DNA from: Lentisphaerae bacterium RIFOXYA12_64_32
Lineage (GTDB): Bacteria; Verrucomicrobiota; Lentisphaeria; Oligosphaerales; YB12-FULL-65-16
Assembly: GCA_001803235.1 (NCBI GenBank)
Contig: MHBL01000433.1
Coordinates: forward strand, 28,594 to 92,593
Reading direction: 5' to 3'
DNA: 64,000 nucleotides
Both the position numbers and the translations under genes were made by a program. The notes beneath the pieces are model-generated. The model was not told where the DNA came from. It searched no databases and saw nothing but the letters and a program-made list of their open reading frames with translations. Shown piece after piece: positions 1-64,000 of this stretch. Each line of letters begins with the position of its first letter. Within the stretch, counting starts at the first letter, position 1.

Positions 1-256
1 GCTGCTCCCATGCGCACGCCTGCCCCAGCTTGAACGCCAACGGTCCCAGCACGTAGCCCTGGCGCCGCGAAGACTGACGCAACAGTCCCGCCGCCAGCAG
101 GTCGCGCATGATGCGCACCGTGGTGGCCGGGTTGATGTCGCACGCCGCCGCGATCTCGCCGGGCAGCACCGGCCCCGGTGCGGCGTTCGCCACGTGCTCC
201 AGGATCGATGTCGCTTTGACCAAGACTTTGATGGATGGCATTGTCAGTAACTTCAT
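1..256 (-). CDS. IclR-family transcriptional regulator, N-terminal part (truncated by window edge)
   Basis: Minus-strand reading from ATG at 256 gives MKLLTMPSIKVLVKATSILEHVANAAPGPVLPGEIAAACDINPATTVRIMRDLLAAGLLRQSSRRQGYVLGPLAFKLGQACAWEQ..., typical IclR winged-HTH. Confidence 0.7.
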   Translation of the reverse strand, partial: MKLLTMPSIKVLVKATSILEHVANAAPGPVLPGEIAAACDINPATTVRIMRDLLAAGLLRQSSRRQGYVLGPLAFKLGQACAWEQ

Positions 257-415
257 ATTGTGAATCACTAGAAATGTATTGTGAAGTAAGAGTAACACGC
301 CGGGGCTGATAAGTCAAGCGGCATTCGCCCGGTGGAGTAGGGCGCGCTCGGCATCGAGCGCATCTGCACGCTGCAGGCGATCCGTCAGAAGCGGGCGACT
401 TTTCCGTGCCGTCAC

Positions 416-817
416 TCAGCGTGTCGGGGCGGCGGTCGCGCCGGACCGCTGCCGCATGACCGTCGGGCGTGGCGGCTGGCAGGCGGGGGTGAATTCGCGG
501 CGGTATTCGAGGGGCGAGAGGCAGTAGGTCTGCTTGAACAGCCGGGAGAAGTAGAACTCGCTGTGGAAGCCCGTCTGTCCAGAGATCTGGCGGACCAGGT
601 CGTGGGTCTCGACGAGCCGTTCCGCGGCCAGGCGCAGGCGGCGCTGGATGAGGTACTGCTGCGGCGAGAGCCCCGCGATCTGCCGGAAGAGGCGGCGGAA
701 GTGGGTGAGCGACACGCCCAGGCGCCCGGCTTCCGAGGCCAGGTCCCACGCACGCTCCGGAACCGCGCGATCGAGATCTATGGCGACCGCGCCACCGCGC
801 TGTTCGACCAGCAACAA
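416..817 (-). CDS. AraC-type HTH protein (DNA-binding domain only, possibly 5'-truncated)
   Basis: LGVSLTHFRRLFRQIAGLSPQQYLIQRRLRLAAERL...ISGQTGFHSEFYFSRLFKQTYCLSPLEYRREF is a canonical AraC HTH pair; no effector domain. Confidence 0.75.
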   Translation of the reverse strand: MLLVEQRGGAVAIDLDRAVPERAWDLASEAGRLGVSLTHFRRLFRQIAGLSPQQYLIQRRLRLAAERLVETHDLVRQISGQTGFHSEFYFSRLFKQTYCLSPLEYRREFTPACQPPRPTVMRQRSGATAAPTR

Positions 818-960
818 CTCCTATCTCCACCCGCCACTGACGCATTACGACTCGTTGCTGCCCTTTGCGTGCAGCCTGGCCGTGCGGTGCTATCTTCCCT
901 CCTGTCCGTTCGCGCCCAAGGTCTGTCAGCGGGGCGCGTCACATTCAGCAGGGGAGCGAC

Positions 961-3078
961 ATGAAAAGAATCAGTGACCGGCTGCGGTTCGGCGTGAGTT
1001 ACTGCCCGTACGCCAAGAGCGGTGACGTGGACATGGCGGTATGGGACCGCGACTTCCGCACCATGAAGGAACTGAACTTCAATGCGGTGCGGGCCTTTGT
1101 CGCCTGGGACCGCATCGAGCGCGAAGAGGGGCAGTGCGATTTCGGCAAGACCGACCGTCTGTTCGAACTGGCGAAGACGTACCAGATGGAGGTCATCCTG
1201 AACGTCGGCGGCGTCTTCTCCTGCTACGGGGGCGTCTACCCGCCGCGCTGGCTGATCCGCGACTATCACTGCCAGGAAATGGTGGAGAACCCGCGCGTTG
1301 TGGAGCGATCGTTCGGGCCGTTCCGCACCCTCTGCATGGACGATCCGGTGTACCAGGGGAAGGCGGCGGCGTTCACGGTCCGGATGATCCAGCGCTACGC
1401 CGATGTCCCCGAACTGTTCGGCTGGAATGTCTGGAACGAAGCGTTCATCCGCGCCTACTGCTACTGCCCGATCACGCTGGCGAAGTTCCGGGACTGGCTC
1501 AAGGCGAAGTACCGGGACGACCTGGGCCGGCTCAACGCGCTTTGGGGTACGGAGTTCCCGGTGGACTACAAGACCTGGGATGAGATCGAGCCCGGTCTGG
1601 GCACCGGGTTCTTCAGCAGCGGCTATGTCGCGCGGCTGGACTGGCTGGCGTTCAACCAGGCGCAGGTGGCGTCGTGGATCAGCGGGGTCAACCGTCTGGT
1701 GCGCGAGCATGACCGGCGCCAGCGTCCGACGACCAGCAACGTGGTTCTCACCGCGGTCGTGGGCAACGGGCACAATCACCCGGACATCTGGAGCCAGTCC
1801 CGCGACTTGAGCATCACGGGCATTTCCGCTTACACCACCGTGGGCAACGCGGCGCAGATCTCGTCCGGCTGGGCCAGTGTGCGCGGCAGTTCCAGCGATC
1901 CGGGCGGCGGTTTCTGGGTTCTGGAGACCGAGGCGGGGCAGGTGGCAAACCCGAATGTGCCCCCCGAAGTGGTCGATGGCCCGCGCCGCGAAACGATGCA
2001 CTGGCTGTCCGTGCTGCACGGCGCCAAAACTATCCTGCTGTGGAAGTTCGGTGGCCGGGTCACGGACAATCAGACCGAGATCTTCAACCTCACCGCGTGG
2101 GATGGCAGCGTTACGGAACGGGCCCGGCGCAACGCGCAGTTTGCCCGGACGTTCCGCGACCACGAAGACCTGTTCCTCGACACGCGGTACCAGGCCCGGG
2201 CGGCTGTCCTGTACTCGACCCGCAATGCACTCTTTGCGCAGGTGCACAGCAGCCACGAGAGCTGGCGCCAGCACAACTACGGCGCCTGGCGGGTCCTGCG
2301 CGACCTCTACATCCCGGGCGATTTCGTCAGCGATGTCCAGGTCCAGGTGGACGAGGGAAGGCTGTCGGCCTATGACCTGCTGATCCTGCCGGCGACGTAC
2401 AGCATGGACGCGGGACTGGCCGCGCGCCTGACCGATTTCGTCCGGAACGGCGGCACCCTGATCGCCGACCGTTGCACGGCCGTGACCGACGAGAACGGCC
2501 GGATCTTCCCGCAGGCGCCCGGCCACCGACTGGCCGCGGTGTTCGGCGGCTGCATCAACGACTTCCTGCTGAGTGCCAAGGAGGAGCCGGTTCTGTTTGC
2601 CGCCCCCGCCGCGACCCTGACGACCTACGCCAGGTACCACGCGGAGATCGTGCCGGCCGCGGACGCAGCGGTGCTCGGAACGTACGCGAACGGCAAGCCG
2701 GCCGCCATCTCGCACCGGTTCGGGAAAGGCCGCGTGGTGTGGTTCGGGTTCGACGCGTTCAGCGACTACGACAGCCACCCGGCGGCCACGCTGCGGACAC
2801 TCCTGCGACCGGTCCTTGCGTCTGCCGGCATCGAGAGCGATTACGAGGTCGGCGGGACCGCGACCGATCTGGAGCTCGGCGCACTGACCGGCGCGGATGG
2901 CGCGAAGGTCCATTTCCTGCTCAACCCGACGAACCAGAAGCAGGATTTCACGCTGCGGATCAAGTCCGCGCAAGGCCGGCAACTCCGCGACCTGCTCGGC
3001 GATTTCGTCTTCGACGGCGGCAAGACCGACGGGGTCGGAATCACGTTGGCCCCCTGGCAGACCCGGATCCTGTCGTGA
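961..3078 (+). CDS. Beta-galactosidase-like glycoside hydrolase (GH42-type)
   Basis: MKRISDRLRFGVSYCPYAKSGDVDMAVWDRDFRTMKELNFNAVRAFVAWDRIEREEGQCDFGKTDRLFELAK...GWNVWNEAF...; TIM-barrel GH42 pattern with trimerisation-like C-terminal region. Start chosen at ATG 961 after AGGGGAG. Confidence 0.8.
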   Translation: MKRISDRLRFGVSYCPYAKSGDVDMAVWDRDFRTMKELNFNAVRAFVAWDRIEREEGQCDFGKTDRLFELAKTYQMEVILNVGGVFSCYGGVYPPRWLIRDYHCQEMVENPRVVERSFGPFRTLCMDDPVYQGKAAAFTVRMIQRYADVPELFGWNVWNEAFIRAYCYCPITLAKFRDWLKAKYRDDLGRLNALWGTEFPVDYKTWDEIEPGLGTGFFSSGYVARLDWLAFNQAQVASWISGVNRLVREHDRRQRPTTSNVVLTAVVGNGHNHPDIWSQSRDLSITGISAYTTVGNAAQISSGWASVRGSSSDPGGGFWVLETEAGQVANPNVPPEVVDGPRRETMHWLSVLHGAKTILLWKFGGRVTDNQTEIFNLTAWDGSVTERARRNAQFARTFRDHEDLFLDTRYQARAAVLYSTRNALFAQVHSSHESWRQHNYGAWRVLRDLYIPGDFVSDVQVQVDEGRLSAYDLLILPATYSMDAGLAARLTDFVRNGGTLIADRCTAVTDENGRIFPQAPGHRLAAVFGGCINDFLLSAKEEPVLFAAPAATLTTYARYHAEIVPAADAAVLGTYANGKPAAISHRFGKGRVVWFGFDAFSDYDSHPAATLRTLLRPVLASAGIESDYEVGGTATDLELGALTGADGAKVHFLLNPTNQKQDFTLRIKSAQGRQLRDLLGDFVFDGGKTDGVGITLAPWQTRILS

Positions 3079-3085
3079 GCCAGAC

Positions 3086-3117
3086 CTCACCTTATGTTGC
3101 GCGCAACATAAGGTGAG
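3086..3117. repeat. Perfect 32-bp palindrome
   Basis: CTCACCTTATGTTGCG/CGCAACATAAGGTGAG, 8 bp after the GH42 stop codon. Confidence 0.9.
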
Positions 3118-3198
3118 TTCTGGGCCGCATCGCTCACACCGGGCCGCATTCGGTCTGCCCCGCGGAACCCGTTCCCGATGACCTTGGGGGACACCTGT

Positions 3199-6180
3199 TC
3201 AGGGCTTCAGTGCCGAGACGGGTGTGGCGTCGCCGGCCAGAGCCGCGAGCAGGCCGTCGAGTCGCGTGTCGGCGCCGGCGTTCTGGGCCTTGGCCAGCGC
3301 CTGGAGCGCCGCCTCGTTCACCGGATCGACCAGTTCGACGACCCGCCACAGCAGGAGCTGGCGGGGGCCGGGCTTGGTCTTCCTGATGACGGACTGCACG
3401 AAGTCGACGTAGTCCCTGCCGGCGTCAGGCAGGTCCAGGCGGGGGATCTCCTGGTTCCGCTCCAGCTTGGCTTGGAGGAGGAGTGCGTCAGCGTTCCCCG
3501 GATCGGCGACCAAGGCGAATCGCAGCAGGTTCAGTCCACGCTTCTCGGCCGGATCATGACTGAGGAGCGACCCGGCTACGACGACCGCGCCGCCCGCCAG
3601 TCTGGCGCCGATACTTGACCCCTTCGCGGCAGTGGTGCGGGCGCGCGACGTCGTGCCGCTGCGGTTCGCAACCGTGGCCGCATCGGCGATGACGGCCGTG
3701 CTGCCTGACAGTGAGCCGGGATGTTCCGTGCCGATGGTGTGGAACGTGGACGGGGAACTCTGGTTGCGGAAACAGGCGTTCAGCCAGGCAGCGCTGCGGA
3801 CGCTGCTCGACACGCGCACTTCGTCGATCCGGCCGGCGAACCCGTGCTCGCCATTGCGCTCGCCGATGGTGACGACCAGGTCGTTCGTCGTGGCGGTCCA
3901 GGTGCCCTCCACGTCCTGGACATTGACGCCGTCCACGTACAGGCCGATCCGGCTGGTCGTGATTGTGGCGGCGACAAAGTGCCAGTCGCCGTCCCGCAGG
4001 TCCGGGCCGGTGCTGCCGCCCGTGTCGATCTTCGACGTGCCGCGCACGCCCATGCGCAGCCGCCCGGCGGTGAGGATCAAGTCCCAGCCGGTGTAGCCGG
4101 CGTACTTGCCGATGATCGCGTTGTAGGTGGCCGCGCCCTCGGGCTTGATCCAGGCCGAGAGCGTGAACTGCTGCGTGAAGTCGAAGTTGCTCTCCGTGGC
4201 AACCTCCACGACGTCGTCCTCGCCGTCGAACCCATCGGCGCCGCCGACCTTGCCGGCAACGCCCTGAGTCACGCCGTTCTCGGGCGCGCCCGTGTTCCCA
4301 TTGCCGGTGGAGTCGGCGTGACTGCCCGACGCCTCGCCCATGTGCAACACCACGACGTAGTTGCCGTCCCACACGCCGGACGCGTTCGCCATGCCGCCGC
4401 AGGCGGGGTTCCCGTAGTGCATGTCGAGGACCGTGTCGGACGACGCGTGCAGCGTCGTCACCCGCACCCACGCCTGCAGCGCGCCGGTTGTCTTGTCGTA
4501 ACGTTCGACCTCGCAATCCAGGATCGCCGTCTTCCCATGCAGGGTGAAGACGATGTCGCCGCCGTCCGCCTGCGCCTTGGCCCTCAGGCCGGGGTCCGTC
4601 ACGCTGACCAGGACCGGGAAGTCGGTCAAATCCGCCTCGACCGCGCCCGCGGCGATGGTCACCGTTCTTGTGTACTTCCATCTGCCACTGAGGCGCGCCG
4701 CCCGGGATGGTTTCGCCACTGGCGCGATGGGTTCACTGCGGTCCGCTGGAGTTGGCGCGCGACGGACAGCCGCCGCTCGCTCGCCGCCGTCCGCCGATGG
4801 TGGCGGTTTCGGCATGGGGGGTGGTTCCGGCATGGGGCCGGCCTTGGCAGCCGCCTGCGCTCTGCCGATCGCTTCCTTGACCTCACGCAGACGCACGTAC
4901 ACGGCGTCCGGCGTCTGGTCGCCGTGCTCGTCCCGGAAGGCCTCAAGCAGTCGCAGTTGCTCGTCCAGGCTCTGGAGGCCTTTCAGCCGCGCTTCGAGTT
5001 GGCGCCACGCGGTCTCGGCCTGGGCTTGCGGCGATGGCGTGGCAGCCGGGACCGCTTTCGGTGCGGCGGCGCGACGATCCGCAGCCACGGCGGTCACGGG
5101 TTCGGGTGGGGCCTCGGGCACAGACGCGCCGGGATGCAGCCGTCGCCAGAGAAGGAACCCGGGCGCAATGGCGCTCGCGATGATGATGCCGACCACGAGC
5201 GCACGGGTGCCCGCGGACGCCGGCTTGGGCGCCCCGTGCCTTCCCGCCTTGTCCCGCTCCAGTGGGCTGGACAGCGACGCCGCGACCTCCGGCGTCAGGT
5301 GCAGCTTCTTCACTTCCTTCTTCTTGCTCGTGCCGCCGCTGAGGAACCCCTTGAGCCGGCCGGCGACCTCCGCCCAGCTCCCGGGCCGGGCGTCCGGCGA
5401 CTTCTGCAAGAGGCAGCCGACGTAGTCCGAGACCGCTGCGGGGACCGCGGGGTTCCGCTCCCGCACCGGTTGTGCCGGCTCGGACAACTGTCGGGCCATG
5501 ACCGTCTCCGGGTCGTTGCCCGGGAAGGGCGGCTGGCCGCAGAGCATGTGGTACAGGGTGGCCCCGAACGAGTAGATGTCCGCACGGCAGTCCCCGGCGA
5601 CGTGTGTTCCCCGGATGACCTCCGGCGCGCCGTAGAGCGGGGTGAGCATGGCGCCTTTGCCGGCGAACTCGTGCCCGGCGACTTTGGCCAGACCGAAGTC
5701 GGCCAGCTTCGTCATGCCGGCCGAGCTGATCATGATGTTTTCGGGCTTGATGTCGCCGTGGGTCAGGGCCCTGGCCTGCCACCCGTACTGCAGCGCCTGC
5801 GCCACGTCGAGCCCGACGCTCAAGGCCCGGGTTACCTCCATAACCCGCTCGCGGGCAAGGCATTGCTCCAGACTCTCGCCCTCGACGTACTCCATGGAGA
5901 GGAAATAGATGTCGTCCTCGGACACCCCGGCGTCATGGACCTGGATGATGTTCGGGTGGGACAGCGCGGCAGCGGCACGCGCCTCGTTGAAGAAGCGGCA
6001 GACGTATTCCTCGTCACTGGCGAGCGCGGGCGCGAGGACCTTGAGCGCAACCGGACGCATCAGATTCATCTGCGTGGCCAGGTAGACCACGGCCATATTG
6101 CCGCGGCCCAGCTCACGCTCGATGCGGTAGCCGGCGACCAGCGACCCGGGAGTCAGCCCTGCTTCCCCTTGAGATCCCAT
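3199..6180 (-). CDS. Hanks-type Ser/Thr protein kinase with TM segment and DUF2341 + LamG/concanavalin-like ectodomain
   Basis: GYRIERELGRGNMAVVYLATQ, HGDIKPENIMIS, LADFGLAK kinase motifs; TM ALVVGIIIASAIAPGFLLW; DUF2341-like RVTTLHASSDTVLDMHYGNPA; LamG-like FTLSAWIKPEG...DWHFVAATI...IGLYVDG. Confidence 0.85.
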   Translation of the reverse strand: MGSQGEAGLTPGSLVAGYRIERELGRGNMAVVYLATQMNLMRPVALKVLAPALASDEEYVCRFFNEARAAAALSHPNIIQVHDAGVSEDDIYFLSMEYVEGESLEQCLARERVMEVTRALSVGLDVAQALQYGWQARALTHGDIKPENIMISSAGMTKLADFGLAKVAGHEFAGKGAMLTPLYGAPEVIRGTHVAGDCRADIYSFGATLYHMLCGQPPFPGNDPETVMARQLSEPAQPVRERNPAVPAAVSDYVGCLLQKSPDARPGSWAEVAGRLKGFLSGGTSKKKEVKKLHLTPEVAASLSSPLERDKAGRHGAPKPASAGTRALVVGIIIASAIAPGFLLWRRLHPGASVPEAPPEPVTAVAADRRAAAPKAVPAATPSPQAQAETAWRQLEARLKGLQSLDEQLRLLEAFRDEHGDQTPDAVYVRLREVKEAIGRAQAAAKAGPMPEPPPMPKPPPSADGGERAAAVRRAPTPADRSEPIAPVAKPSRAARLSGRWKYTRTVTIAAGAVEADLTDFPVLVSVTDPGLRAKAQADGGDIVFTLHGKTAILDCEVERYDKTTGALQAWVRVTTLHASSDTVLDMHYGNPACGGMANASGVWDGNYVVVLHMGEASGSHADSTGNGNTGAPENGVTQGVAGKVGGADGFDGEDDVVEVATESNFDFTQQFTLSAWIKPEGAATYNAIIGKYAGYTGWDLILTAGRLRMGVRGTSKIDTGGSTGPDLRDGDWHFVAATITTSRIGLYVDGVNVQDVEGTWTATTNDLVVTIGERNGEHGFAGRIDEVRVSSSVRSAAWLNACFRNQSSPSTFHTIGTEHPGSLSGSTAVIADAATVANRSGTTSRARTTAAKGSSIGARLAGGAVVVAGSLLSHDPAEKRGLNLLRFALVADPGNADALLLQAKLERNQEIPRLDLPDAGRDYVDFVQSVIRKTKPGPRQLLLWRVVELVDPVNEAALQALAKAQNAGADTRLDGLLAALAGDATPVSALKP

Positions 6181-6199
6181 GGTTTCTCCACGGCGGCGG

Positions 6200-6424
6200 T
6201 TACTTCCCCGCCTTCTCGATCATGCCCTGAATGGCCTTGTACCTGGAGTCGTCCTTGTCGGTCTCGATCTGGCCGAAGTAGGTCCTGGCCTTGTCCGGTT
6301 TGCCGTAGGCCGTCGAGTCGCGGGGTTGTTGCGGCGCATCCTCGTCCGCCGTGCGTGCGGGTCCAACAGACAGCACCAGCGACAGACACACGACGAGACC
6401 GCCGAACACGGTGGGACGTCTCAT
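6200..6424 (-). CDS. Small secreted hypothetical protein upstream of the kinase
   Basis: MRRPTVFGGLVVCLSLVLSVGPARTADEDAPQQ... signal peptide; 20 bp from kinase start, same strand. Confidence 0.5.
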   Translation of the reverse strand: MRRPTVFGGLVVCLSLVLSVGPARTADEDAPQQPRDSTAYGKPDKARTYFGQIETDKDDSRYKAIQGMIEKAGK

Positions 6425-6815
6425 GGGTTTTCCCCTTCCTCCTGCTGCGGGGTGAGCGCCCGTCCTCGGAACCCATTCGCTCACCACTGGTTACAAAGAT
6501 AGTCACCAGCGGGCGGATTTCCAGCCTGTTGCGGTTCGGGGCTACGGCAGACCGCAGGCATACCAGCCTGTCACCGAAGGCCAGGGACAGCCCGAGAGAG
6601 ACGGCGCGACAATTGCCCGGCGGGGCGATTCAGGGTATATTCGGGATAACGGAGGACGGTAATTCAGCACTTTTGCGGATAGCGGGCGATTTTCGCCAGT
6701 TATGCAGACACGGCTGAGCACGGACCCGGTGGCGACACGGCTGCGCAGGGGGGCTTTCTGGTCAAGACTCCCCGAAAACGACTTTTGTGCTGAACAATAT
6801 TGTTCGGTCGGATAG

Positions 6816-7142
6816 ATGCATTTGGTCCTGACATGTATCACGATCGGCGTAGTAGGAGCCGCATTGCTCTGTGCGGTGTTCTGGCTACGGTATCTGTGGC
6901 TCAGACTACTGCCGATTCCGCCATGCCCGGTGTGCGGTGGCACACGTTTTATCAAAGGCGAGGGCGGTCTGTGGCACGGTGAGGATCCGGCAACGGGAAG
7001 AGAGACGAGCGGCTCTTGGGCCGAGGCCTATTGCGTCGAGTGTAACTCATACCTGAAGCGGATATACGGGAGCCGATTCGTTCCCCCCGAGAATCCGCCC
7101 TGGGAAGTCGATGGTCACCCGGTCTGGAAAGCGCAAGGATAG
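6816..7142 (+). CDS. Hypothetical membrane-anchored zinc-ribbon protein
   Basis: N-terminal TM, CPVCGGTRF...CVECNSYL. Confidence 0.45.
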   Translation: MHLVLTCITIGVVGAALLCAVFWLRYLWLRLLPIPPCPVCGGTRFIKGEGGLWHGEDPATGRETSGSWAEAYCVECNSYLKRIYGSRFVPPENPPWEVDGHPVWKAQG

Positions 7143-7211
7143 ACCGAACAAGGCGGCCGTAGCGGACGGAGTACCGCCGCTAGGCCGTGACGTTCGTGTG
7201 GATGATCTGAG

Positions 7212-7616
7212 GTGACAGCAGTGGCCATGGCAATTGCCACGATCGTCGGGGGCCTGGCGGTCCTGTGGGTCGTTAGATCGTTCCGCAGGGCACCGACTCG
7301 ACCAGACCCCTGGGATTCCGAGGTCAGCCGTGACGAGCTTCAGGCGATGGACACGCCGGTTTGTGTCAAGTGCCTTACTCCCGTTGAGGACGCAAACCAG
7401 CACTACTGCCCCAAGTGCGGGAGTGTTACGGGAGAATTCACGCGCTACATACCATTCGTGAACATCCGCTTCAACTACTCAAGCCTGGACACGCTGTGGC
7501 GCAAGGTCCGTGCGAAGGAAACGCCACTTGCAGGCAGAGTAACCGCTGCCATCCTGATCATTGCGCTCCTGGCATGTGGCCTGGGGGTCCTGGCCGGGTG
7601 GCTGATTCTCTACTGA
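7212..7616 (+). CDS. Hypothetical membrane protein with zinc ribbon
   Basis: TM at both ends; CVKCLTPVEDANQHYCPKCG. Confidence 0.5.
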   Translation: MTAVAMAIATIVGGLAVLWVVRSFRRAPTRPDPWDSEVSRDELQAMDTPVCVKCLTPVEDANQHYCPKCGSVTGEFTRYIPFVNIRFNYSSLDTLWRKVRAKETPLAGRVTAAILIIALLACGLGVLAGWLILY

Positions 7617-7695
7617 CAGGGCGATTGGGGCCGAGTGGCTTCTCCGGACGGAAATCCGCCGCAGAGTCCAGCGTTCGGGATGGAGATCGGCAGCG

Positions 7696-8142
7696 ATGTA
7701 TCACTGGTACCTGTTGGTCAAGACAGATCGCGCCCGGACGCGTCGTACCGACGCGCACGCATCGCATTTCGTTGCGTGGGGAGGCCCAGACCCGATGGGC
7801 GACCTCAGTGCGGGCGAGAGATGGACGATGGCCGGCCTGGGGGCCGTCGAGGTCGTCCCCTTCATCGGTTGTCCCGCCGTTGGCCCGTTGCTGTCAGAGC
7901 GCGTGCCGCTCCCCGTCTGGTTCCTTGCGGGAGCCGCCCTGATGGCCTTCGTGTGCTGGCTGCTCAGAAACCAGGTCCCCCAGCTCCCGATCCATGCCGC
8001 CGCCGCGGCCCGGGACGAGGGGGGCGCAGCGAACGTCGGCAGGACCGCCCCCGCGTGTCTCACGCCCACCGAACCATCGCCGCCCACGGCGGCCCCCGCG
8101 AAGCGTGGAGATGCAGCCCCTGACGAAAGGTGCCGCCGATGA
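7696..8142 (+). CDS. Hypothetical protein
   Basis: ORF with hydrophobic segment, overlaps next ORF by 4 bp. Confidence 0.35.
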   Translation: MYHWYLLVKTDRARTRRTDAHASHFVAWGGPDPMGDLSAGERWTMAGLGAVEVVPFIGCPAVGPLLSERVPLPVWFLAGAALMAFVCWLLRNQVPQLPIHAAAAARDEGGAANVGRTAPACLTPTEPSPPTAAPAKRGDAAPDERCRR

Positions 8143-8507
8143 CGGATGAACGCCAGCGGCTCATGGCATGGCGACCCGGTGCGCCGGGCTATGCTCGGAA
8201 TGACATCATCCTCGCCGTGGGCCTGCAGTGTCGCGACCGGCGGTTCGGTGTGGCCGAGGCGCTTGCCTGGCTGGGCATCCCCGACAAGGCAACCGGCAAT
8301 TCGGCCGGAGGGCACCTCGCTTACTACTTTGACGGCGATGCCGAGACGGTGGCCATGTTCGACGTGGCGGCCGGCAAGGTGGTTGACTTCGGCACCATGG
8401 CCAGGTTCCGGGACAACGCAGAACGAGCGGACAGACCGGGCGGCAAGCGGGTCTTCTTCAACATACTGGACGAGATGGAGTCATTCGACGAGTCGAAGTT
8501 CAGATGA
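8139..8507 (+). CDS. Hypothetical protein
   Basis: ORF MTDERQRLMAWRPGAPGYARNDIILAVGLQ..., coding-like composition, in tandem with neighbours. Confidence 0.4.
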   Translation: MTDERQRLMAWRPGAPGYARNDIILAVGLQCRDRRFGVAEALAWLGIPDKATGNSAGGHLAYYFDGDAETVAMFDVAAGKVVDFGTMARFRDNAERADRPGGKRVFFNILDEMESFDESKFR

Positions 8508-8575
8508 GCACGTCCAGCGTCGCCGGTGACTTGCGACGTTCTCTACCCACGAAATCTCAACCGGAGGAGGCATCC

Positions 8576-9286
8576 GTGAAGAAGACAGTCCTTACTCTCG
8601 TCGTGTTGGCGGTCGTGGCGGTCGGTGCGGGCTGCAGGACGTGCAAGAGCATTGACCCCACGGGCATACGGGGAACGCTGCCGCCAGCCTTGGGGGCGGC
8701 GTCGGCGGTTGGCGGCGAGGCGAGCGACAGGCAACCCGTCCAGCCCGACAGGATGCTCATCTGGAAAGCGTCGCTCGGCATCGAGGTCTGGAGCGTGGAG
8801 ACGGCCGTTGCTGACGCGGTCGCCATGGCGGAACGTCAGGACGGCTATGCCGAGCGCAAGTCGGATTCGGGCGCCGGGTACGCGAGCCTGACGATACGCA
8901 TCCCCGCCAAGGTGTTCAAGGACGCCGTCAGCGAGTTCGAGACACTCGGGACGGTCACGCGCCGGGATGTCGAGGGCCAGGACGTGACCGAGGAGTACAT
9001 CGATGCCGATGCCCGGCTGAAGAACAAGATCGTGCTGCGGGACCGGCTCAAACAGCTTCTCGACAAGGCCACGGACGTCAAGGACATTCTGGCGATCGAG
9101 ACGGAACTGAACCGGGTGCAGGGGGACATCGACTCGCTGGAGGGCCGGATCAAGTCCCTGAAGGGGCAAGTGGACTACGCCACGGTGCAACTGGACCTGC
9201 GCCGCAAGCCGATTCTCGGACCGCTCGGTTACCTGTGCAAAGGGCTCTGGTGCGGGATCGAGAAGCTGTTCGTCTTGCGCGACTGA
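8576..9286 (+). CDS. DUF4349-type putative lipoprotein
   Basis: GTG start with GGAGGAGG RBS; MKKTVLTLVVLAVVAVGAGC lipobox; ...DVTEEYIDADARLKNKIVLRDRLKQLLDKATDVKDILAIETELNRVQGDIDSLEGRIKSLKGQVDYATVQLDL typical of DUF4349. Confidence 0.75.
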   Translation: MKKTVLTLVVLAVVAVGAGCRTCKSIDPTGIRGTLPPALGAASAVGGEASDRQPVQPDRMLIWKASLGIEVWSVETAVADAVAMAERQDGYAERKSDSGAGYASLTIRIPAKVFKDAVSEFETLGTVTRRDVEGQDVTEEYIDADARLKNKIVLRDRLKQLLDKATDVKDILAIETELNRVQGDIDSLEGRIKSLKGQVDYATVQLDLRRKPILGPLGYLCKGLWCGIEKLFVLRD

Positions 9287-9409
9287 ACCACCCCGCCTGT
9301 CCGCAACGCCGACTCCAGAACCGGTGCAGGGCCAGACCTGCTTCGGTGAGCACGTCTGGACAATCCTCCTCCCCGGTTTGGAGGGGCGCAGCGCGCAGAT
9401 GAACTTGCC

Positions 9410-9618
9410 AAAACAGGTCTGACCCGAATGCCCCCCAACTTAAGCCAAACGACGGAGACGGCGTGAACACGGGACTGTCAACGCCTCGGCAAGGTGGCAC
9501 CCAGGCGGCCTCACCTGGGTGGCTTCCCGGAACATTTCAGATTTCCGCCAGGCCGGGAGACCTGGCGACCACCCTGGCAAGGCAGCCGCTTAAGTTGGGG
9601 GGCATTCGCTCTGACCCT
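9410..9618. repeat. Inverted-repeat element (21-bp perfect arms), left flank of S8/AAA module
   Basis: CGAATGCCCCCCAACTTAAGC (about 9427-9447) and GCTTAAGTTGGGGGGCATTCG (about 9589-9610). Confidence 0.75.
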
Positions 9619-9624
9619 ACGCGC

Positions 9625-12168
9625 TCATAGACCGCTCGGGACCGCGATGGGAACCTGGATCTTGGCTTGGACCTCGGAGTAGAGGTCGACCTTCACCCCC
9701 AGAGCGTGCAGCGAGACGATCAGGCTGTAGCGAATCTTGGCGTTCGACCTGCCCAAGGCAGGGCGGGTCTTCCACCAGCCGGTGGTCGGGAACACGGCAA
9801 TGTGCTTCATGCTCAGGAGCTTCGCCGCCGGGCCTTCCCAGAAGTCAGAGTGCACCGACCCCTTGAAGACCATCGAACCCAACTTCCACTCGTCTATAGA
9901 CCCCTTGACCACCTCACGATGCTCTGCCTTCGCCTCGTCCTGCGCGTGCTGGTTGACCTGAGCCCTCAAGTCCTCAACCGGTTGACCCGGCGAACTGACT
10001 CTGAACCGTAGGCGGCAACCTGGATATCCGTACCTCGAAGCGGTTCGGTTGCCCGGGTTCGGGTCAATGAAGTACGAAAGCGTGACTCGCATTCGGACAT
10101 CCTCACGCCCCGCGATCGTGCTGAGCACATCGTCGGGCCATGGCAACGTATAGACGTGGTACTCGTTGTAGTGCGCAGAGCGGCCGTCTTCGTCAGCGGC
10201 AAACGGCTGTAGTTCGGCTTGGGCAATCATGGTGACACGTTCACGGGCACACTCGACGGCGGCTTTATACCGCGGTATTCCGTACCCTACCGTCTTGAGC
10301 AGCCACTTCCGCCGCTCTTTGCCCGTCAACGCATTGCCATCCGCGTCAAACCTAGGAATGGACTCCTCCATCGCCGGCGTCCACTCGGCGGAATGAACCA
10401 TCAACCCCCGCACTGTCTCCGGCCAAAGGTCCGGGTGCGATGCGAGTAGGTAACCCGCCATCTGCGACGCCAGCGCCGTTGCCGCACTCGTGCCGTCAAA
10501 GAGTTCGAAGAAGGTCTTGGGAAAGTCAGCGCTGGTCGAGAGAGGCAGCACCTCTGGGAAACACTGGACGCTCTGGTTCGGCCCGAGCGCGCCATTCCCG
10601 CCCTCAAGGACGATATCGGGTTTCGCGGGCCACTCGTCCTCCCATGCGAGCGACGTGCGATTGCTGGGTGCCATGCCGTACGCCGACGCGAGCGTACGGT
10701 ATCCCTTGCGGTCCGGCAGCGCCCGCAGTCGATCCATCAGTGTGCAACTGCCAACGCAGAGCGCGTTCCACGCCTGTCCCGGGTTCTGCACCGGCGATTC
10801 GTGATTGGGGGCCGGGTACAGCGACCAGTCCTGTTTCGGGACATTGCCGACGCTGATGCAGAAGAGACGTCTGACCGCTCCGTTGGCGTCGGTCCCAGCG
10901 GCCAGGCGATCAATCTCCGCCGACCATGAACTCGGCCTGCCGACACTCCTGCCGTCCATGGTGCTTGCCATGCACCAGACACGGGTTCGTTGGGCGTCCG
11001 CTATCTCGGCCGTGGCAACGCCCTGGGCCGTGTAGGCTGCTGCTGCCTTCTCGTCCCGGTTCACTTCCGGCGGCGGTGGCACAATCTTCACGCCCTCGAG
11101 AATGTACGGAACTGGGATCTGTTCGTTCTTGGCCAGAACGGTGGTCAGGTTCCCATAGGCCGCCATCCCCGCCATGGGGGTACCATGGCCCTGGTCGTCC
11201 CCGGTGTTCCATGTCGCCTTGATCGTGTGGTTGTCTGCGGCGGCGAGAACCGGAGAGAGTAAGGGGTGCCCACGGTTGACCCCGGTGTCCAGAACACAGA
11301 CCGCAAGCTCGCCCGTCCCGAGCGGGCGCAGACGTCGCAGCGCATCCTCCTGCCACTTGGCCTGTTCCTCGGGCGTGAGATCCACGAAGAAGTCGGCGTA
11401 GTCTCCGACTCGCCGGATCTCTGCCAGGCAGTTCATCAGGGCAAAGGACTGTCCGAACTGGCCAAAGCGCCCGCGCACATGGAGAATGGTGTGCTCGGGA
11501 AGCTTCTCGACCGCTTGGCCTACTTCAAACTTGCACCGCACCGCCTCGCCGCCAAACTGGCGCAGGATCCCCTGGCGGTCCTCCTCGCTGTCGCCCCGGC
11601 GCAACCACACCTCGTACCAACCCTCATCCTCAGGCTGGGGACATGGGCTTACGTCCGTCCACAACTCGTCCAGAACGGCCGCGCGAAGCCGGCTGATGCT
11701 GTCCACAAGCTCCCGGCGTTTGGGTTCGGTGGATTGCGCGCTTTTCTGCTTGGTCAGGTACTGCTCGAAGATCCGCACAAACTCATCCAGCGCGCCGTCA
11801 CGGATGAACCACCGTTGAAGTTCGACCGTCTTCCCTGACACGTCCGCCGCGACAGAATGATTGAGCAGCACGAACTTCGGGACCACGTGGTCCGCCCACG
11901 CGTCCGTTTGCAGCGGAATGCCTGGCTGCCCCTCAATGGTGACGATGATCCCCTTGGAGCGGATCTCCGCCTCCCGGTCAGCCCAACTCGGCACGCGGGT
12001 CCGGTACTCGTTCCGGATCAGCTCCGCTTCACGTCGGAGAGCCGCGCCATGCTGCCGCCGGTCTTGAGGGGGGATGACGACCGCCTCGATGCGCCTTCTT
12101 CTGGGCTGGAACTCACCGCGCTCATGCCAGCGGTCCCCCAGGCGCAGCAGCGGGTATTGGTTCGGCAT
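9625..12168 (-). CDS. Subtilisin-like S8 family serine protease with large N-terminal extension
   Basis: Asp motif LAVCVLDTGVNRGHPLL, His motif DDQGHGTPMAGMAA, Ser motif FDGTSAATALASQMAGYLLASHPDL. Confidence 0.9.
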   Translation of the reverse strand: MPNQYPLLRLGDRWHERGEFQPRRRRIEAVVIPPQDRRQHGAALRREAELIRNEYRTRVPSWADREAEIRSKGIIVTIEGQPGIPLQTDAWADHVVPKFVLLNHSVAADVSGKTVELQRWFIRDGALDEFVRIFEQYLTKQKSAQSTEPKRRELVDSISRLRAAVLDELWTDVSPCPQPEDEGWYEVWLRRGDSEEDRQGILRQFGGEAVRCKFEVGQAVEKLPEHTILHVRGRFGQFGQSFALMNCLAEIRRVGDYADFFVDLTPEEQAKWQEDALRRLRPLGTGELAVCVLDTGVNRGHPLLSPVLAAADNHTIKATWNTGDDQGHGTPMAGMAAYGNLTTVLAKNEQIPVPYILEGVKIVPPPPEVNRDEKAAAAYTAQGVATAEIADAQRTRVWCMASTMDGRSVGRPSSWSAEIDRLAAGTDANGAVRRLFCISVGNVPKQDWSLYPAPNHESPVQNPGQAWNALCVGSCTLMDRLRALPDRKGYRTLASAYGMAPSNRTSLAWEDEWPAKPDIVLEGGNGALGPNQSVQCFPEVLPLSTSADFPKTFFELFDGTSAATALASQMAGYLLASHPDLWPETVRGLMVHSAEWTPAMEESIPRFDADGNALTGKERRKWLLKTVGYGIPRYKAAVECARERVTMIAQAELQPFAADEDGRSAHYNEYHVYTLPWPDDVLSTIAGREDVRMRVTLSYFIDPNPGNRTASRYGYPGCRLRFRVSSPGQPVEDLRAQVNQHAQDEAKAEHREVVKGSIDEWKLGSMVFKGSVHSDFWEGPAAKLLSMKHIAVFPTTGWWKTRPALGRSNAKIRYSLIVSLHALGVKVDLYSEVQAKIQVPIAVPSGL

Positions 12169-12174
12169 ACGGCG

Positions 12175-13167
12175 TTAGGCCTTTGTCGGTCGACTCAGAC
12201 GTCGTCGGTCGGCAAGGGCGCTCAGGAGAAGGGGCGTGCTCACGCAAGGCAGGCCTTCGATGATCCGTTCCTTGATCGCTTCGCTGGCCACACGTTCCGC
12301 CTCGGCAAAGGTCATTCCCTGCATGGCCCCCAGCACCTTTGACCAGTTGATGTCAGAGTCCTTCTCCTGCAGGAGACGGCGCTTCATCAGAAGCTCAACC
12401 TCCTTGCGGGACGGCAGTCCGTACTCGATGATGTCATCGAAGCGCCGGAACAGCGCCACGTCCAGTGCGTCCGGGTGATTCGACGCCGCAATCACAATGC
12501 TGTTCCCGCGCATGCTGTCGATGAAGACGAGGAAACTGTTCAGCACCCGCCGCATCTCGGCCACGTCGTGCTGTGAGCCGCGCGCCAAACCGAGCGAATC
12601 GAACTCGTCGAACAGAAACACGGCGTGCTGGCGCTCGATGGTCTCAAACACGAGCCGGAGTTTCGTCGCCGTCTCGCCCAGGTACTTGGTGAACAACGCG
12701 TCCAGACGCACCACGTACAGCGGCAACGCAAGGTCATGCGCCAGGGCATGCGCGGTCATCGTCTTCCCGCACCCGGACGGGCCCAACAGCAGCAGGCGAT
12801 GGCGGGGCGTGAGGTTGTACTCGCACAACTGGTTCGCGTGCTGCTGCTCCTTGACGATCCGCTCGAGCCGGCGCCGAAGCGCGGCCGACAGCACCATCTG
12901 CTTCAGCCCGAAGGCCGGTTCCACGGCATCCATCAACCCGGCAAGCTCATTGGCGGCAAATGGACCGTCCCCCAGGCTGGCCCGCATACGGTTGGCCTGC
13001 TGCGCTTTGTTCCCCTTCTCCAGCAGCCGCTGAATGGTGGCCGCAGCCTCGTCATGCCCCATGCGCGCCTCGTTCGCGGCAAGTTGCAGCACGGCCGTGC
13101 GGAATCGCTCGTCGTCACCTTCGAAGTGACTTCGCAACATTTCGACAATCTGATTGATGGCAGCCAT
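12175..13167 (-). CDS. AAA+ ATPase (COG0464/SpoVK-like), partner of S8 protease
   Basis: Walker A LLLGPSGCGKTMTAHALA, Walker B AVFLFDEFDSLG, sensor NHPDALDVALFRRFDDIIEY; 6 bp upstream of protease ORF. Confidence 0.9.
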   Translation of the reverse strand: MAAINQIVEMLRSHFEGDDERFRTAVLQLAANEARMGHDEAAATIQRLLEKGNKAQQANRMRASLGDGPFAANELAGLMDAVEPAFGLKQMVLSAALRRRLERIVKEQQHANQLCEYNLTPRHRLLLLGPSGCGKTMTAHALAHDLALPLYVVRLDALFTKYLGETATKLRLVFETIERQHAVFLFDEFDSLGLARGSQHDVAEMRRVLNSFLVFIDSMRGNSIVIAASNHPDALDVALFRRFDDIIEYGLPSRKEVELLMKRRLLQEKDSDINWSKVLGAMQGMTFAEAERVASEAIKERIIEGLPCVSTPLLLSALADRRRLSRPTKA

Positions 13168-13454
13168 CGTATGAACCCCAATCACTTGCACCGCAACATC
13201 GCACCTCTATCCGTACTATACTGCCCGCGCGACGCGACCCCAACGCCGGGACGTGGGACGGATGCCGCGCTTGGTCAAGACGCCCGCGGACATCCCCCGT
13301 CACGCCGATACCGCCGACCGCAACACAGGCAGAAGGGGCTGGCGTGACTGGCTCGACTTGCCCAAGAACCGCAACAGATCAGACCTGGGGGGGCGGGAAG
13401 CAAGGTCGGACAACTTTCGAGCCCGTGTGGCTGCTCCCTGAGCGCAAATGAGCT

Positions 13455-13678
13455 AGCCAAGACAGGTTTGACATCAATGACACGCAACATAAGAAATGCT
13501 GAACGCTGAATGCTGAGTACTGAATGTCGGATGTTGAGTGCCCAACCGAAACCCGGTCTCGTCGAACCACGCGATGGAGCGTACCCAACATCCCGGCCCC
13601 CAGCTCAGCATTCAGCGTTCAGCATTCAGCACTTCCGGGCTCGGCCCCGCCTTAAATTGGGGGGCATTCGGTTTGACA
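13455..13678. repeat. Diverged copy of the 9410-9618 inverted-repeat element, right flank of S8/AAA module
   Basis: GCCAAGACAGGTTTGACATCAATG at left, CTTAAATTGGGGGGCATTCGGTTTGAC at right; matches the element at 9.4-9.6 kb. Contains nested (TGCTGAATGCTGAACGCTGAA)-type inverted repeat. Confidence 0.65.
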
Positions 13679-13706
13679 TCACCCCCACATCACGCCCCCC
13701 CACACA

Positions 13707-14005
13707 CAGGTCAGAAGAAACGCGTTGTCCATGGAACCGAACGCCATCAAGGTGTGTCTCACTCGGTAAGACGGGGACTGGTAGGACAGTCCGAGGATAG
13801 GAAGCTGGCAGTCGAGGTAGGAAGGCAGAGTCAGAGATCGAGACAGCTCGAGAGTTGCTCGGAGTGGGTCGAGAAGGCTGCCAGGCACGAGGAAGCGAAG
13901 GTCGCATCAACAGGCAGAAGGCAGAGCGGGTTGAGAGAGCCTGGTGATGGCAAGAGGGTCCGATCCAGTCCCCGCCTCGCTCTTTTCTTTGCTTCCGGCG
14001 CGACA
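13707..14005 (+). ncRNA. Candidate structured RNA / repeat element, copy A
   Basis: Homologous to 20332-20630; conserved CAGGTCrGAAGAAACGCGTTGTCCATGGAACCGAACGCCATCAmGGTGTGTCTCACTCrGTA followed by stems with compensatory differences between copies. Confidence 0.45.
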
Positions 14006-14161
14006 GCGTTGACCTCCGTTGTGCAACACCACGCATTGACGTTGTCTTGACGTCGATCCGACGCGCCTCACCCAAAGCGGTACTTCGTCTGCCCGCAGCG
14101 CTTGCGCCTGTGGCGCCAGCGACAGGCGCTGCAGGCGGGTACACGCAATCCAAAGCGGAAG

Positions 14162-14395
14162 CCTCGGGGACAGGCACATAGTGGCGGGGCTGGCCAAAAT
14201 GCGCCAGTGCTCCGCCCGCGGCATGGGGCGCACGAACGTGTGGCACGCCGCGAACGGCCGCGACGCGGACCTGCAACACAGATAGCCCGTCCCGTCCCCA
14301 GGGTCTTCACGGTCCGGCTGACTCTGCTCTGGCCTTGTTGTGCCGAGGCGTGGCGGGTATTGTCCAAAGGCGACACAGATAGCCTGTCCCCAAGG
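14162..14395. mobile_element. ~235-bp TIR element, copy 1 (MITE-like)
   Basis: CCTCGGGGACAGGCACATAG ... CACAGATAGCCTGTCCCCAAGG ends; near-identical to 19726-19963 and 20802-21035. Confidence 0.7.
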
Positions 14396-14396
14396 A

Positions 14397-17300
14397 CTAC
14401 CCATTCGCCAGCAGTCCGGTCGGTCGCGGCCGTCCCAGGCGCTCCGCGATCTCCATGACGACCTCGCGGACCTCGGGGAACAGGCGTTCAAGGATGGTCA
14501 CATCGCCCGTGCGGAAGTACTCAACCGCCTGAATAAAGGGGTCTACAAGGCGGAGCACGTCTGCGTTCCGCACCGTGGCTCTCACCATGTCCACGGCGTC
14601 CGCGAACCGCTCCGGTACGAGCTGCAGCACGTGACGCAGGAAGGTGCCCATTTGTGCCCCGTACCAGTCCAGTTCGTGCCACGCTTCCATTGCCAAGACG
14701 GCGCGGAGAAGGTTCAGACCGACGTCTGCCTCGCCTTTTCGGAGTGCACCTGACGCGACTCCCAGGATGTACTCGCACACCCCCGCGAGGTCTCTCGGCG
14801 GGATCGGCACAGCCGCCAACGCTACAGGCAAGGCCTCCATGCGTTTGCCGTGGCGGCCTAGGCAGGCCAGCGCGATCTCCCGATCCGCGGCGGGGCTCCA
14901 GTACTGCGGTTCAACCGTCAGGGCGGCGTCGAGATCCTCGAGGGCCTCGGCATACCGTCCGGCCAGAAGCAGAATGTCGCCCCGGAAGCGGTGTACCTCA
15001 CGAGGGCTGGCCCCAATCGTCTCGGCTTGATCGACCGCGGTCAGCGCGTCGTCCGCGCGTTGCAGACGGACCAGACACCACGCTTTCCTCAGAAGCAACT
15101 CCGGCGTGTTCGCCGCCTGTGGCGCCGCTTCCAGACGCGCAAGTGCATCTTCGTGTCGTCCCAACTTCCAGAGGGACAGGACGACGGTCAGGATCATCTC
15201 GGGGTGGTCGGGTACCAGATCGCAGGCCTGTTCGGCCGCTGCGAGCGCCTCGGGGTGGCGCCCCAGGCTGCGAAGCGCGACGGACTGCAACCGCCACAAC
15301 TCCGCAGTGGGCTCGCCGACGTCGGCGGCCTTGCGGAAGGCCTCAAGCGCTTGCTTGTAGTCACCGGTCAAACCTGCCGCCCGGCCCAGTACTCTCCAGG
15401 CGGTGGCGCTTTGCGGGTCCATTTCCACGGCGTGTTGTGCGCACTCCGCAGCTTCCGGGAAGTGCTCAAGTTCGAACAGCGCCATCGATTGCGCCAGCCA
15501 CAGCTCCGCTGTGGGTCCGCCGACTTCGGCTGCCTTGCGGAGCGCGGCAAGCGCTTGATCGTGGTCACCGGTCAAGCCAACCACCCGGCCCAACTCCTCC
15601 CAGACCCCGGCGTCTTGCGGGGCCACCTCGGTAGCGCGTCGCGCGCACTCTGCGGCCTCAGGGTAGCGCTTGAGTGCCCGCAGTGTCATCGACTGCAGCC
15701 GCCACAGTTCTGCCGTGGGGGCAGCGAACTGAACAGCCTTACGGGCGGCATCCAGCGCCGGCTCGTCTTGGTCAGCGAAGTGCAGTGTCAGGACCAGTCT
15801 CTCCCACGCCGTGGCGTCTTGCGGGGCCATCTCGGTGGCGTGTCGTGCGCACTCCGCAGCCTCCGAGAAGCGCTTGAGCGCAAGCAGCGCCACGGATTGC
15901 CCTTTCCACAGTTCCACGGTGGGCCCACCGAGTTCGGCCGCCTTGCGGAAGGCCCCGAGTGCCTGCTCGTAGTCACCGCTCCCGAATGCCGTCCGACCCA
16001 ACTCCTCCCAGGTTGTGGGATTCTGCGGTGCCATCTCGGCGGCATGCCGTGCGCATTCCGTGGCTTCAGGGAGACGCTTGAGTGCAAGCAGTACCCTCGA
16101 TTGCCCTCGCCAGAGATCCGCGGTGGAGCCGCCGAGTTCAGCCGCCTTGTGGTAGGCCTCAAGCGCCGGCTCGTTCTGATCAGCCAAGCACAACGCCCAA
16201 CCCAGTCGCTCCCATGCGCCGGCGTTGTCGGGTTCCAACTCGACGGCCTTGCGCGCACACTCCGCCGCCTCCGGGAAGCGTTTCAGTGCCTGCAGTACCA
16301 TGGATTGCCGCCGCCATCGCTCTGCGGTGGGACCGCCAATGTCGGCCGCCTTGCAGAAAGCCTCAAGCGCAGGCTCGTTCTGGTCAGTGAAGTGCAATGC
16401 CCAACCCAGTCCCTCCCATCCGCCCACGTTTCCGGGCTCCAACTCGATGACCCTGCGCGCGCATTCCGCGGCCTCCGGGAAGCGCTTGAGTGCAAGCAGC
16501 GCCCTCGATTGCCGTTCCCAGAGATCCATCGTGGGGCCGCCGATCTCGGCCGCCTTGCGGTAGGCGTCCAGTGCCTGCTCGTGGTTACCTTGGCGAACGA
16601 CGGCGATACCCAGGAGTCTCCACCCGTCCGCGTCGGACGGTTTCTGTGCGGTCAGCGCACGTGCGTGCTTCTCCGCTTCTGCCGCGCCACCCAACTTCAG
16701 CAGTTCGGAGACGTCGTCCGCGGCATCCTTGTAGCGCCCGGACTGAAGGTGGAGTTGAGCCTGAACGTCATAGGCTGACCTGGTGCCTTCGGCATCCCCC
16801 TGGTCCAGGGTCTCGCGTAGGAAGGAAGCGGCTTCCTGCTCTGCCCGCCGCCCCATCCCGACGGTGACGAGCGCGTCTACGCGAGAACGGAAGATGTCGC
16901 ATCGCAAGTCGGCAGGCGCTGCGGCCTGAACGTAGTACATCTCCTCAACGTGATGCAAGATTCCCTGCTTGTCAGCGCCGGGGAGGCGGCGCAAGCCCCG
17001 TGTGTGTTCCTCATACAGGGAGCGTATGTCCTCCGGAGTGTAGTACAACTTGAGGAAGTCCACGAGGAAACGGAATCGCTGCTGTCCCGCGACACTTGCG
17101 GTTTGGCGCCAGATCCGGAAAAGACGTTCCGAGACGTCGTATCGCGTGGCGCGCTGGCGCTGGAGCTTGATTGGCCGGACATAATGCTGCTGTTTCAGGC
17201 GCTGGAGCTGGGCGTTGACCTTGGCGACCGGCAGGCGGGTGGCGAGGGCGATCTCGGAGGGCGTGGCCGGTCCCGGCATCTCACACAATGTGTCCAGGAC

Positions 17301-18245
17301 CTTTCGGGGTTGTTCCGCCAAGTCGTCGAAACGGCGGACGAAATACTCTCGCAGGTCCTCCATGAGTTGAGCAAGAGCAACCTCGATTTCGAGGAACGTG
17401 TTGCGGGTGGCGACCTGCGCAACGAACAGAATCAACCGGGGATTGCCCCCCGTCAGCGCGAGGATGGCCGGAAGTTTGCGGCTCAGCTCCTCCTGGCGCG
17501 CGTTGAACTCATCGATCCTGCCCTCTTCGGCAAACCATTTCCCGACCAACTCGAGTACTTCAGGCTCTCGCAAGTCCTCGATGGGGCGAACATCGAAGAA
17601 ATCATGGAATGCTGCCTGTTGTCCGAGAATCTGCTTGAAGACAGTTGGCGCGCTGGCAATGATCAGCACGAAACCTTGACCACTCAAGAAAGCGCGGAAG
17701 CGTTCGTGGTCACTGTGCCGCCACCCCGAGAGAACCTTCTGCACATTGTCGACAAGCAGCAGAATGCGTTTGTGGCGTTCGTCGTGGTAACGTGTCAGGC
17801 GCTCGAAACAGCAGCCGCATACGGCCGCATCGTCCTGCCGAGGCAGATCAGGCGGCAGTTGCCAGAGAGACTCAAGGACATTCTCCTGGCGCAGTTTGGC
17901 GATGACGTTGAGCAGGAAGTTGGCGAGTGAGTTCTGTCCCGCATACTCCTCCTCGGTGAAGAGCACGGGCGTCCACGCCGACAAGTCGGTGGAGACGGCA
18001 AACGGCGGGGCGAGGCGTCCGGCGACATAGTGGCGGACCAGGCTGAGGAGGTGGGTCTTGCCTATTCCGCGTGGGCCGACCAGAACCGTGTGATTCGCCA
18101 CACAACCGGCTGGAGAAGACAACAAACCGAGCAGGTCGGAGAGCACACTGTCCCGGCCAACCAGGGTCCGCCCGAGCTGTTCCGGAACGGCCTGCCAGGG
18201 TGCGAAAGGATGCCGGCGTACTCCCGACGTGTCAAACGGACGCAT
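14397..18245 (-). CDS. STAND/AAA-type ATPase with winged-helix-like region and C-terminal TPR array
   Basis: Walker A VLVGPRGIGKTHLLSLVRHY, Walker B RILLLVDNVQ; C-terminal tandem TPRs (e.g. ALLALKRFPEAAECARRVIELEPGNVGGWEGLGWALHFTDQNEPALEAF). Start ATG 18245 overlaps upstream gene end. Confidence 0.85.
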   Translation of the reverse strand: MRPFDTSGVRRHPFAPWQAVPEQLGRTLVGRDSVLSDLLGLLSSPAGCVANHTVLVGPRGIGKTHLLSLVRHYVAGRLAPPFAVSTDLSAWTPVLFTEEEYAGQNSLANFLLNVIAKLRQENVLESLWQLPPDLPRQDDAAVCGCCFERLTRYHDERHKRILLLVDNVQKVLSGWRHSDHERFRAFLSGQGFVLIIASAPTVFKQILGQQAAFHDFFDVRPIEDLREPEVLELVGKWFAEEGRIDEFNARQEELSRKLPAILALTGGNPRLILFVAQVATRNTFLEIEVALAQLMEDLREYFVRRFDDLAEQPRKVLDTLCEMPGPATPSEIALATRLPVAKVNAQLQRLKQQHYVRPIKLQRQRATRYDVSERLFRIWRQTASVAGQQRFRFLVDFLKLYYTPEDIRSLYEEHTRGLRRLPGADKQGILHHVEEMYYVQAAAPADLRCDIFRSRVDALVTVGMGRRAEQEAASFLRETLDQGDAEGTRSAYDVQAQLHLQSGRYKDAADDVSELLKLGGAAEAEKHARALTAQKPSDADGWRLLGIAVVRQGNHEQALDAYRKAAEIGGPTMDLWERQSRALLALKRFPEAAECARRVIELEPGNVGGWEGLGWALHFTDQNEPALEAFCKAADIGGPTAERWRRQSMVLQALKRFPEAAECARKAVELEPDNAGAWERLGWALCLADQNEPALEAYHKAAELGGSTADLWRGQSRVLLALKRLPEATECARHAAEMAPQNPTTWEELGRTAFGSGDYEQALGAFRKAAELGGPTVELWKGQSVALLALKRFSEAAECARHATEMAPQDATAWERLVLTLHFADQDEPALDAARKAVQFAAPTAELWRLQSMTLRALKRYPEAAECARRATEVAPQDAGVWEELGRVVGLTGDHDQALAALRKAAEVGGPTAELWLAQSMALFELEHFPEAAECAQHAVEMDPQSATAWRVLGRAAGLTGDYKQALEAFRKAADVGEPTAELWRLQSVALRSLGRHPEALAAAEQACDLVPDHPEMILTVVLSLWKLGRHEDALARLEAAPQAANTPELLLRKAWCLVRLQRADDALTAVDQAETIGASPREVHRFRGDILLLAGRYAEALEDLDAALTVEPQYWSPAADREIALACLGRHGKRMEALPVALAAVPIPPRDLAGVCEYILGVASGALRKGEADVGLNLLRAVLAMEAWHELDWYGAQMGTFLRHVLQLVPERFADAVDMVRATVRNADVLRLVDPFIQAVEYFRTGDVTILERLFPEVREVVMEIAERLGRPRPTGLLANG
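15105..16535 (-). repeat. Tandem 68-aa (204-bp) double-TPR repeats inside the STAND gene
   Basis: About six well-conserved units of the form W..QS..L.ALKRFPEAAECAR.A.E..P...AWE.LG........AL.A.RKAAE.GGPTAEL. Confidence 0.8.
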
Positions 18246-19422
18246 GGTAGATCCTCCACCAGTCCCGGAGCCACTTGCTCTTGAACACGACCTCGCGTCG
18301 CTCCGGCAGCACCTCCTCGACGTAGAAATCGTCATGCAGCCAGCTCAACAGCAGATCGAATGCGCCCCCGTTCGCGGTGCCCAGTTCCTCATGGTACAGA
18401 GCCTGCAGCCTGGCCCGGGCGACCGGGCCTCCCGCAATCGCCAGCTCGCGCAGGAGCCGTTTGGCCGCGCGGGCCTCGTCGGGTGTGTAATAGCGATCCA
18501 GGCGCTCGTAGTAGTCCTCGAACCGGTTCCGGTACTGCGGTCCCAATGCGCGTTCCTCATAGCACATGCGGACGAGTTCGGGCGTGAGTTCCGCGCCGCG
18601 GTCCCGGACCTCACTGGCCACTGCGGACGCGAGGATCTGCATGAAGATGGGGATGAAGGTCTCTACCTGCTCCAGGAAGGTCTCCGTGATCAGGACATTG
18701 GCCTCGATCCCCCGGGAGGCGAGCAACTGCCGCACGAAGGTGGCGGCGGCCTCACGAGTGAAAGGACCCACGGGAATCTGGGCCAGGTCATTGATCTTGT
18801 GCGTGGCGCCGATATGCGCGGCGACGCGCGCCATGCCGACTGAACCGGCGACGAGTTGCCGCAAGCCCGGTCGGATCTCCGGCTCATGGCGCAGATGGCG
18901 AAGCCAGTCAAGTAGTGACAGGGCCTTCTCCTGTCCTTCCTCTCCGGAGTCGGCCATTCGGTGCAGCAGGAGTGGGAGTTCATCGAGAATAACGAGCAGT
19001 TTCGGCCCGGATGCTACGGCGGCGCGAACGGCGCTTTCACCTTGTTCACGCCATCCTTGCGCGAGTTGTTCCCGCAACGTTAACTTGATCTGCCAGATCT
19101 CAAGCTCCTCGATGTTCCGACGAGCCCCCGTCAGAATCCCCTGGGTAAACTTACGGACGTCGCCGCTGACCTTGCCAACCCTGACAACCAGATCGGCGAC
19201 GAGATCCTCGGGCGATTCGTAGTTCTGGCCATCCAGGTACACCGGCCGGAACCCGTTGGCGGGCCGCTCCATGAGTCGAAGCATGATGCTGCTCTTCCCC
19301 ACTCGCCTGGGTGCAGCGAGCAGAACGCTATCGCCCTCAAGCGTCTGCCACAGGTTGGCGATGAGTTGCTCGCGGTCGAAGAAATCCTCTCCGGTGACAG
19401 GGTTACCGGTGACAATATGCAT
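18232..19422 (-). CDS. ATP-binding protein (COG1672-like AAA ATPase), operon partner of STAND/TPR protein
   Basis: N-terminal NPVTGEDFFDREQLIANLWQ, Walker A LLAAPRRVGKSSIMLRL, Walker B LLVILDELPLLLHRM. Confidence 0.85.
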   Translation of the reverse strand: MHIVTGNPVTGEDFFDREQLIANLWQTLEGDSVLLAAPRRVGKSSIMLRLMERPANGFRPVYLDGQNYESPEDLVADLVVRVGKVSGDVRKFTQGILTGARRNIEELEIWQIKLTLREQLAQGWREQGESAVRAAVASGPKLLVILDELPLLLHRMADSGEEGQEKALSLLDWLRHLRHEPEIRPGLRQLVAGSVGMARVAAHIGATHKINDLAQIPVGPFTREAAATFVRQLLASRGIEANVLITETFLEQVETFIPIFMQILASAVASEVRDRGAELTPELVRMCYEERALGPQYRNRFEDYYERLDRYYTPDEARAAKRLLRELAIAGGPVARARLQALYHEELGTANGGAFDLLLSWLHDDFYVEEVLPERREVVFKSKWLRDWWRIYHASV

Positions 19423-19725
19423 GGCCCATCTCCTGTATCAAGATTGCTATATAACACAACCGTTACATAACATAAAATGCTTGGCGATGCTGTCAAGCGC
19501 AGCCCGGCAAGATTCCCTTGGACAGACAGAACGGAATGCCTTGTGTCCACAACCCCTGCCTCCCATGAAACTGAAGGTTCCCAGAGCCCGTGAGGACGCG
19601 GGCGCTGGAAACGTCGTTGTCAATTTCACCTCGGTGTGGCCGGGTGATGCACCGCCCGGAAAACTCGGGGACAAGAGCCACAGGGGAACCTCGGGAGAGC
19701 CTCGGGGACAGAGCCTCGGGGCGAG

Positions 19726-19963
19726 CCTCGGGGACAGGCACATAGTGGCGGGGCTGGCCAAAATGCGCCAGTGCTCCGCCTGCGGCATGGGGCGCACGAA
19801 CGTGTGGCACGCCGCGAACGGCCGCGACGCGGACCTGCAACACAGATAGCCCGTCCCGTCCCCAAGGTCCACATTCACGGTCCGGTTGACTCTGCTCTGG
19901 CCTTGTTGTGCCGAGGCGTGGCGGGTATTGTCCAAAGGCGACACAGATAGCCTGTCCCCAAGG
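19726..19963. mobile_element. ~235-bp TIR element, copy 2
   Basis: Near-identical to 14162-14395, same TIR-like ends. Confidence 0.7.
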
Positions 19964-20236
19964 TCCCTGCCCGCCATGCTCTACCACGGCGTGAATACCG
20001 AAGCCGCCGTGCTCATGCGCATGAATGCCGTGCCCCGGAGTATTGCCCCCGCGCTCGGGCAGAGGTTCGCGGTTGCGACCAAGGGTCGCCCTGACGTCCA
20101 CAGCACCCGTGCCGCCCGCGAGTACCTTCGGCGCCTCTCTCCCGACGACTGGCAACGCGCCGCCCCGCGAGGCGCCAAACTCACCGGCCCCGACTACCAG
20201 AATGTCTGGCGACTGCTGGCCGGCGAACGCCTCTGA
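19964..20236 (+). pseudogene. C-terminal fragment of a larger protein (possibly a DEAD/DEAH-box helicase-type protein) abutting the TIR element
   Basis: MLYHGVNTEAAVLMRMNAVPRSIAPALGQRFAVATKGRPDVHSTRAAREYLRRLSPDDWQRAAPRGAKLTGPDYQNVWRLLAGERL* begins directly at the element boundary; helicase assignment is from memory and weak. Confidence 0.35.
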
Positions 20237-20331
20237 CCTACCCCGCCGCCACCCCGGCCCGCAAGATGCTCTTCACCGAACGGATAGGTATCAGTCAACC
20301 CGAAACGGTCAATGCCAAGGCCCTTGGCCTG

Positions 20332-20630
20332 CAGGTCGGAAGAAACGCGTTGTCCATGGAACCGAACGCCATCACGGTGTGTCTCACTCAGTACGACGGG
20401 GGCTGGTAGAACAGCCCGAGACTCCCGCGCTGGCAGTCGGAGTGAAGGAGAGAAACAGAGGGAGTTGAGAGTGAAGGCAACAAGCTCGCGGTGTCTCGCG
20501 AGGACTGCCAGGCAAGAGGAAGCGAGGGTCACCACCAACAGGCACAGAGGGTCGGTAGAGCCTGCGAGTGGGAAGGGCTTAAAGCCCGGTCCCCGTCGCG
20601 CCTCTTTTTCTCCCCGTCGCGCCGCGGATC
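20332..20630 (+). ncRNA. Candidate structured RNA / repeat element, copy B
   Basis: Homologous to 13707-14005 with preserved pairings (GGGCT/AGCCC, CTGGCAGTC/GACTGCCAG, CTCGCG/CGCGAG). Confidence 0.45.
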
Positions 20631-20801
20631 GAGTGCGCGTTCCCCGTTTCTTTCGCCTGCCCGTGGAGCGCCGTGCAGCTCTCTTGAGTCCCTCGCACTG
20701 CGATCCGCCTGTTCCTTGTCGTCCCGGCAAGAAGCCGGCGGAAGGCGGGTGTTGAGCGTTGCCTGTTGGACCAAAGCCTCGGCCAGAAGCCTCGGGGGGA
20801 G

Positions 20802-21035
20802 CCTCGGGGACAGGCACACAGTGGCGGGGCTGGCCAAAATGCGCCAGTGCTCCGCCTGCGGCATGGGGCGCACGAACGTGTGGCACGCCGCGAACGGCCG
20901 CGATGCGGACCTGCAACACAGATGGCCCGTCCCGTCCCCAGGGTCGTCACGGTCCGGCTGACTCTGCTCTGGCCCTGTTGTGCCGAGGCGTGGCGGGTAT
21001 TGTCCACAGGCGACACAGATAGCCCGTCCCCAAGG
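20802..21035. mobile_element. ~235-bp TIR element, copy 3
   Basis: Near-identical to 14162-14395. Confidence 0.7.
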
Positions 21036-21136
21036 ACTCCCCGATCTATGCGCACATCGCAATCTCATGATACTGAAGGCGGGACCGCGTTCCTGGCGCG
21101 GGTGTGCCGGTCGCGTCTGCGCTGGCAGGAACAGGG

Positions 21137-23884
21137 TCACGGCTGCTTGTCGGGCTTGAAGCAGAGGTTGTCGAGGTAGAATACGGCCGGGTCGTTGCCG
21201 TAGCTGACGAAACCCAACCATTGCACACTGGTGAACTCCGGGTCGCAGGGGATGTCGCTGCGCTCGAAGAGCGTCTCGTCCCCCACCGTGATCGTCACGG
21301 CCCACTTGCCGTCGCACAGCTTGCCGAGGCCGTCGGCCATGCGGAAGTGCACCCACTTGCCGTCCGGGATGATGCACTCCGTGGGGATCTGGTCGAGCAG
21401 GAGCTTGCCATCGGCCTGGATCCGGATGCTGGGTCCGTTCTGGCGCATGCCGACGCAGTCGCGCCACTCGACCCACAGCATGGCGCCGGGTTCGCGGTAC
21501 AGGTCGAAGTCCAGGCGCATGTTGATGCTGTCGCTCAGGTTGGGACGGTAGAAAACGTGTGGCAGGTGATACTGCGCCAGGCCGGCGGCGTCGACGAACT
21601 TCAGGCTGTGCTTGCCGGACGCCGCCTTCTCATCGGTGACGACGACGAAGCCTTTCTCCGCTTCGACGATCTCGACCATGGCCGGTTTCTCACCCGGCGC
21701 CTCGAGCTCGAACCCCTCCTCGTAGAACTTGGCGAACAGCGCGCCGAGGTCGGTTTCGGTCGGGAGCAGTGGCGCGATCGGGCATGACGCGGGCAACTGC
21801 CGCCACTCCGCCGGACCGACGAGGCCGACGTCGGTCATGTCGAGCGCCGTGAAGCCGAGCGCGAACGCCGGGGATTCGGGCTTGAGCCGGAAGTCGCGAT
21901 TCTTCGCGTCCACGAACAGGGGGTCGGCAATGCGCGACCGCTCGTCCATGCGCGGCGTGTACCAGATGTCCTTGATCCCCTCCAGTTTCTGCCACTCCTC
22001 GAAGCTGTACTTCAGGAACTTGATCGGCTTGCCGTCCTCGTGCCAGTACAGGTTGTGCTTGATGATCTTGTTGTAGCTCTGCCACTGCTGTTCGGGCCGG
22101 AACGGCGTTCCGTCGCCGGCCATGTAGACGATGTTGTAGGCAAAGATGTTCGTGCGTTCCGAATCGATGCCGAGGCCGAACCCGCAGTAGGCGCAGAGGT
22201 TGTTCAGAACCGTCAGGCAGGCGGTGCCGTGCTGGCACCGGACCCCGCCGGCGCCGGCGTCGTGGACCAGGTTGTTCTCGCACAGGACGCCGGAACTGCC
22301 GCCGTCCAGGTAGATGCCGTGCCCGACGGCGTCCTCGGCCCGACCGACGTCGTGGATGTGGTTGTTGCGGATGACCGAACCCGGGGTGAGGCCGAGGCTG
22401 TAGATGCCGCCGCCGTCGTCCAGAACGCGCATGACATGGTGCACGTGGTTGCGTTCGACGATGTTGTCGCGCGTGCCGGACTGCGTGATGTCCCAGGTCC
22501 AGCCGAGCGAAATGCCGGTGTAGCGGAAGTCGCAGACCTCGTTGTGCGAAATCGTGTTGCGGTGCGCGTAGCCGACGCAGATGCCCACCGCGCCCGCGTG
22601 AATGTGCCCGCCGTCGTGGATGAAGTTGTTGTCGATGAGGTTGTCGTGGCTGAGCAGGCGCGGGATCGGCCGCGTGTGCACCCCGATACGCACACCGCCG
22701 CCACCAAGATCATATAAGTGGTTTCTCACCATACGGTTACCACTACATCCGTCTCGGAACCAGATGGCGTAGTGGCCGATGTGCGCCACCTCGCAACCTT
22801 CGATCGCGATGTCGCGCGCGCCGTCGAACTGCAAGGCGGCATCGAGTGTCGACTCCGCCTGCGGATCGCCGTGACCCTCGGGTGGCAGATGCCAGGCGGC
22901 GTACTGGAACGAGAGGCCCTCGAAACGGATGTGCTCGACGAATCGGTCCTGCGCCGGGTCGCCCCGACCCACGACCAGGTTCTGCACGACCGGCGCCACG
23001 ACCGTCAGTTCGTCGAGTTTCTCATCCGCAAACGGGATGACGGTCAGCACGCCTGTGACGCGGTCGAGCTGCCACTCGCCCGGTGCGTCGAGAGCGCCCG
23101 GATGGTTCTCGACCAGGTAGCACTGTCCGGACGAGCGCGGCATGGGCCACACCGCGGGGCCGCCGAGGAACGCCACCTGCGTGCTTTCGTCGACCGACTT
23201 CAGAGGGTACAGGCCCGAATTCCAACTGAAGTAGAGCTTCAGGTTCACGTCCGGCAGGTTGTCCCAGGCCTTGAGGTCGCCGGGGAAGAACCCGAACGCC
23301 GTCTTGGACTTGCCCGCCCACTCGCCGGTCTTGGCCACGTCGCCCTGGAGCACGGCCTTGCGGATGAAGAACTGGCCGCTGTTCGGCGAACGCGCCAGAA
23401 TGTAGCGCCGCCCGTTGGCGAAGAGTTGACGGAACACCCAGGCGTGGTCTCTGGCCGCATCCAGGGTAACGGAGTATGAGCCGTTGGCGTTGCGTTGGAA
23501 CCCGCGCACTTCGCGGCCCCCCGAGATCACCGGGTGTTCACCCTCGTACGCGGCGTAGACAATGGGGCCGGCGCTCGTCCCCGAGTCCTCCGGCAGCAGC
23601 TCGAACGACGCCTCGAGCCGATAGACGCCGTCGCGCAACAGGACCCGTGCGCCACCGTCCGGAACACGGCCGGCGCTCTTCATCTCGCGCAGAGCATTTC
23701 GCGCCCGGTCGAGCGTAGCGAACGGGCCGTCCGTCTTTTCCGCGTTCGGTGCCGCGAGCGTGCCGGACCACGCGTCCTGACCCTGGGGCGACACATACAG
23801 CACGGCCGTGTCGGCCGCCAGGATGCTCAAGCCGACCAGGCACCCGCTCACCAGCAACGCGTTGCGGAGGAAAGAATGCGCCAT
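21137..23884 (-). CDS. Secreted right-handed parallel beta-helix protein (GH141/pectate-lyase-like)
   Basis: Signal peptide MAHSFLRNALLVSGCLVGLSILAADTA; YVSPQGQDAWSGTLAAPNAEKTDGPFATLDRARNALR; multiple NxIxxNxI beta-helix coils. RBS GGAGGAGA before ATG 23884. Confidence 0.8.
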   Translation of the reverse strand: MAHSFLRNALLVSGCLVGLSILAADTAVLYVSPQGQDAWSGTLAAPNAEKTDGPFATLDRARNALREMKSAGRVPDGGARVLLRDGVYRLEASFELLPEDSGTSAGPIVYAAYEGEHPVISGGREVRGFQRNANGSYSVTLDAARDHAWVFRQLFANGRRYILARSPNSGQFFIRKAVLQGDVAKTGEWAGKSKTAFGFFPGDLKAWDNLPDVNLKLYFSWNSGLYPLKSVDESTQVAFLGGPAVWPMPRSSGQCYLVENHPGALDAPGEWQLDRVTGVLTVIPFADEKLDELTVVAPVVQNLVVGRGDPAQDRFVEHIRFEGLSFQYAAWHLPPEGHGDPQAESTLDAALQFDGARDIAIEGCEVAHIGHYAIWFRDGCSGNRMVRNHLYDLGGGGVRIGVHTRPIPRLLSHDNLIDNNFIHDGGHIHAGAVGICVGYAHRNTISHNEVCDFRYTGISLGWTWDITQSGTRDNIVERNHVHHVMRVLDDGGGIYSLGLTPGSVIRNNHIHDVGRAEDAVGHGIYLDGGSSGVLCENNLVHDAGAGGVRCQHGTACLTVLNNLCAYCGFGLGIDSERTNIFAYNIVYMAGDGTPFRPEQQWQSYNKIIKHNLYWHEDGKPIKFLKYSFEEWQKLEGIKDIWYTPRMDERSRIADPLFVDAKNRDFRLKPESPAFALGFTALDMTDVGLVGPAEWRQLPASCPIAPLLPTETDLGALFAKFYEEGFELEAPGEKPAMVEIVEAEKGFVVVTDEKAASGKHSLKFVDAAGLAQYHLPHVFYRPNLSDSINMRLDFDLYREPGAMLWVEWRDCVGMRQNGPSIRIQADGKLLLDQIPTECIIPDGKWVHFRMADGLGKLCDGKWAVTITVGDETLFERSDIPCDPEFTSVQWLGFVSYGNDPAVFYLDNLCFKPDKQP

Positions 23885-24347
23885 TGGGGTGGTCTCCTCC
23901 AAATGTCTCTCTTCCCCTTGCCCGTGCCTTTGCCCGTCCTCGCGGCTGTGCCCGTTTCATGCCCGGCTGTGCACCGCGCGGCAATCCCTTACCAATACGC
24001 CCAACGTCCCCCCGGTTTCAAGTACGCTCCGGCATGGCTCCCCGTTTTCCGTGTATACCGATATGCCATCGCGCGGCCGGCGCCGCGCTGGTGAGGCGAG
24101 GTCTTTCGTGCAATTGGGTGCGAGCTGTACAACCCCGGCGACCGGGTGGTGGTCTTGTCGCCAACGGCGACAGGCATGTCCAGCCCAAGGTTGGCAAACC
24201 CTGGGATTCGGCGTACCTCAACCGATTGCACGCCAACGGGGTACCGCATGCCGCACCACGGTGGTGAACACACGGCGTGCACCTGCGCGTCCCCTTCAGG
24301 GACGGACGAATGGGGCGCCGGGCAGCGCTCCCACACGCTTCGGCGCG

Positions 24348-25667
24348 CTACTGTGCACTCGCCGCCGAGACGCGTTGTACCACGCGGTGCACGGCGCCGG
24401 CGACGCGGTCCTCGACGTCGCCCGCCCAGCGCCAGGCCGGTCGTCCGTACTCATCCAGGTGCGGGCCGCCCTCGTACCCGCCCTCCTCCCACACCCGGCG
24501 CGAGGGGATGTACGCGGCCATGTCGTTGGCATACCCACACACCCAGGTCCCGGGTCCGAACTCGCGCTTGAAGCGCAGCGAGTAGTCGACCACCGCCTCG
24601 CCGCCGATACCGAGCAGCAGCAGTTCATCGCCGATCCGCCAAGCCTGCACCGGATAGGGATACGCGGTGGGGAAGATGACCCCGTCGTCGATCATCTTGA
24701 TCATGCGCTTCGCCCAACGTGCGTGCAGTGCGCTCTTGCCATGGGCGATCGGCAGCAGTTTCTCGCGCGTCACGATTTCGCCATAAGGCAGGTCCACGAA
24801 CTCGAACGCCGTGCGCAGCCCGAGGCCGGTCGAGACCGGCTGCATCGGCTTGGCCAGTACTGCGTTCACTGCGGCGGCGAGCATCTGCCCGTAGCACGCG
24901 GCCAGTTCAAGCGTGCGGCGCGGGATCGGGTTCTGATCCGCACCGCACGCGTTGAAGAACATGGCCGCGGCGCCGGGGTGCGCGGCCTCGATGCCGATCT
25001 GCGCGAAGCCCGGATAGTCGCCACACCACTGATTGAACGCGAGCGTGGTCGGGTGACAGGCATACCCGAAGAGGACCCCGAGCAGTTCGCCACCGTCGTC
25101 GCGAATCGCCAGGACCGGCACGTCATGATCCACCACGCCCTTCAGCTTCAGCGGCTTGCCCTCGGCCAGCATCTGCGCCACCTCAGCTTCGGTGTTCTCG
25201 CGGCGGTTGACCGCAAACGTGCACGTACCCTCGCCCTTGCTCAGCAGTGCCGGGCGCCAGTCCCCGAGCGCCTCCTCGACGGCCTCGACCACCCGGTCCT
25301 CCATCCACAGCGAGTATTCATTCACCAGCCGGTGCTGCTCTTCGTCCAGCGGGTAGTAGTCCACCAAGTCGTCCGTGAGGATTGGCCCGCAGTGATTGTG
25401 CGAGAAGGTGAGCATGAACTCGGCGCGGTCCAGGCCGCACCGCGCCCGCAGCCGCGCGTACAGGCGTTCATAGATGGTCTTGGACATTCCCATATGATCC
25501 GTCGTGACCATCACGACGCGCTTGCCGGCGTGGTCCCGCAGGGCGAGGACCTTGAGCCAGAGATCGTGGACCTTGCCCTCCGGTGCACGCTCGGTCCCAT
25601 ACCCCGCCAGCCACACGGGCGTCTCCGGAGTCATCACGCGCCGCGCCATGCCAACTTGCCAGGTCAT
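24348..25667 (-). CDS. Neutral/alkaline ceramidase-like protein
   Basis: MARRVMTPETPVWLAGYG...VMVTTDHMG...EFMLTFSHNHCGP...GYACHPTTL...FFNACGADQNPIPR. Confidence 0.75.
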   Translation of the reverse strand: MTWQVGMARRVMTPETPVWLAGYGTERAPEGKVHDLWLKVLALRDHAGKRVVMVTTDHMGMSKTIYERLYARLRARCGLDRAEFMLTFSHNHCGPILTDDLVDYYPLDEEQHRLVNEYSLWMEDRVVEAVEEALGDWRPALLSKGEGTCTFAVNRRENTEAEVAQMLAEGKPLKLKGVVDHDVPVLAIRDDGGELLGVLFGYACHPTTLAFNQWCGDYPGFAQIGIEAAHPGAAAMFFNACGADQNPIPRRTLELAACYGQMLAAAVNAVLAKPMQPVSTGLGLRTAFEFVDLPYGEIVTREKLLPIAHGKSALHARWAKRMIKMIDDGVIFPTAYPYPVQAWRIGDELLLLGIGGEAVVDYSLRFKREFGPGTWVCGYANDMAAYIPSRRVWEEGGYEGGPHLDEYGRPAWRWAGDVEDRVAGAVHRVVQRVSAASAQ

Positions 25668-25793
25668 GTTCTTGCTCCTTCTCCGTAACGGACCCAACGG
25701 ACACGAGGGATTGGGTTGGCACCTATACCGTACGGGTATGGCCTCTGCGAGCGTCGGGGCTCAAAACGGTTCTCCTGTCGGTGCGACGTCCGC

Positions 25794-26158
25794 TCAGTCC
25801 TGGCGCCGCGGGGCCAGGTTCACGACGCCCGCGAGGTCGCCGTCGCGGACGGAGATCATCCAGGTGAGCGCCTTGGCCGGGACGACGGCTTCGCTCACGA
25901 AACCGCGGTTGCTCACCTGCCGCACCTCCCACTCAATGCGATCCGCATACACGCGGAACACGCGGTACATGTTCGGCCACTCGGCGTGACGCGCAGCGAC
26001 TGCGCGCCGCCGTGCGCGCGGGCGGTGTCGGCCGCATAGGTCGCCTGGTAGGTGTGGAAGTCCGGCAGCGCGCCCTCAAACCCCTCGTCAATGCCCAACT
26101 GCGCCCAGGCCGACCCAACAGCGACAAGCAGCGATACGACGAGAGTCACAAGCTTCAT
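25794..26158 (-). pseudogene. Frameshifted small secreted protein
   Basis: MKLVTLVVSLLVAVGSAWAQLGIDEGFEGALPDFHTYQATYAADTARAHGGAQSLRVTP continues in another frame as NMYRVFRVYADRIEWEVRQVSNRGFVSEAVVPAKALTWMISVRDGDLAGVVNLAPRRQD*. Confidence 0.6.
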
Positions 26159-26620
26159 CGGAACAGGTCTCCGGTTCGTGGGGCTCGGACATGTTGCCTT
26201 TGCTCGTATCGTGCCTACCATAGCCTGTCTTCCCGAAATCATGCTGTCGGAGGACAATGGATCAAGGACGGATGAACGTCGAACGCTGAACTCCGAACTT
26301 CGAAGCACCGGAGGGGGGAATTCGGACGCGGTATGTCACTGTGACTGGCGCGGCAGCGTCCCTACTTCGAGGTTCGGCGTCTGTCCCGGATCGGGGGCCT
26401 TGGGGTCATCCGTCCTTACCCGCACATCCGCCGGTGGTTCCGTCAGACCGGCCAGACCAGCGTGCTCCCCCAGGCAGGTCCCCGCGGCCCCCAGGTCGGC
26501 GGCGGAAGGAAAGAGCGGGGATGGACCGTCTCCGGGCGCGTTTCAACCGAATGTCCGGCCCCAATCTCACCTCGCGACCGGGCAAATGTGCTCAAAAAGG
26601 TAGGCGCGACCCCGGTGCCC

Positions 26621-26694
26621 CAGGCCGCCCCTACCAGGTGTGCGCGGAGGTGTGGCCTTCCGAGACGCGGCGCCAGATCTTGAAACAGCCCTGG
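26621..26694. repeat. Dispersed repeat; copy at 43287-43361
   Basis: CAGGCCGCCCCTACCAGGTGTGCGCGGAGGTGTGGCCTTCCGAGACGCGGCGCCAGATCTTGAAACAGCCCTGGG. Confidence 0.8.
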
Positions 26695-26700
26695 GTGGCC

Positions 26701-26857
26701 GTAATGCGTCAGTGGCGGGTGGAGATAAGGTCGAAGGTTGACCGGGGCTGGCGTCTAAAGTGGTCGGAGCGGCTCGCTCCGACACCCGCGGGACCGAGCC
26801 GGTCCCGCCACTTTTGGCGAGCCCCCCCCAGCCCAGCACCCGCCACTGACGCATTAC
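26701..26857. mobile_element. 157-bp MITE-like element with perfect 21-bp terminal inverted repeats
   Basis: GTAATGCGTCAGTGGCGGGTG (26701-26721) / CACCCGCCACTGACGCATTAC (26837-26857); same 21-mer also at 828-848. Confidence 0.75.
26758..26819. repeat. REP-like palindromic repeat copy, nested in MITE 26701-26857
   Basis: AAAGTGGTCGGAGCGGCTCGCTCCGACACCCGCGGGACCGAGCCGGTCCCGCCACTTTTGGCG. Confidence 0.8.
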
Positions 26858-26964
26858 TGGGTGGCCCGGCGCCCACCTTGAAAAGCGGGTGCATTACATC
26901 TATAATGGTACAGTGTCCTGCTGGGCTGTAAGCTTGGCAATTTCCATATGGAGGGAGCGGGCCC

Positions 26965-27708
26965 ATGGAACACCGACGACGCTTCACGCTCACGGCCCCC
27001 TCTGGCCTTCCCCCCCTTCGACGCGGTCAGGGGCCGACGTCCGACTCGGGGGTTGACGTCCGGCGCAGGGCTCATTGGTTTACACTCATTGAACTGCTGG
27101 TCGTCATCGCCATCATTGCCATCCTCGCGTCCCTGCTCCTGCCGGCGCTTGCCGAGTCCCGGGAGCGGGCGCGCCGAAGCATTTGTGGCAATAACCTCAA
27201 ACAGATGGGCACGGGGATGATCATGTACACCGATGACTACGACGGGCTCGGGCCGTACAATCATCGCGACCCGCCCTGTGAGAACATGGGCTGCGGGAAC
27301 TGGCGGTGCACGCTGCACGCGCCGAACCAGTACTTCCAGTTCGGCCTGCTTTTCTCTTACCTCGGCTGTCCCGACCTGTGGGAAACACCGCAGATCATGA
27401 TCTGTCCTTCGGACCGCGCGCTGCGCCTGACCCCGTCCAAGTTCGGCAGCGACACGTCGTATTGGATCAACCCCCAGGCCGGCAGCAGCAGTGTCCAGGC
27501 CAAGCGCCTGACGTACTGGCCTCCGACCCGCCTCGCCGTCGTGGACCAGGACACGTGGTGGGAAATGGGCTATCTGGGCTGGCCATCCAATCACAACTCG
27601 CACGGATTCAACACGCTGCGGATGGGGGGAAGCGTCAGTTGGATTCCCTGGACGCACAACATGGGCAACGTCTGGGATTGGGCCACCTTCGACAAGATCT
27701 GCCCGTGA
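26965..27708 (+). CDS. Type II secretion/prepilin-like protein with N-terminal methylation motif
   Basis: [56 protein letters not shown]. Confidence 0.85.
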
Positions 27709-27945
27709 TCGGGCAGAGAGCCTGCGGGGCGTCAGGTCCAATCCAGGGTTGTTCAGATTGGCCGGGGAGTGCAGGTCGTGCGGCGCGCCGAGGCGACCTA
27801 CGCCGTTGCAGTTACGCATGATCCAGGCCTTGCGAGTCTTGCCGACCGGGCTATGATACCTGAAGGCGGCAGGGCGCTAACCTCTCTCCTGCCCGCCCGC
27901 ACGATGCCAGCCCTGAATCCGTTGTCGATGAAGGAGACACGTCTT

Positions 27946-28779
27946 GTGGCCCAGTTAGGAATTGTCAAACAGCGGGATCCTGCGCTCTGTGCGTTGCGCC
28001 TCAGGACGGTTGGTGGCGATCTGACCACGGCGCAGTTGCGAACCATCATCAGCGTTGCGGAGCGCTTCGGTCAAGGCAAAGTTCACCTGTCGACCCGCCA
28101 AGGGGTGGAGATCCACGGTGTCCTGAAGTCCGACGCCGAGGCGGCGATTGCCGAGTTGGCTGCCGGCGGCGTTTCCATGGGGGCGGGGGGCTCTCGGGTC
28201 CGGGTCGTGGGCGCCTGCCCGGGGAACAGTTGGTGTCGCTACGGCGCCATCAACACCAAGGACTTGGCCGCCGCACTTGACCGCGAGCATTTCGCCAGCG
28301 AGATGCCGTACAAGGTCAAGATGAATGTCACCGGCTGCCCGAACAACTGCGGCAAAGCGCGCGAGAACGACATCGGCCTGATGGGTGTAACCGTTCCCGC
28401 CTGGGCGGAAGACAAGTGCAGTGACTGCGGTAAGTGCGTGGAGCTTTGTCCGACCCACTCCATCACCAAGGACGGCGACCGCTATCTTTCCGACAAGGAC
28501 ACCTGCATCAAGTGCAGCGTCTGCACGACGCTCTGCCCCACCGGCGCCTGGAAAGCCGAGACCACCGGGATCCGCGTGCTTGCCGGCGGAACGATGGGCA
28601 AGAAGCCGCGTCTCGGCACGGTGATTGCAGACCTGATTGAAGATCCCGAGGAAGCGTTGGCACTGGTTCGCAAGGTGCTGGCCGTGTACCGTGCCGAGGG
28701 ACGCTCGAACGAACGCCTGGGGCACACGATGGATCGCATCGGTCTCGACGAGTTCAATCGCCGAGTCGCCGCTCAGTGA
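27946..28779 (+). CDS. Nitrite/sulfite reductase-like siroheme/4Fe-4S protein with ferredoxin domain
   Basis: TRQGVEIHGV, VVGACPGNSWCRYGAINT, MNVTGCPNNCGKARENDIGLMG, CSDCGKCVELCP, CIKCSVCTTLCPTGAW; GTG start after GAAGGAGA. Confidence 0.75.
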   Translation: MAQLGIVKQRDPALCALRLRTVGGDLTTAQLRTIISVAERFGQGKVHLSTRQGVEIHGVLKSDAEAAIAELAAGGVSMGAGGSRVRVVGACPGNSWCRYGAINTKDLAAALDREHFASEMPYKVKMNVTGCPNNCGKARENDIGLMGVTVPAWAEDKCSDCGKCVELCPTHSITKDGDRYLSDKDTCIKCSVCTTLCPTGAWKAETTGIRVLAGGTMGKKPRLGTVIADLIEDPEEALALVRKVLAVYRAEGRSNERLGHTMDRIGLDEFNRRVAAQ

Positions 28780-28885
28780 CACGGATTGCCTGCCCCCCTC
28801 TTTCGATGGCTCGGTTGAAGAAAACCGACCTGTGCGGGTAGATTCGCCCTCGAGGAGCAATGGCGTGCGCCGGCTGGGATGCGAT

Positions 28886-29040
28886 TGAGCGCGGTGGCTC
28901 GGCGCGCCTGCCTGTGCGCCGCACGCAGACAGGTCCCGCGCCGAAGCGGGGTGCGTCGGCCGGTCCCCGGCCGAGGGCCTCGGGCCGGGACGGCCCCGAG
29001 CACCCTGCCGCGGTCCCGGAGGTCCCGCGCCACTGCCCGT
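28886..29040. repeat. Dispersed repeat; diverged inverted copy at 54777-54904
   Basis: GGTGGCTCGGCGCG...GGTCCCGCGCCGAAGCGGGGTGCGTCGGCCGGTCCCCGGCCGAGG...CCCTGCCGCGGTCCCGGAGGTCCCGCGCCACTG. Confidence 0.65.
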
Positions 29041-29258
29041 TACGGCACACAACCGCGAACGGGCGTATCCTGGCGCCCATTGCACCGCCTTCTGTCTCTG
29101 TGGATTTACCCGCACAGGTTGAAAAAAACGCCGGGCTGAGCGTCTACAGTATGACGGCGAAACGCACCCGGCAGACGGCTGCAGGCGGAGCGCTCCGGGG
29201 GAGTCCCGTGGGATACTGGCCTAGGGTCGAAAGTGCAGCGGACGAGGATGGCCACACC

Positions 29259-30425
29259 ATGACGCACCTTGGGATCCGGGTTGTCAGGCGACGGGCAAGC
29301 GCGGTCCTGCGCATTCTTACGGGGTTCGCATTGCTGGGCGTGGCGGCGTCCGGGGCGTTTCTGAAGGAAGGCGACACGGGCGGACCGAGCCCTCGGCCCC
29401 CCGAGCCGCGCCCTCCGGACGTGCGCCCGGTCGAGCCACCGATCGTCATCGTGCCGCCGCGACCGTTTCCGGTGCCAGGCGGCCAACTGATCCGTCTGGT
29501 AGACGCCGTGCGCGTCGAGGCGCCGTACACTCACGGACAACTCACCGTCTTCCCGTTGTCGCTGCGGAACCCGGAGCGGCACGACATCCGCACCCTGGAC
29601 GAAGCGCTGCGGAACGACTGGGTCCGCATCTACGAGAAGCCGAGCGCCGCGGTCCCCGAGCTCATCGGCCGGAACGAGTCTCCGCACTACATCTTCCTGA
29701 TGGCCGGCGAGATCCTGCAGGGCGGCCGGCAGAATCGGTTGGTGCGCCACGACCTGCTGCTGCCGCCGCGCTCGGGAGATGTCGACATCCCGGTGTACTG
29801 TGTCGAAAAGGGCCGATGGGAAGGCAAGGACCCGATCTTTGACCGCGGCCCGGGGCTGGCCGACCACGAACTGCGCATGAAGGCGGCTGGCGGCGCGTCG
29901 CAGGACGCGATCTGGAGCGAAGTCCGCAGCCGTTCCGAGCAGTTCGGGGTGAAGTCGGCCACGGAGGACTACCAGTCCGTTTTCCAGGCGCCCGCAGTGC
30001 GCCGTGAGCTAAGCGGCCTGGTCGCGCCGTTCCGCAAACTCTGTCGCCCGGAATACGTTGGCGCGGTGATCGTGGCGGACAACCGCATTGTCGGCTGCGA
30101 TCTATTCTCAAGCTCGATCCTGTTCCGGAAATTGTGGATGCGCATCTGCGAGTCGTACGCCATGGACGTGATCTGGCGCGGGTACTCGGAGCGCCTGACG
30201 ATTCGGGAAGAGGACGTGCGCCGTTTCCTGGATGGAGTGCACTACGCGGCGTTCACCGAACAGGGCTCGCCGGGCGAAGGCACGCGGGTGGAGATCAGCC
30301 GCAACGTCGACGGCCAGGCACTGTTCTGGCGCGACACGGTCGTGCACGCGGTGCTGCGACCGGGGTACGACGTGCGGCCCATGCCGGTGCCGCAGCCCAT
30401 GCCGGGACCGTTGTACCGCGAGTGA
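29259..30425 (+). CDS. ARPP-1/DUF6569-like domain protein
   Basis: LTVFPLSLRN...LDEALRNDWVRIYEKPSAAVPELIGRNESPHYIFLMAGEILQGGRQNRLVRHDLLLPPRSGDVDIPVYCVEKGRW matches my recollection of the ARPP-1 domain. Confidence 0.65.
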   Translation: MTHLGIRVVRRRASAVLRILTGFALLGVAASGAFLKEGDTGGPSPRPPEPRPPDVRPVEPPIVIVPPRPFPVPGGQLIRLVDAVRVEAPYTHGQLTVFPLSLRNPERHDIRTLDEALRNDWVRIYEKPSAAVPELIGRNESPHYIFLMAGEILQGGRQNRLVRHDLLLPPRSGDVDIPVYCVEKGRWEGKDPIFDRGPGLADHELRMKAAGGASQDAIWSEVRSRSEQFGVKSATEDYQSVFQAPAVRRELSGLVAPFRKLCRPEYVGAVIVADNRIVGCDLFSSSILFRKLWMRICESYAMDVIWRGYSERLTIREEDVRRFLDGVHYAAFTEQGSPGEGTRVEISRNVDGQALFWRDTVVHAVLRPGYDVRPMPVPQPMPGPLYRE

Positions 30426-30555
30426 ACGGTGGGAGTGAGGCAAAGGAACGCTGTGTCAGGTTTCGGGTTTTAGGTTTCAGCAGCTCACTGAGTCACTGCG
30501 TCACTGAGTCAGCGTTGTCACTGAGCTGGGGACGGAAATCACGAGGGTTACTCTG

Positions 30556-32862
30556 ATGAGAACACTGCGAGTGCTCGGGAGTGTGTTGCTGCTGGCGCCG
30601 TCGATGGCCTGGGCGACGGGCGTGCTGTTGCCCAAGGATACGAGCTTGCCGGCGCTCGGGATTCGGCACCAGCGGGTCGACATCAACATCCGGGACGGTG
30701 TCGCCAACGTGCGCGTCGACCAGGTATTCTTCAACAGCACGGACCGCGACCTGGAGGCGGTGTACGTGTTCCCGCTGCCCGAGGACGCGAGTATTTCGGA
30801 CTTCGCCATGACCATCAACGGCAAGCGCGTCAGCGGCGAACTGCTGCCAAAGGAGAAGGCGCGCAGCATCTACCAGGACATTGTCCGGCGCATGCGCGAC
30901 CCGGGCCTGCTCGAGTACATCGGCGGCGCGCTGTTCCAGGTCAGCGTCTACCCGGTACAGAAGCGCAGCGACCAGCGTATCGAGATCGCCTACTCGCACA
31001 CGCTGCAGTACGACGCCGGGTTGTACCGATTCGTGTTTCCGCTGCGCACCGGCGACGAAGCGTCGCGGACGCTGGAGGACTTCACCGTGCGCGTCGGCCT
31101 CAACTCGACCGTGCCCATCCGCACGCTGTACTCACCGTCGCACGATGTCGGGATCAGCCGCAAGGGTGACCACGAGGCAGTGATCGGGTTCGAGGAGAAC
31201 AAGTCGCTGCTGAACCGGGATTTCGTGCTCTACTACGGCGTGTCCGAGAAGGAGTTCGGCATCAATCTGCTCGCACACGCGCCCAAGGGCGAGGACGGAT
31301 TCTTCCTGCTCATGCTCGCGCCCACGGCGGACCCGGCACTGGGCAAGGTCATGGACAAGGACATCACGTTTGTCATCGACACCTCCGGCAGCATGGCGGG
31401 CGACAAGATTCAGCAGGCCCGGAACGCCCTCGACTACTGCATTCGCAAACTGAACCCCGGCGACCGGTTCAACATCGTACGGTTCAGTACCGACGTTGAG
31501 CCGCTGAGCTCCGAGCTGTTGCCGGCGGACGCAACCGGCCGCAACCGCGCCTTGGAGTTCGTGAAGAAGCTGGAGGCGCGCGGTGGCACGGACATCAACG
31601 GTGCACTGACGCAGGCGCTCGGCGTAAAGACGGACGGCAAGCGTCCCTACCTGGTGGCGTTCCTGACCGACGGCATGCCGACGGTCGGCACCACGGACAA
31701 CGCCACGATCCTGGGCAACCTGGTCAAAGGCCGGCAGGATGACACGCGTATCTTCGTGTTCGGCGTTGGCAACGATGTGAACAGCCACCTGCTCGACCAG
31801 GTGGCCGGGAACACCGGCGCCATGGCCATGTACGTTGCGCCGGGCGAGAACATCGAGACGGCGGTGTCCTCCTTCTACGACAAAGTCAGCCACCCGGTGC
31901 TCGCCCGGCCCGAACTCGTCATCGACAAAGTCCAGTGCCGCGACGTGTACCCGAAAGCGCTGCCCGATCTGTTCTGCGGTGGCCAGGTGCGCGTGTTCGG
32001 CCGCTACCATGGCAGCGGCCACGTCGCCGTGCGCCTGACCGGGCTGGTGAACGGCGAGAAGCGCGAATTCGTCTACGAAGGCACCTTCCCCGAAGAGAGC
32101 CGCGACAACGATTTCATCCCGCGGTTGTGGGCCACGCGCAAGGTCGGGTACCTGCTGGACGAAATCCGGCTGCACGGCGAGAATGCCGAGCTCAAGGACG
32201 AAGTCGTCCGCCTCAGCCGCGAGTACGGCATCATGACGCCGTACACCTCGTACCTGGTCGTGGAGGACGACAAGCAAGTGGTCCGTGCCGACAACGGGGG
32301 TCCGCAACCACAGGTGATGCCGGCACCGGCGCCCACACGTTGGTTGCTGGGCGCGCGGCGCAGCGAGGAAGCTAGGGGGAAGGAACTGGCGGGCGGCCTG
32401 AGGAAGGCGCGCGGCGCATATGGCGGCGCGGTCGCGCACGATGCAGAGGTGGCCCCGGCCGTGATCCCGATGGAGGCGAAGGCGGAACCTGAGTTGGCCG
32501 TCGCTGCCGGGAAGCCAGCGACCGAGGCAAGGATTCTCAGCGCGCAGGCCCAGTCCCAGATGAAGCAGCAGGAAGGTGCGGCGGCGATTGCCGTCAGTGA
32601 GGCCATCTCGGACTACAAGGAAACGGACCGGGTCGCCCAGGCCGCCGCGGAGCGCCACATCGGCACGCGCACCTTCTATCTCTTGAACGGCGTCTGGGTC
32701 GACCGCGCCTTCAACAAGAAGATGGAGATGAAGAAGTTCGCCTACGCCAGCGACGAGTATTTCAAGTTCGTTGAGGCGCACCCCGAGCTGCGGCCCTGCT
32801 TCGCACTGGGCGTGAAGGTCATCATCTGTCTGGACGAGAAGACCGCCGTGGTGGTGGAGTGA
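30556..32862 (+). CDS. VIT + vWA domain protein (inter-alpha-trypsin-inhibitor heavy-chain-like)
   Basis: VRVDQVFFNSTDRDLEAVYVFPLPEDASISDFAMTINGKRV (VIT); FVIDTSGSMAGDKIQQARNALDYCIRKLNPGDRFNIVRFST (vWA MIDAS). Confidence 0.9.
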   Translation: MRTLRVLGSVLLLAPSMAWATGVLLPKDTSLPALGIRHQRVDINIRDGVANVRVDQVFFNSTDRDLEAVYVFPLPEDASISDFAMTINGKRVSGELLPKEKARSIYQDIVRRMRDPGLLEYIGGALFQVSVYPVQKRSDQRIEIAYSHTLQYDAGLYRFVFPLRTGDEASRTLEDFTVRVGLNSTVPIRTLYSPSHDVGISRKGDHEAVIGFEENKSLLNRDFVLYYGVSEKEFGINLLAHAPKGEDGFFLLMLAPTADPALGKVMDKDITFVIDTSGSMAGDKIQQARNALDYCIRKLNPGDRFNIVRFSTDVEPLSSELLPADATGRNRALEFVKKLEARGGTDINGALTQALGVKTDGKRPYLVAFLTDGMPTVGTTDNATILGNLVKGRQDDTRIFVFGVGNDVNSHLLDQVAGNTGAMAMYVAPGENIETAVSSFYDKVSHPVLARPELVIDKVQCRDVYPKALPDLFCGGQVRVFGRYHGSGHVAVRLTGLVNGEKREFVYEGTFPEESRDNDFIPRLWATRKVGYLLDEIRLHGENAELKDEVVRLSREYGIMTPYTSYLVVEDDKQVVRADNGGPQPQVMPAPAPTRWLLGARRSEEARGKELAGGLRKARGAYGGAVAHDAEVAPAVIPMEAKAEPELAVAAGKPATEARILSAQAQSQMKQQEGAAAIAVSEAISDYKETDRVAQAAAERHIGTRTFYLLNGVWVDRAFNKKMEMKKFAYASDEYFKFVEAHPELRPCFALGVKVIICLDEKTAVVVE

Positions 32863-33175
32863 GGCTCTGGACGGGTTTCAGTGTTCGGTGTTCAGTGTTC
32901 AGATGTGAGGCAGCTCCGGATAGCGGACCACCCGGTGATCTCGAAGTCAAACACGCGTCACCGCGCCCAGACCGCCTGAAGGCGGCACTACGAACCTGGG
33001 ACGGCGACAGGCTTGTAGTTCCGCGTTCACGCGGTCTGGGTGACATGTCGCCTGCCGGGTTGGCGGCGGTGGAAACCGAGGTGAAGTGTCATCGTGTGTA
33101 GCTGCCCCACCCGTCCCCGTAGCCCGCGTCACGCCTCCCCCCCCGACACTCGTCACCCGCCCCTGGCCGCGGCCC

Positions 33176-33722
33176 TCACTCGCCGCCCTTGGCACGGGCC
33201 AGGCGTGCGGCCTGGTGGTCGTAGACCAACCACACAACCCAGGCGTCGTCACCGCCGCGGGTGCGGCGGCCGGCCACCCACACGCAACCGTCGCCGATGA
33301 ACGCCTGCTCCGGGGTGCAGATGCCCGACAGGAACGGGTCTTCCGCGGCGGGCAGTGAGCCACGCCCGACCCTGAACGTCACCATGACTCTTTCGAAATC
33401 CAGCGGTTCAGTCGAGATGCGACTGCGGAAATCGTTGCTGTCGATAAACTTGTCCATCCGGTCCAGCGGGATGGTCAGGGTCACCCAGGACATGCGCTCC
33501 GTCTCCAGGCGGAAATACCCCTCCACGTCACGAGCGCCAGAGAAATCTATCGGGACGAAGCGTTCGACATCCTGGCGATCGCTGTAAGCCAGAGGGCTTT
33601 CGGTTTTTCCGGCCGAGAAATGGAACAAGAGCAGCGCCAGGACCACGATGGCACCCGTAATCCCAAGCCATTTGCCGTGGACTGCGAACCAGTTCTGCGC
33701 GCTCTGCTCGCCGGTGCTCAAA
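33176..33722 (-). CDS. Single-TM hypothetical protein
   Basis: WLGITGAIVVLALLLFHFSAGKTESPLAYSDRQDVERFVPIDFSGARDVEGYFRLETERMSW...; start codon uncertain. Confidence 0.5.
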
Positions 33723-34001
33723 ACTCGATGACCTCCTGTTGGCGCCTGTCCTCGTACAGCCAGCCGCCATTGCAGACGTGTGGCAGCCTGCACTGGCCGT
33801 CGCTCCTGCCCAGTCGGCGGGAGACTCAGAGTGCCTCCATCCAAGAGCAATGTACCGACCCGGCCCGGTTTCGGCAAGTGCAAACCCACTTCCCGCCAAA
33901 CGTTGAGTTGGTTTGGGTCAATCGCGGGGGGCGCGGGCAATGCCACCCAGGTTCTCGTCGACGGCACCCTATGGAGTGCGGCGGCAAGTCCGCCACGGGC
34001 G

Positions 34002-34067
34002 GCGCGACACCGCTTTGGCTGAGGCGCATTGCCCGCGCAACGTACTCCAGCCAAAGCGGCGTCGCCG
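34002..34067. repeat. Dispersed-type palindromic element
   Basis: GCGACACCGCTTTGGCTG ... CAGCCAAAGCGGCGTCGC inverted arms. Confidence 0.6.
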
Positions 34068-34456
34068 GGCGCTGACTTGGTCAGCCCTGAGCAAGCGTAG
34101 CGCGTCGAAGGGCTCACTCGCCCTCTGCCGCCGCACTCCACATGCCGCTGTCGATAGCCACGATTCGCCGCGGTACCGACGCGTTTGTTAAGTGCATTGA
34201 ACACGCAGCACCGGAGAACCTTGGCAGCATTGGGGGCGCGGACCCCGCTTTCTCCCGGCGGACTGTTGAAAAAGCATCCCCGGTTCGCGTCTATTGTGCA
34301 ACGGTTCCCGTCGAGAAGACGGATTGCCGGTTGACGACAAACCGAGTATGATAAACGGGACGCACATCCGTGACGGACGCAGGTCCAGGGGAATCCGGGT
34401 CAAGGGCAGAGCGTCGTGACGAGAGCGTCCGCCCGCGACGCCCCCTGACCACTCTT

Positions 34457-34519
34457 GGCTCGCGGCATACCGCCACGCCACGGGAAGGCAGCCGGCGAGA
34501 CGCCGGCGCTCCAGGGACA
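34457..34519. repeat. Dispersed repeat, inverted copy at 54692-54752
   Basis: GGCTCGCGGCATACCGCCACGCCACGGGAAGGCAGCCGGCGAGACGCCGGCGCTCCAGGGA. Confidence 0.8.
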
Positions 34520-34638
34520 TCGCGTACTGAGGTGGCGTTGCGCCGAGTAAGTCGACGGCCCCTGAAGGCGGAACTTCGGGAACCCGTCGCGTCGCCGGTC
34601 CGGGCGAACGGATCCGGAACAACAGCAGGAGAAGCACC

Positions 34639-37600
34639 ATGAGCCGAACTCACACCGCCATGTTGATTGCCATGCTGACCATCGGGTTGGCCACCGCCGC
34701 GCATGCCGGCCAGGCGGAGGACCGCCAGAAGGCGACCAAGCTGTACCAGGACGGCAACTACCAGGAGGCGCACGACCTGTTCCGCACGTTGGCGCTGGCG
34801 CCGGACGACGACCCCGCCCAGGTCGGCAACGACCTCAACATGGCCGTCACCTGCCTGTGCAATCTTAACCGCATCAACGAGATGGACGCACTGCGCGAGG
34901 GTGTGATCGAGGTGCACGCGAAGAACTGGCAGCTCCTGCGCACCGCGGCGCAGAACTATCTCGGCCAACAGCATTTCGGGTTCACGATCGCCGGCAAGTT
35001 CGAGCGCGGCCAGCACCGCGGCGGCGGCAAGATGTCGAATGCCGAGGAGCGCGACCGTGTCCGTGCCCTGCAGCTCTATGTGATGGCATTGCCGCTGGTC
35101 GCCAAGGACCCGAACCGCGGCAGTACCGGGTACTTCTACCTCGAGTTCGCCAACGCGTTCCTGTCGAACCGCGGCTACACCGAGGCGTGGCGGCTGCAGG
35201 CGACGACCGACCTGGCGACACTCCCCGACTACGACGAAGGCTACGGCATGTACTACTACGGCGGCGGTCAGGTGCGCGGCGCGCCGGTCGACGAGGACGG
35301 CAACCCTGTCTTCCACAGGATCCCGAAGAGCTTCGAGGACGCCGGGTCTGACGGCGAGCGCTGGCGCTGGCTGCTGATGCAGGCCGCGGAGACGGATGCC
35401 AGGCTGCGGCACCAGGTCGCATTCGAGTTCGCGAACTTCCTCGATCAACAGTTCGGCACGCAGACCCTGGCGCAGTATTCCTGGTTCCAGCGCACGCCTG
35501 ACGAGGACGCGAAGGACAGCGTGTTCGCACTGCACTCGCTCGCGGAGGACGAGACCATTGCGCGGCTGGCCAACGGCGTGAAACGCTTCAAGCTCCCGGA
35601 CGAGTTCAATTTCGTCCGCATCTACCAGCAGCTCGCGGCCGACCGCCAGACCGGCTACGGCGAGCAGTCGCTGAACACGCTGGCCCAGACCTTCGAGAAC
35701 CGGCAGCAATACAACGCCGCAGCCAAGTACTGGCAGCGCAGCATCGACGAGTACGGCACGAACGACATGAAGCGCGAGCGGCTCGAGCAGATCATGGGTA
35801 ACTGGGGCCAGTTCGAACCGGCGCGGCCACAGGCGGCCGGCGCCGGGGCCGCGGTCGACTTCCGGTTCCGCAACGCCCGGAAGCTGAGCCTGCAGGCGTA
35901 CGAGGTGAAGGTCCCCGAGCTGCTGGCCGACATCAAGGCATATCTCAAGAGCAACCCGCGCGAACTGGACTACAACAAGGTGCAATTGGGCGAGATCGGC
36001 TACCGGCTGGTGACGCAGAATCAGACCAAGTACATCGGCGCCAAGGTGGCGGACTGGACACTCGACCTGAAGCCGCGGCCGGAGCACTTCGACCGCCGCA
36101 TCACGGTCAGCACGCCGCTGCAGAAGCCCGGCGCATACCTCGTAACCGGCACGGTTGCGGGCGGCAACACCAGCCGCATCGTGCTCTGGGTCGCGGACAC
36201 CGCCATCGTCAAGAAGCCGCTGGACAAACAGACGCTGTACTTCGTGGCGGACGCGAAGACCGGCGCGCCGGTGGTCAAGGCGAACCTCGAGTTCTTCGGC
36301 TACCGCATGGTCTACCGCGAGACCAAGCGCGGCCTGCTCGGCCGGCCGTTCGACATTGTGGTGAACCAGTTCGCCGAGTCCACCGACGCGAACGGCCAGG
36401 TGATTCTCGGGCCGAAGGAGCACTCGGACCAGTTCCAGTGGCTGATCATCGCCACCACACCGGACGGACGGTTCGCCTACCACGGCTTCACCGGCATGTG
36501 GTACCCGAACTACTACGACAACGAGTACAGCCAACTCAAGCCGTTCTTCGTCACCGACCGGCCGGTCTATCGCCCAGGGCAGACGGTCAAGTTCAAGGCC
36601 TGGGTCCGGCACGCCAAGTACGACGAGGAGGACGTGTCGGCAACGGCGGGGCAGTCGTTCCGCATCGAGATGCACAACCCCCAGGGCGAAGAAGTCTTTC
36701 AGAAGGACTTCCAAGCCGACGAGTACGGCGGGTTCGACGGCGAATACGTGCTGCCCAAGGATGCGGCACTGGGCGTGTTCCAGCTCCAGATCCCGGGTGT
36801 TGGCGGCAGTTCGTTCCGGGTCGAGGAGTACAAGAAGCCGGAGTTCGAGGTCACCGTCGAGGCGCCGACCGAGCCGGTCATGCTCGGCGAGATGATCCCG
36901 GCGAAGATCCAGGCCAAGTACTACTTCGGCGCACCGGTCGTCAAGGCCAAGGTCAAGTACAAAGTGCTGCGGTATTCGCACACGGCCAACTGGTATCCGC
37001 CCATGCCGTGGGACTGGTTCTACGGCACCGGCTACTGGTGGTTCGCCTACGACTATCCCTGGTATCCGGGCTGGGGCAAGTGGGGTTGTTTCCGGCCGCA
37101 CTGCTGGTGGATTCCGTGGTCCCCTGCCCCGCCCGAGGTCGTGCTCGATCGCGAGGTCGAGATCGGCGCTGACGGCACGGTCAACGTCGAGATCGACACG
37201 CGCCTGGCCAAGGAGATTCACGGCGATCAGGACCACCGCTACGAGATCACCGCGGAGGTGGTCGATGAATCGCGCCGCACCATCGTCGGCACCGGCCAGG
37301 TGCTGGTGGCGCGCGAGCCGTTCAAGGTCTACACCTGGGTCGACCGCGGCCATTACAGCACCGGCGACGTCATCCATGCCGCCGCCAACGCGCGCACGGT
37401 CGCCGGCAAGCCGGTCAAGGCCAAGGGCCCGCTGTGCCTGTTTCGGGTCACCTACGACAAGGACGGCAATCCGACCGAGAAAGAGGCGCAGCGCTGGGAC
37501 GTCGAGACCAACGACGACGGCCAAGTCGAGATGCAGATGAAAGCATCCGCGGCCGGGCAGTACCGGCTCGCCTGCAAGCTCACGGACGCAGCCGGGCACA

Positions 37601-40600
37601 CCATCGAGGGCGGGTACGTGTTCGTCGTCACGGGACAAGGCTTCGACGGTGCCAAGTTCCGGTTCAACGACATCGAGTTGGTTCCGGACAAGCGCGAGTA
37701 CGCGCCCGGCGAGACGGTGAAGCTGATGATCAACACCAACCGTGTGCAGGGCACGGTGTTGCTGTTCGTGCGGCCAGCCAATGGTATCTGCCTGCCGCCG
37801 AAGCTGATCCAGATGACCGGCAAGAGCGTGATCGAGGAGATCGCGATCACCAAGAAGGACATGCCGAACTTCTTCGTCGAGGCGCTGACGGTCAGCGACG
37901 CGCGCATCTACTCGGAGGTGAAGGAGATCGTGGTGCCGCCCGAGAAGCGCGTGCTGAACGTTGAGGTGCTGCCGTCCGCGACCACGTACAAGCCGGGCGA
38001 AACGGCGAAGGTCCGGCTCAAGCTCACCGACTTCCTCGGCAAGCCGTTCAAGGGCTCGCTGGTGATGACGGTGTACGACAAGGCGGTCGAGTACATCTCG
38101 GGCGGCTCGAACGTGCCGGAGATCAAGGCGTTCTTCTGGAAGTGGCGCCGCAACCACCACGCGCAGCAGGAGACGAATCTCGACCCGTACTCGCAGAACG
38201 TGCTGAAGGAACGCGAGCGCGGCATGCGGCCGGTCGGCGTGTTTGGCGACAATGCGGACATGGAAGGCGCCGCGGAGGAGACGACATTCGGTGGTCCCGG
38301 TGGTGGCCGCGGCGGGTTCGGCGGCAAAGGCGGTGCCCGGTTGGGTGCCGTGCGCGCCTTCAAGTCCAAGGCCAACATGCAGATGGCAGATGGCATGGCC
38401 ATGGCAGCATCCGCGCCCATGGCGGAAGGGGAAGAGGCGAAGAAGGAAATGGTCGCTGATGAGGCGAACGGGGCGGCGGCGGGCGGCGGCGGGCCGGAGG
38501 CGCCTCAGGTGCAGCCGGTGGTGCGCACGCAGTTTGCGGACACCGCATTCTGGAAGGCCGTGATCGCGACCGACGCGGACGGGTTTGCGGAGGTCGAGTT
38601 CAAGATGCCGGAGAACCTGACCGGCTGGAAGATCAAGGTCTGGGGCATGGGTCACGGCACCAAGGTCGGCGAAGGTGATGCGCTGGTGACCACGGCCAAG
38701 AACCTGATGCTGCGCTTGCAGGCGCCGCGCTTCTTTGTCGAGAAGGACGAGGTGGTGCTGTCCGCTAACATCCACAACTATCTCACGACCGCCAAGGACG
38801 TCGAGGCGGTGCTCGAACTGGACGGCGGCACGCTCGAGGCCATGGGCGAACTCCGCAGCAAGATCAAGGTGGACGCGAACGGCGAGCAGCGCGTCGACTG
38901 GCGCGTCAAGGTCGTGAAGGAAGGCGAGGCCGTGGTGCGCATGAAGGCGCTCACCGACGAGGAGTCGGACGCCATGGAGATGAAGTTCCCCGTCTACGTG
39001 CACGGCATGGACAAGATGGTGCCGGTCTGCGGCCTGATTCGGCCGGACAAGGACAGCGCCACCGTGACGCTCGACGTGCCCGAGCAGCGGCGCGTCAACG
39101 CCTCGCGCCTCGAGATCCGCTACTCGCCGACACTCGCCGCCGCCATGGTCGACGCGCTGCCGTACATGGTCGAATACCCCTACGGTTGCACGGAACAGAC
39201 GCTCAACAAGTTCCTGCCCACGGTCATGACGCAGAAGATCCTGCTCGACATGGGCGTGCCGCTGAAGGCGATCCGCGACAAGCGCACCAACCTCAATGCG
39301 CAGGAGATCGGCAACGACCAGAAGCGCGCCGCGGACTGGAAGCGCGTCTCCGGCGACTACCGCTGGGACGGCGAGGCCTGGGTCCCGCGCAACCCGATCT
39401 TTGACGAAGACACGGTCCGCGACATGGTCAAGGTCGGGGTCAACCGCCTGACCTCGATGCAGTGTTCGGATGGCGGCTGGGGCTGGTTCAGCGGCTGGGG
39501 CGAGTCCTCGTCGCCGCACACGACCGCGTACGTGGTGCACGGCCTGCAGGTCGCGCGCGACAACGACGTGGCGCTGGTGCCGGGCGTGCTCGAGCGCGGG
39601 GTCGAGTGGCTCAAGAACTACCAAGCCGAACAGGTGCGGCTGCTGAAGCGCGCGCCGAAGAAGGCGCACCCGTGGAAGGAGTATGCCGACAATCTGGACG
39701 CGTTCGTGTACATGGTCCTGGCCGATGCGGACCAGCAGGACGAGGACATGCGCGAGTTCCTGTACCGCGACCGCACCCAGCTCGCCGTGTACGGCAAGGC
39801 CATGTACGGGCTGGCGCTGCACAAGCAGGGCCACACCGAGAAGCGCGACATGATCGTGCGCAACATCGAGCAGTACCTGGTCACGGACGAAGAGAACCAG
39901 ACCGCGTACCTGAACCTCGGGAATGAGGGGTATTGGTGGTACTGGTACGGCAGCGAGTACGAGGCGCACGCCTACTACCTGAAGCTGCTGGCGCGTGTCG
40001 ACCCGAAGGGCACGAAAGCCCCGTACCTGGTCAAGTACCTGCTCAACAATCGCAAGCACGCCAGCTACTGGAACTCGACGCGCGACACCGCCATCTGCCT
40101 CGAAGCGTTCGCCGACTACATCCGCGCCAGCGGCGAGGACAAGCCGGACATGACCGTCGAGATCCTGGTCGACGGCAAGAAGCAGAAAGAGGTCCGGATC
40201 ACGCCGGACGTGCTGTTCACGTTCGACAACAAGGTGGTGCTCGTGGGCGACGCCATCGAGTCGGGCAAACACACCATCGAGTTCCGCAAGAATGGCACCG
40301 GGCCGCTGTACTTCAACGCGTACCTGAGCTACTTCAGCCTCGAGGACTACATCAAGAAGGCGGGGCTCGAGATCAAGGTTGACCGGCAGATCTACAAGCT
40401 GAACAAGGTCGACAAGAGCGTCAAGGTCGCCGGCTCGCGCGGCCAGGCGGTGGACCAGAAGGTCGAGAAGTACGCGCGCGAGTTGCTGCCGGACCTCGCC
40501 ACGCTGAAGAGCGGCGACCTGGTAGAGGTCGAACTGGTCATGGAGAGCAAGAACGACTACGAGTACATCGTGTTCGAAGACATGAAGGCGGCCGGGTTCG

Positions 40601-40839
40601 AACCGGTCGAGGTGCGCAGCGGCTATGGCGGCAACGACATGGGCGCGTACATGGAACTGCGCGACGAACGGGTCTGCTTCTTCGTCCGCGCCCTGGCGCG
40701 CGGTAAGCACAGCATCAGCTACCGCCTGCGCGCCGAAATCCCCGGCACGTTCAGCGCCCTCCCGGCCCGCGGCTACGCCATGTACGCCCCCGAACTGCGC
40801 GCCAACTCCGACGAGATCAAACTCAAGATCGAGGACTGA
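34639..40839 (+). CDS. Alpha-2-macroglobulin family protein, thioester type
   Basis: Signal peptide; MG2-type [19 protein letters not shown]; thioester region [24 protein letters not shown]; A2M TED region [16 protein letters not shown]. Confidence 0.92.
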   Translation: [2066 protein letters not shown]

Positions 40840-41072
40840 GATCGGTGGCCGACCCGGTTCGGCGCGCGATTCTCCAGGCCGGCCACGACAGACCGCACCC
40901 TGCTGGGCGATGGTCGGTTCTGTCCGACGATCCGCCGCACCGCCGCCTTGCGTGCATTCGAGAAAGCCGACCTCCCGGCGCGGTGCCGGAGGATCGTCGC
41001 CCGCTACTCGCCGCGGTTGCTGAAGCGCGCCAGTGTCACGCAGGCGCTGCTTCGCGACCGGGAGGAAGGGCG

Positions 41073-41296
41073 ATGAGGTTCTGGGATTCGTCCGCCATTG
41101 TGCCGTTGTTGGTGCACGAGCCCACCAGTAGGCGTCTTCTGGCGCTGCTGCAGGAGGATCCGCGGATGATCGCGTGGGGGGGGGCGTCGCTCGAGTGTGT
41201 GTCAGCCATCGCCCGGTGTCCCTGGCATTGGTCTGCAGCGATGAACGCCTGAGTGTCGCTGCGCACCGGGAAGGATTCGCGGTCCTGCGTGTGTGA
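41073..41296 (+). pseudogene. PIN-domain (VapC-like) toxin remnant, frameshifted/deleted
   Basis: MRFWDSSAIVPLLVHEPTSRRLLALLQEDPRMIAWGGASLECVSAIAR, then in another frame SLALVCSDERLSVAAHREGFAVLRV*. Confidence 0.7.
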
Positions 41297-41353
41297 GCGG
41301 TCGCGCCGGTCGCCGGAAACAGAACGTCAGCCCTGCCAAGAACTGGACCGTCC

Positions 41354-41491
41354 TCAAGGAGTCCTGCGCTTGGCCGTCTCGGGCGTGGTGGAGGCCATGT
41401 CCGCAATGGCCCGGGCGATGCGGCCGTTGCCGTCTTCAAACGGATGAATGGTAACAAACCAGAAGTGGGCTACCGCGGCGCGCGCCACGCC
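41354..41491 (-). pseudogene. Fic-domain protein remnant
   Basis: ARAAVAHFWFVTIHPFEDGNGRIARAIADMASTTPETAKRRTP* contains the Fic motif HPFxxGNGRxxR. Confidence 0.75.
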
Positions 41492-43066
41492 TTACGGGGC
41501 GGGTGCGCGGACGATGCCGGTCGGTGTCGCGGTGTCGCCGCGCGTCTTCGCGTACAGGTCCCATACGGATGCGGGCAGGACCGCGCCGACGCGCTTGGGC
41601 GGCTTCGCCTTGCGCAGGGCGAGCACGGGTGAGTCGGCGCCCAGGTTCACCTCGAACGTGCCGCCAAGCTGCGGGTCCAGCCAGGTTGAATCCTTGTCGA
41701 GCCCGGACAGTTTCTGGTACTCGACCCAGTCCGCTTCGGTGAAGACACGGTCGCCGAACTGCACGCCCGGGCCGGCGAAGTACACGTTGTTCAGGAGCTG
41801 CACTCGCGCGACCGTCCCAGCCGGAATGCTCAGGAACGGCTCGGCGCAGCGCGCCAGGACGCAGTTCAGGATGGACAGCGAGCCGCACTGCTTGTCGTTG
41901 AGCCGGCACACGAACGGGGCGTCCACCAGCGTGCACTCGCGGAAATGCAGCGCGCCGTTCTCGAGCAGCACCAGGCCCGGCTTCCCCTCGCGACTGCCGG
42001 CAATGACGCAGTTCACGAAGGTCATGCCGGAGAAGTTCTTCTGCCAGACCTGTTCGAACGGCTGGTTGCCGACGATCAGGCAGCTCTCGTAGACGTGGCG
42101 CGAACTCTCGGTCGCATACACGCCGGCCTCAAAACTGTTGTTGACGAACACGCAACGGCGGTAGAGCGAGAAGCACTCGTTGACGTCGCACGCCCCGGAA
42201 CTGGCGTTGCGTTCCGCGAGGCAGTCCTCGTACAGTGCGGTGGTGGTGTCGTGCACGGAGAAGCCCTGGCCGCAGTTGTCCGTCGCGATGCAGTGCTGGT
42301 AGACGATGTTCTTGCCCGTGCCGTGCGTGTCGAAGCCGTCGTTCCAGGACAGCATGGCACGCAGGTCACGAACGGTCACGAAATCCGTGTTGATGCAGAT
42401 GCAGGTGCCGTGTACCGGGATCTGGATGACCGCGTCGTCCAGCGTCTTGCCGGAGGGGAGGCGGACCCAGACCTGCTTGAGCGGTTTGTTCCAGTAGAAG
42501 CCGCCCTCGGTCCGCTTCAGTTCGTCCTCACGGGTGCAGTTGGGCGCCGGTTTGCCGTCGAGCCACCAGATCTGCGGCGTGCCGATCCAGTGCTGGATGG
42601 GCGCGTAGCCCTTCAGCATGTTCGACATCGGCCAGAACTCCGTGGCGACAATGCCATCGCGGACCGGCGTCCACTTTTCCTTCGGCACACGGTCGAGCCC
42701 CGAGATGAGCGCGCCGTTGCCGTTGACGATCAAGGGCTGCTCCGCGGTTCCGCCGGCGGCGGCCAGCGTGTTGCCGCCCCGGTATGGCGTGCCCGTGTTG
42801 GCGATCTCGATGCGGTCCGATGTGCGTGCGGCCGCAAACGCCTTGGCGATGTTCGCAAACGGGCCGGCCTTGCCGTCCCCGTCCGGCTCGGCACGCAGTC
42901 CGTCGAACTCGTCGTTGCCGGTCACATTGTTGACATAGAGGACGCGGCCGGGCGCGGCGGATGCGATCTGCGCCGCGGCCAGGCGCCACGTGACGCCCCA
43001 GCCAAGGATGAGACTGAGGCTGACCAGGAGCAGGCAACGGCGCCGGGGGCGTGTTCTCGTCGGCAT
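41492..43066 (-). CDS. Secreted right-handed beta-helix repeat protein
   Basis: Signal/TM CLLLVSLSLILGWGVTW; VLYVNNVTGNDEFDG...GKAGPFANIAKAFAAARTSDRIEIANTGTPYRG; repeated YExCLxxxN coils. Confidence 0.75.
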   Translation of the reverse strand: MPTRTRPRRRCLLLVSLSLILGWGVTWRLAAAQIASAAPGRVLYVNNVTGNDEFDGLRAEPDGDGKAGPFANIAKAFAAARTSDRIEIANTGTPYRGGNTLAAAGGTAEQPLIVNGNGALISGLDRVPKEKWTPVRDGIVATEFWPMSNMLKGYAPIQHWIGTPQIWWLDGKPAPNCTREDELKRTEGGFYWNKPLKQVWVRLPSGKTLDDAVIQIPVHGTCICINTDFVTVRDLRAMLSWNDGFDTHGTGKNIVYQHCIATDNCGQGFSVHDTTTALYEDCLAERNASSGACDVNECFSLYRRCVFVNNSFEAGVYATESSRHVYESCLIVGNQPFEQVWQKNFSGMTFVNCVIAGSREGKPGLVLLENGALHFRECTLVDAPFVCRLNDKQCGSLSILNCVLARCAEPFLSIPAGTVARVQLLNNVYFAGPGVQFGDRVFTEADWVEYQKLSGLDKDSTWLDPQLGGTFEVNLGADSPVLALRKAKPPKRVGAVLPASVWDLYAKTRGDTATPTGIVRAPAP

Positions 43067-43456
43067 GTGTTCAACCCTCGGTTCGGTTTCCCCCGTTTCC
43101 GGCTCGCTCCCTTCGGACGCGCGCCGTTGACGCGTGCGTCGGCAGGACACGCGGCAATCTTAGCCCGTCGAACGCAGGACTGCAAGGAGACCGTGGACCC
43201 GGGCAGGGCTGTTTCAAGATTCGTGACCGTCGCGTGCGGCGAGTACCCCCGGCGTGTCCCCACGCCGGGGGGGGGCGGCCTGAGGACAGGCCGCCCCTAC
43301 TTGGTGTGCGCGGAGGCGTGGCCTTCCGAGACGCGGCGCCGGATCTTGAAACAGCCCTGGGACCCGGGCGCCTTTCACGCATTGCCTTTCCCGGCACGTA
43401 CGGCTACGTTGGTCGCTGCTGGTGACGACCGGTGATGACACGGAGAACGAACCGAC

Positions 43457-44215
43457 ATGGACTTGTTTGCCTTGGACTTTGACGGGGTACTGTGCGACAG
43501 CGCGGCGGAGACGGCCGTCAGCGCCTGGCGCGCCGGCGCACGACTCTGGCCGGCCTGGACCGGCGCGGAACCGCCGCCGGAATTCCTTGCGCGGTTTGTG
43601 CGCCAGCGGCCGGTTATCGAGACCGGATACCAGACCGTGCTGCTGATGTACCTGATCGCCGAAAGCCAAGCCTCGGACGCGGATATCGAACGCGACTTCG
43701 TTGGGCTCTGCGACCAGGCCATGGCACGGCACGGACTGCCGCGCGAGGAACTCCTGGCCCGGTTCGGCGAGACCCGTGACCGGTGGATGGCCGACAACCT
43801 CCAGGACTGGCTCGGCAGGCACCGGTTCTACCCAGGTGTCATCGAGAAGGTGACGCGACGCCTCCAGGCCGGCCCGGTGTTCATCCTGACGACAAAGCAG
43901 GAACGGTTCGCCGCCGCGCTGCTGGCCGCGCACGGACTGCCGTTCCCTCCCGAACGGCTGTTCGGTCTGGAACGGGGACTGAGCAAGGAACAGGGATTGC
44001 GCGACCTCCGCGGTCGTGCGGAGTTCGCACACGCCCGAGTCCATCTGGTGGAAGATCGCCTTGAGACTCTGCTCCGGGTCCAGAATTGCCCGGACCTGGT
44101 CGACGTCCGCCTCTATCTGGCCGACTGGGGCTACACGACCCGTTCCGCCCTGGCAACCGCACGTGCCAACCCACGGCTCCAGGTTTGCAGCCTGAACACG
44201 TTCCTGGACGTCTGA
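43457..44215 (+). CDS. HAD-family hydrolase
   Basis: MDLFALDFDGVLCDSAAET (motif I), FILTTKQ, VHLVEDRLETL. Confidence 0.8.
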   Translation: MDLFALDFDGVLCDSAAETAVSAWRAGARLWPAWTGAEPPPEFLARFVRQRPVIETGYQTVLLMYLIAESQASDADIERDFVGLCDQAMARHGLPREELLARFGETRDRWMADNLQDWLGRHRFYPGVIEKVTRRLQAGPVFILTTKQERFAAALLAAHGLPFPPERLFGLERGLSKEQGLRDLRGRAEFAHARVHLVEDRLETLLRVQNCPDLVDVRLYLADWGYTTRSALATARANPRLQVCSLNTFLDV

Positions 44216-44355
44216 CGCACCATGCCCGGCCCCGGCGGCGGCACTGGCTTGGCGAAAGGTCGGGGGCGGAACGACTGCGTGTTGGCCGATGCGTGAGACC
44301 CCCGTGGCCTTGTGCCACGGGTGAATCGGGTTCGCCCGCCAAACGTGCGCGTCCC

Positions 44356-44412
44356 CCCTCTCTTCCCTTTCCCCCGTCCGCCGCCGGCGGACGGGGGAAA
44401 GGGAAGAGAGGG
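44356..44412. repeat. Perfect 27-bp inverted repeat, 3-nt loop
   Basis: CCCTCTCTTCCCTTTCCCCCGTCCGCC-GCC-GGCGGACGGGGGAAAGGGAAGAGAGGG. Confidence 0.9.
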
Positions 44413-44725
44413 AACGAGGTGCAGTGAAGTAGCCAATGAACCCATTCACCTGCCACGCGAGGTGGCAGGGGTCTGTGCTCCACCCTGAGCTGACGCATTA
44501 CAACAGTACCGGCGGCGACCATTTCCCTGGCGTCAAATCGAGGTTATAGTATTGCATAGATGCATGCACGTGGCGGGCGCCGGCACGGTAGGCATGGCAG
44601 ACACGGGCGGCCGAACGCGGAGTGGGCGGCGAGACGAATCGCCGACCGCTGGCCGCGAAGGTGGGTTTACGCTTTGCATCAAGCCCTGCTGGATGGGCTG
44701 GCCTGATCGAGGAGGTCTTGAGACG

Positions 44726-45607
44726 ATGGACAAGAAACGGTTTGAACTCAACGCCCAGCTCGCCCAGATGCTCAAGGGCGGCGTCATTATGGACGTGGTT
44801 TCCGTGGAGCATGCCGTGATCGCCCAGGAAGCCGGTGCCGTGGCCGTCATGGCGCTGGAACGTGTTCCGGCGGACATTCGCCGACAGGGTGGCGTGGCGC
44901 GCATGTCGGACCCGGGCTTGATCAAGGCCATCAAGAGCGCGGTGACGATTCCGGTCATGGCCAAGGCGCGGATCGGTCACTTCGTCGAGGCGCAGGTGCT
45001 GCAGGCGCTGAAGATCGACTACATCGACGAGAGTGAAGTGCTGACCCCGGCAGACGAAGAGTGCCACATCGACAAGAGCACGTTCACCATCCCGTTCGTG
45101 TGCGGCGCCCGCAACCTGGGCGAAGCGTTGCGCCGGATCTCCGAAGGTGCGGCCATGATCCGGACCAAGGGTGAGGCGGGGACGGGTAACGTCGTCGAAG
45201 CGGTGCGGCACATGCGCACCATGAACCGCGAGATCCGGCAGTTGCTCAACATGCCGGTCGAGGAAGTCGTCGGCTTCTGCAAGACGAATGGCTGCCCGTA
45301 CGAACTGGCCATGGAAGTGCGGAAACTCGGCCGCCTGCCGGTGGTGAATTTCGCCGCCGGCGGCATCGCCACGCCCGCGGACGCGGCGCTGATGATGCAG
45401 TTGGGCTGCGACGGCGTCTTTGTCGGTTCGGGCATCTTCAAGTCCGCCGACCCGGCCACGCGGGCCCGGGCGATCGTCAAGGCAACCGCTTTCTACAACG
45501 ACCCACAGAAGGTCCTGGAAGCCTCGGTGGGCCTGGGCGAGGCCATGCCCGGCCTGGAGATCGGCAAGATCCCGCAGGAAGAGCTTCTGGCCGGACGCGG
45601 CTGGTAG
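44726..45607 (+). CDS. pdxS: Pyridoxal 5'-phosphate synthase lyase subunit
   Basis: [49 protein letters not shown]...[48 protein letters not shown]. Confidence 0.97.
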
Positions 45608-45620
45608 CGGCGGGCGAACT

Positions 45621-46316
45621 ATGGAACCGCGGCGCAATGCGACCGGGGGAATCGGTGTCCTCGACCTGCAGGGCGGCGTGCAGGAACACCTTGACCACTT
45701 GCAGCGCGCCGGCGTGGCCGGCCGGCCGGTCCGGGACGTTGCGGAGTTCGCAGGGCTTGCCGGTTTGATCATCCCCGGCGGAGAGAGCACTTGCCTGTCG
45801 CGCCTGCTCAGGATTTTCGGCTTGGACCGTGGCCTGATCGCGGCACATCGTGAGGGGATGAAACTCTGGGGTACCTGCGCCGGCGCCATTCTGCTGGCCG
45901 CCGAGAACGTCGGGGAAACGCCGCACCTGGGCCTAATCGATATCGCCGTGCACCGCAACGCGTTCGGCAGTCAACTCGACAGTTTCCACTGTACCGTACA
46001 GGTTCCGGCCGTGTCCGCGATGCCGTTGCCCCTGACGTTCATCCGTGCGCCCAAGATCACCCGCGTCGGGCCCGGTGTCCGCGTGCTCCTGGCCATGGAC
46101 GGCTATGTTGCGGCAGCGGAGACGGACGACATCCTCGTGACGGTATTCCACCCGGAGTTGACTCCGACCTTGGCCTTTCACCGGTACTTTGCTCGCAAGT
46201 GCGGATTGAACCTGCCCGAGGGCGATGTTGCGCCGCCCGTGGACGCCTCCTGGGACCGCAGGAGCTGGATGGACGCCCGACGTTACGGTGAACCTCAACC
46301 CAGGGACGGCTCGTGA
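45621..46316 (+). CDS. pdxT: Pyridoxal 5'-phosphate synthase glutaminase subunit
   Basis: GVLDLQGGVQEHLDHL, LIIPGGESTCLSRLL, LWGTCAGAILLA, FHPELTPTLAFHRYF. Confidence 0.95.
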   Translation: MEPRRNATGGIGVLDLQGGVQEHLDHLQRAGVAGRPVRDVAEFAGLAGLIIPGGESTCLSRLLRIFGLDRGLIAAHREGMKLWGTCAGAILLAAENVGETPHLGLIDIAVHRNAFGSQLDSFHCTVQVPAVSAMPLPLTFIRAPKITRVGPGVRVLLAMDGYVAAAETDDILVTVFHPELTPTLAFHRYFARKCGLNLPEGDVAPPVDASWDRRSWMDARRYGEPQPRDGS

Positions 46317-47395
46317 GCCCATCCAAGGCATCCCGGCGACGACGTTGGGCGGCCGCAACGCTGCTGGCCGTCCTCGTCGGCTTGGCGCTGGCAACGCAAC
46401 TGGTGTTGCAGCGCGGTTCCCGCCCCGAACCGGCCGCCGGCCAGCCGGACGCGAACCCGTTCGTGCGCGAGTTCTCGATGTTCGGCACTTACGGGCGGGT
46501 GACCTTCTGGGCGCCGGCCGCCGTGGCGGAGGTCGCCTGGGCGCGCATCCTCACCGAACTGCAGGCCATTCACGACATTCTCAACAACTTCGACCCCAAG
46601 AGCGAACTGTCCCGCCTCAACCGGGAGGCGCACCAGAGTCCGTTCCGTTGCAGCGATCGGCTCTGGGACGTGCTGCTCCAGTGCCGTCGCGCCTGGTCCG
46701 AGACAGACGGTGCGTTCGACATTTCGGTCGGTCCGTTGATGCATCTGTGGGGCTTTCACCAGAAGCGCACCACCTACCCGGCGCCGGCCGAGGTCCAGGA
46801 AGCGCTGGCGGCAGTGGGCCTGAGCAAGGTGGTGGTGTTTGACGATGCGCAGAAAACCGTACGCCTCCTGCATCCAAAGGCATGCCTTGACATGGGTGGC
46901 ATGGCCAAGGGCTACGCATTGGACCGCGCCATGAAGACCGCCCGAACCTGCGGAATCCGTTGCGCCCTCATCGACTTGGGCGGCAACGTTGGGTGCCTCG
47001 AAGAGCCGCCGCCCGGGCGGCGGCACTACTCGGTGGGCATCCGCAACCCGGTTGGCAACGAGGCCCTGCTGGGCACGGTGCGCATCACCGACTGCGCGGT
47101 CGCGACCAGTGGCAACTATGAGAACTACCTCCAACTCGACGGAAAACTGGTGCATCACATCGTCGACCCGCGCACCGGCTATCCCGTGCCGGACGTGGCC
47201 AGCGTCACCGTCATCACACCGCTGGGGATCGACTCCGACGTGTACTCGACGGCCGTATTTGTCGCGGGCGACGCACTGGTGAGCAAGCTGCGCGAAACGC
47301 ACCACCGCACCAGTGTGCTGATCGTACGGCTGAACGCGCCGGGAAAATCGGAGGTCAGCCGCTACGGCTGGGTGTGGGAGGAATACACCGAGTGA
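46313..47395 (+). CDS. apbE: FAD:protein FMN transferase
   Basis: FDPKSELSRLNREA, DGAFDISVGPLMHLWGF, LDMGGMAKGYALDRA, GNVGCL, HIVDPRTGYPVPDVASVTVI; GTG start overlaps pdxT stop. Confidence 0.92.
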   Translation: MSPSKASRRRRWAAATLLAVLVGLALATQLVLQRGSRPEPAAGQPDANPFVREFSMFGTYGRVTFWAPAAVAEVAWARILTELQAIHDILNNFDPKSELSRLNREAHQSPFRCSDRLWDVLLQCRRAWSETDGAFDISVGPLMHLWGFHQKRTTYPAPAEVQEALAAVGLSKVVVFDDAQKTVRLLHPKACLDMGGMAKGYALDRAMKTARTCGIRCALIDLGGNVGCLEEPPPGRRHYSVGIRNPVGNEALLGTVRITDCAVATSGNYENYLQLDGKLVHHIVDPRTGYPVPDVASVTVITPLGIDSDVYSTAVFVAGDALVSKLRETHHRTSVLIVRLNAPGKSEVSRYGWVWEEYTE

Positions 47396-47497
47396 GGAAG
47401 AAGGGGGGAATCAGTGATCCGTAATCCGTGTGTCGAAGTCCAGAGGCGCTCCCCCCCCCCTCGACACCCGGCACCCGGCCCTGGGCCTGCCCCCGTG

Positions 47498-48202
47498 CTA
47501 ATCCCCCCTCACGCTCACTTCGTCGGCACACCCCTGCATGAGCGCGTGAAGCTGCTTCAGGCGGTCGGGTGGGGTCCGTTTCTCGGTGCGCAGTCCGGGG
47601 TCGGGCAGATCTTCGCGGGGAAGAAAGGGCTGCAGGAAGTACCGGCGCGCACCGTGGACGAGTTCCGCAATGCCGCGCATCTCGGCGTCCGAGTCGAACC
47701 CCGGAACCAGCGTGGTCCGGAACTCGTAGTCACGGGCGTGCGTTTTCAGCAGCGCGATGGAGCGGCGGATGCAATCCGTGTCTGCAAACCCGGTGAGGGC
47801 GGGGTAGCTGGGCAGGCTGCACTTGATGTCCATCGCGACGTAGTCGACGCGCGGCAGAACCTGTTCCAGGACCTCGGGACACGAGCCGTTCGTGTCCAGC
47901 TTGATCGCCAACCCGAAGCGGCGCAGGAAGTCCAGCAACTCGGGGAGTGCGGGCTCCAGCGTCGGTTCGCCGCCGGTCACCACCGCACCGTCCACCCACT
48001 GTTCGCGGAAGCGTTGGCAGATCTCCCCCAACTTCGACCAGGCATAACCGGGCTTGCGCTGGGCGAGCATGCCGGCATTGTGGCAGAACCCGCAGCCGAA
48101 GTTGCAGCCGGTAGTGAAGAACACGACGGCCAACCGCCCCGGGAAGTCGACCATCGAAGGGTTTGCAAGGTGTCCGTAAATGGGCGAGAGGTTCATCGTC
48201 AT
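47498..48202 (-). CDS. nrdG: Anaerobic ribonucleoside-triphosphate reductase activating protein (radical SAM)
   Basis: GRLAVVFFTTGCNFGCGFCHNAGM CxxxCxxC motif; GGEPTLEPAL. Confidence 0.88.
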   Translation of the reverse strand: MTMNLSPIYGHLANPSMVDFPGRLAVVFFTTGCNFGCGFCHNAGMLAQRKPGYAWSKLGEICQRFREQWVDGAVVTGGEPTLEPALPELLDFLRRFGLAIKLDTNGSCPEVLEQVLPRVDYVAMDIKCSLPSYPALTGFADTDCIRRSIALLKTHARDYEFRTTLVPGFDSDAEMRGIAELVHGARRYFLQPFLPREDLPDPGLRTEKRTPPDRLKQLHALMQGCADEVSVRGD

Positions 48203-48216
48203 GAAACGTCCATCGC

Positions 48217-48279
48217 GGGGTCAGGCCTTGTCATTTGCAATTGGCCTGGACCCAATTGCAAATGACAAGGCCTGACCCC
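48217..48279. repeat. Perfect 28-bp inverted repeat, 7-nt loop
   Basis: GGGGTCAGGCCTTGTCATTTGCAATTGG-cctggac-CCAATTGCAAATGACAAGGCCTGACCCC. Confidence 0.92.
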
Positions 48280-48288
48280 GACGGCCGT

Positions 48289-48687
48289 TCAGGCGCAGCG
48301 GGCTTCGCTCAGCAGGTGCGTCAGCATGTCCGGCGTGATCAAGCCCTTGCCAGAGCCGCTGTAGTCCGTCTGAAGGCCCAGGTACGTGTAGAGTTTGGAC
48401 TTCTTGCAGACCGAGTCCTGGCTGCCCGGTTGCGGATTCCGCAGTTTCAGGTACTTGCCCGTCTGCTCGTCCTTGCGCGTCACGACGATGGCGGGGACGC
48501 GACTGGGGTTTACGCACTCCGCCTGGCAGAAAGGCACCAATCCGTCCTCGGTTTCCAAGTCGCAGTAGAGCTTTTCAAAATCCTGCCACTCCGGCTTGGC
48601 CAGGAGCGCGTCGAGCCGCTTGTTGAGCATTTTGCACTTGTCGCAGCCCGCTTTTCCGAACACAAGCACACGATACGGTTTTTCCAT
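48289..48687 (-). CDS. Glutaredoxin/thioredoxin-like protein
   Basis: YRVLVFGKAGCDKCKMLNKRLDALLAK; sits between nrdD and nrdG. Confidence 0.65.
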   Translation of the reverse strand: MEKPYRVLVFGKAGCDKCKMLNKRLDALLAKPEWQDFEKLYCDLETEDGLVPFCQAECVNPSRVPAIVVTRKDEQTGKYLKLRNPQPGSQDSVCKKSKLYTYLGLQTDYSGSGKGLITPDMLTHLLSEARCA

Positions 48688-48760
48688 AATGTGACCCTAT
48701 CCCTCTTCGTCGACAGAATTGTGAGACTTGGCGCGCCGACCGTTGAGCCGGCGTCAGGCT

Positions 48761-51508
48761 TCAGGACGCGGCGGCGGTCGCGACCGCGGGGGCCGGTGCC
48801 CCGGGCAGGGGCGCGACCACGACGTTGTCAGCGGTTTCCACGGCGTATCTTCCCTTGTGGCGCGCGACCAGCTCGCCATAGCGCTTCGACTTGTTCCAGT
48901 TCTGGACCTTGCTGAAATACCCCACCACGCGGGTCTCGCCCACCACTTTCTCCGAGTTGCACCTCGGACACTTTTCCTTCAGTCCGCGCGCGATGTGGGC
49001 GCAGGAAGAGCAATACGTGAACTCCGGCGAAATGGTCACCTGCGCGGACTGGGTCCGGCAAAAGACCTCCCGGATCAGTCGCGCGACACTCTCCGGCGAA
49101 GGCCGTTCTTCGCCCACGAACGCATGCGTGATGGCGCCGGACTCGATCACCGAGTGGAAACGCCCCTGGGCGACGATCCGCTCGACGAGCGAAACATTGG
49201 CCTCGGCCGCCAGGTGCACCGAGTTGGTGTAGTACGCCACGTCCTCGGTGTCACCCTTCACCGTGCCCTTCGCCTGGTCGTAGTAGTACACCAGATCGGT
49301 CCGGGCCAGGCGCCGCGCGGCGCTCTCCGCGGGCGACTCCTCGAGGCTGAATTTCATGTTGTGCTTCATTGACAATTTCTTCGCCTTCAAGTACATGTGC
49401 GCTGTGATACGCAACGCCATTTCCATGGCCGCGCCACTCTCGTGCAACTCCTCACCCGTGAGGAACTTGACCGCGTCGTTGACCCCGATCAGGCCCAGGA
49501 TGTAGGTCGCCTTGTCCAGTTCCACGTAGCGTCGCCCGTCGCAGGCAGTGCGCCCGATCTGGTACAGCGGATGCCCCGGCCCGGACATCATTTCCTCGAT
49601 TCGCTCCCGCTTCTGCAGGTGCGCCTGGACGGCGATCTCCATAGTGCTGTCAACCTCTTCGAGCAGCCCTTCGACGGTTTTCTTGCCGTTGCGCGCCGCA
49701 CGGTAGGCTGCCTGCGGGATGTTGATGGTCACGTTCTGGAACCCGCAGAAACGCATCGACTCCGGGTGCCGCAGCATGCGCGTGTCGCTGATGGTCGTGC
49801 GCAGCCGGCAGCAGGCGGAGAGCGTCACCTCGTCGCGGTCGAAGATGAAGTAGGTCGAGCCGTTCTTGCTGGCCAGTTCGCATGCCTTCATGAAAATGGC
49901 GTACTGGCTCGGGTCCTCGAAGGTCTCCTCGCTGACGTGGAAATCGCACTTCGGGAACTCGAAGATGTGGCCGTTCCGGTCGCCGTCACCCCATACTTCC
50001 AGCAGGGCGACGGTGAATTTCTTGGCCTGCTCGACGTAGTCGCCGTAGGTGACGATGCGTTCTCCGCGCGCGGCAAGCTGCTTCTCGATCTCCGGGTCAT
50101 AGTAGAGGTGGACCAGCTTGTCCTTGACCTCGAACAACTCACGCAGCACCAGCCGCTCCGTGCCGTCCGCTTGACGGTAATACAGGTTCATCATGGCGTT
50201 GCCGTTTGGATCGACGTCGTCCCGACGCTGCTCCTCCAGTTCGACCTTGCTGCCGTCCGCCAGGCGCAGCATGTAGTGGCCGCCCGGACCCACGGCCGGC
50301 ACGGTCTGCAGGTACTTCGGCACGCCGGTGTGAATGTTGAAGTCCAGGAACAGTGTCTGCGCCCCGCGCGAGAACGCGTTCTGCGAACCGTTGAAAATCA
50401 GCTCCTGCGCCACCTGCTTGAGTTCCTTGTCGGTCTTGCCTTCCAAGTAGGGCGCGTAGAAAATGTTGATATAGGCGATGCCCAGCGCACCGGCGTAGTT
50501 CGCCTGCATTGAGGCCAGAAAGGTGTTCAGGTGTCCGGTCAGCACCGAGGCGCTCCGTGCCGGATGGGACTCGGTGTTCAGGTTGGACAGTTCGCGCAAC
50601 CCGTACTTCTTGATGTACTCAATCGAATGAGACGAGCAATAGACGCGGTGCGGGTAGCCCAGGTCGTGCAGATGCACCGCGCCGGTGTCGTGCGCCCGCT
50701 TGACCTCAGGAGTGAAAATGGTGTCCAAGGCCCATTGCTTGAGAACCAACTCGGCCAACCCGAGGTTCACGGCCTCCGGGTTGTTGCTCACAATGTTGCT
50801 GTTCTCCACCGACTTGGTGCACATCAGCGACTCGATGAAGTCGCGCGACACCCGGTACAGCGACAGGTCGCGCAACTCATGATAGCCGCGCGAGACCAGC
50901 TCGTTGTTTACCATCTCCCGGATCAGCGAGGTGTTTACCGTCGACACCTCGCTGTTGATCACCTGGTTCTCCACCGCCTTGGCAATACTGAGGGCGACCT
51001 CGTTGGGCAGCTTCATCTTCTCCAGAAGCTGATTCACAATGCGGATGCGGTCCCAGGGAAACGCCACGTTCCCGGTGTTGGACTCGACCAGCAGCAGGCT
51101 CTGGTCGGTAATGTCGACCTTCTTCGTGTCCTTGGGATCGCGAACCTTGATCTTGCGGCGGGCCATCTCGCGCTGCTTACGGTAACGCTTGTAAACCGCC
51201 ACGATCGCCGCTTGCCCCTCTTCAGCCAAGACCACCTCGACCAGATCCTGTACGTCCTCCAGGTTCGGGCACCGTTTCCCGTCTTCGGCCGGATGTACGT
51301 AGTACTCGCACAGCGGGTTGTCCAAATGTTCGATGACCAAATCCGCGATCCGGCGGGAAATGGACCGGTCCGGTTCGCGACCCTCCTGGCGAGCCGCCAC
51401 CTCGGCTGCCCGTGTCACGGCCGATTCGATCTTGTCTTTGCGAAACGGGACCAGAACCCCATCACGCTTCCGGAACCCGTCAAATACCACCGCCGTTGCA
51501 CTGGCCAT
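48761..51508 (-). CDS. nrdD: Anaerobic ribonucleoside-triphosphate reductase
   Basis: ATP-cone N-terminus; YGALGIAYINIFYAPYLEG; C-terminal CSSCAHIARGLKEKCPRC zinc site and RVVGYFSKVQNWNKSKRYGEL glycyl-radical-type tail. Confidence 0.93.
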   Translation of the reverse strand: MASATAVVFDGFRKRDGVLVPFRKDKIESAVTRAAEVAARQEGREPDRSISRRIADLVIEHLDNPLCEYYVHPAEDGKRCPNLEDVQDLVEVVLAEEGQAAIVAVYKRYRKQREMARRKIKVRDPKDTKKVDITDQSLLLVESNTGNVAFPWDRIRIVNQLLEKMKLPNEVALSIAKAVENQVINSEVSTVNTSLIREMVNNELVSRGYHELRDLSLYRVSRDFIESLMCTKSVENSNIVSNNPEAVNLGLAELVLKQWALDTIFTPEVKRAHDTGAVHLHDLGYPHRVYCSSHSIEYIKKYGLRELSNLNTESHPARSASVLTGHLNTFLASMQANYAGALGIAYINIFYAPYLEGKTDKELKQVAQELIFNGSQNAFSRGAQTLFLDFNIHTGVPKYLQTVPAVGPGGHYMLRLADGSKVELEEQRRDDVDPNGNAMMNLYYRQADGTERLVLRELFEVKDKLVHLYYDPEIEKQLAARGERIVTYGDYVEQAKKFTVALLEVWGDGDRNGHIFEFPKCDFHVSEETFEDPSQYAIFMKACELASKNGSTYFIFDRDEVTLSACCRLRTTISDTRMLRHPESMRFCGFQNVTINIPQAAYRAARNGKKTVEGLLEEVDSTMEIAVQAHLQKRERIEEMMSGPGHPLYQIGRTACDGRRYVELDKATYILGLIGVNDAVKFLTGEELHESGAAMEMALRITAHMYLKAKKLSMKHNMKFSLEESPAESAARRLARTDLVYYYDQAKGTVKGDTEDVAYYTNSVHLAAEANVSLVERIVAQGRFHSVIESGAITHAFVGEERPSPESVARLIREVFCRTQSAQVTISPEFTYCSSCAHIARGLKEKCPRCNSEKVVGETRVVGYFSKVQNWNKSKRYGELVARHKGRYAVETADNVVVAPLPGAPAPAVATAAAS

Positions 51509-51644
51509 CGAAAAAACCCTCCTGAGAACACCTCGGCGCGCGTGCGCTCGACAGGCAGCAACCGACCGCTACCGAGGTCCCTTAAGGTGAATAAATCCCG
51601 CCCAGGGGAAACAACTACCACATCCACGCAAAACCTATGAAACT

Positions 51645-51692
51645 ACACTATATATTGTGGTCCCCACCTTTGTCAACCACTGAATATAGTGT
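51645..51692. promoter_or_regulatory. Two NrdR-like boxes upstream of nrdD
   Basis: ACACTATATATTGTGG (51645-51660) and CCACTGAATATAGTGT (51677-51692), starts 32 bp apart; compare NrdR consensus acaCwAtATaTwGtgt. Confidence 0.8.
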
Positions 51693-51814
51693 CCTGAACC
51701 TTTTTTTTCGGCCCGCTCTAGAATCGCTTCGGGACCCGGCCGGCGGCGGCGTCTGAACCCGCTTCCGCACCGGTCCACGCGGGGACCACTCCCATGTTAC
51801 TCGCGGGGCCCGGT

Positions 51815-51876
51815 AAAGTGGCCGGAGCGGCTCGCTCCGGCACCCGCGGGAGCGAGCCGCTCCCGCCACTTTGGCC
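51815..51876. repeat. REP-like palindromic repeat (family also at 26758-26819 and 63953-64000)
   Basis: AAAGTGGCCGGAGCGGCTCGCTCCGGCACCCGCGGGAGCGAGCCGCTCCCGCCACTTTGGCC. Confidence 0.8.
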
Positions 51877-52112
51877 AGAACGCTCCGAAGGAAGCGAGCA
51901 ACGTCCGCACATGATCGGGCGGCAATCCGCCCGGGAACCGCGGACGCATTACCCCGCCGCGCCGCCGAAACCGTGTAAACGCAACCGTTAATGCTATATT
52001 TCCGTCTGTTTTTCGCCGCCTGGAGCCGAACACCCGCGCCGACATCTGGGAATGTAGGGCCCGACACCGGCTTCGGCAACGGCGATTGACGGTATTCCGG
52101 AAGATTTCGTGG

Positions 52113-52146
52113 ATCATGTTGATCATCAACATGATACGGTATCATG
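52113..52146. promoter_or_regulatory. Overlapping palindromes upstream of the dehydrogenase gene
   Basis: ATCATGTTGAT-C-ATCAACATGAT (52113-52135) and CATGATAC-G-GTATCATG (52130-52146), 40 bp upstream of ATG 52186. Confidence 0.6.
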
Positions 52147-52185
52147 AACTCGTTCGAACGCCCCATCATCGAGGAAAGACAAGTC

Positions 52186-53316
52186 ATGAAGAAATCCGCA
52201 GCGCGCGCCAAGACGTACAAGATCGCGGTCATCCCGGGCGACGGGACCGGTCCGGAGGTCATCCGTGAGGGGCTGAAAGTCGTTCAAGCCGCCGCCGGCA
52301 AGTACGGATTCAAGCTTGACGCGCACATGTACGACTTCGGCGGAGCGCGCTACCTGGCCACCCACGAAGCGCTTCCTGACAGCGCGGCCGCGGAGATGAA
52401 GACCTTCGACGCCATCTACCTGGGCGCCATTGGGCACCCGGACGTGAAGCCGGGCATTCTGGAAAAGGGCATTCTGCTGCGGTTGCGGTTCGAGCTGGAC
52501 CAGTACATCAACCTGCGTCCGGTCAAGCTGTATCCCGGCGTCGAGACGCCGCTGGCGGGCAAGAAGCCGGAGGACATCGATTACGTGGTGGTGCGCGAGA
52601 ACACCGGCGGGCTCTACACCGGCGTGGGCGGCATCAGCATGAAGGGCACTCCGCACGAGGTGGCGATCCAGGAGATGGTGTACAACCGTTTCCAGGTCGA
52701 GCGCTGCCTGCGGTACGCGTTCGAGCTGACGCGGGCGCGGCACAGCAAGGCGGCCCCGTGGCGCGGACTGTCCGAGGCGGACCGCAAGGCGGGCAAGACG
52801 GGCAAGCTGACGCTGTGCGGCAAGACGAACGTGCTGACGTTCGTGTTCGACCTGTGGGAGCGGGCCTTCTACGAGGTCGCCAAGGAGTACCCGGAAGTGA
52901 AGACCGACTACGCGCACGTTGACGCCACCTGCATGTGGATGGTCAAGAACCCCGAGTGGTTCGACGTCATCGTGACGGAAAACATGTTCGGCGACATCAT
53001 TACGGACTTGGGCGCCATCTGCCAAGGCGGCATGGGCATTGCCGCGGGTGGCAACATCAATCCGTCGGGCGTGAGCATGTTTGAGCCGATCGGCGGCTCG
53101 GCGCCGAAATACACCGGCCTGAACGTCATCAACCCGCTGGCTGCCATCTGCAGCGGCGCCATGCTGCTGCGTGAACTCGGCCAGGCAGAGGCGGGCGACG
53201 ACATCGAGACGGCGGTCGCCTACGTGACGGCAAAGAAGCTGAAATCGCTCGGCGCCGGGAAGATGGGTTACAGCACCTCGGAAGTGGGTGACTTGGTGGT
53301 TGCACAGATGGCGTAG
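52186..53316 (+). CDS. Isocitrate/isopropylmalate dehydrogenase family protein (probably 3-isopropylmalate dehydrogenase)
   Basis: [73 protein letters not shown]. Confidence 0.85.
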
Positions 53317-53388
53317 AGGAGCGATGAGGCCGTTTGGTGTCGCCCGGCGGGGTCGCGCCAGAGCAGAAAAGCAGACGAGGTAGGGATC

Positions 53389-54396
53389 ATGGCTTCAGGT
53401 TTCAATGTCGCGGTTGTCGGGGCAACGGGTGCGGTGGGCGTGGAAATGGTCGAGACGCTTGCCAAGCGCAACTTTCCCGTCCGCAATCTCAGACTGCTGG
53501 CGTCGAGTCGGTCCGTGGGCAAGACGATGACGTTCAAAGGCGAAGCGCTGCCGATCACCGAACTCGGGCAGGATTCGTTCAAAGGCATCGATATTGCCCT
53601 GTTCAGTGCCGGTACGGCGCGCTCCAAGGAGTTCCGTGCGGCCTGCGTGCAGGCCGGTGCGGTCATGATTGACAACTCCAGTGCCTTCCGCATGGATGCC
53701 GATGTGCCGCTGGTTGTCCCGGAAGTCAATCCCGAGGACGTGAAACTGCACAAGGGTGTGATCGCGAACCCGAACTGCTGCACCGCCATCATGGTGGTGG
53801 CGGTCTATCCGCTGCACAAGGTGAACCCGGTGCGGCGGCTCGTGGTGGACACGTACCAGGCGGCCAGCGGCGCCGGTGCCAAGGCCATGGCAGAGCTTGA
53901 AGAGCAGACTGCCGCAGTGCTCAAGGGCAGCAAGGACTTGAAAATCGAGGCGCTGCCGCAACGGATTGCTTTCAACCTGTTCCCGCAGGTGGACGCCTTC
54001 CTTGACAACGGCTACACCAAGGAAGAGATGAAGTTCCTCAACGAGACGCGCAAGATCATGCATCACCCGACGCTGCTGGTCAGCGCCACCTGCGTCCGGG
54101 TCCCGGTCCTGCGCGCCCACAGCGAGGCGGTGCACCTGGAGTTCGAGCGGCCCATGACTGCGGCCGAGGCGCGCGCCGTCCTGGCCAAGGCGCCAGGGAT
54201 CCAGGTGGTTGACGAGCCGGCGAACAAACGCTACCCGATGCCGATCGACGCGTCGGGCATGTACGACTGCCTGGTGGGCCGCATCCGCCAGGACCTGTCG
54301 CTGCCGGACGGCCGTGGCATCGCCTTGTTCGTCAGCGGCGACCAGCTCTTGAAGGGCGCCGCTCTGAACGCCGTGCAGATCGCCGAGCTGCTCTGA
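53389..54396 (+). CDS. asd: Aspartate-semialdehyde dehydrogenase
   Basis: FNVAVVGATGAVGVEMVETL, NPNCCTAIMVVAVYPLH, TYQAASGAGAKAMAELEEQT. Confidence 0.93.
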   Translation: MASGFNVAVVGATGAVGVEMVETLAKRNFPVRNLRLLASSRSVGKTMTFKGEALPITELGQDSFKGIDIALFSAGTARSKEFRAACVQAGAVMIDNSSAFRMDADVPLVVPEVNPEDVKLHKGVIANPNCCTAIMVVAVYPLHKVNPVRRLVVDTYQAASGAGAKAMAELEEQTAAVLKGSKDLKIEALPQRIAFNLFPQVDAFLDNGYTKEEMKFLNETRKIMHHPTLLVSATCVRVPVLRAHSEAVHLEFERPMTAAEARAVLAKAPGIQVVDEPANKRYPMPIDASGMYDCLVGRIRQDLSLPDGRGIALFVSGDQLLKGAALNAVQIAELL

Positions 54397-54500
54397 GCCC
54401 CGGCCCGCGTGTCGTGTCGCGGTGCGCTCCCGAGGAAAAATAGGGCAAGGCTCCTGCCTTGCCGGCCGAGGGCGGGCATCCGCTTCGAGGCGGCGGCGGC

Positions 54501-54687
54501 TCACCTGGCCGGCGGCGGCGGCAGGTCCACGTACTCGACCGCCACCGCATCGGGCTGCACGCGCACCTCGATGAACCCCGGAGGCTCGTTGTCGTAGTTC
54601 CACAGCGACGAGCGTGCCACATACACCGGGCTGCCCGCCACGGCGAATTCCCGCTTCCGGTGCATGTGCCCGAAGAACAGGTCCCGC
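54501..54687 (-). pseudogene. C-terminal remnant of a metallophosphoesterase-like protein, N-terminus replaced by dispersed repeat
   Basis: DLFFGHMHRKREFAVAGSPVYVARSSLWNYDNEPPGFIEVRVQPDAVAVEYVDLPPPPAR* (GHxH motif) then homology to repeat at 54692. Confidence 0.6.
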
Positions 54688-54691
54688 CGTC

Positions 54692-54752
54692 TCCCTGGAG
54701 CGCCGGCGTCTCGCCGGCTGCCTTTCCGTGGCGTGGCGGTACCCCGCGAGCC
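54692..54752. repeat. Dispersed repeat, inverted copy at 34457-34519
   Basis: TCCCTGGAGCGCCGGCGTCTCGCCGGCTGCCTTTCCGTGGCGTGGCGGTACCCCGCGAGCC. Confidence 0.8.
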
Positions 54753-54939
54753 AGGATGCACCCGGTCGCGGTTGGGCGGGCCGTGGCGCGGGACCTCTGG
54801 GACCGCAGCAGGGTGTGTCGGTTCGTCCCGAACCGGGGTCCTCGGCCGGGGACCGGCCGGCGAACCCTGCTTCGGCGCGGGACACGCCGAGCCACTGCGG
54901 CCGTACTTCCGCGAGGCTGGACCTATCCCGCACGGGGCG

Positions 54940-56982
54940 TCAGCGTTTCGCCGGGCGCGCGGCGCGCTTCGGCTTGCGGGCGGGGCTAGCGGCGGCGGCC
55001 ACGGCAGGCTTGGCCGGCGCGTCACCGTCCAGTTCACGGAGCCACTCGGCAGCGTCCGCGTCACTGGGCATGCGCCAGTCGCCGCGCGGCGACAGCGCCA
55101 GGGACCCGACCTTGGGTCCATCCGGCAGACAGGAGCGCTTGAACTGCTGCTGGAAGAAGCGCCGGTAGAAGAGGCGCAGCCACTTGCCGATCTCCGCCGG
55201 TGCGTACTGCCCGGCAAACGCCGTCTCCGCCAGGAACCGCACCTTGGCCGGGGCGAACCCGCAGCGCACCGCCTGGTACAGGAAGAAATCGTGCAACTCG
55301 TACGGACCGACCACGTCCTCGGTCTTCTGTGCGATCCGGCCGTGCTTGTCCGGGGGCAGCAGTTCCGGGCTGATCGGGGTCGCGACAATGTCGTTGAGCG
55401 TGGCCGCGCAGTGCTGATACGCCGGCGTCTCGGCCACGTACCGGATCAGAAACCGCACCAGCGTCTTGGGCACACCCGCGTTGACACCGTACATGGACAT
55501 GTGGTCGCCGTTGTAGGTGCACCAGCCCAGCGCCAACTCCGAGAGGTCGCCGGTGCCTACCACCAGCGCGCCGAGCATGTTCGCCTTGTCCATGAGGATT
55601 TGCGTGCGTTCGCGGGCCTGGACGTTCTCGAACGCGATGTCGCCCGTCGTGCCGTCGTGCCCGATGTCGCGCAGGTGCAGCCGGCAACTCTCGGTGATGT
55701 CGATGAGCGTCAGTTCGACGTGCAGCGCCTGGCACAGGGCCTTGACGTTGCCCAGCGTGCGCGCGCTGGTGCCGAACCCCGGCATGGTGAAAGCATGGAT
55801 GCCGGCCGGGGCCAGTTCGAGCCGCGCGAACGCCTCGCGCGTCACCAGCAGCGCCAGCGTCGAATCCAGGCCGCCGGACAGGCCGATCACCGCGTGCTTC
55901 GTACCCGTGTGCTGCAGGCGCGTTGCCAGCCCGGTGCTCTGGATGGCGAAGATCTCCTGGCAGCGCTCGTGACGCTTCGCCGGGTCTTGCGGCACGAACG
56001 GGTGCGCGTCCACGCGCCGCCGCAAGGCGGCTTGGCGGAGCAGGCGCGCCTGGACCGGTACGGTCCGGAACTCGCACCAGGGCGACCCGTCGGCGCCAGC
56101 GCCCTCGCGCGCCACCGCCTGGCTGTAGGTCGGACTGGCCAGCCGCTCGTGTTGCAGGAACCCGACATCCACGTCGGCCGTGGTCAGGTGCGGAGTCCGC
56201 TCGAAGCAGGCGCTTTCCGCCAGCAGGATCCCGTTCTCCGCGATCAGGCAGTGCCCGCCGAACACCATGTCGGTGGTCGACTCGCCCACACCGGCCGAGC
56301 AGTAGGCGTAGGCGGCCAGGCAGCGGGCGGACTGCTGACCGACGAGTTGGCGCCGGTACTCCGACTTGCCGACCAGGTTATCGCTGGCTGAAAGGTTCAG
56401 CAGGATCGTGGCGCCGGCCAGCGCCAGCCGCGAGCTCGGCGGGACCGGGGCCCAGAGGTCTTCGCAGAGCTCGATGCCGAAAGAGAACTCCGGCCGTGCG
56501 GGGTCCGCAAACACGAGGTCGGCGCCGAACGGCACCGTGCTGCCGCAGAGCCGCACGTCCGGCGCGGCGTTCGCGTCGGCGCCCGCGAACCAGCGCGGTT
56601 CGTAGAACTCGCGATGCCCGGGGATGTACGTCTTGGGTACCACCCCCAGGATCTGCCCCGCCTGCACGACCACCGCGCCGTTGAACAATCGCCCGCCCTG
56701 CGCCACCGGGCAGCCGAGCACGTGCACCGTCATGCCGCTCTCGGTAGCGTAGAGGAAATCGGCCAGGCCCTGCTGCGCCGCGTCGAGCAGCACCGCCTGC
56801 TGGAACAGGTCCGCACACGTGTAGCCGGTCAGGGACAACTCCGGGTACACGACGATGTCGGCGTGGTCGCGCTCCGCCTGGTCGGCCAGGGCGATCATGG
56901 ACGCCGCGTTGTCCTTCACCGCGGCCGCGCGCACCGCCGGCACCGCCGTCGCTACCCGAACATAGCCGAAACGTGTAATCAT
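54940..56982 (-). CDS. nadE: Glutamine-dependent NAD+ synthetase
   Basis: N-terminal nitrilase-type domain ([15 protein letters not shown]), C-terminal [45 protein letters not shown]. Confidence 0.93.
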
Positions 56983-57121
56983 GAGCCTCTCCACTTTCGC
57001 AGGTGCTTTTCAGGGATTACCTTACACTCGCAGCCCTGCCCAGCCAAACGGAGAGGTTGCCGGCAAGGGCCTGGCCCGGAGGACAGCCACGCCGAGTGAA
57101 ACAAGACAGAGAGGACAATCA

Positions 57122-57754
57122 ATGCGCAACCATGTGTGCCTAATCGTGTCCGTGGCGGTTCTGTGTCTGGCCCCGATGAGTCTGATCGCCGGCGGGGGGT
57201 GGGAAGAGGACTTCGAGAAGGCCGCGGCGACGGCCAAGGCGCAGAACCGGTTCATGCTCCTGGATTTCTCCGGCTCGGACTGGTGCGGCTGGTGCATGAA
57301 GCTGGACAAGGAAGTGTTCGGCAAGAACGACTTCAAGAAGTACGCCAAGGACAACCTGGTGTGCGTCATCGTCGACTTCCCGCGCGGCAAGTCGCTGGCC
57401 AAGAAGCAGAAGCAGCAGAATGAGGCGTTGGCGGGGAAGTACGAGGTCAAGGGCTATCCGACCGTGATCATCCTCAGCCCGGACGGCAAGCAGGTGCACC
57501 AGACCGGCTATCAGGAAGGCGGCCCCGCGAAGTACGTGAAAATGCTGGACTCGGTCATCTCCGAGTATCGCAAGGAGAACAACATCGGCGACCCGGTCCC
57601 GGCCGCCGGCGGCAGACAGGCCCGGCCCGCCAGCCGCAGGCCCGGAACGGCCAAAGCCGGCAAGGACAAGCCTGCCGAAGCCGCGGCTGAAGAGAAACCC
57701 GCCGAAGACAAGCCGGACAAGGACAAGCCCGCCGCCGAGGAAGACAAGGAATAG
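57122..57754 (+). CDS. Periplasmic thioredoxin-family protein
   Basis: Signal peptide; FMLLDFSGSDWCGWCMKLDKEVF; charged Lys/Glu/Pro-rich tail. Confidence 0.82.
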   Translation: MRNHVCLIVSVAVLCLAPMSLIAGGGWEEDFEKAAATAKAQNRFMLLDFSGSDWCGWCMKLDKEVFGKNDFKKYAKDNLVCVIVDFPRGKSLAKKQKQQNEALAGKYEVKGYPTVIILSPDGKQVHQTGYQEGGPAKYVKMLDSVISEYRKENNIGDPVPAAGGRQARPASRRPGTAKAGKDKPAEAAAEEKPAEDKPDKDKPAAEEDKE

Positions 57755-57801
57755 CCGCCAGGCCTCTGGACCGAACTGAGGAGGGGCACCGGGGTAAGGC
57801 C

Positions 57802-58722
57802 TTACCACCATGCGTCGATCTCAGCATAGAGCCGGTTGGTGCGGGCTTTGATGCCGAACGAAGTTTCGGCAGCGTGGCTGAGCAGGTACAGCGTTTGCAT
57901 ACCGCCGCCCGGTTCGTCGTGCCAGGTGACGGCAATGACCTTCACGCCCACCCACGCCATGGTATCGCCCCGCAAGCGCGCCCGGTCGACACTGGAGATG
58001 CGGCAACGCGGGATGAGTATATCGCTGACGTTGGTGTGCAGGACGCACGCCTCGGGGGTGAGCCGCAGGAACCCGATCATGTCCGAACCGCTACCTATCC
58101 CTTCTCCGGTACAGACCTCCGAAACCCCGATGGCGTATCGGTCATCAAGGTCTGCCGGATCCACGCCTCGTCTGGCGACAGCCTGACGTGCGAACGACAG
58201 GGCCCGGATGCGGGTTGGGGCCTCCCACACCGCCTGGCAAGCGAGTCCCACAAGAATGCCGAACAGTAGAGAGAAGCCGAACGGATCGTGTTCCCATGGC
58301 CAGACCGGCAACAGGATGGCCAGGCTCAGGAAGCAGACCACGCAGCCAAGGCTGATGTGCAGCAGCATTCCCATCAGTCGGCACGACCAGCGGAACTCCC
58401 GCCAGGCCGACACGTCGTCGTTGCTCGCAAGTTCCAGGGACGCGTACGGGTTCTCGAAGTCCAGGGCCGCCGCGGTTGTGTCACGGGAAGCGCGCTTCGG
58501 ATCCGCCGTGCCGTGGGGCCGACGCGTCGCCAGAACCGTAACCGCGAACACGGCCAGCGAACCCAACGCGCAGGCACCGAAGTACACTGCGTCAGAAGAG
58601 GTATTGTTGCCATCAACCATCATGGCAAGGGCCCCGGCGTTTGTCTGGAACGTAATGTGTGGGCGACCACGGCTGGAATCCTCTCCTCGCAACAATCTGC
58701 TGCCACTGAACATACTGTACAC
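57802..58722 (-). CDS. Hypothetical membrane protein (start uncertain; possibly 58623)
   Basis: Several TM segments (GACALGSLAVFAVTVLA, LLHISLGCVVCFLSLAILLPVWPW). Confidence 0.5.
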   Translation of the reverse strand: MYSMFSGSRLLRGEDSSRGRPHITFQTNAGALAMMVDGNNTSSDAVYFGACALGSLAVFAVTVLATRRPHGTADPKRASRDTTAAALDFENPYASLELASNDDVSAWREFRWSCRLMGMLLHISLGCVVCFLSLAILLPVWPWEHDPFGFSLLFGILVGLACQAVWEAPTRIRALSFARQAVARRGVDPADLDDRYAIGVSEVCTGEGIGSGSDMIGFLRLTPEACVLHTNVSDILIPRCRISSVDRARLRGDTMAWVGVKVIAVTWHDEPGGGMQTLYLLSHAAETSFGIKARTNRLYAEIDAWW

Positions 58723-59021
58723 CTTGCCGTTCGGTGCACCGCAGCGTCAGCACTCGACGCGGTGCCGTTGCGCAGCAGAGCGTCTGTGGTCTCCCGGCAA
58801 CGCGCCCGACGGAATGGACGTGTGCCGATGCGGCAGTGCGTCCGTCGCGGGTGGCGCGTTGCAGAACGTGGCGCGTTGCCCCAAGGGCACGGACGCATGA
58901 ACCGATGCGAGTCTGTCCGCTTTCGCTGGCCCTTTCCCGGGATTACCTTACGCTTCCGGCTCGCCACGCTTCCGGCTCGCCTCGAATCGGGCTGGCGCTG
59001 GACCGGACAGGACAAGGACCT

Positions 59022-60851
59022 TTGAACCCCGTTGACTTCAGTTTTGAGGTGATCGTGGTGGGCGGCGGCCATGCGGGCTGCGAGGCGGCCCTGGCGTCGG
59101 CGCGCCTGGGTGCGCGGACGCTGCTGCTGACGATCAATAACGACCATATCGCGCAGATGTCGTGCAACCCGGCGGTGGGCGGGATTGCCAAGGGCCAGGT
59201 GGTGCGCGAGATCGACGCGCTCGGCGGCGAGATGGCGCTGAACACCGACGCGTCAGGCATCCAGTTCCGCATGCTGAACCGCTCCAAGGGCGCGGCCGTG
59301 CTGTCGCCGCGCGCGCAGTGCGACAAACTGGTGTACCAGCGGCGCATGAAGCTGGTGCTCGAACGCCAGCCGAACCTGGTCGTGCACCAGGCGCAGGCGG
59401 TGCGGTTCACCACCGATGGCGCGCGCATCACCGGGGTTGTTACCGAATTCAAGGACCATTTCCAGGCCAAGGCGGTCGTGGTCGCGACCGGCACGTTCCT
59501 GGCCGCGAAGCTGCACTACGGCCTCGAATCGTTCGCGGGCGGCCGCGCCGGCGACCCGCCGGCCGTGGCGCTCTCGACCTCGCTGCGGGAGGACCTCGGC
59601 CTGGAGATTGGCCGACTCAAGACCGGCACGCCGGCGCGCATTCTGGGGCGGACGATCGATTTCGGGTCGCTCGAGCGCCAGGACTCGGACCCGGAACCGT
59701 GGCGGTTCTCGTTCCGCGACGCACCTGCCGACCTGCCGCGCCTCGGCGGCCGCGAGATGCCGCGCCAGCCGTGCTACCTGACCAGTTCGACGCCCGAGAC
59801 GGCGGCGATCGTGCGCGCGAACCTTGACCGCTCGCCGCTCTACACCGGTCGCATCCACGCCATCGGCACACGCTACTGCCCATCGTTCGAGGATAAGGTG
59901 GTGCGCTTCCCGGAGCGCGAGACGCATCAGATCTTCCTCGAACCGGAAGGCGCGTTTACGGACGAGTATTACCTCAACGGCATCTCGACCAGCCTGCCGG
60001 TGGACGTGCAGTGGAAGATGATCCGGTCCTTGCCCGGACTCGAGCGCGCCGAGATCTCGCGCTACGCCTACGCCATCGAGTACGACTTCGTGTTCTCGCA
60101 CCAAACCGAGGCGACGCTGGCGGTGCGGCGCTGGCCGAACCTGTTCCTTGCCGGCCAGATCAACGGCACCAGTGGCTACGAAGAGGCGGCGGGTCAGGGG
60201 TTGCTGGCCGGCGTCAATGCCGCGCGTCTGGCCGCCGGCGGGGCCGCGCCGATCGTGCTCGGCCGTGACCAGGCCTACATCGGCGTCATGATCGACGACC
60301 TGGTCACCAAGGAGGTTGTCGAGCCGTACCGGCTCTTTACCAGCCGCGCCGAGTACCGACTGCTCTTGCGCCAGGACAACGCCGACCTGCGGCTCATGCC
60401 GCTCGGGCACGAGCTCGGGCTGATCGCCACGGCGGACTTCTCACGCGTCCGGGCCCTGCAGGAGAGCATCGACACGGCCACGCGCACTCTCCGCACGCAC
60501 CGCTATGAGGGCGCGCTGCTCTGGGACCTGCTGCGCCGCCCCGGCGCGCGCTACGCTGAAATACCCGGCGCGCCACCGGTCGAAGCGCGCGCGGCCGAGC
60601 AGCTCGAAATCGCGGCGCACTACGAGGGCTACGTCGAGCGGCAACTGGCCCAGGCCGCCAGCCTGCGCCAACTCGAGGAATGGACCATCCCGCCCTCGTT
60701 CAGCTACGCCATCAAGGGCCTGGGCACCGAGGCGCGGTTGAAGCTCGAGAAAATGCGGCCGCGCCACCTCGGCCAGGCCGCGCGCCTGGACGGCGTTACG
60801 CCCGCGGAGATCGCTCTGCTCCAGGTGCACCTGCGGCGGATGAAGGGGTGA
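59022..60851 (+). CDS. mnmG: tRNA uridine-5-carboxymethylaminomethyl modification enzyme
   Basis: FEVIVVGGGHAGCEAALASARLGARTLLLT, CNPAVGGIAKGQVVREIDALGG, QINGTSGYEEAAGQGLLAGVNA; probable TTG start at 59022. Confidence 0.95.
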   Translation: MNPVDFSFEVIVVGGGHAGCEAALASARLGARTLLLTINNDHIAQMSCNPAVGGIAKGQVVREIDALGGEMALNTDASGIQFRMLNRSKGAAVLSPRAQCDKLVYQRRMKLVLERQPNLVVHQAQAVRFTTDGARITGVVTEFKDHFQAKAVVVATGTFLAAKLHYGLESFAGGRAGDPPAVALSTSLREDLGLEIGRLKTGTPARILGRTIDFGSLERQDSDPEPWRFSFRDAPADLPRLGGREMPRQPCYLTSSTPETAAIVRANLDRSPLYTGRIHAIGTRYCPSFEDKVVRFPERETHQIFLEPEGAFTDEYYLNGISTSLPVDVQWKMIRSLPGLERAEISRYAYAIEYDFVFSHQTEATLAVRRWPNLFLAGQINGTSGYEEAAGQGLLAGVNAARLAAGGAAPIVLGRDQAYIGVMIDDLVTKEVVEPYRLFTSRAEYRLLLRQDNADLRLMPLGHELGLIATADFSRVRALQESIDTATRTLRTHRYEGALLWDLLRRPGARYAEIPGAPPVEARAAEQLEIAAHYEGYVERQLAQAASLRQLEEWTIPPSFSYAIKGLGTEARLKLEKMRPRHLGQAARLDGVTPAEIALLQVHLRRMKG

Positions 60852-61080
60852 GGGGGAATGCCACGGGGCGCGGTCCCACTGTCATGGGCGCCCGGCGGCA
60901 CTGGCGCCGGGTCAGAAGGAGATGGTCCCGCCGCCAGGGGGGAATACCGCCCGTCAGGACTCGACTCGACCGTGGCGTTGTTCCTCGAATGTCTTGTCCC
61001 GGCTGCCGGCAGGAGCTACCGCATTCGTAGGACTTCGGCGGAGGGAACGCCACGGCACCCCGTTCGCCCTCGAGGGTAGC

Positions 61081-63678
<2,598 letters not shown>

Positions 63679-63952
63679 CGTGTGGTCCTCCAGGCAAGCG
63701 TCTCGTGGCGTCGGCCCGCCTATCCGCTACACAATTTAGCACTCGCGCTGCCAATGGACATGAGATATTCTGTAACATGTTGCTGGAGAGCGTTAAAAGA
63801 AAAACGGCTCTCCACGACCGCCCCGCGGCAAGTGCGTCATTGTGGCGCATTTCGGTTTGCCGGGCGGGCAGTCTGGCGCAAGCGGGCGGCGGCGCAGAGT
63901 GACACGCGAGTAACATGGGAGTCGCGGGTGCACGGTTGGGCGGTAGATGGCC

Positions 63953-64000
63953 AACGTGGCGGGAGCGGCTCGCTCCCGCGGGTGTCGGAGCGAGCCGGTC
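63953..64000. repeat. REP-like palindromic repeat copy (cut by window end)
   Basis: GTGGCGGGAGCGGCTCGCTCCCGCGGGTGTCGGAGCGAGCCGGTC. Confidence 0.75.

Follow-up and report, generated by a model that had tools for sequence, protein, structure and literature searches.

Two independent, neighbouring ATPase modules of a Lentisphaeria genome: an IetAS pair and a co-inherited pair of STAND ATPases

Introduction

Do a protease gene and three ATPase genes, lying close together among repeats in a Lentisphaeria genome, constitute a single defence island, or have separate modules come to lie next to one another? In the 64-kb stretch of DNA analysed here (the window), an initial annotation had described two unrelated ATPase modules, each bracketed by a repeat family of its own, and had read them as a candidate defence island. 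The four genes are real, the two modules are indeed unrelated, one of them being the known anti-phage and toxin-antitoxin system IetAS (9625-13191), and mobile repeats do lie at the borders of both; the description of these repeats has stood only in part, and the island is not supported. The second module (14397-19422), on the same strand and 1.2 kb away, is formed by two genes, called here A and B. It had been presented as a STAND-type unit, which is correct; more distinctive is that the two genes are conserved as a pair, are inherited together and differ in their catalytic motifs.

Results

The first module consists of ietA (12175-13191, minus strand) and, downstream of it on the same strand after a gap of 6 nt, ietS (9625-12168, minus strand). 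IetS is a subtilisin-like S8 protease of 847 aa (PADLOC IetS 2.6e-29, over residues 289-838; Pfam Peptidase_S8 1.2e-50), in which a motif check finds the catalytic D294, H328 and S561 all present; IetA is an AAA+ ATPase of 338 aa (PADLOC IetA 2.2e-75; NCBIfam IteA 1.2e-61), with Walker A GPSGCGKT and Walker B FLFDEFD, whose frame opens with GTG at 13191, the start chosen previously being the ATG at 13167. The protease and AAA pair formerly placed at 9625-13167 is therefore genuine, and 9625-13191 is, to judge from motifs and profile matches, an intact IetAS pair, a known toxin-antitoxin and anti-phage system and the ordinary half of the locus. The likeness to the described systems (IetAS or IteAS: ietAS of pTiC58, sgiAT of SGI1, TA132/3 of Mycoplasma mycoides) extends to both proteins, the gene order and the intact catalytic motifs, and covers this half of the locus only. 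Because its scores fall below the NCBIfam equivalog cutoffs (37 vs 900 bits for IteS, 209 vs 510 bits for IteA), the pair is a distant member of the family and not the same equivalog. Relatives act as toxin-antitoxin (PMC5006074, PMC8562856), and by analogy with the published IetAS work IetA would restrain the toxic protease IetS, which the disturbance caused by an invader, or the loss of the genes, would set free. The distribution of IetA is patchy (3/48 genomes of the order).

Downstream of ietS lies a 184-bp element (9425-9608) with perfect 21-bp terminal inverted repeats, which as single-stranded DNA folds 6 SD better than its shuffles. On the other side of the module, 13455-13678 is a degraded relative that has in common with it the right end (27 nt, 89%) and one inverted-repeat arm, while a different inverted repeat, of 23 bp, occupies its interior. 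The claim that related inverted-repeat elements bracket the protease and AAA pair is thus right as to the repeats themselves, but their kinship is limited to that end and arm, and the family extends across the genome, whose 10.6 Mb contain 39 terminal-repeat sites and 0 sites of a reversed control pattern, with at least 7 copies elsewhere, each of at least 140 nt and 73-88% identity. The chance that another element should lie no more than about 4 kb away is roughly 2%, an after-the-fact estimate from the genome density. The mycoplasma systems are likewise flanked by repeats, in their case direct ones (PMC8562856). Other close pairs of this family exist, as on contig C194 (34806 and 36309).

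The borders of A-B carry a different family, centred on a 246-bp unit in three copies: the first (14157-14402) overlaps the stop codon of gene B, the second (19724-19963; 97% identical to the first), previously missed, lies upstream of gene A, and the third is found at 20797-21042. Copies 1 and 2 start with GGGGACAGGC and finish with GCCTGTCCCC, which form a 10-bp inverted repeat. There are also two older stretches (13707-13943 and 20332-20564), and the middle part between older stretch and unit gives no alignment between the two sides. The composite repeat formerly drawn around the STAND unit therefore holds for the 246-bp unit, at 96% between copies 1 and 3, but not for its second stretch, at only 76%, nor for the middle. 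The full unit is absent from the rest of the genome, being restricted to the A-B locus. A 116-aa open reading frame (19886-20236) was rejected as a recognisable gene fragment, with zero Pfam matches, and an Rfam search of 9000-22000 matched no structured RNA. The idea that the repeat units are RAYT-linked palindromes was rejected, a RAYT-like motif being absent beside 13 other copies or fragments.

Gene A (18232-19422, minus strand) encodes a STAND/ORC-like ATPase of the ATPase_2 type (396 aa), with Walker A APRRVGKS, Walker B ILDE and a C-terminal winged helix ending in WW. Its fold model (pLDDT 92.5) is predicted to be closest to PDB 2qen (TM 0.59) and then to archaeal ORC2, in other words to the fold of the archaeal Walker ATPases (2qen, 2fna) and of ORC/Cdc6, from which gene A departs in being nearly always paired with B and in its conserved WW-ended winged helix. 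Pfam ATPase_2 is matched by 27/58 members, and the Asp-Glu of Walker B is kept in all 58.

Gene B (14397-18245, minus strand) overlaps the end of gene A by 14 nt; its start at 18245 (MRPFDTS) fits better than 18335 in that it lines up with the starts of its relatives. The protein is a STAND/NLR-like ATPase (Pfam AAA_16/TPR) with a winged helix, a TPR array and a C-terminal cap (LFPEVREVVMEI), and it has the attributes of a STAND protein: (i) a P-loop ATPase of STAND/ORC fold followed by the winged helix, and (ii) C-terminal repeats that form a superstructure, with six TPR_16 stretches and tandem 68-aa units. Seven of these units, each a double TPR encoded by 204 nt, run from 15179 to 16582 (minus strand) and had been overlooked. 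The fold model (pLDDT 89.8) is predicted to resemble ORC1, Apaf-1, plant NLRs and CED-4. Walker A is GPRGIGKT and Walker B VDN, its Asn being residue 167 when counted from 18245; in 58/58 members Walker B reads [DE]N, with Asn where the catalytic Glu is expected, so that B lacks the acidic residue after the Mg-binding Asp that marks a hydrolysis-competent STAND ATPase and probably hydrolyses ATP poorly. B shares P-loop ATPase, winged helix and C-terminal repeats with Apaf-1, CED-4, plant NLRs, bacterial Avs and TPR-STAND proteins, but, unlike them, it is almost always encoded with a different second ATPase, has this invariant Asn for Glu, and in nearly all members is free of a fused effector domain. 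The inactive STAND proteins of BREX (a 2026 paper) are without Walker motifs, whereas B retains Walker A.

The repeats diversify within each B protein: self-repetition of at least 60% identity over 120 residues is found in 22/54 complete B tails, while the ATPase module never exceeds 0.20. Both ends of the arrays are conserved and the middle is variable. The pair as a whole combines a conserved engine with repeats that change fast and have the look of a sensor. Diversifying selection on the repeats is not supported, pairwise dN/dS among the window units (0.21-0.53) giving no average sign of positive selection. In Bacteroidales, several of the B genes are short and without repeats.

B lies directly downstream of A on the same strand in 72/81 A homologues from many phyla; most exceptions run off the contig, and two (L125, L096) have room downstream and yet no B. 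The overlap between the genes is a 4-nt ATGA in three relatives. Of the strong splits in the A tree, 24/26 recur in that of B, with no strong conflict; the pair of the window clusters with those of Acidobacteriota and Methylomirabilota, while members from Lentisphaerota fall in three places. In pairwise comparison of eight loci from Verrucomicrobiota, Acidobacteriota and unclassified bacteria, DNA similarity is confined to A and B, the flanks being unlike to about 10 kb. Since between phyla the similarity ends at the two genes, the pair moves as a unit, as a mobile two-gene cassette. The family is patchy (15/388 genomes of the phylum). The idea of phage cargo was rejected, with zero relatives among 50,697 phage records and none in IMG/VR; plasmids carry just two, so the vehicle of transfer is unseen.

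PADLOC, NCBIfam and Pfam contain no model of the A-B unit; its two window proteins (P0003, P0004) match no PADLOC family at E <= 0.001 and no Avs model, and other B members match mostly generic winged-helix and ATPase models. Literature searches, with subscription papers mostly outside their scope, found no description of a two-ATPase STAND pair, an absence that is unproven.

As to the neighbourhood, a gene for a RelA/SpoT-type synthetase (RelA_SpoT) precedes A-B in one subclade (L122, L080, L083), and the window pair is without one; as it occurs in these three loci only, the idea of a third gene common to all A-B loci was rejected. RelA_SpoT is found in 0/388 sampled genomes of the window's own phylum at E <= 1e-25 and in no plasmid, a sample too thin to judge by, since L122 shows that the gene does occur in the group. 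A further locus (L062) shows a fusion to NACHT and FGE domains. The window pair has no linked effector gene, and its output would therefore be either the assembled A-B or some protein whose gene lies elsewhere.

The reading of the locus as a defence island is weakly supported: the known defence genes are those of IetAS only, and other PADLOC matches in the window are generic relatives, resembling a Ser/Thr kinase (3199-6180) and ClpB (61081-63678). The initial annotation had named as contrary evidence a conserved synteny in all relatives together with a lack of enrichment near defence genes. The former does not occur, both modules being patchy; the latter does, and counts against the island, 7 PADLOC families being matched near A-B (<3.5 kb) vs 25 far from it (>5.5 kb), with 144 proteins each and about half of the near set scanned.

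Discussion

The explanation that best accommodates the whole, and which we hold to be somewhat probable, is that two independent, horizontally acquired modules lie adjacent, and that A-B is a two-gene STAND switch whose most likely role is in conflicts with phages or mobile elements; for A-B taken alone, a conflict function is likely. Its two genes are inherited together and also transferred together. B would be the sensor, whose TPR array may bind a trigger, and whose ATPase module, from its motifs, would bind ATP and probably hydrolyse it poorly; A, the catalytically complete partner with which it is co-inherited, would assemble with B and relay the signal. In one subclade the output would probably be the RelA/SpoT-type nucleotide synthetase encoded just upstream. 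Against this explanation count the neighbours unenriched for PADLOC families, the unseen vehicle, the dN/dS values without positive selection, the loci L125 and L096 without B, the short B of Bacteroidales and the effectorless window pair.

A bolder form of this proposal, which we regard as tentative and rather doubtful, would see in A-B the "paired NLR" of bacteria, an immune switch built as a hetero-oligomer. A catalytically silent B, sensing through a TPR array that diversifies rapidly, and an active A would together control effectors that can be exchanged, among them a RelA/SpoT-type nucleotide synthetase, and the switch would travel from phylum to phylum as a cassette of these two genes alone. 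The sensor-helper NLR pairs of plants serve here as a working analogy only, for the paired STAND proteins, the unequal catalytic motifs and the variable repeats on one partner; direct descent is not claimed, and the hetero-oligomer of A and B is putative. The NTP-dependent conflict systems of Kaur et al. 2020 (PMC7159879) have in common with A-B an NTPase switch, repeats as putative sensor and, putatively, exchangeable effectors, here the RelA/SpoT-type gene of one subclade and the NACHT/FGE fusion of L062; however, their two-gene system is EACC1 with a caspase protein, not two ATPases, and an EAD or vWA/MoxR component is not seen with A-B.

If A-B were a conflict system, a widespread two-ATPase switch would have been missed by current defence libraries, since its genes lie outside defence islands and pass for generic "ATP-binding protein" genes. 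With catalytic motifs invariably split between its co-transferred STAND proteins, the pair would, if the proposal is true, offer a simple bacterial system for asking directly how sensor and executor are divided in paired NLR-type receptors, and the B arrays, with conserved ends and variable middle, provide a natural series from which to learn what the sensor binds or recognises.

That the modules are chance neighbours in a repeat-rich genome, whose bordering repeats say nothing about acquisition, is possible but not probable, and compatible with the best explanation of A-B. The 39 sites of the first repeat family speak for it; the second unit, however, is restricted to the A-B locus, and the transfer of A-B is apparent from the tree and the DNA boundaries in relatives, independently of any repeat.

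TPR-STAND regulators are common, and A-B might be an ordinary one, like MalT or AfsR, whose TPR array senses a metabolite or stress and controls physiology unrelated to phages. The winged helix predicted in both A and B would suit such a regulator, as would neighbours that are not defence genes and the absence of an effector in the window; but a patchy distribution and transfer between phyla as a bare pair are unusual for a metabolic regulator, as are the fast repeat turnover and a linked RelA/SpoT-type gene, and neighbour clustering finds no conserved neighbouring target gene. We consider this regulator rather unlikely.

More improbable still is that A-B should be a selfish pair of the addiction or toxin-antitoxin kind, one ATPase keeping the other in check. 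The tight layout (4-nt ATGA overlap in three relatives, 14-nt in the window), the horizontal spread and the precedent of IetAS next door would all agree with it, but neither A nor B has a toxin domain recognisable by Pfam or NCBIfam, the likely toxin, where present, is a third gene (RelA_SpoT), and there are hardly any plasmid copies. Finally, a single four-gene defence system of IetAS and A-B, to which adjacency on one strand at 1.2 kb would point, is very improbable and was rejected, as neighbour clustering over 72 A-B loci finds no IetAS relative shared with the window, each module has its own bordering repeats, and the two are apart in all relatives examined, the IetA relative L153 having its own IetS and lying on a contig different from that of any A-B match.

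The A-B pair

The A-B pair of the window (14397-19422) is a conserved, mobile two-ATPase unit, for which no name was found in any library searched. Gene A (18232-19422, minus strand) has no match in Pfam, PADLOC, NCBIfam or PHROG, and the sole matches of gene B (14397-18245, minus strand) are to TPR and weak AAA_16 models. A is modelled with high confidence (pLDDT 92.5), in a fold similar to those of the archaeal ATPase 2qen and of ORC2; for the modelled B module (pLDDT 89.8) the similar folds are ORC1, plant NLRs, Apaf-1 and CED-4. The most unusual feature of the pair is that its catalytic motifs are split between two proteins: in 58 of 58 pairs A carries Walker A with RRxGK and a Walker B DE, a motif that partly served as search criterion, and B, whose motif did not, has an intact Walker A but a Walker B [DE]N, with an invariant Asn at the expected position of the catalytic Glu. 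Judged by eye, a related cap forms the C terminus of most complete B proteins (for example LFPEVREVVMEI in the window, IAPEIRTTAEIFYDG and IPPEVLPTVEEI in others), the loci L064 and L067 being exceptions.

GTDB genomes searched with A alone yielded 69 loci, and a search for the A-B family in 388 genomes of the phylum found 16 matches, spread over 15 of them. Once duplicates were removed, a B homologue lay directly downstream, on the same strand, in 72 of 81 A homologues; six of the other nine run off the contig and one is the first part of an A gene that is broken into two pieces. True exceptions are L096 (A at 3733-4935) and L125 (A at 4091-5311), in which 2.3 kb or more of sequence follows A and no B is detectable. 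The hosts include Lentisphaerota, Verrucomicrobiota, Planctomycetota, Acidobacteriota, Methylomirabilota, Thermodesulfobacteriota, Bacteroidota, Calditrichota, Campylobacterota, Pseudomonadota, Myxococcota, Cyanobacteriota and Gemmatimonadota, the single names being unsure because most are metagenome bins; the relatives of the window's genome, L109, L122 and L131, belong to Victivallales/Lentisphaeria. The window's own draft genome (10.6 Mb, 503 contigs, completeness 93%, contamination 5%) shares a repeat family between this contig and many others of the bin, which argues that the contig belongs to this organism.

Transfer and turnover

The trees of A and B (58 rows each) agree: the Mantel r is 0.77, where permutations reach at most 0.11. 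Of the 26 strong splits in the A tree, 24 are found again in the B tree, and there are no strong conflicts. The window pair groups with L074 of Acidobacteriota (identity 55% and 59%) and L075 of Methylomirabilota, the Lentisphaerota members fall in three separate places, and A is 80% identical between L112 (Verrucomicrobiota) and L130 (Acidobacteriota). In eight closer loci the DNA similarity starts no more than about 75 bp ahead of A and stops at B, their flanks up to 10 kb having no common sequence at the sensitivity used. No neighbour gene is common to more than a few A-B loci, and the common ones are broad families.

Of 54 complete B tails, 22 contain a 120-residue segment that matches the segment at a distance of one repeat with an identity of 60% or higher; this self-similarity never exceeds 20% in the B ATPase module and reaches 40% in 9 of 270 long neighbouring ORFs. 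Six of the seven 68-aa units of the window B are 51-69% identical to one another, and at most 50% identical to those of L074, despite the 59% identity of the ATPase modules, so turnover of the array has taken place since the two diverged. The dN/dS among the window units is 0.21-0.53 and does not demonstrate selection for change.

A three-gene version occurs in one clade, formed by L122 (Lentisphaeria), L080 and L083 (both Thermodesulfobacteriota), where a gene with a RelA_SpoT synthetase domain (2e-11 to 2e-8) lies upstream of A and overlaps its start (L122:5999-6811; L080:8889-9641; L083:985-1722), and where A is extended at its N terminus by a domain of about 120 residues that has no Pfam match. 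FGE domains recur in described conflict systems, and the B protein of L062 (604-13969) carries fused NACHT and FGE-sulfatase domains, with paralogues of that second half on both sides. Parts of the kind linked to A-B are contained in modular NTPase conflict systems (PMC7159879). The pair of the window lacks a linked effector. In the Bacteroidales version (L155, the Segatella copri plasmid NZ_CP085933.1; also L086, L107 and L116) B is only about 300 aa, without repeats.

IetAS and the defence-island reading

The four genes of the initial annotation (IetS, IetA, A and B) are real and complete, and the IetAS half of the locus (9625-13191) belongs to an already known kind of system, for which anti-phage activity is established. 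PADLOC recognizes IetS (2.6e-29) and IetA (2.2e-75), Pfam gives Peptidase_S8 and AAA, and the motif check found the IetS catalytic triad and both Walker motifs of IetA; both proteins score far below the NCBIfam equivalog cutoffs, and the window IetAS is thus a distant member. In relatives on pTiC58, SGI1 and in mycoplasmas the protease is the toxin and the ATPase the antitoxin (PMC5006074, PMC8562856). IetAS is patchy: of the 48 genomes from the order, 3 have an IetA match, this one included; in L153 the ietA and ietS homologues are again adjacent.

That the whole stretch 9410-21035 is a defence island, as was proposed, is a weak reading, since few PADLOC families lie near A-B, the window hits beyond IetAS fit only a Ser/Thr kinase and ClpB, and A-B has no relatives in phage records or in IMG/VR. 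The expected enrichment near defence genes did not appear: among 144 proteins less than 3.5 kb from A-B, which make up about half of the near set, 7 families were matched, most of them generic, versus 25 among 144 proteins beyond 5.5 kb. Two relatives are on plasmids, one of them (the short B of L155) beside DUF262, WYL, HAD and IS21 genes. The patchiness and transfer of A-B fit a conflict system, and a conflict role is the best single reading, one that for A-B alone is somewhat more likely than not.

Repeats

Three copies of a 246-bp unit with inverted ends (14157-14402, 19724-19963, 20797-21042), restricted to this locus, bracket the A-B pair. The 184-bp element (9425-9608, with a degraded relative at 13455-13678) occurs throughout the genome, and could flank IetAS by coincidence. 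The copy at 19724-19963 is just upstream of gene A, and a 116-aa orphan reading frame (19886-20236) runs out of it. Elsewhere in the window there are near-perfect intergenic palindromes of 44-67 bp, 86-98% self-complementary (44356-44412, 48216-48280, 3080-3123 and 51815-51872, the last also present at 26756-26814 and close to the end of the window), and two dispersed repeats outside the A-B/IetAS region, 26621-26695 with 43287-43361 (75 bp, 95%) and, in inverted orientation, 28933-29074 with 54750-54883 (142 bp, 80%).
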